In this document: positions 1 through 64,000 of the stretch, piece after piece
Numbering within the stretch: the first letter of the stretch is position 1
Layout: each line of letters begins with the position of its first letter
Assembly (NCBI GenBank): GCA_020437395.1
Contig: JAGQWJ010000010.1
Coordinates: forward strand, 1-64,000
DNA: 64,000 nt
DNA from: Ignavibacteriota bacterium
Lineage (GTDB): Bacteria; Bacteroidota; Ignavibacteria; Kapaibacteriales; UBA2268
Direction: 5' to 3'
Translations under genes and position numbers: made by a program
Notes under the pieces: generated by a model
Told to the model about the DNA's origin: nothing
The model's input: only the letters and a program-made list of their open reading frames with translations
Databases searched by the model: none

Positions 1-324
<324 letters not shown>

Positions 325-405
325 ATATAAATTAACGAGTTGTTTTCTTGTTTTATTGATTTATCATCAATGCAAATTCTTACGCTTGCTTTATGTTTTT
401 CCCTA

Positions 406-417
406 TTTTCAAAGAAC
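406..417 (-). promoter_or_regulatory. boxA-like antitermination site in the pre-16S leader
   Basis: The minus strand reads GTTCTTTGAAAA about 80 bases before the 16S 5' end and about 40 bases after the predicted start of transcription. This resembles the boxA element (GCTCTTTA-like) and the GTTCTTTGA block common in Bacteroidota pre-16S leaders, where NusB/NusE-type antitermination complexes load. Assignment rests on motif and position only. Confidence 0.55.
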
Positions 418-458
418 TTCTTTTTTATGTTTTGCAAAAGTGTTTCGCAAAACGGATA

Positions 459-490
459 CAAAGTTAAGTAGGTTTTTTATATCGTCCAAA
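459..490 (-). promoter_or_regulatory. rRNA operon promoter (Bacteroidota type)
   Basis: On the minus strand TTTG (490-487) is followed by exactly 20 bases and then TAACTTTG (466-459), a perfect match to the Bacteroidota primary-sigma consensus TTTG-N19/20-TAnnTTTG. Transcription would start near position 453, giving a leader of about 130 bases that carries boxA before the 16S gene. The same 20-base spacing recurs at 35384-35414 and 40979-41009. Confidence 0.75.
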
Positions 491-640
491 TTAAAAGTGA
501 ACTTTTTTGAAAGTTTTTTAAACTTTTTTTCGACTTCCCTACTTTGCTTTTAAAGAACTACTCTTTTGTTTTTTCAAATCCGAAAGAGCTTACAAACTTA
601 TGGCATTTATTTTTAATATCCAAACAATTTTAAAAATAAT

Positions 641-1549
641 TTAAACTTTTTTTAGATTTATTATCGCTTCCTCTATTAACTCATATTCAAATTTGAAGTT
701 AGCTTCTTGAATATTTTTTGGTTCCATTCTTGTAGAATCCAATATCATTGATGCTGCTTCTCCGAGTACTATTCTTAATACTATCGCTGGTACTTTGAAC
801 ATCGTTGGTCGATTGTAAACCTTACCAATTGTTTTTGTCAGAACATTATTGGTGACCGGATTAGGGGCACACAAATTGTTTTTTTGACCGAGGCCATTAT
901 TTGAGAGCGCAAATATAAGAAACCTTTTCCAATCTGCAACATGAATCCAAGGAAAATATTGATTTCCTGTACCTAAACTGCCTCCTAAATACATTTTTAT
1001 TGGTTTCAATAACTGCTCTAACGCACCATTATCAGGGTCTAGAACAATTCCTGTCCTAAATATAATTAAGTCAACATTTTTTGATAAACTTTCTGTTGCT
1101 TGCTCCCATTTTATACAAACCTCGGCTAGAAAGTTCTTACCCGGCTCGCTTTCATCTGTTAATATTTCATCTCCCCTATCCCCAAAATAACCACTTGCTG
1201 ATGATGATAAAAATTTTTGGGGCTTATTGCTACACTGGTTTACTGCTTCTATTAATGCTTTAGTGGTTTCAACTCTACTATCAATAATTTCTTTCTTATA
1301 GCTTTTTGTCCATCGTTTTCCTGCTATAGGTGCTCCAGCTAGATTTATTATAGCTTTTGCTCCTGATATATGTTTTGCTAAATAGTTAGACTCTGGTATC
1401 CATTCTACATATTCAACTGATTCAGTATTTTGATATTTGCTAGGATTTCTAGTGAAGACCACACAATTATAGTTCTGCGCGATAAGGTCTTTGATAAGCT
1501 CCGAACCTAAGAAGCCTGTTCCACCAGTAATTATTATTTTATTTGACAT
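641..1549 (-). CDS. TIGR01777-family NAD(P)-dependent epimerase/oxidoreductase
   Basis: A 302-residue extended short-chain dehydrogenase-like protein. The N-terminus has the Rossmann dinucleotide motif TGGTGFLG (residues 8-15), and residues ~115-125 carry the family block SSASGYFGDRG with the likely active-site Ser/Tyr region. The last ~50 residues (LGEAASMILDSTRMEPKNI) match the DUF1731 domain that defines the YfcH/SDR39U1 group. Substrate and pathway are unknown for this family; epimerase is a family label only. It is last in the long minus-strand run and lies 77 bases after the TPR gene, so co-transcription is possible. Start ATG at 1549 is directly followed by the Rossmann strand, which fits. 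Confidence 0.9.
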   Translation of the reverse strand: MSNKIIITGGTGFLGSELIKDLIAQNYNCVVFTRNPSKYQNTESVEYVEWIPESNYLAKHISGAKAIINLAGAPIAGKRWTKSYKKEIIDSRVETTKALIEAVNQCSNKPQKFLSSSASGYFGDRGDEILTDESEPGKNFLAEVCIKWEQATESLSKNVDLIIFRTGIVLDPDNGALEQLLKPIKMYLGGSLGTGNQYFPWIHVADWKRFLIFALSNNGLGQKNNLCAPNPVTNNVLTKTIGKVYNRPTMFKVPAIVLRIVLGEAASMILDSTRMEPKNIQEANFKFEYELIEEAIINLKKV

Positions 1550-1626
1550 AAATCACTCTGTTTATAAACTATATATGTAGAGTATAAGATGTGTAGCTTT
1601 GTAAATTATTATAGGTAATATTTAAT

Positions 1627-3063
1627 TTATTGAAGTAGGTCGTTGATTAGAGTATTCAATTTATTAAAATCGACTTTACTATTAATATAGTCGCTCTTTT
1701 CTTCTGCCAATAGATCGGCTATTGTGTTGTCAAGTTTTATTGCATCTGATATAAATTTTGCGGATTTGTTCATCTTATTCTGCAAAGCATAAATCTTACC
1801 AATAAGGTAATACGCGTTAGCATGATTAGGAGACAATGACGCACATTCGAGGAGAATCTCTTCAGCAAAAACTAAACTATCAAGTTCTATATATAGTCTG
1901 CCTAAATCTTCCATACATTCAAAATTGAAAGGATCTAGCTCTATCACTTTCTTATATGAGTCAACAGCTTCAAATTTTTGCGAAAGATTATAGTGAGTGT
2001 CCCCCTTTGCGTACCATAATTCGACGATATTTTGGTTGAACTCTAAAGCACGGTTATAATCAGCAATTGCTTCTTCAAATTGTTCTAAAGCATCGAGACA
2101 AACACCTCTTCCGAAATATGCTTGATAGTTATAAGGGTGTTTAGCTATCAACTTCGTAAATAATTTTATCGCTTTGCTATATTCCTCATTGTCAGCATAG
2201 GCACCAGCAAGTTGTTGCATGACGTCTCTATCCTTAGGAATAAATTCAAGTGCTGCTTCGTACCAACTGATTGCCTCGGCTAACTTGCCTAGTGCAGAAT
2301 AAGAGTCTGCTTTTTGAGTTATTGCAGGATAGAAATCTTCTTGAATGGCCAATACCATATCGAAAGCATCTATCGCTTTGTTATATTGTTCATTTTGTGA
2401 GTATAAAATTCCTTTATTGAACCATAGTTCAAAATCATAAGGATCTTCATCTATTGCTAAGTCATAATACTCGATTGCTAATTTGTTATCACCAATTATA
2501 GTATAGCAAAATGCAATTTCTTGCAATACATCTCTTTTGAATTCATCGTTATTAACTAAATAAGAATACACTTTTACTGCTTCTTCATAGTTACCTTTCT
2601 TTTGGTAAATATTGCCAAGTATAAGAAAAGCTTCATCATTATTCGGATCAATTCTGAGTGCAAGATTAATTGTTTCTTCAGCTAGTATAAGCTCATCCAA
2701 ATTTTCGAGGGCATCTGCTTTGTATATCAAGATTTCTACGTCATTAGGATTATATTGCAAAGCTCGTTCTAGAGAACTCACAGCGGTTTCATACATATTT
2801 AGGTTGAGTGCGGCTATTCCTTTTTTAGTCCAAGCGTCGATAGATGTTGGGTAGTATTCTAACCAAAGTGAGCAAAACTCGAGTGCTTCCACATATTTGT
2901 CATTATCAATACAATAGTTTACCAAATCTTCTATTATTTCGGGAGAAGGTAGGTTGTGTGATTCATTTCTATTTTGAACGGCTCTTCTGTACCTTCTGAT
3001 TTTTCTATTCATTTCTTCAGAAGACTCATCATCAAAATAGTTGTTAAACTCAAGGTTACTCAT
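1627..3063 (-). CDS. Tetratricopeptide-repeat protein
   Basis: A 478-residue protein without a signal peptide or membrane segment, so probably cytoplasmic. After an acidic, then basic, N-terminus (~45 residues) it consists almost wholly of 34-residue TPR units, about eleven to twelve of them, with repeated patterns such as W..KG.A...L..Y..A and A..YNP.D. Repeats of this kind form superhelical scaffolds for protein binding; the partner cannot be read from sequence. It starts 17 bases after the end of the CHASE-PAS gene, so the two are probably translated from one message and may function together, for example as a scaffold for envelope signalling. Confidence 0.9.
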   Translation of the reverse strand: MSNLEFNNYFDDESSEEMNRKIRRYRRAVQNRNESHNLPSPEIIEDLVNYCIDNDKYVEALEFCSLWLEYYPTSIDAWTKKGIAALNLNMYETAVSSLERALQYNPNDVEILIYKADALENLDELILAEETINLALRIDPNNDEAFLILGNIYQKKGNYEEAVKVYSYLVNNDEFKRDVLQEIAFCYTIIGDNKLAIEYYDLAIDEDPYDFELWFNKGILYSQNEQYNKAIDAFDMVLAIQEDFYPAITQKADSYSALGKLAEAISWYEAALEFIPKDRDVMQQLAGAYADNEEYSKAIKLFTKLIAKHPYNYQAYFGRGVCLDALEQFEEAIADYNRALEFNQNIVELWYAKGDTHYNLSQKFEAVDSYKKVIELDPFNFECMEDLGRLYIELDSLVFAEEILLECASLSPNHANAYYLIGKIYALQNKMNKSAKFISDAIKLDNTIADLLAEEKSDYINSKVDFNKLNTLINDLLQ

Positions 3064-3080
3064 ATATTTATATAATCCTA

Positions 3081-5252
3081 TTACACATTTAAAGGTATTG
3101 TAATGATAAACAACGTTTCATCTTCTTCCAAAGTTTCTATTGTTGTGTTACCATTCATTCGTTTAAAGTCGGATTCGATTAGTGCAATATTGTAAATATA
3201 GTCTTCATCATCTGAAGAAATTATGTCGAATATATTATTTCTATTATTCTTGAATTTTTCAACTATAGAAGAAAGTTCTGTATTATTAGAGCATAGAATT
3301 TCTAATTCCATTACATTTTCAAAGTTGTTCTTTTCAATCTGAATATTGATTTCTACGTCTTTTTGGTTCGTAACTAAGGTGCTAAATAATTGTTCAAAAG
3401 TATCATTGAGTGCTGATTCGTTAGCATAGACAAACAAGTTATTCAACTGATTCCATTCAGTAAATATGCTTATATTCTTATTAGAATACTTGTTTTTAGT
3501 TTTATCTATCATATTGTTCAATTTAGAAAGAAAATCTACCTTCTCAATATTATAGTCTTTTGATTTATCAGACATAATAGTATTTTCTTTCATACTCTCT
3601 ACTATATTATACACGATATTAGAGTTTTCTTCAATTTTAACGAGCAATTCTTCATATCCGTCAGACAATTCAACTTTTGATGTGTTGAGATTTTGAATAT
3701 TCTTCTGATTTTCTACTAATATATTTATCAATTTGTCCGAAATATCTCTGATAAGGAATGATTTAGAGATATTTGCTTCCTTAGCATAGTGTTCTGCTAA
3801 ATTTCTTTGTCTGCTCTTTACTTTACTTTGTTTCTCAGCTTCTTTTTCTAATGTTACGTCTCTACCAATTGCGTAGATCAAACCATCTGCTTTTGAAATA
3901 GAGAAATTCCAACTCACCCACTTTATCTTATCATTGACTTTCATTTGTGCAGTTTGGTTGAAAGCTGTTTCTTCGGAAGTTCCAGCAACTGACGCAATGA
4001 ATTCTTTTTTATCCGAGTCATTTCTGTAATAATCTTTTATGAAAGTTCCGATTACTTTGTCCGAATCAATTTTAAGTATTGATTTTACGGCATTATTGAT
4101 TGTCTTCCAGTTACCATTCAAATCAAGAATACCAATAATATCATTAGAAGTATCAAATATTCTTCTTTGTGATTGTGTCAATCTATCAGCTATTTCTTGT
4201 GCTCTTTCACGAGAAGTGATTACAGAGACTAAGAAAGCGAATAGCATAATACCTATTATTAGTGTTACGAAGAACGCTATTAGCGGTAGTGCTTTTTGAG
4301 TTGAGCCACCAAAATTTGGTACTGTTGCTGTATATAACTCGAAATCTTTACCAGCAATATTTATGATATCTTTTTCTTCTACAACTGGTTTTTCTGTTAT
4401 TTCTTTAGGAGTATTTGCTGTTGCAAAAACTAATTTATTATTATCTGATGGATCTTTTACTGTGAAATAAACTGTTGAATCTGAAGCATTCCCTTTACCT
4501 AATGCCTCTTCGAAGAATTTTTTGGAATCAATTTCTAATATCAAAGTCCCTTGGTTTGTTTCTATTCCCTGATCCAAAGTTTCTCTATTCTCACCATCTT
4601 TGAAAATAGCGGTGATAATCTGAAACCCTTCAATATCTTTCTTAATATTGTAAACTGGTGTGACCAATGTTGAATCTAGTTCTGCCGATTTTTTTATATA
4701 TTCAAGTGCAATTTCATCACTTGCATAGTCGAAACCGCTTCTATCTTCGTTTCCTTCAAAAGGTACAACATACTCTACTATATAATATTCATCTCTTTCT
4801 GCTTTCGGATGAATACGCATATCATAGTAACCTTGTGAACGAGTGGCATGGATAAACTCCCCTAATTGGTTAGGAAATACTTGATATACATAGTTCATTC
4901 CAACTAGAGATTCGTATGTTTGAACAAGATTTAATCCATTTAATTCGAACACGCTTTTAACAACAAAAGTACGCTCGAATAGGTTTTGCATTGAATTTTG
5001 GACATGCATAATATCTAAATTATGTTTGTCTATTCTACTATTTATAGAGTTTGATGCCTTTTCAAAAGCCAACTTTTGATCAGATTCGATTGAACTTTCG
5101 ACAAATTGCATTACAAAATAGCTTGCAATTATTGTTAATATAAGGACTATATATGCTGAATAGGTCTTCTTGAAATCAAAGATAAGACTCTTCTTTTTTT
5201 GGTCGGTTCCTTTAACAATGGATTCGTAAGTAGAAATAGTTTTTATGCTCAT
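3081..5252 (-). CDS. CHASE-PAS membrane sensor with degenerate histidine-kinase core
   Basis: A 723-residue protein: membrane segment at ~31-50, extracytoplasmic CHASE-like sensor at ~60-310 (MRIHPKAERDEYYIVEYVVP is typical), second membrane segment at ~321-346, PAS domain at ~360-470 (DTSNDIIGILDLNGNW), then a helical region and a C-terminal domain ending TLFIITIPLNV. The layout is that of a sensor histidine kinase. However, the position of the H-box reads SKSFLIRDISDKL with no phospho-accepting His, the N-box Asn is missing (LNDTFEQLFSTLV) and no GxGxG or DxGxG ATP-binding motif is visible. It is probably a non-catalytic sensor or a partner of another kinase. It lies between ompA-like and TPR genes. 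Confidence 0.85.
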   Translation of the reverse strand: MSIKTISTYESIVKGTDQKKKSLIFDFKKTYSAYIVLILTIIASYFVMQFVESSIESDQKLAFEKASNSINSRIDKHNLDIMHVQNSMQNLFERTFVVKSVFELNGLNLVQTYESLVGMNYVYQVFPNQLGEFIHATRSQGYYDMRIHPKAERDEYYIVEYVVPFEGNEDRSGFDYASDEIALEYIKKSAELDSTLVTPVYNIKKDIEGFQIITAIFKDGENRETLDQGIETNQGTLILEIDSKKFFEEALGKGNASDSTVYFTVKDPSDNNKLVFATANTPKEITEKPVVEEKDIINIAGKDFELYTATVPNFGGSTQKALPLIAFFVTLIIGIMLFAFLVSVITSRERAQEIADRLTQSQRRIFDTSNDIIGILDLNGNWKTINNAVKSILKIDSDKVIGTFIKDYYRNDSDKKEFIASVAGTSEETAFNQTAQMKVNDKIKWVSWNFSISKADGLIYAIGRDVTLEKEAEKQSKVKSRQRNLAEHYAKEANISKSFLIRDISDKLINILVENQKNIQNLNTSKVELSDGYEELLVKIEENSNIVYNIVESMKENTIMSDKSKDYNIEKVDFLSKLNNMIDKTKNKYSNKNISIFTEWNQLNNLFVYANESALNDTFEQLFSTLVTNQKDVEINIQIEKNNFENVMELEILCSNNTELSSIVEKFKNNRNNIFDIISSDDEDYIYNIALIESDFKRMNGNTTIETLEEDETLFIITIPLNV

Positions 5253-5303
5253 ATTATTATAAGGTTAAATAGATTTAAGCGAAATTAAGAAAAAGAATTG
5301 AAA

Positions 5304-6668
5304 TTATTGTATAATAGTTATTTCAACTCTACGGTTTTTCTTTCTACCTTCTTCTGTTCTTGAGTCGGCAATCGGCTTTCTATCACCCTCACCTCTATCT
5401 AGGATACGATACCTGTTGATACCCTTTGCTAATAAATATCTAACTACTCTATCCTTTCTGATCACAGAACGTCTTTGGTTTTCTTCTGCTGTGCCCATAT
5501 TGTCTGAGTGACCTACGACCCTGATTTCGGAACCAGGGTTTTCATTCAGATAACGTGCTACATTATCGAGATAATTCTTCAATTCGGGTGTTATACTAGT
5601 AGATGCAGATGTTGGAAATTCAAAGAATTTCATTCTGTTAGTTTCTAGCTTAATAGGTTTGAAGTCGTTCTCATTTGTGTTCTCTCTGAATACTTCTGGC
5701 TCTTCTCTTACAATTTCTATTGGCTCAGGCAATTCAAAATAAGCAATGTCTGTTGGGGCAAGAAGTGAATCTTTCAAGTTGCCTCTTAAATCTACATCGC
5801 TTTCCATTACAGCAACTTGGTAATCTGGCCCTTTATAATTAGGGTCAAATTTAAGTGTATCATAAAGCTTATGGTCAGGACCAAGTTTTAGTGAAACTCC
5901 TAATCTTGCTGATGCTAAATTAATTGCCGATTGACTCAACCCCCCAGTTTGGGTGCCGAGCATATCAGTGCCAAAATCTGCCGCTACGAATGGAGAAAAT
6001 CTAAATCTTGTTCCGTTCAAATCCGTGAGGAATAGATCTAATCCTATACCAAAGTGTAGGTAGAATCTAGTCTTTACGTCGTTGAATTCATATTTATTGA
6101 GTTGATTTATTGTTCCAGTATTCTCGAATGTGAAGTAGTGGTTGGACTTTTGACCTATGTTAATATCAACTCCTGGCCCAGCATAACCATACATATTCAG
6201 AAAGCCAAAGTCATATCTGAATGCAGGTCTTATTTCTAAATACTCAATTGTTGACTCAAGGACGTATTTCCTGTCATCAACTTTTGCTAATATTTCCGTT
6301 TCTGAGTTAAACCCTCGTTTCAAATAGTTTAGTTGAAGGAAACCACCGTAAGGTGAAGATATGGGATTATATTCAAAAATAGCACCAAGGGAGTAACCGA
6401 ATCCACTTCCACCCGCAAACAAAAATTCTGGATTAAACTTGACATGGGCTAAATTAGATGGTGCTCCTGGAGCATAAAAATCACCAAAATACTGATTATA
6501 TTGTGTAGAAATTCCTGTTCCGAACCACCAATCTCCATACCAGCGTGTTACGACTAATGTATCGTTATTAGGCAAGGGATTATAATCAACCATAGTGCCT
6601 CTGTCCTCTTCTGAATAAAGTGGAACTAATGAGAATACTACGATTAAAATAATTAATGCCTTTTTCAT
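5304..6668 (-). CDS. OmpA-family outer-membrane protein
   Basis: A 454-residue protein with a signal peptide (MKKALIILIVVFSLVPLYS). Residues ~40-290 have the alternating aromatic/glycine pattern of an outer-membrane beta-barrel. A linker follows, then a C-terminal OmpA domain (~345-454) with VVGHSDNMGTAEEN...RKDRVVRYLLAKGI and the closing RRVEITI, including the Asp and Arg that bind diaminopimelate in peptidoglycan. It should tether the outer membrane to the wall. The gene is 25 bases after the T9SS cargo gene in the surface-protein run; OmpA-like wall anchors are often found beside type IX secretion substrates. Confidence 0.92.
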   Translation of the reverse strand: MKKALIILIVVFSLVPLYSEEDRGTMVDYNPLPNNDTLVVTRWYGDWWFGTGISTQYNQYFGDFYAPGAPSNLAHVKFNPEFLFAGGSGFGYSLGAIFEYNPISSPYGGFLQLNYLKRGFNSETEILAKVDDRKYVLESTIEYLEIRPAFRYDFGFLNMYGYAGPGVDINIGQKSNHYFTFENTGTINQLNKYEFNDVKTRFYLHFGIGLDLFLTDLNGTRFRFSPFVAADFGTDMLGTQTGGLSQSAINLASARLGVSLKLGPDHKLYDTLKFDPNYKGPDYQVAVMESDVDLRGNLKDSLLAPTDIAYFELPEPIEIVREEPEVFRENTNENDFKPIKLETNRMKFFEFPTSASTSITPELKNYLDNVARYLNENPGSEIRVVGHSDNMGTAEENQRRSVIRKDRVVRYLLAKGINRYRILDRGEGDRKPIADSRTEEGRKKNRRVEITIIQ

Positions 6669-6693
6669 TCTACTAAAATAATTTTTTTTTAAA

Positions 6694-8001
6694 CTATTTG
6701 ATTACTTGTAGCTTAAATACACCCGTTGATTTTTCAACAGAAGTATCGTTAATAGGGATTGCTACCATTATAATATCGTACATACCTATTGCCAAGTTTT
6801 CGGGCAGATTCACAGAGAAAGTATGTGTCCCTATCGCCCTAAATTCATCTTCATAAATACTTAATATTTTTCTTCCAATTAAGTCATATATACCGCAAGT
6901 CAGATATACGTCATCTTCTACTGTATATTCTACCTGAGCTACCTTAGTAGCAGGGTTGGGATTAGCTTGTAAATATGTTAATACCGCGTTTGGTATATTA
7001 ACACATGATTTTGCCAGAGATAATATATTATCTGAGTCGTCTTGGTACAAAAGTTCGTAGCAATAAACATAATTTCTAAATGAAACTGTGTCGAATCTAT
7101 ATCTATATGATTTACCTGGCGAACGAGTTCCTAATCCTGTCATTTCTAATGCGTTTTGTGGCTCTCTGTAGTCGGCTACATCTGTGTCATAAGTTACGGC
7201 ATTTGGATCAGTTTCATCAAATGGCATCAAACCACGCTTGATAATAAAACCTTTGTTAAACGCTTCACTTCTTGTTTTCCACTCACATACTACTTTTAGA
7301 TTCGATGCGTATCGTGCTCTGAAATACTCTAAAATCATTCGTGGTCTTGAAGAAGTATCATTTTTGAAGACTACAGTATTGTAATTATCACCAACTGCAG
7401 GTACATTATCATCTTCTAAAAACCAACCAGCAACGGTCAACGAGTCTATTGGTAGCTCTGTTTTAAATGCAAAATCTTGATAATATTCCACTGGACTTTT
7501 CCACTCAAACCGAACGCCATCGGCTTCTTCTGTTGAACCTCTAGGAAAAGGTGCCCCATCTTTCGTAAAAACAAAATATCTACCTAAAACAACTGCTGTA
7601 TCACCTAGTAAAGGTATAAACACCGTTGAATCATTAGTATAAGGGCCTAAGTAACCGAACGCTATTCTATCGTTCGCTATATCAATTTGTGTATTATAAG
7701 CACCGAAGGATTGATTAGCTGGGTTTTTGTAGGGAATGTCTAACTGATTTGGATGTTCAACAACGCCAATATTATTAAAGTCTATATTGTCATCAAATCC
7801 AACCATAAACGTTGAATTTGCCCAATTTGTTAAAAAAGAATCCGTTAATCTAACTGCACTAAATTGCAACATCAGAGTGTCTGGGGATACTAATTCTGAG
7901 TAAATTTCTACTTTTGCTATTGAATCATTGACTTGAGAAATTAAATTACTCGTACCAAATGCCATAGTTAGTAATATTATTAAGTATATTTTTTTTATCA
8001 T
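6694..8001 (-). CDS. Secreted protein with type IX C-terminal sorting domain
   Basis: A 435-residue protein with a signal peptide (MIKKIYLIILLTMAFGTSNLIS). The last ~85 residues form a type A T9SS sorting domain: NPNPATKVAQVEYTV, then CGIYDLIGRKILSI, LPENLAIGMYDI and the final FKLQVIK. It should cross the outer membrane through the T9SS and be surface-attached or released. The body (~25-340) has no domain I recognise. The start codon overlaps the stop of the upstream gene (TAATG), implying translational coupling with the dockerin-ended protein at 8001-10283. Confidence 0.9.
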   Translation of the reverse strand: MIKKIYLIILLTMAFGTSNLISQVNDSIAKVEIYSELVSPDTLMLQFSAVRLTDSFLTNWANSTFMVGFDDNIDFNNIGVVEHPNQLDIPYKNPANQSFGAYNTQIDIANDRIAFGYLGPYTNDSTVFIPLLGDTAVVLGRYFVFTKDGAPFPRGSTEEADGVRFEWKSPVEYYQDFAFKTELPIDSLTVAGWFLEDDNVPAVGDNYNTVVFKNDTSSRPRMILEYFRARYASNLKVVCEWKTRSEAFNKGFIIKRGLMPFDETDPNAVTYDTDVADYREPQNALEMTGLGTRSPGKSYRYRFDTVSFRNYVYCYELLYQDDSDNILSLAKSCVNIPNAVLTYLQANPNPATKVAQVEYTVEDDVYLTCGIYDLIGRKILSIYEDEFRAIGTHTFSVNLPENLAIGMYDIIMVAIPINDTSVEKSTGVFKLQVIK

Positions 8002-10283
8002 TATTTTATTGGGCTAATTTGGTCTCTGTTATTCCAACTCTTATTGTAATCGCGAGTTGTTATAATTCCGTCCATATTGAAATCTTCATTCAGATACTTA
8101 TTTATAATATTGAATGATTCCCAAGACTTATTGTAATCTTCGAATTTTATATCATCGATCCCATCACCTCCGAGCATTAACTCTTTTACAGTCAGGGCAG
8201 GATTCGGATAGTTACCCGCTGTCATACCAAACTTTACTCTTCCAGTTTCTGTGAATCCTATTGGTCTTGCAGAACCTCCCATCAACAGTAGTGGGTTTGA
8301 GAAGTCATATTCAATTGCATTGTCCGCTGGACCGACATATAAAGAATCTTTAGACATTATTGTTAAGTGCGAACGATGTCTTATTGCAATCCAATAATAT
8401 CCACCAGTTGTGTCTAAGTTATTAGTTGAAAGTCTAGATAATCTGACTGGTGAACTACCATCTTTATCTACAATCTTACCATCTTTTCTTAGGAAACAAG
8501 TTCTAAAATGTCTATTATCTGGATCAAATGCTTTATCTCTGAATTCTAATACAATCCAATCTACAACATCGGGCGGTAGTTCATCAACTACATGTAAGTT
8601 CTTATTTGGGTCCAAGTTGTAAGGATACATATCTGGCGGCGTTTTAGGCACTAAACCTTTGTCCACTAACTCCGTGCCCATCTCATTGCCTCTGTAAGGC
8701 CCCTCCATCAGCACTTTAGCTAGTAAATAGAGATAGTCCTCAGCAGATAGTCCAACAGCGTGGTCACCAAAATTATTCAATACTGCTTGAGCAGTTAGCC
8801 AAGCTCCGTCTTTTACTGGTACACTTGAGCTTTGATTGTTCTCCCAAACATTTGCAACTGAATTCCATCTTTGTAGAACTAATTGCTCAATTTTTACCAT
8901 CAAATCAGCTGGTGTTTCGTGGCTCTTTATATCGCCTTGATTGTCCACATCATGTTTCCATGAATAGCCCACATTCAATGCTTGAGCTGACGCCAAATCA
9001 TCTCCCTGAGAGTTTTCAGCAAAGAAAGCATAAGTTCTTTGTACTTTTTTATCACCTCTTCTCGGATTAATAGACCAACGGCGACCAGGTTTCACATCGA
9101 AAGTCAATGTCGATATACCATCAGGGTTAGAAGGATCGCTAAATGAGGCGAATGTAGTCCTGTTGTTAAATAAGTTGTAAGTGCCATCATAAGACAGGTT
9201 TGTTCTTCTGAATTTACCTTCTATTTCAGTGTCACCGTTAAATTCTGGGTCATTATTTGCTGTATAAGTAAGAGTATGTTCTGCTGTAATTTGGTCTGAG
9301 CCATCTACTTCATAAGCTTTTATATTGTCACCAACATATACTCTTTTATTAGCAGTTGCATCTTTACTCAAGATTATACCACCACCGTTCTCTACTATTA
9401 ACTCTTGTAATGGGTCAACTGATGTAGGTATTTCTCCTCCAGTTAACATTTGACCAGTACCTATGTACTGAACATCTACTCTGCCTTCGAATATTGGTTC
9501 ATTAGAAAGTGAACCACCGAAATTACGGACTATAGTAGAAGAGTCTGCCATTTTAAAATTAGCACCAGTTGAATTACGTAATTCACCAGATGTTAATCTT
9601 AATTCACGTGCTACTTGAAATCCATCAGGAGTATTACCTGTTTTGTTTACTACATCAGCGCCTGCTGAGTTATCCAACTCAAGATTAGTAAATCTTCCGC
9701 TACCAGAGATATTCTGAGCAGCATTACCTAACATCACATATTTACCATGTAATGAAGCAGGGTTGATAGTACCGTTATGTTCAGTTTCGTTTAGAGCATG
9801 GATTTCTATTCCAGTTAGATTTCTATTCCACTCGATTGGCATATTAGGGTCAGAATAGAAATAATTTCTTGTTTCTAATATAGTATTATCTGTACTTAAA
9901 ATTTTCTTTGCTTTGCCTTTAAGTAAGAAGTTATTGTAGCTTATCTGAGGTAAATATCTTATTTCATCTTCACTATCTACGATAACAGTTCCATCTATAG
10001 TTGATTGAGATATTCGAGTTAGAGGTCCAAATGCCTCAATTAGTCCTTGATTATTAATATCACCATCTGAGACCAAATTTGCAACTTTCTCTATTTCAAT
10101 TTCAGCATTTGCGGCATTATCTATTTTACCACCTGCTTTATTATCAAGAGTATTCGATCGAATAATAATCTTACCTTGATTATTTATTTTACCTGTACCA
10201 TTATTAATCAGTCCTTTCTGAGCAAGCGCAGAACTGAAAGGTACAGCTAAAGCAAATAAGATTATGTAGATTATTTTTTTCAT
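8001..10283 (-). CDS. Secreted beta-solenoid-like protein with dockerin-like EF-hand tail
   Basis: A 760-residue protein with signal peptide (ending SSALAQ). The N-terminal part repeats short strands such as INNGTGKINNQGKIII and INNQGLIEAFG, like the proteins at 10364 and 12647, suggesting a right-handed beta-solenoid. The C-terminus has no T9SS domain; it has two related calcium-loop units, DGIDDIKFEDYNKSWESF and NMDGIITTRDYNKSWNN, resembling type I dockerin/EF-hand repeats. Dockerins dock to cohesins, so this may attach to a partner scaffold. A strong terminator lies just upstream and leaves only 27 bases before the ATG, so the gene is probably read by leakage from the 726-residue gene. Stop overlaps the next start. 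Confidence 0.85.
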   Translation of the reverse strand: MKKIIYIILFALAVPFSSALAQKGLINNGTGKINNQGKIIIRSNTLDNKAGGKIDNAANAEIEIEKVANLVSDGDINNQGLIEAFGPLTRISQSTIDGTVIVDSEDEIRYLPQISYNNFLLKGKAKKILSTDNTILETRNYFYSDPNMPIEWNRNLTGIEIHALNETEHNGTINPASLHGKYVMLGNAAQNISGSGRFTNLELDNSAGADVVNKTGNTPDGFQVARELRLTSGELRNSTGANFKMADSSTIVRNFGGSLSNEPIFEGRVDVQYIGTGQMLTGGEIPTSVDPLQELIVENGGGIILSKDATANKRVYVGDNIKAYEVDGSDQITAEHTLTYTANNDPEFNGDTEIEGKFRRTNLSYDGTYNLFNNRTTFASFSDPSNPDGISTLTFDVKPGRRWSINPRRGDKKVQRTYAFFAENSQGDDLASAQALNVGYSWKHDVDNQGDIKSHETPADLMVKIEQLVLQRWNSVANVWENNQSSSVPVKDGAWLTAQAVLNNFGDHAVGLSAEDYLYLLAKVLMEGPYRGNEMGTELVDKGLVPKTPPDMYPYNLDPNKNLHVVDELPPDVVDWIVLEFRDKAFDPDNRHFRTCFLRKDGKIVDKDGSSPVRLSRLSTNNLDTTGGYYWIAIRHRSHLTIMSKDSLYVGPADNAIEYDFSNPLLLMGGSARPIGFTETGRVKFGMTAGNYPNPALTVKELMLGGDGIDDIKFEDYNKSWESFNIINKYLNEDFNMDGIITTRDYNKSWNNRDQISPIK

Positions 10284-10310
10284 TAATATCAGTTTATTTT
10301 AAAAAATTTA

Positions 10311-10354
10311 AAAAAAGATTTTGGAAGGTCTGATAGCCAGACCTTCCAAAAATC
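10311..10354 (-). terminator. Strong intrinsic terminator/attenuator behind the 726-residue surface-protein gene
   Basis: On the minus strand a long hairpin with GGAAGGTCTG pairing to CAGACCTTCC (10354-10317, loop GCTAT), extended by A/T pairs, is followed by a run of seven T. It lies ten bases after the stop of the upstream gene. The next gene starts at 10283, 27 bases further on, which leaves no space for a separate full promoter. It should therefore set the ratio between the first gene and the downstream ones. Confidence 0.85.
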
Positions 10355-10363
10355 TAAATTATA

Positions 10364-12544
10364 TTATTGTCCGATACCTAAAGTACCACCAACGTTAACA
10401 CAACCATCATTGATTAAGCTTTCAGAAGCAGTTAATTCAGCGCCGCCGAATACTACTAAACCATCGATATAATTGTTAGTATTTGTTACTTCTTCGTTTA
10501 CATAGTCAGGTAAGAAATTAGGAGCAGTAACATTTTCTACAATGATACGACCTGGATCTGTGATACCAGCTACAGGAACTGTACTAGTAGCAAATGCGCC
10601 TGGATACGTAGCATCATTACCTATCATCAATGTAGGAGTAGGGAATGTTGCATTTTGCTCTTGGATAGTTATCTTAGTTGCCATTGCACCTGGAGTTGCC
10701 TCTGGGATTGCATAACCATCATAAGGTCTTACGAAACCAGCCCAAACGTTGTGACGAATAACAACTTCTGCATCAGTTGGAGGCTCAGTGCCTTCATCCC
10801 AAGTTGCAGGATTTGACCATCTACCAGGATTAACTGAGTACCAGATTGCTGGACCAGCTCTTAGAATTAAATCATTATTTGCTAAGAATTCATCATCAGC
10901 AAGACCATCTACTGCAGCAGCAGTTGGTTTGAAACCTGGAAGTTTAACAGAACCTAAAGAGCCAGCACCAGAAGCAACTCTAGTATAAGTGTTACCAGTA
11001 GATACTTTCTCATCATTAGTAGCATCCCCCTCTCTAAATCTGATTTGAGTTTCGTTATAAGAACCATCCCATAAGTTATCTTCATCTACGTCAGATTGTT
11101 GGTAACCAGCTGTGATGTCAGCTACCCAAGTAGTGTAATCATAATCTAAATTGATATCTCTTTTGATGTCTCTAGTATTATCGTATTGAGCAGTTGTACC
11201 ATCTGGATTAACTATCATTGCAAAGTAGTTACCGCCAGCAGGTGCCGTTGTAAAGTTCACAATAGATGCATCGTTGTTGAATTTATAATCAACACCAGTC
11301 ACAACAGCGTGAGTTCTTCTGAATTCTCCAACAACTTCTTGGTTAGAAGAGTAAGTAACATTACCAGCAGTTCCGCTTGTCAAGTTAACCATACCACCAG
11401 TAGTATTTAACATGTCGAGATTATCACCTCCATTAACACTATTCATTGCAAATGAAGTAGCAATATTAATGTCGTTCTCTGTACCACCATTATTAGTAGG
11501 TGAAATATTACCATTGTCTTTCGAAATAATAAATGCACCATAAGGATTAGTAGATGCAGTTGTTACGATATTAGAAGCACCGTCTTGGTAATCGATAGTT
11601 GAACCTGCGTCATAAGTCATGTTAGTTCTAAGTTGGTCACCGTTTGTGAATCCACCATTTACATTGAAAGTAGAAAGGTTGTTAGCATTGAAAATAGCAT
11701 TTGCATCAGCTAAAGCTACTGTACCAGTTACAGTAGTAGCAGAAGCTACAGCACCATCTCCAAGAGCAAGAGTACCATCAGTAACTGTTACATTTGCGCC
11801 TAAAGCATTAGCTGCACCATTTACATTTACAGTACCATCACCTAAAACTGATAAATCACCAGCACCAGCATCTTGAGTTAAATCACCTGAAGCAGTTAAA
11901 ACTGCAGTAGCACCATTAACAGCAACACCACCTCCAGTTGTAGAACCATCAATACCAGTAGTACCATTAACTAAAGCGATACCAGCTGTTAAAGACTTAA
12001 GACCTGCATTTGTGAAATCTACATTATTATAACCACCACCGTTAGTAAGGTTTTCAGCAGCAATAGCTTGTGCACCTGTACCATCATAAGTGATTAGTGA
12101 AGTACCATATACTCTATCACCACCTGCAGTAGTGTAGTTACCGCCTATAAATACTTGACCTGCACCGAATTGTTTTGTTGCAGCATCAGCCATATCAAGG
12201 TCAGTATAATAACCAGGGAATATGTTTTGATTTCCAACTACGTTATCAGCATAGCTTACTAAACCAGGTACTCTTGCAGTAGCGGTAGCTAATGGAGTAG
12301 TACCATCAAATGAGTTATCTGTACCCATCATCTGGATAGTACCAGCATTAGTAATCTGAGCAGTATTAGCATTATTGTTAGTAAATTTACCGTTGTCGTT
12401 ATTAAATCTAATAACTCCACCAGCGACGTTGTTCACTTTCTTGCTATTTACTAAGTCTTGAGCATTAGAAGTGAACGAAAATAGAACAATCCCGGCAGCA
12501 AGTGCAGCCAGTCTTGAACCTTTTTTTGTAATGAATTTATTCAT
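10364..12544 (-). CDS. Major secreted surface protein with G8-like header (726 residues)
   Basis: I place the start at the ATG at 12544, not an in-frame TTG four codons earlier, because GGAGGG sits seven bases before this ATG. The signal peptide runs MNKFITKKGS to ...FSFTSNAQ. The body is very rich in Ala, Gly, Thr, Asn and Val, with strand repeats (VNNVAGGVIRFNN, ITNAGTIQMMG), and looks like a beta-solenoid. Residues ~565-590 hold the header WYSVNPGRWSNPATWD, found seven times in the neighbouring giant protein. There is no T9SS tail; the end is SLINDGCVNVGGTLGIGQ, close to that of the giant protein. The good ribosome site, less AT-rich coding sequence and following terminator suggest high expression; an S-layer-like or sheath role is conjecture. 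Confidence 0.85.
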   Translation of the reverse strand: MNKFITKKGSRLAALAAGIVLFSFTSNAQDLVNSKKVNNVAGGVIRFNNDNGKFTNNNANTAQITNAGTIQMMGTDNSFDGTTPLATATARVPGLVSYADNVVGNQNIFPGYYTDLDMADAATKQFGAGQVFIGGNYTTAGGDRVYGTSLITYDGTGAQAIAAENLTNGGGYNNVDFTNAGLKSLTAGIALVNGTTGIDGSTTGGGVAVNGATAVLTASGDLTQDAGAGDLSVLGDGTVNVNGAANALGANVTVTDGTLALGDGAVASATTVTGTVALADANAIFNANNLSTFNVNGGFTNGDQLRTNMTYDAGSTIDYQDGASNIVTTASTNPYGAFIISKDNGNISPTNNGGTENDINIATSFAMNSVNGGDNLDMLNTTGGMVNLTSGTAGNVTYSSNQEVVGEFRRTHAVVTGVDYKFNNDASIVNFTTAPAGGNYFAMIVNPDGTTAQYDNTRDIKRDINLDYDYTTWVADITAGYQQSDVDEDNLWDGSYNETQIRFREGDATNDEKVSTGNTYTRVASGAGSLGSVKLPGFKPTAAAVDGLADDEFLANNDLILRAGPAIWYSVNPGRWSNPATWDEGTEPPTDAEVVIRHNVWAGFVRPYDGYAIPEATPGAMATKITIQEQNATFPTPTLMIGNDATYPGAFATSTVPVAGITDPGRIIVENVTAPNFLPDYVNEEVTNTNNYIDGLVVFGGAELTASESLINDGCVNVGGTLGIGQ

Positions 12545-12548
12545 GATT

Positions 12549-12554
12549 CCCTCC
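12549..12554 (-). promoter_or_regulatory. Strong ribosome-binding site of the 726-residue protein
   Basis: GGAGGG on the minus strand, four bases before the ATG triplet's upstream flank (spacing about 4-7 depending on register). Most genes in this window lack such a site, so it both fixes the start and points to strong translation. Confidence 0.8.
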
Positions 12555-12624
12555 AAAGGAATAGTTAATAATTAAATGTATTTTAAATCTTAATACTAAT
12601 TTATTGTAATTCAATTTTTTTATC

Positions 12625-12644
12625 AATAAGTATTACTACTTAAA
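12625..12644 (-). promoter_or_regulatory. Candidate operator, second copy of the 20-base palindrome
   Basis: The + strand reads AATAAGTATTACTACTTAAA, matching 17 of 20 bases of the perfect palindrome at 26274-26293. It lies 80 bases upstream of the 726-residue gene's ATG; the other copy lies 81 bases upstream of the 432-residue gene's ATG. The inner core (AAGTA..ACTACTTAA) is preserved. It sits immediately after the stop codon of the giant gene. Binding by the response regulator at 26315-26974 is my inference. Confidence 0.5.
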
Positions 12645-12646
12645 TT

Positions 12647-15600
12647 CTATTGTCCAATTTCTATGATACCTTGATTAGTAATCTCAGCATCATTAATTAT
12701 GCTACCATTGACTTGAAGCGAATTAACACCTACAAGGTTATTTAAGTTAGCATCGTTTATAATCGTTAAGTCTCTTCTAATTAGCAATGGAGCACTTACA
12801 GTCTTGTCACCTGCATTGTTCAATATACAATACCCAAGCCCAGAAACTAAATTCACTGGTAAATCTGAAATAGTCTGTGCAGAACCATAGAACTCTACTA
12901 TACTATTAATATCTAGCGTATATGTTGCATAGTTGTTTACAGAAGTCAATAGATTATTCGTACCAGAAATGCTCAATTTAGCATTTGCGTCAATACTCAT
13001 AGTACCAGTTCCATCGGAAGTTGCCGTTTGCGTATTAATATCAGCAACACCTTGTTGAACACTCATATTCCCTTCCACAGCAAAAATGCTTTGGAAAGTA
13101 ACCGTATTATTAGAAACAGGACCAGAGTTATTTACAGCAATATTTTCTACATTAATAGGCAGTCCGTTACCAGTAACTTGGTTAGTCACCCCATTGTAAA
13201 TAAAGCTTGTTCTTAGTGGAGCAGTCGCAAAAGTTCTAACAACAGAAGCTTGAATATTACCAGTCGCGTTACCAAGAGCAGTAATACCATCAGGTGAGCC
13301 AACTCCAAGAGTTGATAGTTCACCCATAGTGAAATAGTCTCCAGTTATAATATTAGAACCAGTCAGCAAAGTACCAGTATTAGTAGAGCTTGTACCAAGA
13401 GCCACGCCACCAATAGCAACAGAGCCAGATACATCAAGAGTAATAACGTGATCATTGACACCTGCATTACCACCACCGACAACGACTGAGTCTTGTACTA
13501 AGTTCGGGTAAACACCTGTGGCAAATATTGGCCCAATATGACTTGAGTTTGCAGTCCATGAGTTAGGGTCAGTCCAATTACCAGTTTGACGGCTATAGAA
13601 TATTCTTCTGAATGCTATAAGCTCAGCCAAGGTCCAATCGCCAACCATATCTGCAGGGTTAAAAGTTGCAGGAGTTGAAAAAGTATTGTTTACTAAATCT
13701 ATACCATTATTATAAGTAGTCCAATTACCTGGCGTACCTTCGCCTGGCTCTGACCATTTACCAATTCGATCATAATCTGCCTCAGTACCACGTATATCTA
13801 AGTCATTATAATTGAATACAAATTGTCCTGTAATCGTAGTCGTTGCACTATTAATTTCCCAATATCTTGCAATATAATCGCTCGCATCAGAAGACACTTC
13901 ATTATGAGCACCGGCAGGGTTGGTGTTTGAACCAACATTAGTTTTCAAACAAATGTCACCATCAGCACCACTTGCATCTGTGCTCAAAGTAGCAGGAGCA
14001 TAGAGGTCATTGCCACCTTCCAAAGAACCCACTGGCCAAGTGTAAGTACCATTAGTAGTAACGGTTCTACAAAGCGAACCACCAGTTTTTGAAGTTCTTA
14101 TGTACCTTAGTGGCCCGTCGGAACCACCAGTTATAGCATTAGGATTGGAATTTGTAACACTTAAATTACCACCATTGCCCAATTCAAATATTTGTGGGTT
14201 AGTATTCGCACCAACTAATAAATTAACATTTCCAGTAACAGTCGCCGGTGTATTCAATATCCCAATACCAGCACCTGCACCTCTATCCATATTAAGATCG
14301 CAGAACGTAAGTGCTCCCGGTCCAGAAATTGTTTGATCAGTAGCTCCACTACCTTGCAGAGTCAAATCAGAACAAATAGGAGTACCGTTAATATCTTCAT
14401 TTAATACGAGTGGTTCAGTAGTGGATAAATTACCCTGCAAATTAAGATTATTGCCATCTGCAGAGTGTCTCAAATCACCATCAGTAATCACTAAATCGCC
14501 CGAAATAGTATAGTCATTGTCCCCAATGGCAACGGTATTGTCGCCAGGAGGTCCTGAATTATTTATAGTTAACGAAGCAATTGTAGTTGGGAACTCATTT
14601 CCAAATATTTGGTCTGTTGTCCCTGAGAAAATAAAGTTTATATCATTATCAATTGTTTTATTATCGAATCTCGCCCAACTCTTATTATCATCGGAATCAA
14701 TTCCAAATTCTGATTTATTGTCAATAGTACCACCTTGCAAGTCGAAAGTACTTGTTGGGTTACTACCAGTAACGTATTTACCAAGACCAATTTCAAATGT
14801 AGAATTATCTTTGATGGTAAGTGATTCAACTTGAGGAATAGTGTCTAACTCTATTTCATCGCTATCATCAATGATAACAATATCATCCAATTCAGTAGGA
14901 TCATTATTAGGATATATTCCGCCTGGAGGCAATAAAGTACCACCAATATCAAATGCCCACGAAGCGTTATCAGTCCAAGTACCATTAGAGTTAGAATAGA
15001 ATATTCTTTGTGGTTTCTCACCAATATAGAAGTTTCCAAAGTCTTCCCATAGAAGAGAAGTAGCAGAAAGCTCAACATCGGCATTACCTACGTTCCACTG
15101 CAAGTCTGTTTTTTGTCTTTGATACCAGATTGGGAAAGTAGCAGGTTGCAATGTCTCTCTTCTAATAACAGCTTTGGTTTCATCAATGGAAGCCAATTCG
15201 GAAGAAGGGAATTCGAATTTTGTATCGAATTTTCTTGTACCAAGATCAACAGTATTATCCCCTGCTGATATTTTCCAAAATCTTTCAATTCTCTTATTTG
15301 TGTCTAATCTATTTCCCCACATTGGTTCTTTTGGAACTGGCTCAAGAGCAATAGCGTCGAATCCACCGGCAACACCACCTGAACCATTGTCAGTAGTTAC
15401 AGTAACAGGAGTATAAATATCATTAAGGCCAATAGCGAATTGTTTAGAGTCAACACCAGCACCAAAATATCTTTGCATAGTACCATCAACGAAGCCAGTA
15501 CCTGTTCTATTTACCGTAGCACCATTAGCAATAATCACTTTTCTTGTGTCAGCTCTTACCTTAATCAAAGTTGTGTCGATAAGATTAAGCTCGTTTTCAA

Positions 15601-18600
15601 CGTACATGTGTGTATTAGCACCACCAGATGGCAGTAAATCGAAAGTAATATCACCACCAGTAACGTCTAAGTCATAGAACGACAAACCATCTGCATTTCC
15701 AACTCTGAAAGTTTTTGTATTCGGTCCAGCTACAAGGAAATTGCCAAGTAGTGGTTTCCAAAGCCCATTAGTATATTGAGAAAAATCACCATATAATCTG
15801 AAATCTCTGTTTCCAGATTCATAAATCCCATTATCAACAATAATAGAGTCTCTGACTTTAATAGGTTCGGAACCGATATTATTAGTAGTGAATACTGATT
15901 CTGTAGGGTCAGTTAAGTCAACCTTGACAGAAGCAAGAGTATCAGGGAAACCTTTTCCAGAAACCATACTAGCATTATCTGCTTTGAAAATATAGTTAGC
16001 TACCCCAAAAGATTTAGTATTAGTCTGTATTGCACCTTGAGTAGAGTTATCAGTAATACCACCAACATTACTAAACGCTAAGACACAGTCATCATCAATT
16101 TGGAATGAACTTGCTTTCAAACTACCAGTATTACCAAGAATATATAACTCACCAGGGTTTCCATTATATTTTTCTACAATCACAGCCCTTACAGGGTCAT
16201 GCAATATACCAGCAGGCATAGTAATACGTTTGTTGTCACCAATTCTGACAATATCTGAAGTCAGATTAGGGAAACGAGAGGCAGGTGCACCACCATAACC
16301 GTCAGTTGACCAACTACTAGCTAATCGCCAATTTGCATTTGCAATACTATAGAAAGTAATACCAGATGGTTCACCAACAACAACATCACCATAGAAATTT
16401 ATATCTTTTGTTCTGATTGAAGTCGTTGTTTTATTAATCGCATCCAATTCAGTCCAAGTTCCTGTACCTGGAGGACAAAGTCCAGGAGGTGCAGGACAAG
16501 CTGGATCATACATAAATTGCTCAAAGAAATTAGTATTTGCACTATTTCTTATGTCTGCTGGATTAAGGAAGTCTAACTTCAATTCATAAGTATTACCAGA
16601 CCCAAGAGCAAACCCATTAGTGTTGATATTCCAATATTTTTGGATATTAAGAGCTGTATTAATAATAGCAGGGTCTAAATCTGGATGATCTACTCCGTAA
16701 TGAGCTACTCCGATTAGTCCAGCAGTATTCCCATTATTTGCAGTTTTGATAAGTGCAGGTCTGTATGAGTCAATAGTATCTGAACCAACAACAAATAAAC
16801 GCTCGGTAGCATTGGCTGTGAAATGACGATAAAGTCTTCCATATACGTGACCTTTTCCATTTCTAATTATAGCAGGATTAGTACCACCAAGAGGGCTTAA
16901 CTCTACGAATTGTCCAAATTGATTTGCACTGCCGTCTATAAACGCATTATTACCAGCAGTAAACTCTAAGTTTCTATGAATTTGTAGATTAGAATTTCCT
17001 GAACCAGACAAAATTACTTTACCGCCAGTTTTATCAATAGTTAAATTGTGCAAACTCATACCAGGGGCGTCGTCATTGAAAATTGTTTGATCACCCGAAC
17101 CATTAAGAGTTAACAATCTGAAATCTGCAATATTACCGTTTGATGCATCGAATAGACCATAGTTCGTGATATTACCACCAACTGAAAGACTGTTTGTAGA
17201 TACATCATACTCAGCATCATTATCTATTTCTAAATCATTAGTAACTGTGATTGTAGCACCAGTTTGTTTGGCAGTAATTGTACTTCCAACAACATGTAAA
17301 TCATAAATAGGAGTACTACCAATAATTTTAATTTCAGAGCCTCCAACAGAAGAAGTCGAATCACCAATTTGAACTACCCCACCAGTAAAACCAGTACCAA
17401 CGGCAGAATTAACTTTATAATCTGCATTTGCACCAGGAATAGCATTAGCAATTATTATTCTACCTGAGGCCATATCTAATTGTGAGCCAGCATTGACATT
17501 AAGACCAATAAGACCAATATCTGTTGCACCTTTATCTAGTACTTTAAGTTCTGAGTTATTCTCAATATTCAGTCGAACTGTTGCCCCCAGAAAATCTCCA
17601 TCAAAAGCACCAGCAACAGTCATTTTCCCACCATCTAAGTGGACTAAAGTATTATCTTGATAAATGAAGTTCTCGTCAATAGCATTACCAACTACAAATT
17701 CGCCACCAAATATTTCTATCGTATTGTCAACATCAGTATTAACTGTTTCATTGGATATTAACCGTCCATCAGTAACTACGATACCCGTGAATTGCTCCAT
17801 ATTCATTCCGATACCGTCATTACCAGCTACGAAATCGTAGTTGTTGTAATGTTTCAGAATACCCGATTTTAGATTGAATCCATAGTCAACAAAAGATGAT
17901 GAAGCAGCACCAAGAGTTGCAGAGTTTATAAACAAAGTATCACTCAAACCACCATCTTTGTTTAGGTTTACTTCTGATAATCCGAGCCAATCACCGCTAC
18001 CTTCTAAATAACTATCGTTAGGACCGTTGAAATTTAGAACAACAAAATCATTATTACTATTGTGTAAGTCTATTCCAGCAGTGTTAGCAGAGGTACCATT
18101 GTTTACCAATCTTTCGTAAATAGATAAAGTATCTACTTTACCTACTTGTGTAGCTGATTGAATTCGGCCATCCGTATCAAGGAATAAGGATCTTTGAATT
18201 GTCATGTGCTTATCAAGAGGTGAAGCCGCAAAGTTAAGAATACCTCTTCCGGCAGTCGAAACTCCGCCAAAAGTACCACCAATTGTAATTGTATCTACTG
18301 TTACAGTATCAACATTGAATGTTATCGTATGTCCATCAATAAATACAGTATCACTTTGTGAAAGTTCACCAGGCGAATATGAAGACGGAGGACCAGAATG
18401 ATTAACATTTGACCAATTAAGAGGTATATCCCAATTACCAGTAATACGAGAATAATAATTCCTACCTTTAAAGTAAGTGCTAGACTCCCCTGCTGTCCAA
18501 TCACCTTCAAAGTAAAGTGTGTTAGTAGCTTTTATAGTATCTGGGTAAGCTGAAGGCGTTGGTCCTAAGTTTACTTCCCATTCATTAGTAGGTCTGTAAA

Positions 18601-21600
18601 GTCCAGCATAATATCTCGAGGCATTACCATTCGTATCTTCAGGGCTATTGTAAACAAATCTAAATTCTGAAGTATTTAGACTAGTAATATTATTCTGAGA
18701 AACTGTCCAATACTTGTCTAGTATCAGATCGTTTAATCTATTTGGATGTTTTTCATTTATTAATTGAACAGAAATAGATGGTAAACCAGAATATGTACCA
18801 TCAAGTGAAACATACCCAGGATTATAAAGAGTGTCAATACCAATTGGGAAAGTAAATGATTGTGTACCACTAGAATTATTATATTGTTTGGTTACAACAC
18901 CAGACAAAGAAGGCGTACCAGAAACTTTAATCATTCTATTTGTACCAAACCCCCCTGTACCAGAAGTAAGTGCCGAAGCATTACCAAAGGTAAGCGTGTC
19001 ATTATCTTGGATATTAATGAAAGTTTCAGAAGTGATTGCAGTATTACCAGCAAAAGTTGTATTTGTATTAACAAAAATATCGTTTGAGTCTTTATTTACA
19101 ACTACCGAACCAAGAGTAACTGCATTGTTTCCTCTTATAGTTTGATTCTTTTTATCATAGAATGTAATTGTTGAACTACCTTGATTGAATGGATTTAAAG
19201 TATCTACAACAATATCACCAGCTAAATTAATATCGTTCCCATTAGCATTCAAAACACCGCTTGTAAACTTCAAAGAATCAACAATGTTGTAAGTTGTACT
19301 TTGATTAATTTGGCTATTTGGACGTGGACTTTTTATTTCTAACGAACTGATTACCGATGGTATCAAATTACCCATATTCTGAGTAATAGTAGTATTCGGA
19401 TTTCTTACGACTATAGTATAATCCTCTGCCTCACCATTACTATTTGCACATGGAGAATTATTTGAGCTATTAGATCTATAAATCACTCTCATTTGCGTGG
19501 AGCCTTCTGGCGTAGAAGCAGGAACAGTAAAGTTTACGGACTGTATGTTTGTGTTAAAGCTTGTTGAAGCTATTTGCTCAGTAGCATCTGTCCAATCACC
19601 ATCTCTATTCCAGTCTATAAAAGCTTTTAAGTCTCTATTTCCTGAGCTCGACTCACGTTCAACTTCGAGTGTATAAGTCTGTCCAGCCGTTAACTCAGCA
19701 ACATAATCGTGGAAAGACAAAATATTGATTAAACTGTCACCAGTGTTGTTATTCATTATAGTAGTGGCACCTTGACTCACAGTTACTCTACGTATATATC
19801 TTGAATTATCACCCATATTTATTGTACAATAATTGTGATAATAAGGGAAACTTCTGTTAGGATTATCTGGATTAATACCTTCAGCTGTATAAACAAAGTT
19901 AACACTATCTTCAATAGCTCTTGCATAACCTTTCAAATTACCTAATCCTCTAACAGCAACAGGAGAAGTGTTATTTACACCATCAGAAGAACCAATAATT
20001 ACTGTTGCTCCTTTTTCAGCTTTGAAAGAGTTCCCACGAAGATCAAAAATATCTAAATCTAAAATACCTTTAGGTTTCACTAAAACGTTTGGACCAACTT
20101 TAGCTAAATAACGAGCAGGAGAACCCGTAGCCGTATATTCACCCATTCCAATTGAAGCGTCGAGAGTTACTTTATGATTTGAATCAATAAGTACATTATC
20201 ATATTGACGCAATGGAAATTTTCTAAAGTTTATAGTTGGAGAAATTGTATCCGCTACATTTATATTGCTCAGATGACTGACAGTTGACCAAGTATTTGGG
20301 TCTGTCCAATTTCCAGACTGTCTTGAATAGAAAGTAATAAATTGTGCTTTACCGTTTTGGTTACCCAACACGAAATCCCCTAATAATAATGAGCCATTAG
20401 GTAGGGTTTTTGACGTACCCCAATCTTTTGTTATATTATTTACATCCGTAAATACATTTCCTGTTGTACCATTACCAAAAGTATTAGCAAATCTTGGAGT
20501 TCTACTCATATCTCTTGTATCAGAACATATCCCTGCGTTAGAAGGCCAAATTGACTCCCAATCTGTTGTATCTCTTGTATTATCATCAAAATATTTATTA
20601 AATGCAAAGTCAGCACATTCGTAACTATCTAATGCTTCCCAATCTTCTGAATCTCTGTACTCACTTCTGATATCAAAATTTCTTGCACCCCTTACAAATG
20701 TTGACCATGCGGGTTTAGATAATCTCCAATATCTATGAATTATACGACCAGGATAGACAGGTGGATTTGTGGTAGTAATTATCTCATCACCCATATAAGG
20801 GTAATCCCCTGGTAATGCATTCATAGCTAAGAAACCTGCAGTCGAACCAGAACCACCCCTCATATCTAAATAGAAAGGAGAATAGTAAAGAGTATCACCA
20901 ACTTCAAAAGTAACCTCACTCGCGTCACCAGCTGGAATATTTTTAATCAATTCACCATTGACGTGTCCATTACCAAATCTATTAACTGTACCTCTTACTA
21001 TAACGTAATTCCCTGGTTTACGGGCATATATTATTCCATTGTTAGAACCTTGGAATCTTAGTTGATCTACTATATCAAGCGGTGAATTATTTTCTAATAC
21101 CAAATTACCACTATTCTTATCAATTCTGACACTATAAAGTCGTAAAGAATCCGTATTCTCGTCATTAATATATTGTGTTGAATCTCCACTAAATTCTATT
21201 ATTGGAGTAGAAGTATAACCAAAACTAACTCCTGCAGATCTTCTCAAATTACCTTGAATTGTGAAAGAAGTATTATAAGAAAAATCACCTGATTTTAAAT
21301 ACAACGAATCTAATATTACTTTGCTTGGTTGGTTAAATGTCAATGAATTGGACGGCTTATTCATAATCAATCTATAAGTATTATCAGGCAACCCATCACC
21401 AATAAACTGATTAGAAGTACCTTTGTATTCAAAAATACCTCTTTTGTGGTTATTATAATTGTAATTTCTGATACTCATCTGTACTGCACCACTTACATTT
21501 GGAGCAGTAGTTATCCCTTGGAAATGTTCTATTTCCATTTTCCCAAATTGATTTAAACGAAATTCTCCGGTTCCTTGTAAACTATTATTTGCTGTAAAAT

Positions 21601-24600
21601 TAATTATTCCAGTTGAATCAATACTTACAAATAGATTGTTAGTTTTATCAGTTATAAGATTTATTCTTTTATTATCACCTATATAAACATTCCCGTCCGT
21701 AGTTGGTTCAATTGTAGTCGCTGCTCCCCCGAATCTTTCTGTTGACCAATTAGAAGGTGTTGACCAATTACCATTAGCTATACTATAAAAACTATAGTTA
21801 CTTGGCTCGCCAGTAATAAACGTCCCAAATTGTTTAGTTTTGAAGAACTTTATACTACTAGCTGTTCTACTCCCAATGTAGGGATTACCTAATCTTTTTG
21901 GGAAAACCCAAGCACTTCCATTCCACAATCTAGCTTCAAAGAAATTAGGATTTGCACTATTTCTTAAATCATTAGTTGCAATATAATTCAACTGTGCAGT
22001 ATAAGTTCTATCAACGAGTGCAAAAGTGGAAGTCGAAGGTACTGATATTGTCCACTGACGTCTTATGTTTTTGGAATCAGACATTAAACTATTCGCTGGA
22101 TTGAGTCCAACAGTTACAGGTGAAGTAGCACCAGTAATTGTATCGGCTTTCACAGCTACAAATCCAGCTGAACCAGCCGTACTGTCAACAGTAAAGTTAA
22201 CAGGTGTATAGGAAGTGGCTGTTCCAACTTCGTAAAGCGTAGTGGAAGCACCTGTAGGTATTGATTTCCATTGTGTGCCATTTATATGTCCGGGATTTCC
22301 ACCTGGTCTTATAACATTCGCTAATGTCGTTACTCTTCTATTTCCAGTAATTATATTTCCAGATTCTAAAGTAACATTTCCATTCAAATTCAACCCATTA
22401 TTGATAGTTGTACCAATGTTCGATACATCGACACCATTAGGGTTTCTTAAAATCAATTTATCAAAATTCTCATCTGCATTTGGTTTTGAAATGGTTTGTA
22501 ACGCAGTACCATTCAAATATAAATTTGCATTGTTTGTTGTGTAAGTCCCTTTATAATTCAACCAATTGCCAGACAATGTAATATTAGTTGCCTGGTGAAG
22601 TAAAGTGGAATTTGAGTCAATGCGAATATTATTTCTTATTTTCAATTCGTCTAATGGTCTGACAATCCCTTTACCTGTAATAACTAAATTATAAAAAGGA
22701 TTCTCAGTAGTATCTCTACTAGTTATATTTGTTGTTGATGCAGTAACAGGTGAATTCATCAGTACTGTATTTGTACCGGGTACGAAGATACTACCAGCAT
22801 CTTGATTTATCCAGTTACCTTGTACTGAAAGATTAAAACCATTCAAATTAAAAGTAGATTGATTCCTTAAAGTCAAATTTCCTTTTAATACATACAAAGG
22901 TGTCCCAGAGTCTTTGAGCAATTTATTTCCTGTACTATCAATAATCAAATTATGATAATTCAAGTAACTTGCAGAATCAGTTGGGCTATTTGGTTTGATA
23001 GGAATATATTGGTTGCCACCATTCTTATTGAAAACTACTGTAGAACCTGAAGTTAAAAATTTATAAGTTGTAGAGCTGAAATCTAAATTTGATATTTTAA
23101 GCGAGTCAGCAATTTTTATTTGTCCATTAGAAGGAAAAGTAATATTACCACTCCTGTTACCTGAAAGTTCCAGTTTGTTGTACTGAAGAACTGCCGGTGA
23201 TGTTATGTTTGTAGGTACAGTTGCTGCACCTGAACCGAAGAAATTAATTAATCCTGCGGTGAAATAAGGAGCAGAATAGTTAGTAGGGAAAGCATTTCTG
23301 ATTCTTAACTCACCACCTCGCATAGTTAACTTACGATTTGCACTTGCTCCATTTACCGAATAAGCACCTATATCTAATATACCATCATTTATTATTAATG
23401 AGTCCTTTATAGAAACAAAGTCATTCATTTCAAGAATTCTATTAGATGTTGCCTTGTTCAATATTATACTTCTTGCTGATGCTGGTAAACCATTCCCAGA
23501 ATATTGTAATGAATCTGTACCTTCATAGATAAAAACTACATTTTCAGAGATACTTTTACTTGTAGATCTTAAATTTCCAATTGTATTTCCATTATCAATA
23601 CCATTAGCACTGGTTATTCTCAAAACAGCATCATCTTTAACGATAATTGAATCTGCTGATAAATAATTCTCACCCACAAATACTATTGTCGAATTTTCTT
23701 CAATGCTAATATTTCCTATTGTATTTGAATTCGCATCAACTGTAACAGTGTTATTTTTAATTCTTGCTCTATCAGAACCATTGTTAGGAATTGTAGTAGA
23801 TGCTGCACCACCGAATCCAAGTTTTGACCAAGTATTCGGATCATCAAAATCGCCATTTGCTCTGCTGTAATAAGTAGCAATTGCAGCTTCTTCTATACCA
23901 GCTGTCCAATCTCCCCTTATTCTACTTACTTGTTCAGAGTAGATTAAATCTGCATTGATATCAACAACTTGGTTAGAAGCCCCTGGATTAACAAACCATT
24001 GTGCTCCACCATCAGGATATGGCGGTGAATACTCAAGAACCTGATAGTTACCCTCATTCGTTGTTACTTCAGATTGATGATATTTGAAAAGGAGGTTAGC
24101 TCCTTGATTACTTATTGTAATGTTCTGCGGCTCTATTACCCAATATTTTTTCAAAGCATTATTTGCTAATTGCAACGCCGGATGTTCTGTAGTAACTGCC
24201 TTAACTTGAATAAAAGCATTTGAACCGATTGTTACTTTACCAGCAATCAAAGTTACATCGGCAAAAGTATATACTCTGGATGGTGTACCATTAGTAGAAA
24301 GTGGAAATCTAAAATTATAAGGAAGAGAAGCAGCACTAGAAATTTTCTTTCTTAAAAAACCGCTATTAATACCTAATGAGGTATAAATACTTCTATTGTT
24401 TGTAAAAGCAGCTGCTGTTCCATTATCAGTGAAAATATTACCACTTTCGCCAATTGTTAAAGTATCATCTGAAATATCTACTAATGTATTTGAAAGTAAT
24501 CTTAAGTTTCGTTCAACTGAAATATCATCTGTTAGAAGTATATTCCCAGAAGATTTATTAACTGAAACATCATAGAATTTTGATTCCGAGCTACCACCGA

Positions 24601-24874
24601 TAGTTTGGTTTGCATTAGAGTTAAATAATGTAACCCCACCGTTCGGAGTCATTGTTCCATTATTAGTCCAATTACCACTAACAACAATAGAATCACCAGC
24701 ACTTTGAGTAAACTGCGAAGAAGTTTCAAGTTGGACATTGCCTTTGACACTAAGTTTAGCATTGCTACTAAGGAATAGTGTGCTATTTCCACTCACATTT
24801 AGTCCGGCTTGGGAAAAGGCAGAATAAGTTAGTAGTATTAAAATTGAAATAAATATTGTAATTTTTTTTATCAT
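12647..24874 (-). CDS. Giant modular secreted protein, 4075 residues
   Basis: Signal peptide MIKKITIFISILILLTYSAFS, then a single uninterrupted frame of 12.2 kb. It consists of seven composite modules of ~450-700 residues, each opened by a header of the form FYSxxxGxWxxPxxWS (near residues 334, 1026, 1514, 2138, 2841, 3290 and 3757). Within modules there are recurrent blocks: a beta-solenoid with GxGLPxxxxxLxxN, a domain with STAGSAGF or NGNTAGL, and RYWxI. Residues ~1700-1790 contain a GEVED-type domain (DWNRDGDWTDATEQ ... GEAEDYTIVV). No T9SS tail and no membrane anchor; it ends SIINDAEITNQGIIEIGQ. Very likely a cell-surface adhesin or fibre. It begins 19 bases after the 432-residue gene, so they share a message. 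Export route beyond Sec is unclear. Confidence 0.9.
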   Translation of the reverse strand: MIKKITIFISILILLTYSAFSQAGLNVSGNSTLFLSSNAKLSVKGNVQLETSSQFTQSAGDSIVVSGNWTNNGTMTPNGGVTLFNSNANQTIGGSSESKFYDVSVNKSSGNILLTDDISVERNLRLLSNTLVDISDDTLTIGESGNIFTDNGTAAAFTNNRSIYTSLGINSGFLRKKISSAASLPYNFRFPLSTNGTPSRVYTFADVTLIAGKVTIGSNAFIQVKAVTTEHPALQLANNALKKYWVIEPQNITISNQGANLLFKYHQSEVTTNEGNYQVLEYSPPYPDGGAQWFVNPGASNQVVDINADLIYSEQVSRIRGDWTAGIEEAAIATYYSRANGDFDDPNTWSKLGFGGAASTTIPNNGSDRARIKNNTVTVDANSNTIGNISIEENSTIVFVGENYLSADSIIVKDDAVLRITSANGIDNGNTIGNLRSTSKSISENVVFIYEGTDSLQYSGNGLPASARSIILNKATSNRILEMNDFVSIKDSLIINDGILDIGAYSVNGASANRKLTMRGGELRIRNAFPTNYSAPYFTAGLINFFGSGAATVPTNITSPAVLQYNKLELSGNRSGNITFPSNGQIKIADSLKISNLDFSSTTYKFLTSGSTVVFNKNGGNQYIPIKPNSPTDSASYLNYHNLIIDSTGNKLLKDSGTPLYVLKGNLTLRNQSTFNLNGFNLSVQGNWINQDAGSIFVPGTNTVLMNSPVTASTTNITSRDTTENPFYNLVITGKGIVRPLDELKIRNNIRIDSNSTLLHQATNITLSGNWLNYKGTYTTNNANLYLNGTALQTISKPNADENFDKLILRNPNGVDVSNIGTTINNGLNLNGNVTLESGNIITGNRRVTTLANVIRPGGNPGHINGTQWKSIPTGASTTLYEVGTATSYTPVNFTVDSTAGSAGFVAVKADTITGATSPVTVGLNPANSLMSDSKNIRRQWTISVPSTSTFALVDRTYTAQLNYIATNDLRNSANPNFFEARLWNGSAWVFPKRLGNPYIGSRTASSIKFFKTKQFGTFITGEPSNYSFYSIANGNWSTPSNWSTERFGGAATTIEPTTDGNVYIGDNKRINLITDKTNNLFVSIDSTGIINFTANNSLQGTGEFRLNQFGKMEIEHFQGITTAPNVSGAVQMSIRNYNYNNHKRGIFEYKGTSNQFIGDGLPDNTYRLIMNKPSNSLTFNQPSKVILDSLYLKSGDFSYNTSFTIQGNLRRSAGVSFGYTSTPIIEFSGDSTQYINDENTDSLRLYSVRIDKNSGNLVLENNSPLDIVDQLRFQGSNNGIIYARKPGNYVIVRGTVNRFGNGHVNGELIKNIPAGDASEVTFEVGDTLYYSPFYLDMRGGSGSTAGFLAMNALPGDYPYMGDEIITTTNPPVYPGRIIHRYWRLSKPAWSTFVRGARNFDIRSEYRDSEDWEALDSYECADFAFNKYFDDNTRDTTDWESIWPSNAGICSDTRDMSRTPRFANTFGNGTTGNVFTDVNNITKDWGTSKTLPNGSLLLGDFVLGNQNGKAQFITFYSRQSGNWTDPNTWSTVSHLSNINVADTISPTINFRKFPLRQYDNVLIDSNHKVTLDASIGMGEYTATGSPARYLAKVGPNVLVKPKGILDLDIFDLRGNSFKAEKGATVIIGSSDGVNNTSPVAVRGLGNLKGYARAIEDSVNFVYTAEGINPDNPNRSFPYYHNYCTINMGDNSRYIRRVTVSQGATTIMNNNTGDSLINILSFHDYVAELTAGQTYTLEVERESSSGNRDLKAFIDWNRDGDWTDATEQIASTSFNTNIQSVNFTVPASTPEGSTQMRVIYRSNSSNNSPCANSNGEAEDYTIVVRNPNTTITQNMGNLIPSVISSLEIKSPRPNSQINQSTTYNIVDSLKFTSGVLNANGNDINLAGDIVVDTLNPFNQGSSTITFYDKKNQTIRGNNAVTLGSVVVNKDSNDIFVNTNTTFAGNTAITSETFINIQDNDTLTFGNASALTSGTGGFGTNRMIKVSGTPSLSGVVTKQYNNSSGTQSFTFPIGIDTLYNPGYVSLDGTYSGLPSISVQLINEKHPNRLNDLILDKYWTVSQNNITSLNTSEFRFVYNSPEDTNGNASRYYAGLYRPTNEWEVNLGPTPSAYPDTIKATNTLYFEGDWTAGESSTYFKGRNYYSRITGNWDIPLNWSNVNHSGPPSSYSPGELSQSDTVFIDGHTITFNVDTVTVDTITIGGTFGGVSTAGRGILNFAASPLDKHMTIQRSLFLDTDGRIQSATQVGKVDTLSIYERLVNNGTSANTAGIDLHNSNNDFVVLNFNGPNDSYLEGSGDWLGLSEVNLNKDGGLSDTLFINSATLGAASSSFVDYGFNLKSGILKHYNNYDFVAGNDGIGMNMEQFTGIVVTDGRLISNETVNTDVDNTIEIFGGEFVVGNAIDENFIYQDNTLVHLDGGKMTVAGAFDGDFLGATVRLNIENNSELKVLDKGATDIGLIGLNVNAGSQLDMASGRIIIANAIPGANADYKVNSAVGTGFTGGVVQIGDSTSSVGGSEIKIIGSTPIYDLHVVGSTITAKQTGATITVTNDLEIDNDAEYDVSTNSLSVGGNITNYGLFDASNGNIADFRLLTLNGSGDQTIFNDDAPGMSLHNLTIDKTGGKVILSGSGNSNLQIHRNLEFTAGNNAFIDGSANQFGQFVELSPLGGTNPAIIRNGKGHVYGRLYRHFTANATERLFVVGSDTIDSYRPALIKTANNGNTAGLIGVAHYGVDHPDLDPAIINTALNIQKYWNINTNGFALGSGNTYELKLDFLNPADIRNSANTNFFEQFMYDPACPAPPGLCPPGTGTWTELDAINKTTTSIRTKDINFYGDVVVGEPSGITFYSIANANWRLASSWSTDGYGGAPASRFPNLTSDIVRIGDNKRITMPAGILHDPVRAVIVEKYNGNPGELYILGNTGSLKASSFQIDDDCVLAFSNVGGITDNSTQGAIQTNTKSFGVANYIFKADNASMVSGKGFPDTLASVKVDLTDPTESVFTTNNIGSEPIKVRDSIIVDNGIYESGNRDFRLYGDFSQYTNGLWKPLLGNFLVAGPNTKTFRVGNADGLSFYDLDVTGGDITFDLLPSGGANTHMYVENELNLIDTTLIKVRADTRKVIIANGATVNRTGTGFVDGTMQRYFGAGVDSKQFAIGLNDIYTPVTVTTDNGSGGVAGGFDAIALEPVPKEPMWGNRLDTNKRIERFWKISAGDNTVDLGTRKFDTKFEFPSSELASIDETKAVIRRETLQPATFPIWYQRQKTDLQWNVGNADVELSATSLLWEDFGNFYIGEKPQRIFYSNSNGTWTDNASWAFDIGGTLLPPGGIYPNNDPTELDDIVIIDDSDEIELDTIPQVESLTIKDNSTFEIGLGKYVTGSNPTSTFDLQGGTIDNKSEFGIDSDDNKSWARFDNKTIDNDINFIFSGTTDQIFGNEFPTTIASLTINNSGPPGDNTVAIGDNDYTISGDLVITDGDLRHSADGNNLNLQGNLSTTEPLVLNEDINGTPICSDLTLQGSGATDQTISGPGALTFCDLNMDRGAGAGIGILNTPATVTGNVNLLVGANTNPQIFELGNGGNLSVTNSNPNAITGGSDGPLRYIRTSKTGGSLCRTVTTNGTYTWPVGSLEGGNDLYAPATLSTDASGADGDICLKTNVGSNTNPAGAHNEVSSDASDYIARYWEINSATTTITGQFVFNYNDLDIRGTEADYDRIGKWSEPGEGTPGNWTTYNNGIDLVNNTFSTPATFNPADMVGDWTLAELIAFRRIFYSRQTGNWTDPNSWTANSSHIGPIFATGVYPNLVQDSVVVGGGNAGVNDHVITLDVSGSVAIGGVALGTSSTNTGTLLTGSNIITGDYFTMGELSTLGVGSPDGITALGNATGNIQASVVRTFATAPLRTSFIYNGVTNQVTGNGLPINVENIAVNNSGPVSNNTVTFQSIFAVEGNMSVQQGVADINTQTATSDGTGTMSIDANAKLSISGTNNLLTSVNNYATYTLDINSIVEFYGSAQTISDLPVNLVSGLGYCILNNAGDKTVSAPLLIRRDLTIINDANLNNLVGVNSLQVNGSIINDAEITNQGIIEIGQ
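13552..23873 (-). repeat. Seven-copy module header repeat inside the giant gene
   Basis: The coding repeat FYS-x3-GxW-x5-WS/T occurs at about 13552-13602, 14953-15003, 16300-16352, 18410-18460, 20281-20332, 21741-21796 and 23823-23873. An eighth copy lies in the neighbouring gene near 10800-10850. Copies 3, 5 and 7 as read from the N-terminus (NWTDPNTW, NWRLASSW, NWTDPNSW) differ in DNA sequence, so the repeats are old and diverged rather than fresh tandem copies. Confidence 0.8.
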
Positions 24875-24893
24875 TTAAGATGCTTAGTCTTTA

Positions 24894-26192
24894 TTATTTT
24901 ATTACAGTAATATAGAAATCTCTAGCAGTCAAATTTTGGTTTGCAGTACCAACATTTCTGAATCTAACTTCGACAGTACCTGAACTAGAAACACGAGCAT
25001 AAGCAATAACTATATCTGCACCCAAACCATTTTCTGGTGAAACAATAACTGAAGATCCTGTTTCAGCACCTGAGACAGAGAAAAATTCTTGATGAGATAA
25101 TCCAGCATCTATTTGAGGTAAATCCGCATTTATAGTAACTTTAATTATATTGGTTAAGCCCGTACCACTTTCACCAATTTTTACTTTTCCATCAGATTGT
25201 ACTGTCAATGTTGTATCACCATTGGATTCTACTAATAATGTATTGCCAGAACCAGTATTGTTTAGATAAGCAACACCACCGTTGCCAGAGTTTGTGATTT
25301 CAATAGTTTCATCAGCAGCGTTAGTACCTGTTAACTGAATAGCTCCATCAGTTACACTTATATTACGACCATTTCCATTACCACCTTGGTCATATGCAGC
25401 ATCTAAAGTGTTCCCACTACCTCCTCCTGCAACAGTTCCAGGTTGCCATTGAGTTAAAGTACTATTCCATTGCAAAACTTGGCCATCAGTAGGAGCTGTG
25501 CTAGCTACATCTCTACCCTGCAACCCTATTACTAATGCAGTATCAGTACCTGTAACAGATAAATCTCTTCCGAATGAGAAAGTCGATAATTGACCACCAG
25601 CAGTTGTTTTTACAAAGCTATTCGCGGCTAATCCTGAGAATATTATATTACCCGAGGAAGTGATACCAGTTGCGGCATTGATAGCACCAGTGTTATTTAT
25701 TTGGAATTGAGAAGTATTACCTACAGAAAACAACCCAAGAGGATTATTAGTACCTATACCAAAATTCCCATTAGCTTTCAATCTTAGTCTTTCTATATTG
25801 TTAGAGAAAATAGTGAAATCTGTATTATCAGTTGTACCTAAAAAATCAATACCTGGTGTAGTACCTGAATTTCCAGTTTTAGCCCACGCTGCTGTACCAA
25901 CATTAGCGTTAGTCAACAATCCTCTCCATGCAGTTGCTCCGTTATCATAAACTTCAAATCTATTATTATCAGTATTAAAGATTAGAAGCCCATTAGCCGG
26001 AGACGGTATGGTTGCTCTTTGTGCATTAGTCATTCTTGGAACTAATACACCTTTTGGAGTTGTTACATAAGTAACGTGAAGTGCAGCAGAATTGTCAGGT
26101 GACGTTGTGTTGATTCCAACATTTTCTGTTTGTCCAAAAACTAAGTTGGACGAGAATAGAATTGTAGTTAAAAGGATTAAAGCTTTTTTCAT
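24894..26192 (-). CDS. Secreted tail-fibre/adhesin-like protein
   Basis: A 432-residue protein with signal peptide MKKALILLTTILFSSNLVFGQ. The start of the mature part, NVGINTTSPDNSAALHV followed by KGVLVPRMT and SPANGLLIFNTDNNRFEVY, is the hallmark of a large group of Bacteroidota surface proteins that resemble phage tail fibres. The middle has strand repeats (GNFGIGTNNPLGLFSV, SGNIIFSG) typical of a trimeric beta-helix stalk, then a Gly/Asn-rich linker and a compact C-terminal domain (~340-432). No T9SS tail is visible. It heads the transcription unit that includes the giant protein and has its own promoter with the palindromic operator. Confidence 0.82.
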   Translation of the reverse strand: MKKALILLTTILFSSNLVFGQTENVGINTTSPDNSAALHVTYVTTPKGVLVPRMTNAQRATIPSPANGLLIFNTDNNRFEVYDNGATAWRGLLTNANVGTAAWAKTGNSGTTPGIDFLGTTDNTDFTIFSNNIERLRLKANGNFGIGTNNPLGLFSVGNTSQFQINNTGAINAATGITSSGNIIFSGLAANSFVKTTAGGQLSTFSFGRDLSVTGTDTALVIGLQGRDVASTAPTDGQVLQWNSTLTQWQPGTVAGGGSGNTLDAAYDQGGNGNGRNISVTDGAIQLTGTNAADETIEITNSGNGGVAYLNNTGSGNTLLVESNGDTTLTVQSDGKVKIGESGTGLTNIIKVTINADLPQIDAGLSHQEFFSVSGAETGSSVIVSPENGLGADIVIAYARVSSSGTVEVRFRNVGTANQNLTARDFYITVIK

Positions 26193-26244
26193 ATTGTAAA
26201 CTGATATTATGACAATTATCGAGTATTGTTATTTATAATTGTAA

Positions 26245-26252
26245 CAAATATA
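26245..26252 (-). promoter_or_regulatory. -7 promoter element of the 432-residue/giant gene unit
   Basis: The minus strand reads TATATTTG, a perfect TAnnTTTG match, 52 bases before the start codon. At the usual 20-base spacing the -33 position reads ATC rather than TTG and falls at the inner edge of the palindrome at 26274-26293. A missing -33 element overlapped by an inverted repeat is the usual look of an activator-dependent promoter. Confidence 0.55.
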
Positions 26253-26273
26253 GGTTATAGCTTTAGCAAATTG

Positions 26274-26293
26274 ATTAAGTAGTACTACTTAAT
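26274..26293 (-). promoter_or_regulatory. Perfect 20-base palindrome, candidate operator
   Basis: ATTAAGTAGTACTACTTAAT is fully self-complementary. It lies 81 bases upstream of the 432-residue gene and 21 bases before its TATATTTG element, between that gene and the stop of the response-regulator gene. It has no T-tract and too little G/C to be a terminator. A 17/20 match occurs at 12625-12644 at the same distance from another surface-protein gene. NarL/FixJ-type regulators bind such short inverted repeats as dimers. Confidence 0.6.
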
Positions 26294-26314
26294 TTTTAAT
26301 TCATATTACTTAGT

Positions 26315-26974
26315 CTATTCACTTGTTCTCTTTAGAATCGAATATCTAATAAGTTCTGCAACGTTATTAACATCTAGTTTTTGCATTAAGTTATAGCGGT
26401 GCGATTCAACTGTTCGGACACTTATAAATAATTTCTCAGCAATGTATTGGCTAGTTTTACCTTTGGCAACTAAGTCAAGAATCTCTTGCTCTCTTTTAGT
26501 AATCACAACAGGTGTCGCATCTAATTCAGATGTATTAGCCCCTTTTTTCTTTATTAATCTAACCACGCTTTTACTGAAAACTCTTTCCCCTTTTAATACA
26601 TCTAATATAGAATCGATTAGCTCACTTGCATTTATATCTTTTGACAAATATCCATCGGCTCCTGCCTCGAGTGCATTTTCTAGATGAAATGAGTCTTCAT
26701 AAGCCGTAAGCATAATAACGTAGCAATCTAATTTCAAATCACGTATTTTCTTAAGAGCTTCTATACCATTCATTTTGGGCATCATAATATCAGATATTAC
26801 TATATCTGGCTTATGGTACTCGACAGTATCAATCAAATCAAGTCCGTTGTCCGCTTCATCTATAATCTTTAACCTTCTATCTATTGATAGTAATCTTCTT
26901 ATTCCTGCTCTTACTATCTCGTGATCATCAGCAAGAATAACTCTTAGAGGTTTGCTTTCCGTTGGCTCTATCAT
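26315..26974 (-). CDS. NarL/FixJ-family response regulator
   Basis: A 219-residue two-domain regulator. The receiver domain (residues ~10-125) has the acidic pair D16-D17, phospho-acceptor D62 (VISDIMMPKMNG), the conserved Thr (MLTAYED) and Lys (YLSKDI). The C-terminal LuxR-type helix-turn-helix (~150-215) has TKREQEILDLVAKG and the recognition part VRTVESHRYNLMQKL. The start codon overlaps the nadE stop (ATGA), so it is made with NAD synthetase. No histidine kinase gene lies beside it. The palindrome 22 bases after its stop and the surface-protein genes beyond suggest it controls them; this is inference. Confidence 0.93.
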   Translation of the reverse strand: MIEPTESKPLRVILADDHEIVRAGIRRLLSIDRRLKIIDEADNGLDLIDTVEYHKPDIVISDIMMPKMNGIEALKKIRDLKLDCYVIMLTAYEDSFHLENALEAGADGYLSKDINASELIDSILDVLKGERVFSKSVVRLIKKKGANTSELDATPVVITKREQEILDLVAKGKTSQYIAEKLFISVRTVESHRYNLMQKLDVNNVAELIRYSILKRTSE

Positions 26975-28920
26975 AATTGACTCCTTAATTTTTCTATCTC
27001 TGAAAACCAGACTTTACCAATAGTATCAGAAGGCATTCTCCAATCACCACGTGGGGAAAGAGAAACTGACCCAATTTTGATACCATCTGGAATACATGAA
27101 CGTTTGAATTGACTTGAAAAAAATCTTTTGAAAAATATTTCTAACCAATTGATTAGTTCTTTATCTGTATATTTCTCTTTGAATATTCTCTGCAATATAA
27201 AGAATATTTTGCTTGGTTTATAAGAGTGTTTTATAAAGTAATATAGTATGACGTCATGTACTTCATAAGGCCCAATAATATTCTCCGTGTTTTGAATTTC
27301 ATTATTATTTATTGGCAATAATTCTGGACTAATAGGAGTATCCACAATATCTGAAAGTATATCATTTATATTACTATATTCTTTCCAATTACATAACGTT
27401 TTTATCATAAATTGAATAACAGTTTTGGGTAATCCAGAATTGACATTGTACATAGACATGTGGTCGGCATTATAAGTTGACCAACCTAATGCAATTTCAG
27501 ATAAGTCGCCAGTACCTACAACAATACCATTGATTTTATTAGCATAATCCATAAGTATTTGAGTTCTTTCCCTTGCTTGTGAATTTTCATATACAATCGA
27601 CATTTCTTCTGGGTCATGCTCTATATCTATAAAATGAGAGTTTACTGCATTACTAATATCTATCGTCTTACTTGTTATACCTAAGTTATTGTTTAATTCT
27701 ATTGCATTACTATTTGTCCTATCGGAAGACCCTAATCCAGGTAGAATCAATCCATAAATATTCTTTAAATCCAGATTCATTTTCTTAAAAGTTTTACAGG
27801 CTACTAACAATGCTAAAGTAGAATCCAAACCTCCAGAAATACCTAATACTACACTTTTACCATTAATATGTAATAATCTTTTAGCCAAAGCAGTCGATTG
27901 AAAATCTAATATCTCTCTTACTAAATCATCAGCTTTGTCTTCATTTTCAGTGATAAAAGGGTTTTTTGCAAACTCTCTATATATATTGTCTGTAATTTTA
28001 TCACCAATACTGAATTTTAGTATTCTATAATCAAATGATGGTTGTTCGAACCCGTAAGAACTATTTTTTAGCCTAGCATTGTATATTTTTTCTAGATCAA
28101 TATCTGAGATTATGTAATGAGAATCAAAATCAAAATTTCTTGTTTCACAAAGTAATTTACCGTTCTCAGAATTTATAAGATGACCAGAATAAATAACATC
28201 AGTTGTAGATTCACCTGCTCCGCATGAAGAATAAATATAAGAGGAAAGAGTTCTTGCAGATTGGGTAGTTACTAACTCGCGCCGATAATCCGATTTAGAC
28301 AACAATTCGTTACTTGCACTTAAATTCAGTATAACATTAGCTCCAGCTAAACATAAATCCAAACTCGGTGGCTTTACAGCCCAAAGATCTTCACAAATCT
28401 CTATGCCAATTCTTACGTCAGGTCTTTCTTCTGATTGAAAGATAATATCACCACCAAAAGGGATTAAATCATTATTAATTTTTATAGTGTCGAACCTTCT
28501 ATCTACATCAGACGAAAACCAACGTTCTTCGTAGAATTCATTAGTGCTGATAATATATTTTTTAGGAATTATACCTAATATTTTACCTTTATTAATTGCA
28601 ACGGCACAGTTAAACAATCTACCTGAGCTACGAAGAGGTGCCCCCACTACAATAAGGGAATCTATATCTTTCGATTCTTGCTTAATTAAATCTAAACTTT
28701 GCTCCACTGCCTCTAACAATGAGGAGTTAAAAAATAGGTCATTACAAGAGTATGAAGATATTGCCAACTCTGGGAAAAGGCAAATATCAGCTTTTTCATG
28801 ACCTGCTGTATTGAGTAGCGAAAGTATATGTTTAGTATTAAAATCTACATCTGCAACTCTGACTTGAGGAGAAGCATTGAATACTCTTAGATAATTATAA
28901 TTTCTTAGGTTTATTTTCAT
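26971..28920 (-). CDS. nadE: Glutamine-dependent NAD+ synthetase
   Basis: A 649-residue fusion of an N-terminal nitrilase-type glutaminase (~10-270; catalytic elements visible as FPELAIS, PKKY and the nucleophile in GIEICEDLW) and a C-terminal NAD synthetase (~325-649) with the ATP pyrophosphatase loop GISGGLDSTLALLV. It converts deamido-NAD, ATP and glutamine to NAD+, with ammonia channelled between domains. The length is normal for the two-domain form. The stop overlaps the start of the response regulator by four bases. Cytoplasmic. Confidence 0.95.
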   Translation of the reverse strand: MKINLRNYNYLRVFNASPQVRVADVDFNTKHILSLLNTAGHEKADICLFPELAISSYSCNDLFFNSSLLEAVEQSLDLIKQESKDIDSLIVVGAPLRSSGRLFNCAVAINKGKILGIIPKKYIISTNEFYEERWFSSDVDRRFDTIKINNDLIPFGGDIIFQSEERPDVRIGIEICEDLWAVKPPSLDLCLAGANVILNLSASNELLSKSDYRRELVTTQSARTLSSYIYSSCGAGESTTDVIYSGHLINSENGKLLCETRNFDFDSHYIISDIDLEKIYNARLKNSSYGFEQPSFDYRILKFSIGDKITDNIYREFAKNPFITENEDKADDLVREILDFQSTALAKRLLHINGKSVVLGISGGLDSTLALLVACKTFKKMNLDLKNIYGLILPGLGSSDRTNSNAIELNNNLGITSKTIDISNAVNSHFIDIEHDPEEMSIVYENSQARERTQILMDYANKINGIVVGTGDLSEIALGWSTYNADHMSMYNVNSGLPKTVIQFMIKTLCNWKEYSNINDILSDIVDTPISPELLPINNNEIQNTENIIGPYEVHDVILYYFIKHSYKPSKIFFILQRIFKEKYTDKELINWLEIFFKRFFSSQFKRSCIPDGIKIGSVSLSPRGDWRMPSDTIGKVWFSEIEKLRSQL

Positions 28921-29039
28921 AATGCTAATATAGATATAAAAAGATTATAAATGAAAATTTACTAATATGTATAATAAAAGACAAAATATTGCGTTTCAAT
29001 ATTATATGTCTTATTTTATAACAACTTATGGGGCTCAAA

Positions 29040-29207
29040 ATGCTTAGATGGGTAGTAACGTTTTTGGTGATAGCTATAATCGCAGCCATATTTGGCTTTA
29101 GTGGAATAGCAGCTGGTGCAGCTTCTATAGCTAAGATATTATTCTTCATATTTTTAGTACTTTTTGTGCTTTCTTTGATTTTTGGTGGTATGAAAGGGTT
29201 TAAGTAA
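29040..29207 (+). CDS. DUF1328 small membrane protein (YtjA family)
   Basis: A 55-residue protein starting [20 protein letters not shown], continuing [19 protein letters not shown] and ending GGMKGFK. This is an almost textbook DUF1328 sequence: two hydrophobic helices joined by a small-residue turn, inner membrane, function unknown. I chose the ATG at 29040 because family members begin MLRW and GGGG lies just upstream; an in-frame ATG at 29028 would add MGLK. It is flanked by a terminator and stands alone. A longer open frame on the opposite strand (28925-29149) is its shadow. Confidence 0.9.
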
Positions 29208-29237
29208 TCAACAAACCTAAAGTAATTAGTTTTTTAC

Positions 29238-29277
29238 AAAAGAGACTGAATTTAATTTACAGTCTCTTTTTTTTTTT
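29238..29277 (+). terminator. Intrinsic terminator after the DUF1328 gene
   Basis: AAAAGAGACTG (29238-29248) pairs with CAGTCTCTTTT (29260-29270) around an 11-base loop and is followed by a long T run. It lies 30 bases behind the DUF1328 stop and would also insulate coaE from upstream transcription. Confidence 0.85.
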
Positions 29278-29370
29278 ATTCTATAGTTAAAAAATTAAAT
29301 CTATTTTTTATTATTTTATCATTTGATTAATTTTCAAAAGTCAAAATTCAAAAAAAAATAATCGAAAATA

Positions 29371-30012
29371 ATGAATCACGAAGATGTCGTAATTATAGGT
29401 ATAACGGGTGGAATAGGTTCAGGGAAATCGACTATAGCAACCTGGATTAGAGAAAAGGGATATTCTGTACTCTCGAGCGACGAAATTGCTAAACAAGAAA
29501 TGAGTTCAAACGAAGAATTAAAAAGTAAGCTCATAGAAGAGTTTGGAGAGAATATTTACTTAGAAAATGGTGAGTTGAATAAAACGTTACTTTCAGATTT
29601 GATTTTTGATATTAGTAATTCACAAGTAAAAAAGATAAACCAAATAGTTCATCCTTATGCAATAGATGCAATAATGAATCAATTGGAAGCGCTAGCTAAT
29701 GGAGGAAACAAGCTACTATTTGTAGAAAGTGCACTAATGTTTGAGTCTGGTATGGCAGAAGGATATGATTATGTTGTTACTGTATTTACTGATGAGAAAA
29801 ATGTATTAGAAAGAGTTCAATCTCGAAGCGGATTAAGTGAAGAAAAAATAAGAACAATAATGAAATCGCAGCTGAACCCTATAGAAAAAAAGAAACTTGC
29901 TGATTTTGTCATTGATAATAACGGAACGGTCGATGAATTGAGAGAATCATTCGATTCTCTTTTCCCAATACTAGAGATATTACCACCCAACGATAGTGAC
30001 GAAGAGGAATAA
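29371..30012 (+). CDS. coaE: Dephospho-CoA kinase
   Basis: A 213-residue P-loop kinase that phosphorylates dephospho-CoA in the last step of coenzyme A synthesis. The Walker A loop is GITGGIGSGKST (residues ~9-20). Typical later blocks are LSSDEIAK, IVHPYAIDA, FVESALMFESGMAEGYDYVVTVF and LADFVIDNNGTVDEL. Length is standard for the family. The C-terminus has an acidic tail (NDSDEEE). The panC gene of the same pathway lies at 54372-55268. Followed 76 bases later by talC on the same strand, which has its own likely promoter. Confidence 0.95.
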   Translation: MNHEDVVIIGITGGIGSGKSTIATWIREKGYSVLSSDEIAKQEMSSNEELKSKLIEEFGENIYLENGELNKTLLSDLIFDISNSQVKKINQIVHPYAIDAIMNQLEALANGGNKLLFVESALMFESGMAEGYDYVVTVFTDEKNVLERVQSRSGLSEEKIRTIMKSQLNPIEKKKLADFVIDNNGTVDELRESFDSLFPILEILPPNDSDEEE

Positions 30013-30016
30013 TTCA

Positions 30017-30047
30017 TTTCATTTTAAACCTTAAATTGCTATTTTTG
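30017..30047 (+). promoter_or_regulatory. Likely talC promoter
   Basis: TATTTTTG (30040-30047) fits TAnnTTTG; 20 bases upstream the -33 position reads TTT (30017-30019), a partial match. The same GCTATTTTTGTAA string precedes the HIT gene at 58143-58151 on the other strand, also with TTT at the -33 position. Start of transcription near 30053. Confidence 0.45.
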
Positions 30048-30088
30048 TAACTTATATTATATCAAACAACATACAATCGGGTATTCAA

Positions 30089-30769
30089 ATGCAATTATAT
30101 ATAGACACAGCCAATATAGATCACATAAGAGAAGTCAACGAGATGGGCATCATTTCTGGAGTAACGACTAATCCAAGTTTACTTGCTAAAGAAGACCCAA
30201 ACGTAGATGTAAAGAAAAGAATATTAGAGATTCACGAATTAGTTGGTGGGCATCTTTCAGTAGAAGTGAATTCTGTTAAGAAAGATGATATGTTAGCTGA
30301 AGCTGAAGACATATTGTCTTGGTTCCCAAAAGCAACTATCAAAATCCCAATGATTGGTGAAGGACTAAAAGCAGTTAAAGAACTAAGTAGAAGAGATATA
30401 CCAACTAACGTAACACTAATCTTCAGTCCTTCGCAAGCTATAGCTGCAAATAATGCAGGAGCTACTTATGTCTCCGTATTTATGGGAAGATTGGACGATA
30501 TGGGTCACGATGGCAACCAAGTTGTTGACGAAGTAGCTGAGATATGGGACGTAAACGGATTCGAATCGCAGATAATAGCTGCTTCTATCCGTCACCAAGG
30601 ACACCTAATTGCTTCTGCTACCGCGGGTGCTGATATAGCAACTGTACCTTACAATGTACTAATGCAATCAATAAAGCATCCATTAACTGATGCTGGATTA
30701 GAAAAATTCTTAACGGACTACAAACACATGCAAGCAGAAAAAGCTAAAGTAACAGCTTCTGATCAATAG
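30089..30769 (+). CDS. tal: Fructose-6-phosphate aldolase/transaldolase, TalC/FSA family
   Basis: A 226-residue (beta/alpha)8 enzyme. Family markers are MQLYIDTANIDHI at the N-terminus, SGVTTNPSLLAKE, the Schiff-base lysine K85 in ATIKIPM, NVTLIFSPSQA and YVSVFMGRLDDMG. This short family either performs transaldolase in the pentose phosphate pathway or cleaves fructose 6-phosphate; sequence alone does not decide, though most members in free-living bacteria serve as transaldolase. Cytoplasmic. It is a single-gene unit with its own promoter and a terminator 64 bases behind the stop. Confidence 0.92.
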   Translation: MQLYIDTANIDHIREVNEMGIISGVTTNPSLLAKEDPNVDVKKRILEIHELVGGHLSVEVNSVKKDDMLAEAEDILSWFPKATIKIPMIGEGLKAVKELSRRDIPTNVTLIFSPSQAIAANNAGATYVSVFMGRLDDMGHDGNQVVDEVAEIWDVNGFESQIIAASIRHQGHLIASATAGADIATVPYNVLMQSIKHPLTDAGLEKFLTDYKHMQAEKAKVTASDQ

Positions 30770-30778
30770 TATTTAACT

Positions 30779-30815
30779 GTCATTGCGAGGATACGGAGAT
30801 TGTCGAAGCGGAAGT
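30779..30815 (+). repeat. Possible dispersed intergenic repeat
   Basis: The sequence GTCATTGCGAGGATACGGAG, continuing ATTGTCGAAGCGGAAG, resembles the widespread bacterial intergenic repeat type beginning GTCATTGCGAG and ending in a GAAGC module. It lies between the talC stop and its terminator. Only one copy is seen here, so identity rests on resemblance to repeats known from other genomes. Confidence 0.35.
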
Positions 30816-30832
30816 GTCTATCAAATTCTAAT

Positions 30833-30866
30833 AAAAAAGAGACGAAATTAATTCGTCTCTTTTTTT
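30833..30866. terminator. Bidirectional terminator between talC and speB
   Basis: AAAAAAGAGACGAA (30833-30846) pairs with TTCGTCTCTTTTTT (30852-30865); the left A run and right T run give a T-tract on either strand. It can end both the talC transcript (+) and the speB transcript (-), which converge here. Confidence 0.85.
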
Positions 30867-30928
30867 GTTTTATAGGGTCACTTGGATTTGTTAGCTTCGG
30901 ATATTAAACCCCTTAGGGCTAATTTTAT

Positions 30929-31825
30929 TTATTTCCCAATATTCAACATCTTATATATAAGAGAAGCTGTTAGAATATCTGGATGGGATAGTCCTTCCAT
31001 AGGTGCAAGCTCAACTACGTCGAAACCGATTACACGCTTACCTGATGCTTTTATCTTACGGAGCAAATCCAATGTCTCGTGATATAGAAATCCGTCCGGT
31101 TCAGGTGTACCTGTTGCTGGCATAATTGATGGATCGAAATAATCTACATCGAAAGTAATATATACCTCATCCGATAGAGTATCAACCACTGATTGTTGCC
31201 AATCTTGACCGTGCACTCCCCTTCTGATTGCATTCGCATAGAATGTGTTTACCTTATTCTCCTTGATGAAGTTGGCTTCTTCTATACATTGTGCTCTTAT
31301 TCCCACTTGTGTTATTTTGTCATTCGGGAAGAACTCTGCTACTCTAGCCATTATACTAGCATGTGAATACTTCGAGCCTTCGTAAGTATCTCTGAAATCG
31401 GAATGTGCATCGAATTGAAGCACACTCATATTTGGGTATTTTTCGTGATGCGCTTTGATAGGAGCAGATGAAATAGTATGTTCACCACCTAATGTAATCA
31501 CGAATTTATCTTTAGCTAATAGCTCTTTCACTTGGTCATAAATCATATCCAGTGCTTCTTTATTAGCTTTACCATCAAAATCTATTGGCTCTATTGTGCA
31601 TATTCCTTGCTCGAAACAAAGTTCCCTATCAAATTCTTCATCATAAAATTCAACAAATTGACTTGCTTTTATAATTGCCTCGGGACCATATTTTGTACCT
31701 CCACCGTAACTTACAGTGTGCTCATAGGGAGCTGAAACTATTGCTATTTTGCTATTTTCAAAATTTGAGTTTTCTTCCTCTAAAGCAAGAAAATTATCAT
31801 TTATATCTAATATTTTCATTATCAT
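30929..31825 (-). CDS. speB: Agmatinase-family ureohydrolase
   Basis: A 298-residue arginase/agmatinase-superfamily enzyme. The binuclear manganese site is complete: GGEHTIS, FDAHSDFRD and FDVDYFDPSIMP. The size, YGGGTKYGPEAIIKAS and the ATGTPEPDG substrate loop favour agmatinase (agmatine to putrescine and urea) over arginase or formiminoglutamase. Two ATG codons are possible, 31825 and 31819; GAGG at 31832-31829 is better spaced (about nine bases) for the second. It is divergent from secA and shares its upstream region; its 3' end meets the talC terminator. No arginine decarboxylase gene is seen nearby. Confidence 0.88.
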   Translation of the reverse strand: MIMKILDINDNFLALEEENSNFENSKIAIVSAPYEHTVSYGGGTKYGPEAIIKASQFVEFYDEEFDRELCFEQGICTIEPIDFDGKANKEALDMIYDQVKELLAKDKFVITLGGEHTISSAPIKAHHEKYPNMSVLQFDAHSDFRDTYEGSKYSHASIMARVAEFFPNDKITQVGIRAQCIEEANFIKENKVNTFYANAIRRGVHGQDWQQSVVDTLSDEVYITFDVDYFDPSIMPATGTPEPDGFLYHETLDLLRKIKASGKRVIGFDVVELAPMEGLSHPDILTASLIYKMLNIGK

Positions 31826-31850
31826 TTACCTCTATAATAAGTTAAATTAT

Positions 31851-31858
31851 TAAGTTTG
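31851..31858 (+). promoter_or_regulatory. secA -7 promoter element with shared discriminator
   Basis: TAAGTTTG matches TAnnTTTG and runs on into TAGTCTATAC. The 12-base string TTTGTAGTCTAT also occurs at the predicted promoters of rplU (41006-41017) and metG (minus strand). No clear TTG at the -33 position (sequence ACC), so the call rests on the -7 element and the shared downstream string. Confidence 0.5.
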
Positions 31859-31925
31859 TAGTCTATACAATTGTTATTAATTGTAAAACTAAAAAAAGTT
31901 ATCAAATAAATTTGAATTTAAAATT

Positions 31926-34900
31926 ATGTTAAATCTAATCGCTAAAGCATTCGGTGGAAAGAAATCCGAAAAAGACATTAAGAAAATCAACCCTATCGTA
32001 GATGAAATAAATAAAATATATGCAACGCTTCACTCTAAGTCTGATGATGAAATAAAGGCGAAAACAGATGAATTTAAGAAGAAAATTAGCGATGCCGTCA
32101 GCGAATTAGAAGCTAAGAAAAACGACATTCAAACCAAACTAATCGAAAATTCATATTCTCACAATGAAGTACAAGATTTTTACGATGAAATAAAAGAAAT
32201 AGATAAGGATATATTCGAAACGACTGAAGAAGTATTGGACGAAATATTGCCTGAGGCATTTGCAGTAGTAAAAGATGTATGTCGTCGATTAACAGAAAGC
32301 CAGCACAGTTACGAATACGTAGGGAACAAGAATATATGGAATATGATACCTTATGATGTACAATTAATCGGTGCTATTGTAATTCATCAAGGTAAAATAG
32401 CTGAGATGCAAACAGGAGAAGGTAAAACCTTGGTATCAATTATGCCTATGTACCTTAACGCATTAGCTGGCAAAGGATTGCACTTAGTAACAGTTAACGA
32501 TTACCTTGCTAAAAGAGATTGTGAGTGGATGAAGCCAGTTTTTGATTTCTTAGGAATCACAGTTGGTGCTATTGAAGCGAAAATGAATAATGCACAGAGA
32601 AAGGAGCTTTACCAAAGAGATATTACCTATGGTACTAACAACGAATTTGGTTTTGATTATCTAAGAGACAATATGGTTGTTGACCAAGACCACATGGTAC
32701 AAAGAGGTCATTGGTTTGCTATAGTTGATGAGATTGATTCTGTATTAATTGATGAAGCACGAACACCATTAATAATTTCAGGACCAGTTGGGAAGGGAGA
32801 CCAGATATTCGATGAGTTGAGACCGAGGGTAAATCAATTAGTTAATGAACAAACAAAATTGGTTAACAATTACTTAAAAGAAGCGGCTGAGTTGTTGGAG
32901 TCTGATAAAAAAGAGGACAGAGAAGCTGCGGGTTTATTGCTTTTGAAAGCATCCAGAGGGTTACCTAAACATAAACGATTAATGAAGATGATGCAAGAGC
33001 CAGAGATTCAAAAGCTCAAACATCAGACTGAGATGGATCACATGCGCGACCAAGGTCAGATGATGCGTGAAATAGATGATAACCTTTTTTATACAATTGA
33101 TGAAAAAAATCACGGTATAGATATACAAGAAAAAGGAAGAAACCTATTAACAGGAAATCTTGAAGATAAGGACACTTATCTACTTCCAGATATCACTGCC
33201 CAAATGAGTGAAATAGAGGGCAACAAAGAGATTTCGGAAGAAGAAAAGCAAAAAAGAATTGTAGAAATAAACAGAGTATATGCAGAAAGAAGCGACAAAG
33301 TACATACTATCCAACAGTTGCTTAGAGCATATTCTTTGTACGAAGTTGATGTTGATTATGTAGTACAAGACGGTAAAGTTCAAATAGTAGATGAACATAC
33401 AGGGCGAGTTTTAGAAGGAAGGCGTTACTCAGAAGGGTTACACCAAGCTATAGAGGCGAAAGAAAATGTAAAAGTTGAAAAGGACACTCAGACTTTAGCA
33501 ACAATTACTCTCCAAAATTATTATCGTCAGTATAATAAGTTGGCTGGTATGACTGGTACAGCAGAAACTGAAGAAGCTGAGTTTGATAAGATTTACAAAC
33601 TGGAAGTAGTCGTAATACCGACTAATGTTCCAATTCAAAGAAAAGATTTGAATGATTTAATCTTCAAAACAAAACGTGAAAAATATAATGCACTAATAGA
33701 TCAAGTTGAGAAGCTAAGAAATAATGGTCAAGCTGTATTAGTTGGTACACCAAACGTCGAAGTTTCAGAGATACTTAGTAAATTATTGCAAAGAAGAAAA
33801 ATACAACACAATGTATTGAACGCTAAACAACATGCTCGCGAAGCAGATATTGTTGCTAATGCAGGAAAGAAAGGTGCTATTACAATAGCCACAAACATGG
33901 CTGGTAGAGGTACGGATATAAAAATAGCTCCAGAAGTAAAAGAAGCCGGAGGTTTAGCTATCTTAGGTTCTGAAAGACATGATTCAAGAAGAATAGATAG
34001 ACAGCTGCGTGGTCGTTCAGGACGTCAAGGCGACCCGGGAAGTTCGCAATTCTACATTTCACTCGAAGACAATTTAATCAGATTGTTTGGAGCAGGTGGA
34101 GATAGAATAGCTACTGTAATGGAAAAGTTAAAAATTCCAGAAGGCGAAGCTATTGAACACGGCATGATAACCAAATCAGTGGAAAAAGCTCAACAAAAAG
34201 TCGAAGAAAATAACTTTGCTGTCAGAAAACGTTTGATTGATTATGATGATGTTATGAATCAACAAAGAGACGTAGTATATACGCGTAGAAGACAAGCCCT
34301 AAGAGGTGACCGTTTGAAAGGTGAATTCTTTGAGTATGTAGAGGATATGGCAAGTGATTGGTACAAAGAATATGTTGGTTCGGAGGATGAAGTTTCTGAT
34401 AGTATAAAAAGTATCGCAAGAGCAAAACTACTTCTTAATATTCAGATAACTGACGAACAATTCAGAAATATGACTGAAGACGAATTTATTAAAGAAATTC
34501 ATAATGCTGCTGATGAATTCTATAGAAAGAAAGAAGAAATGACTTCGCCTGAGTTTATGAAGCAATTAGAGAAAGTTGCAGCACTCAGAACAATTGATGA
34601 GAAGTGGAAAGAGCATCTTAGAGTTATGGATGATTTGAAAGAAGGGATCCATCTTCGTTCTTATGGTCAGAAAGACCCATTATTAGAATACAAATCAGAA
34701 GCATACAATTTATTTGTAGAGTTTATTAAAGAAGTTAATGAAGAAACTGTTCATTTTGCTTTCAAATATTTCCCACAAGTAGTAGAAAGAGAAGTGAAAT
34801 CAGTAGATAGCAAAGGAAAAGAATCAACGCACAGAGAACAAGCATTAGTTTTAGCTCCAAGTGATGCAAATAGAAATGTTAAGTATGAGCGAAGAAATGA

Positions 34901-35132
34901 CACTCCATCTGCTCAAGCTCAAGGATATGGTGCTGCTGCAGCTCCTAGACAACAAGGGCCACAAGGCGGTCAAGCTACGACAGTCAGAGATGAAGGTCCA
35001 CAAAAAATAGATATAGGGAGAAATGACAAAGTAACTGTTCGCTATGCAGATGGTAAAGTAGTAAAAGACGTTAAATTCAAGAAAGTACTTAGTGACGTAG
35101 AAAACGGAAGATGTGAAGTGATTGACAAATAG
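31926..35132 (+). CDS. secA: Preprotein translocase ATPase SecA
   Basis: A 1068-residue motor that drives Sec-dependent export. Walker A MQTGEGKTLVS lies near residues 157-168, DEIDSVLIDEARTPLIISG marks the DEAD region, and GRGTDIKIAPEV and RQLRGRSGRQGDPGSSQF are conserved helicase motifs. As in other Bacteroidota, it carries a long insertion (~residues 290-400). The C-terminus is unusual: the standard zinc-binding CxCGSGKKYKxCHG tail is absent and is replaced, after a Gln/Ala/Gly-rich linker, by GRNDKVTVRYADGKVV and a basic/acidic end. It is a single-gene unit with its own promoter and a terminator at 35192-35217. Confidence 0.97.
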   Translation: MLNLIAKAFGGKKSEKDIKKINPIVDEINKIYATLHSKSDDEIKAKTDEFKKKISDAVSELEAKKNDIQTKLIENSYSHNEVQDFYDEIKEIDKDIFETTEEVLDEILPEAFAVVKDVCRRLTESQHSYEYVGNKNIWNMIPYDVQLIGAIVIHQGKIAEMQTGEGKTLVSIMPMYLNALAGKGLHLVTVNDYLAKRDCEWMKPVFDFLGITVGAIEAKMNNAQRKELYQRDITYGTNNEFGFDYLRDNMVVDQDHMVQRGHWFAIVDEIDSVLIDEARTPLIISGPVGKGDQIFDELRPRVNQLVNEQTKLVNNYLKEAAELLESDKKEDREAAGLLLLKASRGLPKHKRLMKMMQEPEIQKLKHQTEMDHMRDQGQMMREIDDNLFYTIDEKNHGIDIQEKGRNLLTGNLEDKDTYLLPDITAQMSEIEGNKEISEEEKQKRIVEINRVYAERSDKVHTIQQLLRAYSLYEVDVDYVVQDGKVQIVDEHTGRVLEGRRYSEGLHQAIEAKENVKVEKDTQTLATITLQNYYRQYNKLAGMTGTAETEEAEFDKIYKLEVVVIPTNVPIQRKDLNDLIFKTKREKYNALIDQVEKLRNNGQAVLVGTPNVEVSEILSKLLQRRKIQHNVLNAKQHAREADIVANAGKKGAITIATNMAGRGTDIKIAPEVKEAGGLAILGSERHDSRRIDRQLRGRSGRQGDPGSSQFYISLEDNLIRLFGAGGDRIATVMEKLKIPEGEAIEHGMITKSVEKAQQKVEENNFAVRKRLIDYDDVMNQQRDVVYTRRRQALRGDRLKGEFFEYVEDMASDWYKEYVGSEDEVSDSIKSIARAKLLLNIQITDEQFRNMTEDEFIKEIHNAADEFYRKKEEMTSPEFMKQLEKVAALRTIDEKWKEHLRVMDDLKEGIHLRSYGQKDPLLEYKSEAYNLFVEFIKEVNEETVHFAFKYFPQVVEREVKSVDSKGKESTHREQALVLAPSDANRNVKYERRNDTPSAQAQGYGAAAAPRQQGPQGGQATTVRDEGPQKIDIGRNDKVTVRYADGKVVKDVKFKKVLSDVENGRCEVIDK

Positions 35133-35191
35133 AAGACAATATACTATTTTTCAAATTGACTTCAGTGTCATAAATTTCTATAAAACACCAA

Positions 35192-35217
35192 AAAAGCCAA
35201 TCATTTGATTGGCTTTT
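35192..35217. terminator. Bidirectional terminator between secA and tRNA-His
   Basis: AAAAGCCAATCA (35192-35203) pairs perfectly with TGATTGGCTTTT (35206-35217) around a two-base loop, with A and T runs on the two flanks. It ends secA on the + strand and the tRNA transcript on the - strand. Confidence 0.88.
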
Positions 35218-35228
35218 ATTGTTTTTTG

Positions 35229-35302
35229 GGCGAACGACGGGACTCGAACCCGCGACAACCGGAACCACAAACCGGGGCTCTACCAACTGAGCTACGATCG
35301 CC
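35229..35302 (-). tRNA. trnH: tRNA-His (anticodon GUG)
   Basis: A cloverleaf with the extra 5' G (G-1, at 35302) opposite discriminator C73, the hallmark of histidine tRNAs. D-stem GCTC/GAGC, anticodon loop TTGTGGT, T-loop TTCGAGT with stem GCGGG/CCCGT. CCA is not encoded. Two stem positions carry U-U oppositions: 5/68 in the acceptor stem and 31/39 in the anticodon stem. It is a lone tRNA between two terminator/promoter regions and probably has its own promoter in 35303-35383 on the minus strand. Confidence 0.95.
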
Positions 35303-35383
35303 ATAATGTAAGAATACAAAAATATGAAATAGAAAGATAACTTACAAAACAAAAAAATAATTACGATTGAATTAAATAATGTG

Positions 35384-35414
35384 TTGAATTATTTAAACAC
35401 TTTTTGTAACTTTA
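35384..35414 (+). promoter_or_regulatory. Promoter of the Omp28/T9SS gene
   Basis: TTG (35384-35386), a 20-base spacer and TAACTTTA (35407-35414), one base off TAnnTTTG. Transcription would begin near 35420, giving a leader of about 70 bases before the ATG at 35492. Confidence 0.6.
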
Positions 35415-35491
35415 CTTTCTTACAAGTGTCTATTATAAGATAGAATTGAAAAACAATTAATTTTTTTAAAATAATTTATTGAGGTCTCAAT

Positions 35492-38005
35492 ATGAGAAAT
35501 AAATTTACTTTAGTCCTGATGGCATTTGCGATTGCATTGACAGGGATGTTCGCAACTAACACAGCAGAAGCTGCAAAAAGAAAGATTGTGCTTGAAGATC
35601 ACACAGGAGCATGGTGTGGATTCTGTACAAGAGGTATGGAAACACTTGAGAAACTTGAAGCAAAATATGGCGAAGACATTATAGGCGTAGGTGTCCATAA
35701 TGGCGACAATATGGCGATTTCATCTTATCAATCTCCTCTTGCTCAAATGATTGGAGTAACTAGTTATCCAAATGGTTCTGTAAACAGAATTACTTACGGT
35801 GGTAAAATTGCACAAAGTGATAATGTTTGGGCAACAATAGCTGAAGCAAATGTAGGTAAAGATGTACCAGTAGGTGTTACACTAGAAGTTGATTACAACA
35901 AAGCAACTGGAGCATATACAGCTACTATTACAGCTACTGTAGAATCTCCTGTAAATGCTAATCTTGGTTTCAATCTTTGGATATTGCAAGATAATATGAC
36001 AGGTTCTGGACAAGGATGGGATCAATCTAACTATTTATCAAAAAATGGCATAGCTCCTAGCCCAAGTTCAAAATGGTATGACTTCCCTCCAAAGATAGAA
36101 AACTTTATGCACATGGATGTATTCAGAGGTGCACACGCAGGTATAGAAGGTGAGCAAGGTACATTCCCTGCTGGAATGGTTCCTGCTGGAACTTACACGC
36201 AAGTTTATACAGGTAATGTGTCGAACATGAACGTAACAGACAAAAACAACGCATTTTTCGTTGCTGTTGTACACAACAAGGATAACAAAGAAATCATCAA
36301 TGCTGATCGTGTTGGTAAAGTTCTTAAACCAAAAGACAGAATTGAAGCAGAAATCTCAAATCCATATATTAGCTTAGCTAATGACTCTAAACATACTGCA
36401 GAAGTAACTTTGACTAATGAGAACGATTGGGCTATTACAGCAGATATTGCTATTGACACTGATAACTCAGTTATACCACAAGGATGGGGAGTATCTGTAA
36501 GTAACAATTCTGTTACATTGAAAGCAAATGAAACTAGAAAGATTCAGATTGAAGTACTTAAAAATAAAATTGAAGGCTTTGGACAAATCGTATTGAAAGT
36601 AGAGCCAAGAGAATCAGAAAACGTAAGTATCAAATCTGATGTAACTGCATTTTTTATGTCTGAAAACATAGAAGAAGCAATTATCTACGGTTTTGACGAT
36701 GGTTTAGCACCAGTTGTTAACGCAGTAGTTGGAAGTGGTGAAATGAGCAAACCAGTATTAGTTTCAGGTGCTAACGAAATTATCCAAAACTTCCCACAAA
36801 TGGCAAACTTCAAAACAGCAGTGTTCACAATCTCTGATGCTTCATTAGGATTTACAACTTCAACAACTGCAGATCAATTAGAATTAATTAAGTCATTGAT
36901 GACAAATGGATGTGACTTATTAATTGCATCATGTTTTGACGTAATCAACTTAGGTGGAATCATCAATGGTGCTACTCCTACTGCTCAAGCAACTGATTTC
37001 CTAAATAATACTATTGGTATCACTATGGGTGTGCCTTTGACGATTTTGAACCAACAAGGTCAGCTATCGTCAGTACCTTTTACTGGTGTTTCTGGAGACC
37101 CAATTGGAAATGGATTAACGTTCAACTACAACTCAGCTTACAATTCTCAGAACTACCCATTCTATGCGAGATATATGGTAACAATGCAATTGAATGGTAA
37201 GACTAACGCACAGGCGTTTTTAAATGCTTCTACAGCTGTAAATCAAAATTTGAATGAAAACAACAACAAAGTAGGTATCAGATTAGATAATAATGGTCAA
37301 AGAACAGTTTTATTCTCAGTGGCATTAGATCCGATTCCAAGCCCTGCAAGAGAACAACTATTTAAAAACACTTTAAATTGGTTGAAAGGTTCAGGAAGCA
37401 CTACTAATGGTCCATCGATTTCATTGAATACTCAACAGATAGTATTTGGTGAAGTTAAATTGAACCAAACTGGAACTGAGACAATTAAAGTTACTAATAC
37501 TGGTGACGAAGCACTTGTTATCTCAGCTATTAACTTCAAGAATGGTACTGACTTTAATGTCAAAGGTTCTTTACCATTGACTATTGATGCTGGTCAGACA
37601 GTAAATATAAACGTAGAATTTACTCCAACAGAAGTTAAGAACTATATAGATGAAATTACAATCGTATCTAATGATGCAAATAATCCGAACACAGTTATTT
37701 CTGTAAGAGGTATTGGACTTGGTACTTCATCTGTTTCTGGGATAATTCCTGATGTATTTACTATGACTGTAGGACCAAATCCAGTAGTTAATAATTCTGA
37801 AATCAAATTAGAAATCAACGGTTCTGTGAATCTTGATTTGGAATTGATTGACGCAACTGGTAAAGTTGTTAGAAATATATTCAATGGTGTAACAACTTCT
37901 AACACTTTAGAATTGAATGCTGGTCAACTTAGCTCAGGTACTTATTACCTAAATGCTTCAGTGAATGGTGCTAAAACTCAATTACCAGTAGTTATCACAA
38001 AATAA
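35492..38005 (+). CDS. Omp28-related thioredoxin-fold surface protein with T9SS tail
   Basis: An 837-residue secreted protein with signal peptide (ending TAEAA). Residues ~30-280 are an Omp28-like domain with a thioredoxin-type motif, TGAWCGFCTRGMETLEKL, found in Bacteroidota outer-membrane lipoprotein-like proteins. Residues ~385-640 look like a Rossmann/amidotransferase-like domain (YGFDDGLAPVVNAV ... LFKNTLNWL). Residues ~645-745 are an ASPM/SPD2/Hydin-type immunoglobulin domain (VTNTGDEALVISAI). The last ~80 residues are a T9SS sorting domain (VGPNPVVNNSEIKLEI ... LDLELIDATGKVVRN ... LSSGTYYLNASV). Expected at the cell surface; the CGFC pair suggests thiol-disulfide activity. It has its own promoter and terminator. 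Confidence 0.9.
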   Translation: MRNKFTLVLMAFAIALTGMFATNTAEAAKRKIVLEDHTGAWCGFCTRGMETLEKLEAKYGEDIIGVGVHNGDNMAISSYQSPLAQMIGVTSYPNGSVNRITYGGKIAQSDNVWATIAEANVGKDVPVGVTLEVDYNKATGAYTATITATVESPVNANLGFNLWILQDNMTGSGQGWDQSNYLSKNGIAPSPSSKWYDFPPKIENFMHMDVFRGAHAGIEGEQGTFPAGMVPAGTYTQVYTGNVSNMNVTDKNNAFFVAVVHNKDNKEIINADRVGKVLKPKDRIEAEISNPYISLANDSKHTAEVTLTNENDWAITADIAIDTDNSVIPQGWGVSVSNNSVTLKANETRKIQIEVLKNKIEGFGQIVLKVEPRESENVSIKSDVTAFFMSENIEEAIIYGFDDGLAPVVNAVVGSGEMSKPVLVSGANEIIQNFPQMANFKTAVFTISDASLGFTTSTTADQLELIKSLMTNGCDLLIASCFDVINLGGIINGATPTAQATDFLNNTIGITMGVPLTILNQQGQLSSVPFTGVSGDPIGNGLTFNYNSAYNSQNYPFYARYMVTMQLNGKTNAQAFLNASTAVNQNLNENNNKVGIRLDNNGQRTVLFSVALDPIPSPAREQLFKNTLNWLKGSGSTTNGPSISLNTQQIVFGEVKLNQTGTETIKVTNTGDEALVISAINFKNGTDFNVKGSLPLTIDAGQTVNINVEFTPTEVKNYIDEITIVSNDANNPNTVISVRGIGLGTSSVSGIIPDVFTMTVGPNPVVNNSEIKLEINGSVNLDLELIDATGKVVRNIFNGVTTSNTLELNAGQLSSGTYYLNASVNGAKTQLPVVITK

Positions 38006-38033
38006 TTAACTGCTAAGAGTTTTTAGTAAGACT

Positions 38034-38069
38034 AATCCTACTCCTAACTAAGGAGTAGGATTTTTTTTT
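38034..38069 (+). terminator. Intrinsic terminator after the Omp28/T9SS gene
   Basis: AATCCTACTCCT (38034-38045) pairs perfectly with AGGAGTAGGATT (38051-38062) around the loop AACTA, followed by T7. Confidence 0.92.
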
Positions 38070-38142
38070 GATAAAAAATAAACTTTGCTACTTATTCGTT
38101 AATTTAGAAAGCTTTTTAAAACCAAATTCGGAAAACAATTAG

Positions 38143-38742
38143 ATGAATAATTCAATCATCCCATATATAATTGAAACTACAAGTCGAGGTGAACGAGCTT
38201 ACGATATATATTCGAGATTATTAAAAGAAAATATTGTATTTATAGGTGGTCCAATTGATGATCACATGGCAAATTCAGTAATAGCACAATTATTATTTTT
38301 ATCATCGCAAAACCCTAAGAAAGATGTAAACCTTTATATCAATTCGCCGGGTGGAAGTGTGACAGCTGGACTAGCAATATATGACACTATGAAGTTCATC
38401 AAACCAGATATTACTACAATATGTATGGGAATGGCTGCTTCTATGGCGCAAGTATTACTATGTGCAGGTACAGAAGGAAAACGCTTTGCTTTACCTCATT
38501 CAAGAATAATGATGCACCAACCATCGGGCGGTACTCAAGGTCAATCGGCAGATATAGAGATTTATACGCGAGAGATAATCAGAATAAGAGAAGTACTATA
38601 TAAAATAATTGGTGAGCACACTGGTAAAGATGCCAAACAAATAAAGAAAGATGCTGACAGGGATAATTATATGACTCCTGAAGAAGCAAAAGCTTATGGG
38701 TTGATAGATAAAGTTCTTACACCAGGTACGAAATTAGCATGA
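38143..38742 (+). CDS. clpP: ATP-dependent Clp protease proteolytic subunit
   Basis: A 199-residue serine protease that forms the 14-mer barrel of ClpXP. The catalytic triad is complete: S100 (MAASMAQ), H125 (MMHQP) and D174 (DRDNYM). The strands [19 protein letters not shown] and the handle region are conserved. The length matches ClpP without much propeptide. Its stop overlaps the clpX start (ATGA), so subunit and unfoldase are made together. Cytoplasmic. Confidence 0.97.
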
Positions 38743-40004
38743 GTAATAATAGAGGAAAATCTCCATTCAAAGTGATTTGTTCTTTTTGTGGACGCAACTC
38801 AAAAGAAGTAGAAAGTCTTATAGAAGGAGTCAATGAAGTTTATATTTGTGATGTTTGTATAAATACATCGCACGAATTGCTTAGTATAAACAGAAAAAAA
38901 GACAATTCTCTTAATTTCGATATTAACCTTTCCACTCCCAAGAAGCTTAAGGAGAAACTAGACGAATATGTGATTGGTCAAGAAAGGGCAAAGCAAGTAC
39001 TCTCAGTAGCGGTTTATAATCATTATAAAAGAATATCTAACTTGGAGATGAATAATGAATTTGACTCAGTCGAATTAGAGAAAAGTAATGTACTGATGCT
39101 TGGTCCAACAGGAACAGGCAAAACCCTACTTGCAAAAACATTAGCACGTTCACTGAACGTCCCATTTGCAATAGCAGACGCTACTACCGTCACAGAAGCT
39201 GGTTATGTGGGTGATGACGTTGAAACTGTATTACTTTCACTTTTGCAGAATGCCGATTACGATGAACAAGCTGCTCAAAGAGGGATTATATATATAGATG
39301 AAATCGACAAGATTGGTCGTAAAAGTGAATCTTCGAGCATAACGCGTGATGTTTCAGGTGAGGGTGTTCAACAAGCATTACTAAAAATATTAGAAGGAAC
39401 AAAAGCAGGTATTCCGCCCAAAGGTGGAAGAAAACACCCAGAACAAAAGCTAATATATGTTGATACAACTAATATTCTGTTTATTTTGGGAGGTGCTTTT
39501 GATGGTTTGGAACAAATAATTTCACAAAGGTTAAAAAAGCAAACCGTTGGTTTTTTGACTGACGAAGAAAATAATTTAAGTGAAGAGAAAGACGATTTAT
39601 TCAATCTGGTAAAAGCCGAAGACATAGTAAAATTTGGATTTATTCCCGAATTAGTCGGACGTATGCCAGTAATAACATCTCTAAATTCTTTAGATGAAGA
39701 GGCAATGTTAGACATACTAACAAGACCTAAAAATGCTATTATAAAGCAGTATCAGAAATTATTAGCTTACGAAGGAGTAGAATTAGAGTTTACTCCCGAA
39801 GCCCTTAAAGCAATTGCCAACAAAGCAATGAAAAGTAAAACAGGTGCAAGGGGACTACGGTCAATGGTTGAAGCTGCAATGTTGGATATAATGTATGTAA
39901 TTCCGGAAATGGATGGGTTAGAAAAATGCATTATAACTGAAGCCACAATATTAGAAAATGAAGAACCAAAGTTTATTTTTTCTAACAAAAAAGATGCTAT
40001 ATAA
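38739..40004 (+). CDS. clpX: ClpX unfoldase, ATP-binding subunit of ClpXP
   Basis: A 421-residue AAA+ protein. The N-terminal zinc-binding domain is present (CSFCG ... CDVC, four Cys), followed by Walker A GPTGTGKT, Walker [10 protein letters not shown], the pore loop YVGDD and sensor 2 GARGL. It recognises tagged substrates and threads them into ClpP. It overlaps clpP by four bases at the start and the next gene by one base at the stop (TAATG), so all three are likely translated from one message. Confidence 0.97.
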
Positions 40005-40957
40005 TGCCTGAGATAATCAACATAGCTGGTAAGAAAGTAAGAAAGGGAGAAATTGAAGAAATCCATCTTAAGATAGCTCGCCTACCAACTTATACAACTA
40101 TCAATTTGCCAGTTCATATTTACAGAGGCAAAAAAGATGGTCCCGTCTTACTATTAACAGGTGGTTTACATGGAGATGAGTTAAACGGAATAGAAATTAT
40201 CCGTAGAATGATAAATAATGGTGCTATTATCCCTGATCGTGGAACAGTTATAGCTATGCCATTAGTAAATGCTTATGGTTTTTTGCAAAATGTAAGAGGA
40301 GTACCAGACGGCAAAGATATAAATCGAAGTTTTCCTGGCTCGAAGAATGGTTCATTAGCAAAATTAATTGCCCACACGCTAATGCATCAGATAATCCCAT
40401 TGATTGATTATGGGATAGATTTTCACACAGGTGGGGCTTCGAGAGCAAACTATCCTCAGATACGTTGTGCCTTTACTGTGCCTGAGAATATTGTTTTAGC
40501 CAGAGGGTTTGCACCACCAATGATTTTGAATTCGCCGCTAATAGAAAACTCATTTAGAAAAGCTGCATATCGCAAAGACAAACATATACTAGTTTACGAA
40601 GCAGGTGAGTCATTGAGGTTTTCTGACTTTGCAATTCAAGAAGGAATCAATGGAACTTTGAGATTGATGAAATATTTAAAGATGATTAATGAAGCGCCAG
40701 AACCAAGCGAGGAAACTGTCATATACTTAAAGAGTGACTGGTTAAGAGCCAAATATGCTGGAATGTTCTCATCTTACGTAGAATTAGGTCAAGAAATAAA
40801 GCACAAAGAAAAAATTGGTCATATAGCTGAACCCTTTGGGCACGAAGAGTTTGATATTTTTGCCTCTAGGAATGCACGGGTAATCGGCTTGAACAATGCT
40901 CCCGTAGTTCACAAAGGCGACGCATTAATGCATATAGCTTATGATATGGGAAAATAA
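40004..40957 (+). CDS. Succinylglutamate desuccinylase/aspartoacylase-family protein
   Basis: A 317-residue M14-like zinc enzyme. The zinc site and active region are visible: GGLHGDELNGIE (His and Glu ligands), NRSFPG and DFHTGG with the second His. The C-terminal beta domain (YLKSDWLRAKYAGMFSSYV, AEPFGHEEFDIFASRNARVIGL) is typical of this COG3608-like group, which removes acyl groups from amino acids or related amides. The true substrate is unknown; neither aspartoacylase nor AstE activity can be inferred. It is coupled to clpX by a TAATG overlap, which may reflect only convenience. Confidence 0.85.
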   Translation: MPEIINIAGKKVRKGEIEEIHLKIARLPTYTTINLPVHIYRGKKDGPVLLLTGGLHGDELNGIEIIRRMINNGAIIPDRGTVIAMPLVNAYGFLQNVRGVPDGKDINRSFPGSKNGSLAKLIAHTLMHQIIPLIDYGIDFHTGGASRANYPQIRCAFTVPENIVLARGFAPPMILNSPLIENSFRKAAYRKDKHILVYEAGESLRFSDFAIQEGINGTLRLMKYLKMINEAPEPSEETVIYLKSDWLRAKYAGMFSSYVELGQEIKHKEKIGHIAEPFGHEEFDIFASRNARVIGLNNAPVVHKGDALMHIAYDMGK

Positions 40958-40978
40958 TAATAATCTTAATTTATTTTC

Positions 40979-41009
40979 TTGTATATAAAATTATAAACTT
41001 ATATATTTG
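40979..41009 (+). promoter_or_regulatory. Promoter of rplU-rpmA
   Basis: TTG (40979-40981), a 20-base spacer and TATATTTG (41002-41009): an exact Bacteroidota-type promoter. It runs on into TAGTCTAT, giving the 12-base string shared with secA and metG. The leader before the rplU ATG is about 27 bases. Confidence 0.72.
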
Positions 41010-41041
41010 TAGTCTATTAAAAATTACAATCGGAAAAACAA

Positions 41042-41353
41042 ATGGCAACTGTTGTAGAAATAGCTGGTTTCCAATATGAAGTCGAAAAAGATGCTAAGCT
41101 AAGTGTTCCTCTTTTAGAAGGTAAACCAGGCGATAGCGTAGAATTTTCTAACGTTCTATTGAACGAAAAAAATGGGAATTTCACTTTCGGTAGCCCATTA
41201 ATAGATGGTGCTAAAGTTACTGGAAAGATATTAGAACACAAAAGAGACGACAAAGTTCTTGTCTTCCACAAAAAGAGAAGAAAAGGTTACCAAAAATTAA
41301 ATGGTCACCGTCAAAATTACACTAGAATTCAAATTACTGATATTTCAGTCTAA
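41042..41353 (+). CDS. rplU: 50S ribosomal protein L21
   Basis: A 103-residue ribosomal protein that binds 23S rRNA near L20. Diagnostic blocks are the N-terminal VVEIAGFQYEVEKDAKL, a central GSPLIDGAKVTGKIL and the C-terminal KRRKGYQKLNGHRQNYTRIQ. Standard length. It forms the usual two-gene operon with rpmA, 12 bases downstream, under the promoter at 40979-41009. Confidence 0.97.
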   Translation: MATVVEIAGFQYEVEKDAKLSVPLLEGKPGDSVEFSNVLLNEKNGNFTFGSPLIDGAKVTGKILEHKRDDKVLVFHKKRRKGYQKLNGHRQNYTRIQITDISV

Positions 41354-41365
41354 GGAGAGGATAAC

Positions 41366-41620
41366 ATGGCTCACAAGAAAGGTCAAGGGTCCGTTAAAAA
41401 CGGTAGAGACTCACACGGTCAGAGAAGAGGAGTAAAAAAATATGGTGGCGAGGCAGTAATTCCTGGCAACATCATAATCAGACAATTGGGTACTAAATAC
41501 AAACCAGGTAAGAATGTTGGTCTTGGTAAAGATTACACAATCTTTGCTCTTGCTGAAGGAACTGTTAAGTTCGAGAAGAAAGCAAACAACAGAACTTGGG
41601 TATCTGTTTTACCTAACTAA
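41366..41620 (+). CDS. rpmA: 50S ribosomal protein L27
   Basis: An 84-residue protein whose N-terminal tail reaches the peptidyl-transferase centre. It begins [16 protein letters not shown] and contains [20 protein letters not shown] and the Gly-rich [17 protein letters not shown], all characteristic. The start Ala-His-Lys-Lys-Gly needs no N-terminal cleavage, unlike Firmicutes L27. A clear ribosome site, AGGAGAGG at 41353-41360, precedes the ATG. Followed by a strong terminator. Confidence 0.97.
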
Positions 41621-41667
41621 GAAAATTTATTTTTTAACAGGTTATAATAATATAACTCTCAGCTTGC

Positions 41668-41702
41668 AATCCCGTCTATTCCAATAGATGGGATTTTTTT
41701 TA
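41668..41702 (+). terminator. Intrinsic terminator of the rplU-rpmA operon
   Basis: AATCCCGTCTATT (41668-41680) pairs with AATAGATGGGATT (41683-41695) over 13 base pairs with one G-U pair, then T8. There is no T-tract on the other strand, so it serves rpmA and not metG. Confidence 0.92.
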
Positions 41703-41734
41703 GCTTAAAATATATAAAACAAAGGAAGTGTTCC

Positions 41735-43873
41735 CTACCTAACCTCTTGACCACTCGATACCGTTTTTTCTGGTGTTACTAAGGCCAGAGAACCATCATC
41801 AGAGTTAACTGCTAATAGCATTCCTTCTGACTTTTCGCCCATTAGTTTAGCTGGAGCTAAGTTCGCAACTACTACTACAGTCTTCCCTACTATTTCTTCT
41901 GTAGAATAGTGTTGGCTGATTCCTGCTATTATCTGTCGAGTTTCTTCGCCTATTTGTACTTGTAGTTTTAGTAGTTTGTTCGATTTTTTTATCGGCTCGG
42001 CAGCTATTACAGTAGCCGTTTTAAGCTTCACTTTCATGAAATCATCGAAAGTGATTTCTTTCACTTTTTCTTCCACTTTTTCCTCCTCGACTTGATTATT
42101 TTTCTCACCTAATTTGGCTTTTTCTACTTCTACAAAATCATCCTCAATTCTTCCAAATATAATTTGAGGTTGACGTACTTCTTGACCTTGGTTTACTAAA
42201 GCCAAAGCTGCAGATGACCAAATATCTGTTAGCAATGTATCATCGCCAATAGTTATTTCCTCGCCCAATAGAGATTGGATATAAGCCGCTGAATAAGGGA
42301 TTATAGGAGCAAATACAATAGAGAGTGAACGTACTAACTGACAACAAACGAACATAGTTTTAGCAGCTTGATTTTCATCAGCCTTTATAGATTTCCATGG
42401 CTCTTCGTCATTGAAGTATTTATTTGCAGCACGGGCTATATTCATAGACTCAGTTATTGCATCGCGGAACCTAAACTTTTCGTAATTATCAGATACCTTC
42501 TCTACCCCACTTTTCAAAGCATCGATTACTGCTTTGTCGTGAGGTTCTAAATCAGCTTTTTTACCAGTATTCCAGTAGTCGAGAAGTGGAATGTACTTGT
42601 CAGACAAATGTGGAACTTTGCCATCAAAATTCTTATGTAGGAAAGTCATTAGTCGGTTGACGAAGTTCCCCAATATAGACGCTAATTCGTTGTTATTACG
42701 TGCTTGAAAGTCTTTCCAAGTAAAATCAGCATCCCTCGTTTCTGGGAAATTCATAGCCAATGAGTAACGCAAAGCATCAATTTTATCTGGCTCTGGGTGT
42801 GCTTCTACGAAGTCTTTTAGGTCAATAGACCAGTTCCTAGATTTAGAGAATTTTTTACTTTCTAGATTCAAAAATTCATGTGCAGGTACATTCTTTGGTA
42901 ATATATATGGATTGTCTCCATCGCTTCTACCGTGCAACATAGCTGGGAATATCAATGTATGGAAGACAATATTATCTTTCCCAATAAATGCATAATATTC
43001 TGTATCTTCACTTTGCCACCAATCTCTCCATTCATCCGAATCACCGAAGTGTTTCTTAGTTGCAGAAATATATCCTAAAACAGCATCGAACCAAACGTAT
43101 AACACTTTATCTTTTGTTTTTTCTTTATCCATTCCCTCTATTTCATCGAGGTGGACTCCCCACTTCAAATCACGGGTAATAGCTCTGTTGCTAAGACCTT
43201 GCTTTAGCCAGCTACGAGTTTGTTGCAATACATTGTCTTTCCACGCATCAGCGTTGGACTCTATGTACTGTTCTAGAAATGATTGGAACTCGCCAAATTT
43301 GAAATACCAATGGGTTGTTTTCTTTAGCGCTGGGGTTTTACCCGATATTAAGCTAATAGGGTTCTTTAATTCAATTTGATTATAATATGCACCGCAACTA
43401 TCACATTGGTCGCCTCGAGCGTGCTCAGACCCGCAATTAGGGCATATACCCTCTACGTAGCGATCAGGGAGGAACATATTAGCAGATTCGTCATAAAATT
43501 GCTCAGTTTCTTCCTCTTGCAAATATCCTTTGTCTAGGAAGTGCTTGAAAAACTCTTTAGCTACTTCGTGATGCTCTGCAATAGATGTACGAGAATATAC
43601 ATCGAACGACATACCTAGCTTTTCAAACGCTTCTTTGTTAGAATAGTGGTATTTGTCAATTATTTCTTGTGGTGTAACACCTTCTTTCTCGGCAGCTATA
43701 GTTATAGCTACTCCGTGCTCATCAGAACCACAGACATAAAGAACATCATCTCCTTTTAGTCGTTTGTAACGCACAAAGAGGTCAGCCGGCAAATAAGCCC
43801 CTGCACAATGTCCGAGGTGAATATATCCATTTGCATAAGGTAAAGCAGAAGTAACAAGTATTTTCTTATTCAT
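41735..43873 (-). CDS. metG: Methionyl-tRNA synthetase
   Basis: A 712-residue class I aminoacyl-tRNA synthetase. The HIGH signature is HLGH (residues 19-22, PYANGYIHLGH), the zinc-binding insertion is complete (CPNCGSEHARGDQCDSC), and KMSKS appears as KFSKSRNW near 340. After the anticodon-binding helices (~400-560) and a charged linker, the C-terminal EMAPII-type tRNA-binding domain (~605-712) reads VKLKTATVIAAEP ... ITAGIS-like QIIAGISQHY ... VVVVANLAPAKLMG. This is the dimeric bacterial MetRS form. Single gene with its own promoter; converges on the rpmA terminator. Confidence 0.97.
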   Translation of the reverse strand: MNKKILVTSALPYANGYIHLGHCAGAYLPADLFVRYKRLKGDDVLYVCGSDEHGVAITIAAEKEGVTPQEIIDKYHYSNKEAFEKLGMSFDVYSRTSIAEHHEVAKEFFKHFLDKGYLQEEETEQFYDESANMFLPDRYVEGICPNCGSEHARGDQCDSCGAYYNQIELKNPISLISGKTPALKKTTHWYFKFGEFQSFLEQYIESNADAWKDNVLQQTRSWLKQGLSNRAITRDLKWGVHLDEIEGMDKEKTKDKVLYVWFDAVLGYISATKKHFGDSDEWRDWWQSEDTEYYAFIGKDNIVFHTLIFPAMLHGRSDGDNPYILPKNVPAHEFLNLESKKFSKSRNWSIDLKDFVEAHPEPDKIDALRYSLAMNFPETRDADFTWKDFQARNNNELASILGNFVNRLMTFLHKNFDGKVPHLSDKYIPLLDYWNTGKKADLEPHDKAVIDALKSGVEKVSDNYEKFRFRDAITESMNIARAANKYFNDEEPWKSIKADENQAAKTMFVCCQLVRSLSIVFAPIIPYSAAYIQSLLGEEITIGDDTLLTDIWSSAALALVNQGQEVRQPQIIFGRIEDDFVEVEKAKLGEKNNQVEEEKVEEKVKEITFDDFMKVKLKTATVIAAEPIKKSNKLLKLQVQIGEETRQIIAGISQHYSTEEIVGKTVVVVANLAPAKLMGEKSEGMLLAVNSDDGSLALVTPEKTVSSGQEVR

Positions 43874-43907
43874 ATTAAAATCAAATATTCGTAAATAGTA
43901 TAGACTA

Positions 43908-43915
43908 CAAATATA
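43908..43915 (-). promoter_or_regulatory. metG -7 promoter element with shared discriminator
   Basis: The minus strand reads TATATTTG followed by TAGTCTATAC, the same string as at secA (31851) and nearly that at rplU. No TTG is found at the 20-base distance (TAC instead). Leader about 30 bases before the metG ATG. Confidence 0.5.
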
Positions 43916-43989
43916 ATCAAGGTAATTGGTAAAAAGTAATAAAATGGAGCCGAATAACGAATGAATTGTGTATATTTGAAAATACGGCT

Positions 43990-44050
43990 ATGGAATTCCC
44001 CTCTTTAAGCGTAGCAAAAGAGGGGTGGACTGCGAAGCAGGACGGTGTGT
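43990..44050. repeat. Intergenic palindromic repeat
   Basis: CCCCTCTTT (43998-44006) and AAAGAGGGG (44017-44025) form a perfect nine-base inverted repeat around AAGCGTAGCA, followed by GGACTGCGAAGCAGGACGG. This layout (GAATTCCCCTCTTT, the inverted arm, then a GCGAAGC module and GTGTGTT) is familiar from dispersed intergenic repeats of Bacteroidota genomes. The gene-free stretch 43874-44215 otherwise holds the metG promoter, an AT-rich part, and at 44129-44174 a second imperfect inverted element (ACCCTC ... GAGGGT). A short open frame across it (43966-44175) is not credible as a gene. Confidence 0.5.
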
Positions 44051-44215
44051 TAAAGAACATTCAACAACTTATAATTAAAAATGCAAAAATCAAATTTCAA
44101 TTTATTTCTAGAAATAATGATTGCTATTACCCTCACATTCGTAATGCGATATGCCTTGTAAATACACGAGGGTGAATTCTTCGAGAAGGGATAGTAAAAT
44201 TACTACTAATTGTAT

Positions 44216-44425
44216 TTACTCAACTCTCAACAGTTTAAATACTAGGCTTTCATTAACATTCGATGTTATCTTAACAAGATACATACCATTATTCAAGATT
44301 TGATTTAGTCCAATCTGGTTCTCACCTTTTACTAAGTCATGCGAATTAGAATAAATCTCTTTTCCTTGAAGGTTATAAATTGTTATTTTTGAATTATTTT
44401 TTGGTTCAAGGTTAATAATTATCAA
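44216..44425 (-). pseudogene. Orphan T9SS C-terminal sorting domain (gene remnant)
   Basis: The 69-codon frame reads NNSKITIYNLQGKEIYSNS, KGENQIGLNQILNNGMYLVKI and ends ESLVFKLLRVE, a type A T9SS sorting domain apart from its first strand. No cargo domain precedes it: the frame stays open upstream on the minus strand but has no ATG, and no conserved sequence is seen before the divergent AraC gene 130 bases away. The first possible start is TTG at 44425. I read it as the tail of a secreted-protein gene lost by deletion, next to intergenic repeats that may have taken part. Confidence 0.6.
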
Positions 44426-44555
44426 TGTTGTTATTTTATAACTTAATAAGGAAATTAATTTACGAAATTTTAATTGAGGAGGGAAATGTATAGGTTTTTT
44501 TAGATTTAATTCAATTTTTTGTAATTTAAATCGAATTAAGAAATTGACATTAGAT

Positions 44556-45350
44556 ATGATATATGAAACTTATATTCCTTCTTACCCCTTATCAGAAATA
44601 GTTGATTATTTCTGGTATGTAAATGGAGTAGTAAATCACAGTAGAGAAAAGATTCTACCAGCAGGAAATCAAGAGTTAATGATCAACCTTAGTGATTCAT
44701 TCAAAATGGAAGATTATTCTGGTGAATTTGATAAAGAATGTAGAAAGATGTGGTTTTCTTCTATTCTAACAAGACCAATAATTATACATACTTCAGTTAC
44801 AAATGTAATCGGTATCAGTTTCAAAAATACAGGAGCATATTCTCTATTTGGGTTTCCATTGACCGAATTCAATAATTACGTGACCGACCTTGAGAATGTA
44901 TGGAACAATAAAGTAACGGAAATCAGAGATAGACTATTAGAGCTTGAATCAATCCATTCTAAATTCAAACTCTTAGATAGACTATTGACTAATGAAATCA
45001 AAAATGAAGTAAGTCTGAACGGAAGTGTCGAGTTTGCAATTGGATTAATGGGTGAATACACTATTACTGAGATTTGCCAAAAAGTTGGGTTTACAAATAA
45101 GCATTTGAATTATTTATTTAAGAAACACATGGGAATATCACCAAATAAATACAGACGAATACGACAATTTCAAAAATCAATTAATATGATTGGATCAGAC
45201 ACAAATGTAGATTTACAAGAAATTGCATTTGAATCTGGTTACTTTGATCAATCTCATTTTATTCGTGATTTCAAAGAATTCACTGATTTTACACCAACAG
45301 AATATTTGAAGAAAAATAAAGGTTATGTTAATTTTATTCCAATAGAGTAA
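44556..45350 (+). CDS. AraC-family transcription regulator
   Basis: A 264-residue protein from the ATG at 44556; an in-frame TTG at 44544 would add four residues but is less likely. The N-terminal domain (YIPSYPLSEIVDYFWYVNG, ILPAGNQELMINLSD, GISFKNTGAYSLFGFP) is the DUF6597-like sensor common in Bacteroidota AraC regulators. The C-terminal double helix-turn-helix (~165-260) has ITEICQKVGFTNKHLNYLFKKHMGISP and LQEIAFESGYFDQSHFIRDFKEF. It is likely to act on the two small genes that follow on the same strand; the ligand is unknown. Confidence 0.9.
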   Translation: MIYETYIPSYPLSEIVDYFWYVNGVVNHSREKILPAGNQELMINLSDSFKMEDYSGEFDKECRKMWFSSILTRPIIIHTSVTNVIGISFKNTGAYSLFGFPLTEFNNYVTDLENVWNNKVTEIRDRLLELESIHSKFKLLDRLLTNEIKNEVSLNGSVEFAIGLMGEYTITEICQKVGFTNKHLNYLFKKHMGISPNKYRRIRQFQKSINMIGSDTNVDLQEIAFESGYFDQSHFIRDFKEFTDFTPTEYLKKNKGYVNFIPIE

Positions 45351-45432
45351 AATCAAGGTTAATTTTATACAATTATAAAAGTGAATATATTACTATTTTG
45401 CTTTTTTTTTAATCATTAACAAAGGTAAGATT

Positions 45433-45846
45433 ATGGATATGAGTACAGCATTTGCATCGCTAAATTGGATTGCTGTAATAATAGCGGCACTTTCAACATT
45501 TATGATTGGAGGAGCTTGGTACTCACCGCTTATGTTTAGTAAAAAGTGGATGAAAGAAGCAAAAATAAGCGAAGACGACCTTAAAGAAGGGCAAGCAAAA
45601 GTCTTTGGGTTATCATTTATCTTTTCATTCATCGCTGCTTTGGTACTTGCAATGTTTCTTGGGCCAGAAGCAGATATATTATTTGGATTAACTGCAGGAT
45701 TTATGATTGGATTTGCATGGGTACTATTATCAATGGGAACTACTTATTTATTCGAGAGAAAATCATTTACATTACTCGCGATAAACGGTGGATATCACGT
45801 AGTTTCATTTATGGTAATGGGTACAATAATTGGATTATTTAACTAA
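45433..45846 (+). CDS. DUF1761 membrane protein
   Basis: A 137-residue protein with four predicted membrane helices (about 11-30, 58-76, 82-102 and 112-134). The opening LNWIAVIIAALSTFMIGGAWYSPLMFSKKWM is diagnostic for DUF1761, an integral-membrane family of unknown function. The sequence AAAGG precedes the ATG. It lies 82 bases behind the AraC gene and 10 bases before the DUF4287/DUF5655 gene; in related bacteria members of these small families are often regulated by AraC-type proteins, so this may be a stress-related trio. Confidence 0.82.
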   Translation: MDMSTAFASLNWIAVIIAALSTFMIGGAWYSPLMFSKKWMKEAKISEDDLKEGQAKVFGLSFIFSFIAALVLAMFLGPEADILFGLTAGFMIGFAWVLLSMGTTYLFERKSFTLLAINGGYHVVSFMVMGTIIGLFN

Positions 45847-45856
45847 GAGGTATATT

Positions 45857-46405
45857 ATGACTCCAGAAGAAAAAATGATAGACAGTATAGAAAAGAACAC
45901 AGGAAAACCCATTACTCATTGGATAGAAGTAGTAAAGAAATCAGGAATCGAAAAACATAAAGAAATGATAAACTATCTAAAAGACGAGCATGGTTTTACT
46001 TATGGGTTTGCAAATCTGGTAGTACACAAGGCCAAAAACTCGGATGCTGGTTCGGTAGCAAAGAGTGAAGATTTGGTTGATTTACAGTATAAAGGAAAAG
46101 AGACTCTAAGACCTATATATGATAAGTTAATGAAGGAAATATCAAAATTTGGAGAAGTAGAGATATCTCCTAAAAAAGCGTATGTAAGTCTAAGAGGTAA
46201 GAAGCAATTCGCGCTTATCCAACCATCAACAAAAACTAGATTAGATGTAGGGATAAACTCAAAGGAATTAGAAATAACTGAGCGATTAGAAAAGTCAGGA
46301 AGTTTTAACTCCATGTGTTCACATAGAATTAGACTGACAGATGCAACAGAAGTAGATAATGAATTAATTGGATGGCTTAAAGCTGCTTATGAAGAGGCGA
46401 AGTGA
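45857..46405 (+). CDS. DUF4287/DUF5655-domain protein
   Basis: A 182-residue cytoplasmic protein. I use the ATG at 45857, preceded by AAGAGG, rather than an earlier in-frame TTG inside the DUF1761 gene. The N-terminal ~65 residues (IEKNTGKPITHWIEVVKKSG, YLKDEHGFTYGFANLVV) match DUF4287; the rest (VEISPKKAYVSLRGKKQFAL, QPSTKTRLDVGI, MCSHRIRLTDATEVD) matches the DUF5655 transport-associated domain. Function is not known; such proteins turn up near AraC regulators and small-molecule resistance genes. Its 3' end converges with the beta-barrel gene six bases away. Confidence 0.82.
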   Translation: MTPEEKMIDSIEKNTGKPITHWIEVVKKSGIEKHKEMINYLKDEHGFTYGFANLVVHKAKNSDAGSVAKSEDLVDLQYKGKETLRPIYDKLMKEISKFGEVEISPKKAYVSLRGKKQFALIQPSTKTRLDVGINSKELEITERLEKSGSFNSMCSHRIRLTDATEVDNELIGWLKAAYEEAK

Positions 46406-46411
46406 ATAAAG

Positions 46412-47248
46412 CTAGTCTTTAAATAGTGCTAGATTAATGCCAAGTTGCATACTCTGGTTGTAGTTGAGTTGTTTACTTACATCTTCGTCGTAGTTCAAAC
46501 CCAATTTGAATGAGAAAACACAGATGCCTAAAAATTTAGTTTGAAGTTCTATCTGCTGTTGGTAAGCCCATTTTTCTAGGTCTTCATACTTAGAAAATAC
46601 GACTACTTTGCTTTTTAAAACTGAGTTTTTATCATCTAATTTGACATTAAATTCATTAGATACAGTTAGACCTATTTCAGATTTATAATTTTCTATAACA
46701 TCTCTTGTTTTCTTGTCATCAGCTAGTAATGGATAATTTTCGCTTCTAATTTGTCTCAATGTAGTAGCTAAGTTAAACACTGTAGAGTTGATACTATCAA
46801 GTAGAACTTTGAATGTGAAACCAGAAGATTGAATACTGGTTATAGGATCCCAAAACTTAGCGGTAGCTACTCTTCTTTCTCCATGATATTTGAACATATC
46901 TGTTATTTGAGTTTGCCCTGAAGCCGAGACATAAGGGTCTAATATCCAGCCGAAAGGATAAATTAGTTTACCTTCCAAATATATATTATTCTTAGTTGGA
47001 AAGTAGATTTCCAAATCATCAGAACGGTCATAATATAAACTATATTCAGAATCATTTGTTAACTTGAAAACAAAAGTAGAATCAATAAAAAACTCTTCAT
47101 CTATGTCAAAATCAAATCCAAACTCAACATTAGTTTTCTCACCAGTTCTCCAATCCCTAAGTTGAGATTGAGATATGAATGTTGAGAAGTCGGAGCTAAC
47201 AAGAATGATAGGTAAGAAGATTATTAATATGCTTAATCTAATTTTCAA
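46412..47248 (-). CDS. Probable outer-membrane beta-barrel protein
   Basis: A 278-residue protein with a signal peptide (MKIRLSILIIFLPIILVSS). The mature part begins STFISQSQLRDWRTGEKTNVEFGFDFD and continues as alternating polar/hydrophobic strands with aromatic girdles (YSLYYDRSDDLEIYF, GICVFSFKLGLNYDED) ending NYNQSMQLGINLALF, with a terminal aromatic as expected for a barrel. The SQxxxWxxGxxxN opening recalls DUF3078-type barrels, but I am not sure of the family. It starts two bases after the thioredoxin-like gene, so it is translated with it and is the third member of the Cys-rich cassette. Confidence 0.7.
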   Translation of the reverse strand: MKIRLSILIIFLPIILVSSDFSTFISQSQLRDWRTGEKTNVEFGFDFDIDEEFFIDSTFVFKLTNDSEYSLYYDRSDDLEIYFPTKNNIYLEGKLIYPFGWILDPYVSASGQTQITDMFKYHGERRVATAKFWDPITSIQSSGFTFKVLLDSINSTVFNLATTLRQIRSENYPLLADDKKTRDVIENYKSEIGLTVSNEFNVKLDDKNSVLKSKVVVFSKYEDLEKWAYQQQIELQTKFLGICVFSFKLGLNYDEDVSKQLNYNQSMQLGINLALFKD

Positions 47249-47250
47249 TT

Positions 47251-48393
47251 CTACTCTTTATAATTTTGCAGATATTCAGAAAGAATAATATTAATTTGTT
47301 CAGAGTTATCTTTTTTATCGAAATAATAAATCTGTGGTACAGCTAAAACACCCAATTTCTCATTCTCAATTGAGGTAATTCCACCTTTTAAAAAATAAAG
47401 TTTATATTTCAGCCTCGTTTTTTCAAGTATATGTTTGATTTTCATTTGTCCAACATTATTTATTTCCATTGCTATAATATATAAATCTATACCATGAAAA
47501 TCAATGCTCTGTTCAGAAATCTTTTTTAAATCTTCCATACAAAAGCCACACCAGCTAGCTGTAAAATAGAAAATATTTGCTTTTGTTGTATCTACTTCAA
47601 TTTTCATAATTTTAATAAAATCAGTTAGTCTATTATAAAAATCTAAATTATTATAAATATACATCATAATATTTTCATTTAATACTTCTTCAAAAAGAAG
47701 TGGTTCCTCAAATTCTAACTTATTGAATAGTTCTTTAACTTTTAATTCTGATGACTTAGAGCTTTTAACTAATAAAAACCCTATTATTGAACAGACAATG
47801 TATTTTCTAACTTTAATAGAAATAGTTGAATCTAATAGCATTTCCGAATTTAATATACTTTTCATATTTTGAGAAGCAAAAATTGATATTTTTTTTGGTG
47901 ATAAGAATTCACCCTTTTCACGGAGACTAAATACTGTATCATTAAAATTTAAAGCAGCAAGTAAATCAATATCAAATTCTTCTTCCAAATATTTTTCATC
48001 ACTTAAATAAATTATACTATCGACTTTAGACAACGGATACAACAAGGTTCCATTCTCAATACTAATTGAGTCTTCTTTATATATCACTATTTTTTTTGTG
48101 AACTCGCCTACTAATACATCTTTGAATATATAACCATCTTCAGATCTTAATCTTAACCAAGTATTACTAATTGTTGAATCTATGGAAAAAGGCTTTATTG
48201 TTAATACTAGTTCTCCATTTTTATTAAAAGCAACTGGATTCGAATAAAGTGAAAATGATTTATCAACTTTATTTTCAATAATTATTGTAGATGATATTAC
48301 AGGTTGAAAATAAAAAAAAGCCAACAGAGTTAAGACAAGAATCTTAACTCTGTTGCTATAATTAAATATCAATTTATTAATAACCAAATCCAC
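47251..48393 (-). CDS. Secreted thioredoxin-like protein
   Basis: A ~380-residue protein. The hydrophobic stretch VKILVLTLLAFFYFQPVIS is a signal peptide. The first ~260 residues are unrecognised (possibly a TlpA-type N-terminal domain); the C-terminal ~120 residues are a thioredoxin fold with FTASWCGFCMEDLKKI (CxxC pair) and the cis-proline loop VLAVPQIYYF. It should act in the periplasm on disulfides or as a tethered reductase. The start is uncertain: GTG at 48393 overlaps the Cys-rich gene by 17 bases, and TTG codons follow; no ATG precedes the signal peptide. The DNA for the signal peptide also forms a terminator hairpin (48312-48355). Confidence 0.75.
   Translation of the reverse strand: MDLVINKLIFNYSNRVKILVLTLLAFFYFQPVISSTIIIENKVDKSFSLYSNPVAFNKNGELVLTIKPFSIDSTISNTWLRLRSEDGYIFKDVLVGEFTKKIVIYKEDSISIENGTLLYPLSKVDSIIYLSDEKYLEEEFDIDLLAALNFNDTVFSLREKGEFLSPKKISIFASQNMKSILNSEMLLDSTISIKVRKYIVCSIIGFLLVKSSKSSELKVKELFNKLEFEEPLLFEEVLNENIMMYIYNNLDFYNRLTDFIKIMKIEVDTTKANIFYFTASWCGFCMEDLKKISEQSIDFHGIDLYIIAMEINNVGQMKIKHILEKTRLKYKLYFLKGGITSIENEKLGVLAVPQIYYFDKKDNSEQINIILSEYLQNYKE
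48312..48355 (-). terminator. Intrinsic terminator inside the signal-peptide codons of the thioredoxin-like gene
   Basis: On the minus strand CAACAGAGTTAAGA (48355-48342) pairs perfectly with TCTTAACTCTGTTG (48335-48322) around TTCTTG, and after GC there are eight T (48319-48312). This is a textbook rho-independent terminator, yet the same bases encode NRVKILVLTLLAFFYF. It lies 22 bases beyond the stop of the Cys-rich gene and would let only part of the transcripts reach the thioredoxin-like and barrel genes. Confidence 0.8.
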
Positions 48394-48841
48394 CTAATTC
48401 TCCTGCTACTGCGAGCGATTCAGAGCTATATACACAAGATCCAGAACAACTACTACAACCGGAACTTGATAAATTACAACCACCTGGACAATCATAACTT
48501 ACACAAGATCGTAATGTCGTATTATCCCCAGATGAATTAATAGTTCCGTTACCGCTACTTACAGATAACTTCACACCTGTTGATATGTGGCCTCCACCAG
48601 GTACTGAACCTGAACCTAATAAAAACCATTCAGATCCCAATAGTTCAATTGAAACTGATGTTATTATAGTTCCATCATTAAATTCTGCATTAAATGCATC
48701 TTTTAAATCATCCACATCTACTATTATTGTTCCAGTCGAACCACTTGAGGGAATTGAGCCGATTATTACTGGAATCTGCGAATACAACATTGTTGAGCAA
48801 AAGAACACTAACATTATTATTATTTTATTAAGAATTTTCAT
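48377..48841 (-). CDS. Small secreted cysteine-rich protein
   Basis: A 154-residue protein from the ATG at 48841, preceded at good distance by AAGGTG (a GTG in that site would be the earlier, less likely start). Signal peptide MKILNKIIIMLVFFCSTMLYS. The middle is Gly/Ser-rich (SSGSTGTIIVDVDD, SGSVPGGGHISTG). The C-terminus packs six Cys into 25 residues with spacing C-x4-C-x3-C-x6-C-x2-C-x3-C and ends ELGGFGY. I do not recognise the family. Six Cys suggest three disulfides or a metal site; the following thioredoxin-like gene may serve it. It has a structured leader upstream and a terminator downstream, which points to separate, high expression. Confidence 0.75.
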   Translation of the reverse strand: MKILNKIIIMLVFFCSTMLYSQIPVIIGSIPSSGSTGTIIVDVDDLKDAFNAEFNDGTIITSVSIELLGSEWFLLGSGSVPGGGHISTGVKLSVSSGNGTINSSGDNTTLRSCVSYDCPGGCNLSSSGCSSCSGSCVYSSESLAVAGELGGFGY

Positions 48842-48884
48842 CTTAATCACCTTTTATTTAAGTTTGTAAATTGTATGTTATACA

Positions 48885-48950
48885 ACCGGGTCTCTTAACA
48901 AATGGGATTCACTTTTATGTAAGAGTCTAAAGTGGATTCCATCACCCGGT
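48885..48950 (-). promoter_or_regulatory. Long structured leader upstream of the Cys-rich gene
   Basis: Two nested inverted repeats: ACCGGGT (48885-48891) with ACCCGGT (48944-48950), and TGGGATTCACTTT (48903-48915) with AAAGTGGATTCCA (48929-48941), the latter paired over all 13 positions if two G-U pairs are allowed. CTCTTA (48892-48897) and TAAGAG (48920-48925) could pair instead, excluding the 13-base helix. The element lies 44 bases upstream of the start codon on the minus strand. A transcript hairpin with two alternative folds could be a switch; a large operator is another reading. Confidence 0.55.
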
Positions 48951-49349
48951 CATAGTTTTTCTATATCCATTACAGTGCCATAAGCTATAATATATTGACA
49001 CTTATAGCAATATAAAAATTAAGTAAAAAAAAAAACAGAGACTTACAAGTTAATTTATTTTTCTTCATTTTTCTCGCACCAAATTCTTTGATTAAATTAA
49101 ATCAAAACGAAATAATAAGTGGATAATATCACTCACATTTTATTAAAGAAAATTTAATTTTCACTATTTTAAACAAATCTAAATAATTATATTAACTTTT
49201 CATATTACTTTTTTCTACGCGATTCAAATTATTGACCCCAAAAATCGTTGCTTCAATCTATAGAGTGTCATATTTAACTAAAATATTTAGGAATTTTGGC
49301 TATCTATAATTAAATTGAAATCTACACAAACAATAAAAATGCTAATAAT
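48951..49349. other. AT-rich gene-free stretch between the Cys-rich cassette and accD
   Basis: About 400 bases, very rich in A/T, between two divergent units. It should hold the promoters of accD and of the Cys-rich cassette, but I see no exact TTG-N20-TAnnTTTG match for either; AATTTTGG at 49294-49301 is a weak -7 candidate for accD. A loose inverted pair GCTATAA ... TTATAGC lies at about 48983-49008. I see no protein-coding gene or known RNA. Confidence 0.5.
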
Positions 49350-50186
49350 ATGGCTTGGTTTAAAAGATCAGAAAAAAATATAAAAAATGATGGCCACAGG
49401 AATATGCCTGATGGTTTGTGGACAAAAGCTCCGAATGGAAATGTAATCTACAAAAAAGAATTAGAAGAAAACCTATACACCGACCCTTCAAGTGATCACC
49501 ACTTCCGTATCAGTGTAAAAGAATATGTAGGTATTATCTTTGACGAAGGAACATTCAAAGAAACTCATAAGAAAGTTCGCTCAGCTGATCCACTTGAGTT
49601 TGAAGATACAAAAGCTTACAAAGACAGATTAAAAGTAGCTTACGAAAAATCAGACAGCTCAGATGCATTAACAACTGGCTATGGCAAGATAAATGGAAAG
49701 AAAGCCTCTTTTGCTTGTATGAACTTCGATTTCATTGGTGGGAGTATGGGTTCCGTAGTAGGCGAGAAATTTGTCCGTGCTACTCAATATGCAATTAAGA
49801 ACAAATGTCCATTAATCGTAATCTCCGCTTCTGGCGGTGCGAGAATGCAAGAAGCAGTAATCTCTTTGATGCAAATGGCAAAAACGAGTGTTGCCTTAGC
49901 TCAGTTAGATGATGCAGGTTTACCATTTATTTCTATATTGTCAGACCCAACTACTGGTGGTGTGAGTGCTAGTTTTGCCATGCTGGGAGATGTTATAATA
50001 GCTGAGCCAGGTGCATTGATCGGATTCGCTGGTCCAAGAGTAATCGAACAAACTATTAAACGTAAGCTACCAGAAGGATTCCAAACTTCTGAGTTTTTGC
50101 TCGAACATGGATTCGTAGATATGATAGTTCACAGAAAGCAGTTGAAAGAAGAGCTAACAAAAATCATTGATTGGTTTGGTTTCTAA
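49350..50186 (+). CDS. accD: Acetyl-CoA carboxylase carboxyltransferase subunit beta, zinc ribbon lost
   Basis: A 278-residue protein that transfers carboxyl from biotin to acetyl-CoA in fatty-acid synthesis, acting with AccA. The crotonase-fold core is intact: FIGGSMGSVVGEKF, ISASGGARMQEAV, DPTTGGVSASFAMLGD and FAGPRVIEQTI. The N-terminal Cys4 zinc ribbon, usually KCPxCG ... xCPxCxHHFRIS, is still recognisable by its flanks but reads KAPNGNVIY and TDPSSDHHFRIS: all four Cys are gone and one position is deleted. The length is normal otherwise. The 3' end overlaps the next gene by 20 bases. The accA partner is not in the window. Confidence 0.95.
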   Translation: MAWFKRSEKNIKNDGHRNMPDGLWTKAPNGNVIYKKELEENLYTDPSSDHHFRISVKEYVGIIFDEGTFKETHKKVRSADPLEFEDTKAYKDRLKVAYEKSDSSDALTTGYGKINGKKASFACMNFDFIGGSMGSVVGEKFVRATQYAIKNKCPLIVISASGGARMQEAVISLMQMAKTSVALAQLDDAGLPFISILSDPTTGGVSASFAMLGDVIIAEPGALIGFAGPRVIEQTIKRKLPEGFQTSEFLLEHGFVDMIVHRKQLKEELTKIIDWFGF

Positions 50187-50958
50187 TTTCAACATATTAG
50201 CTTCCCTTATTTTATTATTTGTTATACCCAATAGTGTTTTATCCAAGCAATACCACCTTAGAGAAATGGCTTTTGTCACACTCGGTGGAGTATTTGGTGC
50301 TAGCTCCACAAACTTTCAAAAAGATTATCAAAATATAATTGGCGGAAATTCTTTAGATTTTCGTGATTCTCCTGCTCTTGGTGGTGGGTTGAAATTCTGG
50401 TTAGAAGATAATTATCGTTTATCAATAGCTGCGGAGTATTTTGACTCAAAATCATCTGATTCTTATACTGAGTTCGATTCACTATCAATTGGCACAATAT
50501 CTAGGGATGTAAGTAATCGGTTCCATATAACTTCTATCCCATTAGTATTATCGATAGATTATATTCCTATAGAACAACAATTTAAAACTTATGTTTCTTT
50601 TGGAGCAGGAATCTTAGTATCTAAGGTTTTATGGGAAGAAAATATAAGTAGCAATAGGTCATCCGACATTAGATTTGGTGGGATTCACTATGACGCGACC
50701 GACTTATTCCCCCTGCTACGTGGGTCTATGGGTGTAGAGTTGGATTTTGATCAATCAGTAACGGGAAATATTATAGGAAATCTAACAATTGAACTACGCT
50801 ATACGTATATGTTCAGAAAAGTAGATATGTATCATAATATTAAAAATCAATTGGGAGATAAATCGTCTCTTTTAGAGAATTCAGTTGAGATAATACCGGG
50901 TTATTTGTCATTGAATCTACAATTTGGAATAGAATATTTCCAAACAATTGGTAAATAA
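50167..50958 (+). CDS. Outer-membrane beta-barrel protein
   Basis: About 263 residues with a signal peptide (FNILASLILLFVIPNSVLS). The mature part shows barrel strands, e.g. MAFVTLGGVFGASS, GGGLKFWLEDNYRLSIAAEYF, TYVSFGAGILVSKVL and LTIELRYTYMF, ending in SLNLQFGIEYF with a near-terminal aromatic residue. Family unclear (general PorT/outer-membrane beta-barrel type). No ATG is available before the signal peptide; TTG at 50167 or 50176, inside the end of accD, is the probable start, which implies translational coupling to accD. Confidence 0.75.
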   Translation: MIGLVSNFNILASLILLFVIPNSVLSKQYHLREMAFVTLGGVFGASSTNFQKDYQNIIGGNSLDFRDSPALGGGLKFWLEDNYRLSIAAEYFDSKSSDSYTEFDSLSIGTISRDVSNRFHITSIPLVLSIDYIPIEQQFKTYVSFGAGILVSKVLWEENISSNRSSDIRFGGIHYDATDLFPLLRGSMGVELDFDQSVTGNIIGNLTIELRYTYMFRKVDMYHNIKNQLGDKSSLLENSVEIIPGYLSLNLQFGIEYFQTIGK

Positions 50959-51027
50959 CATTTTTTTTTATTAGATTGTTATAAATAACGTTCATTCAAA
51001 ATATATATAAATGCTAGGGAGGCAAAG

Positions 51028-51363
51028 ATGACTACAGAAGTAACTTTCAGACACTTTGATGCTAAAAAACATCCAACATTACACGATATGGCATTGGAGG
51101 CAGCGGAAGGGTTCACTCAGTTTAATAGCTCAATATTGAGTACTCATGTTGAATTTATTAATGAACCAGAAGAAAAAGTAGTGGAATTTAGAGTTAATGC
51201 GAATGGAAAAATACTAGTCTCTAGTGATAGAACAGACGATTTTAAGAAAAGTCTTGCTAGTGCAGAAGATAAACTAATCAGACAATTAAGAAAATTGAAA
51301 ACTAGAACTAATAATCACGATCACGAGAGATTTGAACCAGAGACAGACAAACCAGAATATTAA
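51028..51363 (+). CDS. hpf: Ribosome hibernation-promoting factor family protein
   Basis: A 111-residue protein of the HPF/RaiA (sigma-54 modulation) family. The pattern TEVTFRHFDAKKHPTLHDMALEAAEGF, then VEFRVNANGKILVSS, DDFKKSLASAEDKLIRQLRKLK matches the beta-alpha-beta-alpha ribosome-binding domain; the long-form C-terminal dimerisation domain is absent, so it is a short HPF. It binds the decoding region of idle ribosomes in slow growth. A good ribosome site, AGGGAGG, lies at 51016-51022. In many bacteria hpf stands beside PTS/HPr kinase-like genes, and hprK follows here. Confidence 0.88.
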   Translation: MTTEVTFRHFDAKKHPTLHDMALEAAEGFTQFNSSILSTHVEFINEPEEKVVEFRVNANGKILVSSDRTDDFKKSLASAEDKLIRQLRKLKTRTNNHDHERFEPETDKPEY

Positions 51364-51372
51364 TAAGATTGG

Positions 51373-51404
51373 AAGGACATATAAACGACGATATGTCCTT
51401 TTTT
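51373..51404 (+). terminator. Intrinsic terminator between hpf and hprK
   Basis: AAGGACATAT (51373-51382) pairs perfectly with ATATGTCCTT (51391-51400) around an eight-base loop and is followed by further T. It ends only four bases before the hprK ATG, so it acts as hpf terminator or as attenuator, and it blocks any ribosome site for hprK. Confidence 0.85.
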
Positions 51405-51408
51405 ATTT

Positions 51409-52419
51409 ATGTACAACAATTTAAAAGTAATAAGAAAAAAAGAAGTTCAAGTAGAAACACTGTTGAGTTCCCCACTTAATTTGCAGGTGAAAACTGGCGA
51501 CTCAGGTTTGGGAAACTTAATAACAGAATCGAACTTGCACAGACCACAACTTGCGTTGGCTGGTTTTACGGAACTGTTCACTTATAACAATGTTCAAGTA
51601 GTAGGCAATACGGAGGTTTATTATCTACGTAGTTTAGATTTAGAACGAAGAAAAAAAGCATTTGAAAATATAGTCAAATTCGATGTACCGTGTATTGTCA
51701 TTACTAATGGTAATCAGTTGCACGATGAATTAATTGAAATCGCTAAAGATAACAATACTGCATTGTTATCGACTGACAAAGATACAACGACTGCAATTTC
51801 GATACTTTCTGTGTTTTTGAATGACCAATTTTCACCCCATGTTACTATTCATGGTTCTTTTATGGATGTATATGGTGTTGGGATTTTGTTCACAGGCGGA
51901 AGCGGAATAGGAAAAAGTGAGATCGCTTTAGATTTGGTGGAAAGAGGGCACCGATTAGTAGCCGATGACATAGTAATACTAAACAATAACAGTGGCACAG
52001 CACTAATGGGCACAGGAACAAACTTAGTCCAGCACTTTATGGAAATAAGGGGATTAGGGATAATAGATGTTAGACGAATGTTCGGAATTCGTTCTATAAG
52101 GTTCCAAAAAAGATTAGAGATAATTGTTGAGTTAGAAGTTTGGGATAGTAATGGTGATTACACTAGAACAGGTTTAGAAGAAAACTCGACCAAGATTATG
52201 GGTGTTGATATTACAACTGTCAAATTGCCAATTTTCCCAGGTAAAAATATTACAGTAATTGCAGAAGTAATAGCACTCAATTACTTATTAAAGACTTATG
52301 GCTATAATGCTTCTGAAGTATTTACTCAGAAATTGAACGAAACTATAATGAAAAAAACAAAGAATAAAAATTTCACAGATGAAAGAATAATTAATTATTT
52401 TCAAGGCGATTTAGAATAA
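51409..52419 (+). CDS. hprK: HPr kinase/phosphorylase
   Basis: A 336-residue enzyme that phosphorylates or dephosphorylates a regulatory Ser of HPr. The N-terminal domain has GLGNLITESNLHRPQLALAGF; the catalytic domain has the P-loop GGSGIGKSEIALDL (near 163-172), LVADDIV and the signature HFMEIRGLGIIDVRRMFG. The full PTS is often missing in this group of bacteria, where HPr/HprK has a regulatory role. The ATG at 51409 is the only sensible start, but it follows the hpf terminator by four bases with no room for a ribosome site, so initiation may be leaderless or coupled to hairpin read-through. Confidence 0.93.
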   Translation: MYNNLKVIRKKEVQVETLLSSPLNLQVKTGDSGLGNLITESNLHRPQLALAGFTELFTYNNVQVVGNTEVYYLRSLDLERRKKAFENIVKFDVPCIVITNGNQLHDELIEIAKDNNTALLSTDKDTTTAISILSVFLNDQFSPHVTIHGSFMDVYGVGILFTGGSGIGKSEIALDLVERGHRLVADDIVILNNNSGTALMGTGTNLVQHFMEIRGLGIIDVRRMFGIRSIRFQKRLEIIVELEVWDSNGDYTRTGLEENSTKIMGVDITTVKLPIFPGKNITVIAEVIALNYLLKTYGYNASEVFTQKLNETIMKKTKNKNFTDERIINYFQGDLE

Positions 52420-52436
52420 TAAAAAATTAAAACATT

Positions 52437-54377
52437 ATGACAAATAGAATAATATTACCATTTCTTCTTGTCGTGTTTTTATTGAATACAATCAATATAA
52501 ATGCAGATGAGCCACACATTAGATTCACAACAAAAACTTCAAAAACCGAGCTGAAATCGGGTGATGAGTTTTATGTATTGGTCCAATTCGATATAGACGA
52601 TTATTGGTACACCTATGATTTTGTTGATCAAATAAGTGAAGAAGGGATTGGTCCGAATACTACGGAAATAGTAGTCTTGAGCAACGAGCTCGCAGCTACA
52701 AATGGAGACTTGTTAAGACCAACTCCTTTGAAAAAATTTGACGAAGGTTTTCAGATGGATGTGACTTATTACAAAGGAACTTTCGATGTAATTGTACCCT
52801 TGAAGGCATTAAAAGATATATCATTAGCGAAAGATGAACTCACCTTAGAAGTATATCTTCAACTCTGTGATACAGTCAGATGTTTACCTCCAGAGCCATA
52901 TTCGATAATAGTAAGTTCAGAAACTTACAGTTCGGAAGATAATGAATCAATTATTGCTGCAAGTACTACAAATTTAGAAGAGAGCGATAATCACAATAGT
53001 GAACCTATTGTAACTGAATCTAGCTCTGAGATAGAAAAGAGCAAAAAGAAAGGAGTTTGGTCGTTTCTTTGGTTTGCAATGTTGGCTGGTGCAGGTGCAT
53101 TATTAACACCTTGTGTATTCCCTATGGTACCTATAACAGTATCTTTCTTTACAAAAAGAGCGGAGCAATCAAAAGCTAGAGGTTTAAGGGATTCTACTAT
53201 CTACGCACTAGGTATTATAGCTACATTTACGGGGATTGGTTTCGCTTTAGCTGCCATATTAGGCCCCTCAGGCATTCGTGACTTTGCCGCCGACGGTTGG
53301 GTAAATCTAGCGATAGCAGCTATATTTATAATCTTCGCTTTGAACCTATTTGGTGCATTCGAGATTCAACTACCAACTGGATTGATGAACAGATTAAATA
53401 AGAAAACTGAAGGGGCTGGTATTGGTTCAATCTTAGCTATGGGATTAGTTTTCTCACTAACTTCATTCACTTGTACTGTACCATTCGTAGGGTCTGCGTT
53501 AATTTCAGCAACTGGTGGTGAGTGGTTCTACCCAATTATTGGTATGTTAGGATTCTCGACTGTATTCGCACTACCGTTCTTCATATTTGCACTTATTCCA
53601 TCAGCTATGAACAAACTGCCCAAAGCTGGCGGTTGGATGAATAATGTGAAAGTAATAATGGGCTTTTTAGAAGTAGCAGCCGCTATTAAATTTATAAGTA
53701 ATGCAGATTTAGTTTGGGGATGGGGCGTTATGCCTAGAGATTTTTTCCTAGCTATATGGATAATATGTGGTATCCTAATAGTTGTATATCTATTAGGTGC
53801 TTTTAAAATGAAAATGGATTCTCCATTGAACAATCTTGGTGCGTTAAGGATATTATGGGCGATAATATTCGGTTCTATTACTATCTATCTTATCCCAGGA
53901 TTATTTGGAAAAGGATTAGGCGAATTAGATGCTTTCTTACCACCCAAAGGATACTTGAATGCAAACGTTTCATCAGCAACTGCAGGGAGTGGCAATATGT
54001 TTGAGGAAACTGTAAAAAAGACTGTTTGGCTAAATAACTATGATGAAGCATTAGCATTAGCAAAGAAAGAGAACAAACCAATTTTCATTGATTTTACTGG
54101 TTGGACTTGTACTAATTGTAGATGGATGGAATCGAATGTGTTCCCGCTACCGGAAGTACAGAAATACTTCGAAGGTATGATAAATGTGAAGCTTTATACT
54201 GATAGAAGGGAAGAACCAGAACTTAGCAATAAAGAATTTCAGCAAACGATGTTTAACTCAATTGAATTGCCGCTTTATGTAATTTTAACTCCTGATGAGA
54301 AATTAGTAGGTACTAAGGCGTTCACTAGAGATTTACAAGAGTTTTTAGACTTTCTAGAGAAAGGAGCAAACTTATAA
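52437..54377 (+). CDS. dsbD: Thiol:disulfide interchange protein DsbD
   Basis: A 646-residue electron carrier across the inner membrane. After a signal peptide, the N-terminal domain (~25-165) has the Cys pair YLQLCDTVRCLPPE; after an acidic linker, eight membrane helices (~205-490) carry the redox Cys in LTPCVFPMVPITVSFF and FTCTVPFVGS; the C-terminal thioredoxin domain (~540-646) has FTGWTCTNCRWME. It passes electrons from cytoplasmic thioredoxin to periplasmic proteins. Secreted thioredoxin-fold proteins that might draw on it are encoded at 35492 and 47251. It follows hprK by 17 bases and converges with panC (six-base overlap). Confidence 0.93.
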   Translation: MTNRIILPFLLVVFLLNTININADEPHIRFTTKTSKTELKSGDEFYVLVQFDIDDYWYTYDFVDQISEEGIGPNTTEIVVLSNELAATNGDLLRPTPLKKFDEGFQMDVTYYKGTFDVIVPLKALKDISLAKDELTLEVYLQLCDTVRCLPPEPYSIIVSSETYSSEDNESIIAASTTNLEESDNHNSEPIVTESSSEIEKSKKKGVWSFLWFAMLAGAGALLTPCVFPMVPITVSFFTKRAEQSKARGLRDSTIYALGIIATFTGIGFALAAILGPSGIRDFAADGWVNLAIAAIFIIFALNLFGAFEIQLPTGLMNRLNKKTEGAGIGSILAMGLVFSLTSFTCTVPFVGSALISATGGEWFYPIIGMLGFSTVFALPFFIFALIPSAMNKLPKAGGWMNNVKVIMGFLEVAAAIKFISNADLVWGWGVMPRDFFLAIWIICGILIVVYLLGAFKMKMDSPLNNLGALRILWAIIFGSITIYLIPGLFGKGLGELDAFLPPKGYLNANVSSATAGSGNMFEETVKKTVWLNNYDEALALAKKENKPIFIDFTGWTCTNCRWMESNVFPLPEVQKYFEGMINVKLYTDRREEPELSNKEFQQTMFNSIELPLYVILTPDEKLVGTKAFTRDLQEFLDFLEKGANL

Positions 54378-55268
54378 TCCCTCTTCAAACCTATCGTCCT
54401 CATTGAATTTCTCAATGGGGACTTTTACTAATAGGTTATCTATAAGTCGTGTTTTACCCAAGACAGCTCCGATTAGCAACACTACTTGACTACCTTCTTC
54501 AAAATCGTTCGGTTCATCTAAGTTGTTAGAGTCAGCTGCAATTGCATAGTCAATTTTCAATCCATCTAATCTTCTTAGCATATCGTGCAAATATGCATTT
54601 ATTTTTTTTCGATTTCTAATTCCAGATTCTATGTACTCTTTTGTTGCAACTAAAGATTTGAATAATATTTTCGCATTGTCTTTTTGCTCATCAGTCAAGT
54701 ACTTATTTCTTGAACTCATTGCTAAGCCATTGGTCTCGCGAACGATTGGGCAAACTACAATCTCAACTCCCATTAGCATATCACGCGACAAGGATTTTAC
54801 AACCAAGCTCTGTTGGTAATCTTTCTGACCAAAAAAAGCTTTATTAGGTAAAGCTGCATTGAAAAGTTTGGCTACAACTGTCGCAACTCCATCAAAAAAA
54901 TGCGGTCTAAATTTTCCCTCAATCTTATATGCCAAATCTCCAACAGATAGACTAGTTGATTCTCCATAGGGATACATTTCTTCTCTTGATGGGACGAATA
55001 GAACATCACAATCGGCTTTTTTTGCTAGATTGTAATCATGTTCGAAGTCTCTTGGATATGAATCGAAATCTTCGTGAGGTGCAAATTGTGTAGGGTTTAC
55101 AAATAGTGAAGTAATGACAACATCACACTCAACTGAAGCTCTGGTAATCAAGGACGTATGACCTTCGTGCAAATAACCCATAGTTGGTACAAAACCAACT
55201 ACTCTACCATTACTTTGCTGTTCTATTGAGTATTGTCTTAATTCGCTTACACTTCTAATAACTTTCAT
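54372..55268 (-). CDS. panC: Pantothenate synthetase
   Basis: A 298-residue enzyme that joins pantoate and beta-alanine with ATP to give pantothenate, precursor of coenzyme A. Signature blocks: GFVPTMGYLHEGHTSLI (HIGH-like, residues ~23-40), FVNPTQFAPHEDFDSYPR, FFGQKDYQQS and MSSRNKYLTDEQ (KMSKS-like). The length is standard. The start overlaps the end of the YigZ gene by 14 bases, and it is last in the five-gene minus-strand operon that begins with the HIT gene. CoaE of the same pathway is at 29371. Confidence 0.96.
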   Translation of the reverse strand: MKVIRSVSELRQYSIEQQSNGRVVGFVPTMGYLHEGHTSLITRASVECDVVITSLFVNPTQFAPHEDFDSYPRDFEHDYNLAKKADCDVLFVPSREEMYPYGESTSLSVGDLAYKIEGKFRPHFFDGVATVVAKLFNAALPNKAFFGQKDYQQSLVVKSLSRDMLMGVEIVVCPIVRETNGLAMSSRNKYLTDEQKDNAKILFKSLVATKEYIESGIRNRKKINAYLHDMLRRLDGLKIDYAIAADSNNLDEPNDFEEGSQVVLLIGAVLGKTRLIDNLLVKVPIEKFNEDDRFEEGL

Positions 55269-55866
55269 CCAATTCCCTACTACCTGACCTATCAGCCGTT
55301 TGTTCTGTTATTTGTTTTCTAAAATTCATTACTTTTGATATTGGTATTTCTGCTGTTATCTCAATTGTATCGGTATAAATCTCTTCGAATGATACTGCGT
55401 ATTCGTCCAATAACCGTTTAACGGTATTAATATCGTCGTAAGTAGTGAATATTTTTACTCTTTTCGTGATATTGATTTTCTTTCTTTTGCATAGTTTTAT
55501 CACTTCTTCTGCAGTCCCACCATAAGCCCTTGCTAAACCACCAACGCCTAGCTTTGTTCCTCCATAGAAACGAGTTACAACTAATAATACATCCGATAAC
55601 TTATATTTCTTTATCGAAAATAGTATCGGGTTTCCAGCGGAGCCATTCGGTTCTCCATCGTCATTTGCTCTATATTCTAATCCTTGTGAGCCAAGTATAT
55701 AGGCATAGCAATTATGAGTAGCGTCATAGTGCTCTTTTCGTAGTGAATTCAGGTGCTCTTCGGCTTCTTCCTTATTTTGTATGGGATATATGTTCGCTAT
55801 GAAGCGACTACCTTTTATTTTTTCTTCAAAAAACCTATGATCTTCTATGGAATAATAAAAATCCAT
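55255..55866 (-). CDS. YigZ/IMPACT-family protein
   Basis: A 203-residue member of the UPF0029 family. Conserved motifs include KGSRFIANIYPI near the N-terminus, THNCYAYILG, NDDGEPNGSAGNPI and RFYGGTKLGVGGLARAYGG. The C-terminal ~70 residues are the DUF1949 ferredoxin-like domain. In eukaryotes relatives regulate the Gcn2 kinase; the bacterial role is unknown, perhaps in translation or RNA binding. It overlaps panC at its 3' end (14 bases) and the PAP2 gene by one base (TAATG) at its start. Confidence 0.9.
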   Translation of the reverse strand: MDFYYSIEDHRFFEEKIKGSRFIANIYPIQNKEEAEEHLNSLRKEHYDATHNCYAYILGSQGLEYRANDDGEPNGSAGNPILFSIKKYKLSDVLLVVTRFYGGTKLGVGGLARAYGGTAEEVIKLCKRKKINITKRVKIFTTYDDINTVKRLLDEYAVSFEEIYTDTIEITAEIPISKVMNFRKQITEQTADRSGSRELDESY

Positions 55867-56804
55867 TAATTGTACTTATAAAATCCTAAACTTCGTAATA
55901 ATAATTCTATTTTCGGTTCTATCCACATAGTAATAAGAGCAAATACTAATCCCGCAAAAACATCAACCACATAGTGATAGCGCAGATAAACAGTTGAAAA
56001 TATGAGACTGAACCCAATGACTGCTACGAACCACTTATATTTTGATTTGAACTTAAATGCTATCAGTATAGTAATAAAAGTCATCATTGTATGCCCACTT
56101 GGCATACAATCTCTATTTACTACTTCAGCTGGATTAACCGAATCAGGCATCACTCCACCCCCAGCATTCACTAAATCTCTGAAAAAATTTGTGAGGTACA
56201 ATCCGGGTAGTTCGGAGTTGAGCATACTAAAATCATGTATAGTAAACCTTGGTCCAATCGCAGGCATAAAAAAATATAGTATATAGGAAAAGAAAAATCC
56301 GAAGATTACTATTCTTGCAAATTCAAAAAAATTATCATCCGAATCTCTCAGAGTGAATTCAATTCCTAATATAAATGGCAATACATAGAACATCATATAT
56401 GTAAATTGTAGATATTCTGTAAGAATTGGCGAGGCAAATTGGGTAATCCATTCGGTAGGATTAACGCCAAATATAGCCAAATCCCATGCAATTAGTGTAT
56501 TGTCATAATCTTGAGGGTTTACTAAAGGAATAAACAAATGGATATTACTATAAATAAAGAAAACTATTGGGATTATATAAAGTCGCCTGACCAATGTAAA
56601 GACTTTTCCCCCTTTATATTTGCTACTTACTATAGCAAAGACTACAACAGCCGTTGAAATCACTATATAAGATGCAAGATTGAGTAGCGGAGTTGCTAAC
56701 TCACTCCAAAAAAGAATACTCAAAAGCGAGTACAGAAGAAGCATTCCTAATATATAAGCATCACTTATTGTAAGTACATTTATAATTTTCTTTAACTTAT
56801 TCAC
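55866..56804 (-). CDS. PAP2-superfamily membrane phosphatase
   Basis: A 312-residue integral-membrane protein with about six helices. The active site is of the inositolphosphorylceramide-synthase-like type: RDCMPSGHTMMTF and RYHYVVDVFAGL supply the catalytic His, His and Asp, while the classic KxxxxxxRP motif is not seen. It probably removes or transfers a phosphate from a lipid at the outer face of the inner membrane; the lipid is unknown. The start is GTG, lying within the last codons of rsmA (eight-base overlap), and the stop shares a base with the next ATG. Confidence 0.86.
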   Translation of the reverse strand: MNKLKKIINVLTISDAYILGMLLLYSLLSILFWSELATPLLNLASYIVISTAVVVFAIVSSKYKGGKVFTLVRRLYIIPIVFFIYSNIHLFIPLVNPQDYDNTLIAWDLAIFGVNPTEWITQFASPILTEYLQFTYMMFYVLPFILGIEFTLRDSDDNFFEFARIVIFGFFFSYILYFFMPAIGPRFTIHDFSMLNSELPGLYLTNFFRDLVNAGGGVMPDSVNPAEVVNRDCMPSGHTMMTFITILIAFKFKSKYKWFVAVIGFSLIFSTVYLRYHYVVDVFAGLVFALITMWIEPKIELLLRSLGFYKYN

Positions 56805-57600
56805 CTGTTATACTTTTGATATTTTCATAAAGTAGTTTAAAATCTGTTAATGACAAATTCTCAGCTCGCAAATTTAACATTTCTTTAATTCTTTCTGATA
56901 AAGTTGGCGAGGAAATAAACGATTGATAATCTTCACTCGAATTGAAATGAGATTTAATTGAGTTAGATAATTTTTTTCTACGTGCGTTGAACGCCACTTT
57001 TATAAAGTTATGTAATTTCCTATCAAATTCACCATTATTAAAATTTATCTTTATGACAGACGAAGTAACTTTCGGAGGTGGGTTGAATGCACTTGGAGGA
57101 ACATCGAATAGTTTTTTTGCACTACCACACATAAGAACAGCTAATGTAAGAATACCATATTCCTTGCTATTTGGTGTAGAAACTATCCTATTGCCTAGTT
57201 CTCTTTGTATCATAAAAGTGAACGAATCTATTCTATCCGAATACTCTAATAGCTTGAATATTATTTGAGATGATATATAGTAAGGTAAATTCCCAATAAC
57301 TTTGACTTTTTTATCCCTTGGTAATATCTCATCCAAATTGACTTTTAATATATCAATATTTAGTACTTCTAAATTTTGATATTCTCTACGGAGGACTTGA
57401 ACAGCCCTTTTATCAATTTCTATACATATTAGATTCTTAGTTTTGGGAATCAAATACTTAGTCAAAGCCCCAGTGCCTGGACCTATTTCAATAACATAAT
57501 CATCATCTGATATTTCAGAGAATTGTGCTATTCTTTTTGAAACTGACTCGTCAATTAAAAAATTTTGACCTAATGATTTTTTTAGCTTAAATTTTTCCAA
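56797..57600 (-). CDS. rsmA: 16S rRNA adenine dimethyltransferase
   Basis: A 267-residue S-adenosylmethionine enzyme (KsgA) that dimethylates two adenines in helix 45 of 16S rRNA late in 30S assembly. Motifs: KKSLGQNFLIDESV, VIEIGPGTGALTKYL (SAM site, ~35-49), VIGNLPYYISSQI (catalytic NLPY) and FNPPPKVTSSVIKI. The start is TTG, directly abutting the HIT stop codon; no ATG or GTG precedes the conserved N-terminus. The 3' end overlaps the PAP2 gene. Confidence 0.96.
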   Translation of the reverse strand: MEKFKLKKSLGQNFLIDESVSKRIAQFSEISDDDYVIEIGPGTGALTKYLIPKTKNLICIEIDKRAVQVLRREYQNLEVLNIDILKVNLDEILPRDKKVKVIGNLPYYISSQIIFKLLEYSDRIDSFTFMIQRELGNRIVSTPNSKEYGILTLAVLMCGSAKKLFDVPPSAFNPPPKVTSSVIKINFNNGEFDRKLHNFIKVAFNARRKKLSNSIKSHFNSSEDYQSFISSPTLSERIKEMLNLRAENLSLTDFKLLYENIKSITGE

Positions 57601-58110
57601 TTACAATTCGTATTTTTTAAACGTAAGTTTTAACTTTTCTTTCGAGTCTTCCATCGATTCATTGATTACATTGTAATCTGAGATAACTGCTGTAAAATTC
57701 GTATCGCCTCTCCACCGAGGAACTATATGGAAATGCAGATGATCTGGCAAACCAGCCCCCGCAGCAGCACCTGCATTTAGACCAACATTATAACCCTGTG
57801 GACTATAGACTTCGTCAATGACTTTTGTAGCAATGTTAATCACTTCTATAATCTCTGTTCTGCACTCAGTTGTCAAATCATTCAAAGTCCCCATGTGCTC
57901 TATTGGCGTAATTAATAAATGACCATTGTTATAAGGGTATTTATTCATCATGACAATCGAATGACTATATCTTGCAACAAGCAAATTATCATCGTCTTCT
58001 TGGGGATGGTTAATAGCATGGCAAACAAAGCATTCTTCTATTTTATCTTTACCTTTGAATGAACCAATGTATTTGGATCGCCAGGGTGACCATAGTTGTT
58101 CCATATTCAT
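57601..58110 (-). CDS. HIT-family nucleotide phosphorylase/hydrolase
   Basis: A 169-residue protein with the histidine triad HLHFHIVPRW (~residues 123-132). The N-terminus EQLWSPWRSKYI and the CFVC pair, followed by a His-containing zinc region, match the AP4A-phosphorylase-like HIT branch known from many bacteria. The likely substrate is a dinucleoside polyphosphate or a nucleotide ester. It is the first gene of the minus-strand operon HIT-rsmA-PAP2-yigZ-panC. Two ATG codons (58110 and 58104) can serve as start; there is no clear ribosome site. Confidence 0.92.
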   Translation of the reverse strand: MNMEQLWSPWRSKYIGSFKGKDKIEECFVCHAINHPQEDDDNLLVARYSHSIVMMNKYPYNNGHLLITPIEHMGTLNDLTTECRTEIIEVINIATKVIDEVYSPQGYNVGLNAGAAAGAGLPDHLHFHIVPRWRGDTNFTAVISDYNVINESMEDSKEKLKLTFKKYEL

Positions 58111-58142
58111 ATATTGTTTTATTTAACTATTATAAGTTATTA

Positions 58143-58173
58143 CAAAAATAGCTCAAAAAAAAATGCTTGTAAA
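58143..58173 (-). promoter_or_regulatory. Likely promoter of the HIT operon
   Basis: The minus strand reads TATTTTTG (58150-58143), matching TAnnTTTG, with TTT at the 20-base-spaced -33 position (58173-58171). It closely resembles the talC promoter, including the surrounding GCTATTTTTGTAA. The -33 half overlaps the hairpin loop of the terminator of the preceding gene. Confidence 0.45.
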
Positions 58174-58190
58174 ACGAATTACAAGCATTT
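58155..58190 (-). terminator. Terminator of the beta-barrel gene at 58214
   Basis: AAATGCTTGTAA and TTACAAGCATTT pair perfectly (58190-58179 with 58172-58161) around TTCGTT; on the minus strand six more T follow. It closes the OstA-like/IgGFc/barrel unit and separates it from the HIT operon. Confidence 0.88.
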
Positions 58191-58213
58191 AATTTTCTAT
58201 TACATAATCTTTG

Positions 58214-59068
58214 TTAGAATATAGTAGAAGGGAATCTGATATCTATACCTAATTGCAAAGCACTAACTCTCCAATCATCATCAGCTGAAAGGTTAGTAAC
58301 ACCAAAGTTATAGTTGAAGTTAGGGACAATATAGAATCCATTATTTAATATAATTTCATATTGAACACCGAACTTAATGCCAACTCTCAAAGCACTTGAG
58401 TTAGGTATTTCACCTTCTTTCACAATTAATGTACTACCATCTGCAGAATATCTAATACCTTGAGCAGCTTGTTCTTCTGCACTCACTTGATTGAATTTAA
58501 CTTCTTTTGGAGTTAATAATGAATAAGTTTGATTTTGATCTTTTGTCATAGCAAAGTCAAAAGTAGGACCAACGATAATGCCAAACTCAGTATTGAATAG
58601 ATTTAGTTTATATTGTGCTTCAGCAGTTATCATGTTATATACTACCTCATTCTTGTGTTCTGTAGAACTCAAAATCGTAGTATCTGGCTGGTCAACTCTT
58701 TTCGCAACAGATGGATATTCATCACCTTCAACTTCAAAGTTAGCAGGCATTGAGTTATAAAGAACACGAGCTATAATTGAAGATTTTGAATCTTTGGCAC
58801 TACCTAGTAAATACTCAAAAGACAAACCGAAAAAATAACCATTAGCAGATCCATTCTGAAATATAGGACAAGGGACTGCTTCATAATTAAATGTATTCAA
58901 GTCTGCTGAATGCAAAACTCTATTGTAACCAACAACTGGTCCAAAATAAAACGGAATTGCAGCTTTAGTTGGCGCAAGTGGGTCATCGAGCTGACCGAAA
59001 GAAGGAACCGTAAAAGCCATCGCAAGCGTTAGTGTTGTAAGAATGAACTTCTGTAAACTATTTGACAT
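58214..59068 (-). CDS. Outer-membrane beta-barrel protein
   Basis: A 284-residue protein with signal peptide (ending TVPSFGQ). The mature part has barrel strands such as AIPFYFGPVVGYNRVLHS, YFFGLSFEYLLGS, AEAQYKLNLFNTEFGIIVGPTFDFAM, VGIKFGVQYEIIL and YIVPNFNYNFGVTNL and ends LQLGIDIRFPSTIF, with the C-terminal Phe usual for barrel assembly. It resembles the general outer-membrane beta-barrel (PorT-like) group. It follows the large T9SS protein by 13 bases, and a terminator follows it. Confidence 0.82.
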   Translation of the reverse strand: MSNSLQKFILTTLTLAMAFTVPSFGQLDDPLAPTKAAIPFYFGPVVGYNRVLHSADLNTFNYEAVPCPIFQNGSANGYFFGLSFEYLLGSAKDSKSSIIARVLYNSMPANFEVEGDEYPSVAKRVDQPDTTILSSTEHKNEVVYNMITAEAQYKLNLFNTEFGIIVGPTFDFAMTKDQNQTYSLLTPKEVKFNQVSAEEQAAQGIRYSADGSTLIVKEGEIPNSSALRVGIKFGVQYEIILNNGFYIVPNFNYNFGVTNLSADDDWRVSALQLGIDIRFPSTIF

Positions 59069-59081
59069 AATTTAAACCTTG

Positions 59082-62000
59082 TTACTTTGTAATAATAAAT
59101 TCTTGAGTTAAAGTTGTTCCTAAAGAGCGAACAATTAATATATATTTTCCATTAGCATACTCGCTAAGATTTAATATAATATTATTTTTTCCTTTATCAA
59201 ACAATAATTTTTCAAAGATACAATATTTTTTTCCTACATAGTCCATTATATAGACTGAACCCGTTAGTTCATCAGATGTGTTTACTGTTAGATTTGCCTC
59301 GTTTCCTACCACATTCGGAGCAATTGAACCATTTATTATATATGAACTTAATTCTACATTGCGGTAGTTATAGACGCAAACTTGTTCCACATTCAAAGTG
59401 GTCAAAAGTGAGTTGCTATCATAACAATCACTCATATCAAATTTTATTTCCACATCACCTTCCAAATCGGTGTGCAATAGAGCTAAAAATCTTAATTCGA
59501 ATTGCCAAGAAACTATCTTATCAAAATTGAAGTCTAAAAGCTCCTCAGAAACTAGTCTTAATTTATCATTTTCTACGCTCACAGTTGCGTCAATTTCTTT
59601 TATTTGATTTTTAGCAATATCATAGAAAAATACTTTTGTTTGTTTATTTTCTAAATAGAAATTGTAAGTATCAATATTTATTTCGATGCCTATATCTGCA
59701 GTAGTATCTATATAGTTTGGTAAAGTTCCGCTAAATTTAACATCGAAGTATTTACCTATTTGTAATTCACCCAAATCAAATGGGTTGATAAGAACTTCAT
59801 TTTGAGTTGAATTTATATTACTCTCCGTAACAAAGACTGAATCTTTGTCCAAATCGATATCAAATATATCAATATTGTAGATAATTTTTTCGGTCTTGTT
59901 TCCCGAAGACATTACTACTAATCTCTTTGTAATTCTATCCCCTGGTCTTAATGTATCGTTAAACTGATTATTCAAGAAATGAGCAACTTGCACATTTGAA
60001 ACTAAATCAATCTGTTTTATATAAAATTCCGTATTTCCTGTATTGATTATATCTATCCCAAGAGTATCAAAATTACAAGCGATGACGTTCAAGTCTGATG
60101 GGTTTATTGCCACATCGAGTGTATCTTGCTCTTCTACGAACCCTCTAATACGAATAGTATCTGTTTTGACTCCGAAATTTGGGGCAGCGTCCGACTCTAC
60201 AATTAGTGTCATAGTTTGCTCTCCGAGTGTTAAACCATTGAACCTAATTGGTAGCTTTTCAGTTATGCCAATTGGAATAATCCTAGTTCCGTAGAACGAA
60301 TTGTCAAATTCAAATACATTTTCATCGCCAATGTATTTTATAATTCTGTTGATTTTCAAATCTTCATTACCATTAGAATAAATCACATCTACGGTAGAAT
60401 CTTTGAAAGAGAATATTTTTATAGTGTCCAAATCAATATTATAAGTGCTGATCTGAGGAATTGTCGGCTGTCCTTTGATGTTTACTAATATGGTGTCGTG
60501 TGGTGCCCATCTTTCAACAAATTTAGCACTCAAGTTATAAGGAGTAAAATCATTCGTAGCTTTGGGATTATAGAAAAAAGTAACATCAAATGATTTTTGT
60601 TCTTCCAAATTAACAGTTGACAGATTCGCTAAAATATTTATATTTGTATCATTAGAAATATTTGAGACAGCAGAGAGATAAGTAAATCTTGATAAGAAAC
60701 TACCCGAATTGATAAATTTTTGTGATGTTGATTTGGTAGAGCCAATCCGAGTGTCGCCAAAGTCATAATCTATATTATTGACATTAGGCGAACCCACTTC
60801 CCCAGTGATAGTGGCTACTCTGTTAATCTTATTATTGTCCATAAGAGTAATATTGTAGTCGAAAGTCCCATTTACATTGTTAGTAAATGTGATTTTATCA
60901 AATCTAATAGTCTCATTGGCAAGCAAAGTAAAGGGGAACATTCCTGTAGTATCAATCTTGAAATTATTACTTGGTGGCAAAATTACGCTATCGCACACAA
61001 TTTTTGCATTGCCTGTATTTCTGAACTCAACGTATTCCGTTTGATTAGTTACATAGCTTGTACCCGATAGAATCTTTGGTAATTTTAAGTTACTTGCACT
61101 AAGATCAAAGCTAATAATTTTTGCATTTATATCAACTTTTCTTACATATTCACAAGAAAAATTGAAGAACATAGAATCGATTACTTCGTTTTGATTATTC
61201 TCATCATTATTCAAGCATAAAATCAGTCTATATGTCTGTTCTTTATAAAGCATTTTAGGCAAAGCAAAAGGCAGATTGAGCTTTAATCTCATATCAGATG
61301 GTAAATCTACACTTTCTAAAAGAACCGAATCAGCATCAGTACGTAAGTCGAAATAGTAACAAGAATCTCTTTTAATATTTACTTCTTTGTAATCAATCAA
61401 TTCAAGTAAGGTAATTTGTGCTCCTGGCTGGTAATATTCATAAGCAGTGGAGTTCCCAAAATAATCAATAACATTACATTTGAATTTAGCTGGGCTATTC
61501 CTATCAATAACATCGCCTCGTAATTGGACAAAAGTAGTAGTATCGGTTATATTTGTGTGTGTCCAATTGATATTATAAGTCTCAGTCTCATCAACATCAA
61601 TAATATTTATTCCAGAAAATTCAGAAATTTTCTCGTCATATATAGTTCCTCGAATAGAATTACAACTTTCAACAAAATTGACTTCGGGGTCTAAGAAATC
61701 TTCTTGATTCTCGTCTATTAGTGATGCTCCAACAGTCATAGCGTAGGAGTCGTAGTTTCCAGCGGCAATTGCAATAGCATGGAAACCACCAGAATCAGCA
61801 ACGATTGTATTTATACTCGGATATTGAGGAACAAAAACTTTTTGCCAAAAATATGGTTCTCCCGCCATATCGAATTGATTGAACCCCAATATTTCATCAA
61901 CATTTTTGTTATTGACTTTTACCGAAGATTTTCCTTTTTCATTAGCTATAATTATTACTGCTTGATTATCGTATTGCGTAATGTATTTGTCATTATAAAC

Positions 62001-63143
62001 AAAGACATCATTCGAGCCGAAATATGTAGTTTTATTGACCATTTTATCGAGAGCTGGTATAACTACCATAGCTGGGTCATATTTGTAACTATCGAACGTT
62101 TCCACGTACTTTGCCATAAACTGAGTAATAAGAAATTTCCCACTTGAGTACCAATGAGTAGGCAACTCTATATTATCAAAAGTATGCACTTCGCCAGGTA
62201 ATAAATACACATTGTTGACATTGTCCCTATTGACAATAGACAAATCTACCGTATCTTTTGCCACAACTTTAAACATTGACCTAATTCCATTTCCAAATGG
62301 AACTGTAATATATGATTTGCCCCAAGTATTAGTAGGAGGCAACATCTCAACAATGTGGTCTTTAGATGTTAGGGTGCTGAAAACACTCTGCTGCTGAATA
62401 GAAGTACGCATGTGCCCAGAAATTACCCCAACTGGCTTATCACTAAGGATATGACTACCAGTCAAATCATGCACACCATTCACCCCGTGCGAATATTTAG
62501 ACTTAATTAAATAACTTTGGCCTCTATCAAGTCTTACCTTTATTGTTGAATCTTTAGCTGCTCCTTTGTAAGTGTCCGCAGCAACAGTAATTTCAACATT
62601 AGTATAATCTTCTTTTGCGATGATAAGAAACTCACCCAGGCGTGATGTTTTCTGAAGTTCTATAACCTGTGGGTCTTGGTCATCTGGTTCAATATAATAA
62701 TCATTTGGCATAGTAACGGCATAGTGTTCGGTGCCCCAATTTCGAGTTGGAATAACTGAGAATTTGTCCCCAGATTGGAGAAGCGAACTCTTGGCAACAC
62801 AAGAAATAGGGTGTTTTGCACTTATTTCGATTAATTTATTGCCAAATTTAACTTCAGGGTCTTTGTGTTCGTAGTCCACATCTACATCTATAAAAAGAAT
62901 ACTATCTTTTTTCAATAGTAGAGTATAAGTTTTGTTGTCTCTAGGTTCAGTTATTGTAACTTCAGTATTATATTTAGATGAAAGATATATGCTCTGATAT
63001 GGGGGAGCATAGGCGTTGATTTCGTTATCTAAAAATCCAACAAAAAAATGACGTCCTTCATAAGATGAAAGCGTTCCCTCCTTTGCATAAGTACAAACAA
63101 GGCTAAGTGGAATAATTAAAAGCAATAAGTAATAACGTATCAT
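59082..63143 (-). CDS. Large IgGFc-binding-domain secreted protein with T9SS tail
   Basis: A 1353-residue secreted protein. The signal peptide is followed by an IgGFc-binding-type domain (~25-480) with GRHFFVGFLDNE, HPISCVAKSSLLQSG, NWGTEHYAVTMPNDY and KPVGVISGHMRTSIQQQ. Residues ~690-1090 hold repeated choice-of-anchor/ASPM-like immunoglobulin domains (VEFRNTGNAKIVCDSV, TFFYNPKA). The last ~80 residues form a T9SS sorting domain (LTVNTSDELTGSVYIMDYVGKKYC ... LSEYANGKYILIV ... FIITK). It is a probable surface or released adhesin; the IgGFc name is a family label only. It lies between an OstA-like gene and a beta-barrel gene on the same strand, close enough for one message. Confidence 0.9.
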   Translation of the reverse strand: MIRYYLLLLIIPLSLVCTYAKEGTLSSYEGRHFFVGFLDNEINAYAPPYQSIYLSSKYNTEVTITEPRDNKTYTLLLKKDSILFIDVDVDYEHKDPEVKFGNKLIEISAKHPISCVAKSSLLQSGDKFSVIPTRNWGTEHYAVTMPNDYYIEPDDQDPQVIELQKTSRLGEFLIIAKEDYTNVEITVAADTYKGAAKDSTIKVRLDRGQSYLIKSKYSHGVNGVHDLTGSHILSDKPVGVISGHMRTSIQQQSVFSTLTSKDHIVEMLPPTNTWGKSYITVPFGNGIRSMFKVVAKDTVDLSIVNRDNVNNVYLLPGEVHTFDNIELPTHWYSSGKFLITQFMAKYVETFDSYKYDPAMVVIPALDKMVNKTTYFGSNDVFVYNDKYITQYDNQAVIIIANEKGKSSVKVNNKNVDEILGFNQFDMAGEPYFWQKVFVPQYPSINTIVADSGGFHAIAIAAGNYDSYAMTVGASLIDENQEDFLDPEVNFVESCNSIRGTIYDEKISEFSGINIIDVDETETYNINWTHTNITDTTTFVQLRGDVIDRNSPAKFKCNVIDYFGNSTAYEYYQPGAQITLLELIDYKEVNIKRDSCYYFDLRTDADSVLLESVDLPSDMRLKLNLPFALPKMLYKEQTYRLILCLNNDENNQNEVIDSMFFNFSCEYVRKVDINAKIISFDLSASNLKLPKILSGTSYVTNQTEYVEFRNTGNAKIVCDSVILPPSNNFKIDTTGMFPFTLLANETIRFDKITFTNNVNGTFDYNITLMDNNKINRVATITGEVGSPNVNNIDYDFGDTRIGSTKSTSQKFINSGSFLSRFTYLSAVSNISNDTNINILANLSTVNLEEQKSFDVTFFYNPKATNDFTPYNLSAKFVERWAPHDTILVNIKGQPTIPQISTYNIDLDTIKIFSFKDSTVDVIYSNGNEDLKINRIIKYIGDENVFEFDNSFYGTRIIPIGITEKLPIRFNGLTLGEQTMTLIVESDAAPNFGVKTDTIRIRGFVEEQDTLDVAINPSDLNVIACNFDTLGIDIINTGNTEFYIKQIDLVSNVQVAHFLNNQFNDTLRPGDRITKRLVVMSSGNKTEKIIYNIDIFDIDLDKDSVFVTESNINSTQNEVLINPFDLGELQIGKYFDVKFSGTLPNYIDTTADIGIEINIDTYNFYLENKQTKVFFYDIAKNQIKEIDATVSVENDKLRLVSEELLDFNFDKIVSWQFELRFLALLHTDLEGDVEIKFDMSDCYDSNSLLTTLNVEQVCVYNYRNVELSSYIINGSIAPNVVGNEANLTVNTSDELTGSVYIMDYVGKKYCIFEKLLFDKGKNNIILNLSEYANGKYILIVRSLGTTLTQEFIITK

Positions 63144-63205
63144 AGACTACCATTAGAGTTTGTACTAATTTAAGTTTTTCGGCACTAATATACAAATACT
63201 AACAG

Positions 63206-64000
63206 TTATAATTCGAAGTAATTACTTTTGTATTGGAGATTTTTACCAAGCGGTATATTTTTTGACCACTTATAGCGAGGCAGGTAAAATTGTTTTACCC
63301 CTGATTTTATATCTTGATAAGGAATTGCTTCTGCATTTACGTTTTCTAAAAAATTTATTTTGTCTATTTCATCATTTTCAAAAAACATTTCAATCCTTTT
63401 GCAATCATGTTTGTGTGCATCTATTGCACCATTATCGTTTTGAGAAAAATATAAGCTTTGAGCATTTTGGTTCGTAATTATTCTAGCAATTTTTCCATCT
63501 TCAAAAATCATTTCAATAGTATGACCAGCCAATTGATTTAGGAATTGTGCAAAAGTTTCGAATTCTTTCGAAATTGAAAAAGCGTTTCCAACTGATTCAA
63601 TTCTTTTCAATTTAGAATTTTCTAATTCAATAGTTATAGAGTCTCCATAAAGTTGCGAATTTTCATACCAAATAATTGGTTCATCCTCCAAAATGAATAT
63701 ATCTTTTGTTCTGTAATAAGTAGCTAGCTTTGCCCTTGCTTTTACATCTTTTCGGATTATTTCTACACTATCCGTAAAAACATAATGCTCATTGTCAATG
63801 TATCTGTAGGCCTGCATCGTATCGGAAGAGATGCTTAGCGTATCGTAAATGAACTCATCTTCGTTCTCTAAGCTATCAATCTGGAACAATATGGGGCTCC
63901 CATAAGAAATACTATATTTCTCTTTGGGTTTATATATCAATGTGTCCGAGAGCAAATATGAGCTATTGAACTTCCCCTTAATTAAAACATTGTTATAAGC
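63206..64000 (-). CDS. OstA/LptA-like protein, C-terminal part, cut by window edge
   Basis: The frame is open to the right edge (last codons before the edge read AYNNVLIKGKFNSSY); a TTG at 63955 is not the true start. The visible ~264 residues repeat beta-strands typical of OstA-like N-domains: AYRYIDNEHYVFTDSVEIIR, KARAKLATYYRTKDIFIL, PIIWYENSQLYGDSITIEL and NSKLKRIESVGNAF. This fits the Bacteroidota OstA-like family related to LptA, which binds lipopolysaccharide in the periplasm on its way to the outer membrane. Sixty-two bases separate it from the large T9SS gene. Confidence 0.78.
   Translation of the reverse strand, partial: AYNNVLIKGKFNSSYLLSDTLIYKPKEKYSISYGSPILFQIDSLENEDEFIYDTLSISSDTMQAYRYIDNEHYVFTDSVEIIRKDVKARAKLATYYRTKDIFILEDEPIIWYENSQLYGDSITIELENSKLKRIESVGNAFSISKEFETFAQFLNQLAGHTIEMIFEDGKIARIITNQNAQSLYFSQNDNGAIDAHKHDCKRIEMFFENDEIDKINFLENVNAEAIPYQDIKSGVKQFYLPRYKWSKNIPLGKNLQYKSNYFEL

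Follow-up and report, generated by a model that had tools for sequence, protein, structure and literature searches.

In Escherichia coli, the response regulator NarL activates napF and yeaR by acting at sites located between -38 and -49 (PMC4549865), and the sites of the NarL/NarP regulon, whose targets serve nitrate respiration, are 7-2-7 heptamers with a 2-bp spacing. VraR, DegU and DosR/DevR act from palindromic operators, which are bound by a dimer via the alpha-9 recognition helix. The sigma-A (sigma-ABfr) promoters of Bacteroidota carry TAnnTTTG at -7 and TTTG at -33 (PMC9723704, PMC7366714); in flavobacteria, the -7 box spans -12 to -5 (PMC9723704) and the -33 motif is often not found (PMC7366714). 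In a 64,000-nucleotide stretch of DNA from an Ignavibacteriota bacterium (hereafter the window), we analysed two similar palindromes located ahead of two groups of surface protein genes. Judging from sequence comparison, we consider it highly likely that these palindromes are the operators of a single NarL-family regulon that activates the two surface operons in the class II manner. The control of both surface units by the adjacent regulator through the palindromes, in an arrangement that recurs across the order, is very probable; a single NarL-type activator for both units had been proposed in the initial annotation, and this proposal is supported by site conservation, the spaced -7 box and the co-occurrence of the targets. 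In this genus, the predicted regulon would consist of two surface operons; in some relatives, the set would be wider. Our literature search found no publication on this regulon; the kind of mechanism is known, and the regulon, operator and targets appear to be new. For a mostly uncultured Kapabacteria-like order, the analysis thus provides a predicted, sequence-based regulon with its regulator, its operator, the type of promoter and the targets, and it connects an orphan regulator with giant surface proteins of unknown function.

The genes of this locus lie on the minus strand in the order nadE, response regulator, first palindrome, 432-aa gene, 4075-aa gene, second palindrome, 726-aa gene and more surface genes. 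The nadE gene (26971–28920) encodes an NAD synthase with a CN-hydrolase domain, is the upstream neighbour of the regulator gene in most relatives and overlaps it by 4 bp. The regulator gene (26315–26974) encodes a NarL/FixJ-type protein composed of a receiver domain (Pfam Response_reg, 3.9e-30) and a GerE helix-turn-helix domain (5.7e-20), and it is the candidate binder of both sites. VraR was its best match in the PDB, with NarL and DevR also among the best matches. The receiver domain contains the ADDHE and SDIMMP motifs, which align with VraR and NarL, and both the phospho-acceptor aspartate and the acidic pair are conserved. The regulator had been described as an orphan, and this description holds: no cognate histidine kinase gene is adjacent, the neighbours being nadE and the surface genes.

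Unit 1 consists of two genes. The first (24894–26192) encodes a 432-aa secreted protein with the N-terminus VGINTTSPDNSA and no match in Pfam, NCBIfam or the PDB; the second (12647–24874), separated from the first by about 20 bp, encodes a secreted repeat protein of 4075 aa that contains a single GEVED domain. The G001 homologue of the 432-aa protein (L061/L234) features an in-frame TAG near the start of its gene, corresponding to either an assembly error or inactivation. Unit 2 begins with the gene of a 726-aa secreted protein (10364–12544) that has homologues family-wide. Its ATG is preceded by a Shine-Dalgarno-like GGAGGG (12544–12560) that is kept in four species; Shine-Dalgarno sequences are usually lacking in Bacteroidota (PMC6847099). 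Behind the 726-aa gene are five co-directional genes (1627–10283), the order of which is conserved in the family. These encode a 760-aa protein with a dockerin-like tail and a 435-aa protein with a T9SS-like tail (both tails judged by eye), a 454-aa OmpA-family beta-barrel, a 723-aa CHASE-PAS degenerate kinase (3081–5252) and a 478-aa TPR protein (1627–3063). We infer that these five genes belong to the unit 2 operon.

The first palindrome, at 26274–26293, is perfect over its 20 bp, in agreement with the initial annotation, and its 16-bp core, TAAGTAGTACTACTTA, occupies positions 26276–26291. The second, at 12625–12644, is a genuine 17/20 copy, the core of which (12627–12642) has one mismatch relative to the first core. 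The distances of 81 and 80 bases previously given between the palindromes and the ATGs, at 26192 and 12544, were likewise confirmed. Located 23 bp downstream of the first core on the minus strand is TATATTTG (26252–26245), a perfect Bacteroidota -7 box, and its position places the predicted transcription start of unit 1 at about 26240. This box, together with the absence of TTG at -33, had already been described for unit 1 and was found as reported. In addition, we identified a -7-like box for the second copy that the initial annotation did not contain: TAAATTAG (12603–12596, minus strand), also 23 bp downstream of its core, matches five of the six consensus bases. The unit 2 box is imperfect in this genus and reads TAnnTTTG in most other genera, and no TTG is present at the -33 position upstream of either box. 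Based on the extent of the -7 box in flavobacteria, both cores would occupy approximately -36 to -51 relative to the predicted transcription start, with the centre at about -43.

At up to three mismatches, the palindrome has exactly two matches in the window, whereas the mean over 100 dinucleotide shuffles was 0.01 and no shuffle contained two. When the two window strands were scanned for a composite of the core, a 22–23-bp spacer and the -7 box, the scan returned exactly these two sites at a score of at least 21, and they are also the only sites in the 2.94-Mb genome that match the 16-bp core with at most one mismatch. When three mismatches were allowed, the core was found at 42 places genome-wide, compared with 47 for the reversed control, and TAAGTA-N4-TACTTA with one mismatch was rejected as a genome-wide predictor because it showed no excess over the reversed control either. 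The pair is beyond chance, yet the loose palindrome has little predictive value by itself, as follows from the lack of excess at three mismatches. This lack is also what a chance likeness between two AT-rich intergenic palindromes would lead one to expect; such a coincidence is nevertheless extremely improbable given the 0.01 matches expected per window, and it is refuted by the conservation of the sites, at a fixed spacing, at the levels of genus, family and order. We identified one possible third site in the same genome, at C48:9500, where TAAGTAATATTACCTA and, 23 bp further on, TATATTTG lie ahead of a gene for a 148-aa secreted protein. In G003, this palindrome precedes a different gene and is without a good -7 box, so the site is kept as a candidate only.

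Within the genus, three congeners (G001, G002 and G003) have a perfect unit 1 core adjoining a regulator gene whose product is 87–92% identical, and their unit 2 cores carry at most one further change. In the alignment of unit 1, the core and the -7 box are invariant and the spacer between them is variable; the unit 2 alignment is similar, the variation again falling between the operator and the -7 box. Because the whole intergenic regions are well conserved in the genus (mean identity of 90% and 93%), this within-genus conservation is supportive rather than decisive. Three further groups of palindromes were considered and rejected as regulon members. The extra congener sites at two mismatches are mostly inside genes. 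In three congeners (L058, L158 and L160 in G003, G002 and G001, respectively), a TAAGTAATAWTACTTA palindrome is conserved at a distance of about 170 bp from a downstream RNase-Z-like gene; these palindromes have no -7 box at the right distance. The thirty TACGTAGNNCTACGTA sites in G042 have no -7 box and apparently represent a dispersed repeat; in this genome (L262–L289), a TACGTAGAACTACGTA-like palindrome occurs about 30 times, mostly in intergenic DNA, and several of the copies share a downstream CACAGCTC.

Across the order, one strong orthologue of the regulator was identified in 90 of 123 genomes; the named relatives found with the regulator are metagenome genomes filed as Ignavibacteriota, Bacteroidetes or Candidatus Kapaibacterium. 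We scored the 300 bp behind the regulator at 80 loci for TnnGTA-N4-TACnnA followed at 21–25 bp by TAnnTTTG, with 200 dinucleotide shuffles per locus. The site was present at all 35 loci where a 432-like (VGIGT) gene comes next after the regulator (p ≤0.02 each) and at 6 of the 45 other loci. The six exceptions are mostly 432-like genes or contig ends: L017 and L019 belong to congeners misnamed by the filter, L196 is at a contig edge, the gene next to L208 is similar to the 726-aa gene, and the match at L032, within an open reading frame, is probably due to chance. Because the consensus was first spotted by eye in nine of these 80 loci and later widened, the comparison of 35/35 with 6/45 is not a fully independent test, and related genomes are non-independent draws.

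More independent tests than this count are provided by unlinked 432-like genes, by homologues of the 726-aa gene and by a family-wide scan. The site was also found ahead of 432-like genes located away from the regulator (G014, G023, G035, G066, G067 and G068); in G035, the two are separated by 940 kb on one contig. Among the 726-aa homologues, 26 of 30 are preceded by the site, and the four misses correspond to truncated loci or to a wrongly picked reading frame, with G001 among them in fact having the site. In 54 family genomes, the pattern scan returned 64 matches, compared with six for the reversed pattern, and the spacer was 22 or 23 bp in 55 of the 64, five lengths being allowed. At least 30 of the 64 matches precede unit 1 or unit 2 genes, and several others precede genes for secreted proteins or lipoproteins. 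The enrichment before secreted and surface protein genes suggested in the initial annotation was thus observed, as was retention of the motif upstream of orthologues in the genus, family and order. The expected excess over random DNA failed for the loose palindrome (42 versus 47) and held for the palindrome combined with the spaced -7 box (64 versus 6).

Across seven contigs, of which about 143 kb was covered, sites with a score of at least 22 were found only before these surface genes or before an inserted second regulator. In G007 (L337, 1235–1822) and in G070 (C1, just behind the regulator), this second response-regulator gene separates the operator from the 432-like gene; in such genera the operator would have a further regulator as its target. 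Other genera also have probable additional members of the regulon, namely small secreted proteins or lipoproteins, the genes of which have the operator, a 22–23-bp spacer and TAnnTTTG (L148 in G019, 1479–1494; L364, L366 and L367). In G103 (L292, 2053–2068), a TPR protein gene that resembles the TPR gene at window positions 1627–3063 is preceded by an operator-like site, a 23-bp spacer and TAAGTTCG.

The same distribution bears on the possibility that the palindromes are RNA features, namely a terminator or 3' hairpin of the gene upstream (the regulator gene for copy 1 and the giant gene for copy 2). Both copies are inverted repeats just after a stop codon, as this would require, but the site is absent behind regulators that lack a surface gene and present before surface genes that have no regulator upstream. 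Moreover, neither palindrome is followed by a T-run, both fold no better than shuffled sequences (z of -0.64 and 0.10), and the fixed 22–23-bp distance to the -7 box is not expected for a terminator. We therefore regard an RNA feature as very improbable and retain the interpretation of the palindromes as operators.

Comparison of the regulators with their sites identified a residue of the recognition helix (motif RTV[EQ]xHR) that tracks the third base of the half-site. This base is A in 63 of 68 half-sites associated with ESHR (Ser) regulators and in 12 of 14 associated with QNHR (Asn) regulators, whereas it is C in 30 of 34 half-sites for ETHR (Thr) and in 4 of 6 for EAHR (Ala); QSHR (Gln-Ser) regulators have mixed G and A half-sites. 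A switch is seen inside one genus, where G020 combines Thr with TACGTA, and G034, G063 and G064 combine Ser with TAAGTA. G017 is an exception, with ETHRY and an A-type site. On the tree, the residue changes six times, and the three supported independent pairs include about two concordant, none discordant and one without a difference; because independent changes are few, the covariation is suggestive rather than proven. When the TVKN/TVES and TVxxH motifs are matched, the covarying residue falls at the position of N198 in Listeria DegU, which has been proposed to contact a base and at which mutation reduced binding (PMC9263151). The family may thus represent a natural data set in which one NarL-family recognition-helix residue appears to set one operator base.

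The covariation supports direct binding of the sites by the adjacent regulator and bears on an alternative in which the regulon is the same but is bound by another LuxR-type regulator, the adjacent one being a mere neighbour. The genomes contain many candidates with receiver or LuxR-type domains (25 first-look candidates in G000), and G007 and G070 have the second regulator gene between operator and surface gene. We nonetheless consider this alternative unlikely, since the adjacent regulator is a strong single orthologue that, throughout the order, is conserved together with the site, and the residue in its recognition helix follows the operator base. In addition, four genomes (G004, G005, G029 and G032, two of them incomplete) have no close regulator orthologue, neither target and no site that we could find. 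Counting against control by this regulator, the target genes are present in three others (G010, G014 and G062) in which no regulator was found. The nadE gene is also truncated or missing in G014 and G062, so an assembly gap is likely there; in G010, by contrast, nadE is followed by a gene other than the regulator.

The sites, their spacing and conservation, the co-occurrence of the targets, the presence of the site irrespective of linkage and the helix-operator covariation, all obtained by comparison of genomes, are consistent with the following mechanism, for which we infer direct binding, phosphorylation dependence and operon extent. An unlinked kinase would phosphorylate the response regulator, which would then dimerise and bind AGTA-N4-TACT with one recognition helix per half-site. 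The bound dimer would be positioned at about -43, directly upstream of sigma-A and in place of the -33 element, and would recruit RNA polymerase to promoters with a -7 box and no -33 box, as in class II activation. Unit 1, encoding the 432-aa protein and the 4075-aa giant, would thereby be co-expressed with unit 2, encoding the 726-aa protein and the outer-surface proteins of the co-directional genes behind it. The operator position argues for activation rather than repression. A regulator that binds the same sites and represses until a signal relieves it could block polymerase from a site at -36 to -51 that abuts the promoter. This is improbable, however: NarL-type sites near -43 are known as activating (PMC4549865), and the 64 family-scan matches combine a -7 box with no enrichment of TTG at -33 (19–21 bp upstream of the -7 box), which is the pattern that promoters dependent on an activator should show.

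Throughout the family, the surface cluster includes the gene of a CHASE-PAS protein (window 3081–5252; loci L337–L345). All seven examples examined have a degenerate catalytic half of the kinase; a phospho-His motif such as SHQLRNSL is retained in G023, G024, G035 and G070 and lost in G000, G003 and G007, and the protein has no phospho-His in the genus studied here. A CheY-like gene lies beside the CHASE-PAS gene in G023, G024 and G070 only. We tentatively consider, as a rather doubtful extension of the activation mechanism, that the dedicated regulator and the giant surface apparatus evolved together across the order and that the in-cluster CHASE-PAS protein signals to the regulator in a non-orthodox way. 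This kinase relative, from which the catalytic half and, in some genera, also the phospho-His have been lost, would relay an outside signal.

Compared with Bacteroidota sigma-ABfr promoters, the -7 box is at the expected place (PMC9723704, PMC7366714), whereas the -33 element is missing here, with the operator abutting the place where it would lie; given that flavobacterial promoters are often without this motif, its absence alone is weak evidence. The candidate system can be likened to VraR, DegU and DosR/DevR in its predicted binding of a palindrome by a dimer via the recognition helix and differs from them in sequence specificity, in targets and in having no linked kinase. With the NarL/NarP regulon of E. 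coli it shares a response regulator with a GerE helix-turn-helix domain, a 16-bp inverted repeat just upstream of the core promoter and probably activation, here suggested by position, napF and yeaR being activated from about -43 (PMC4549865). Unlike the NarL/NarP regulon, its half-site is AGTA or CGTA with a 4-bp spacing, its promoter is of the Bacteroidota sigma-A type and its predicted targets are giant surface proteins.
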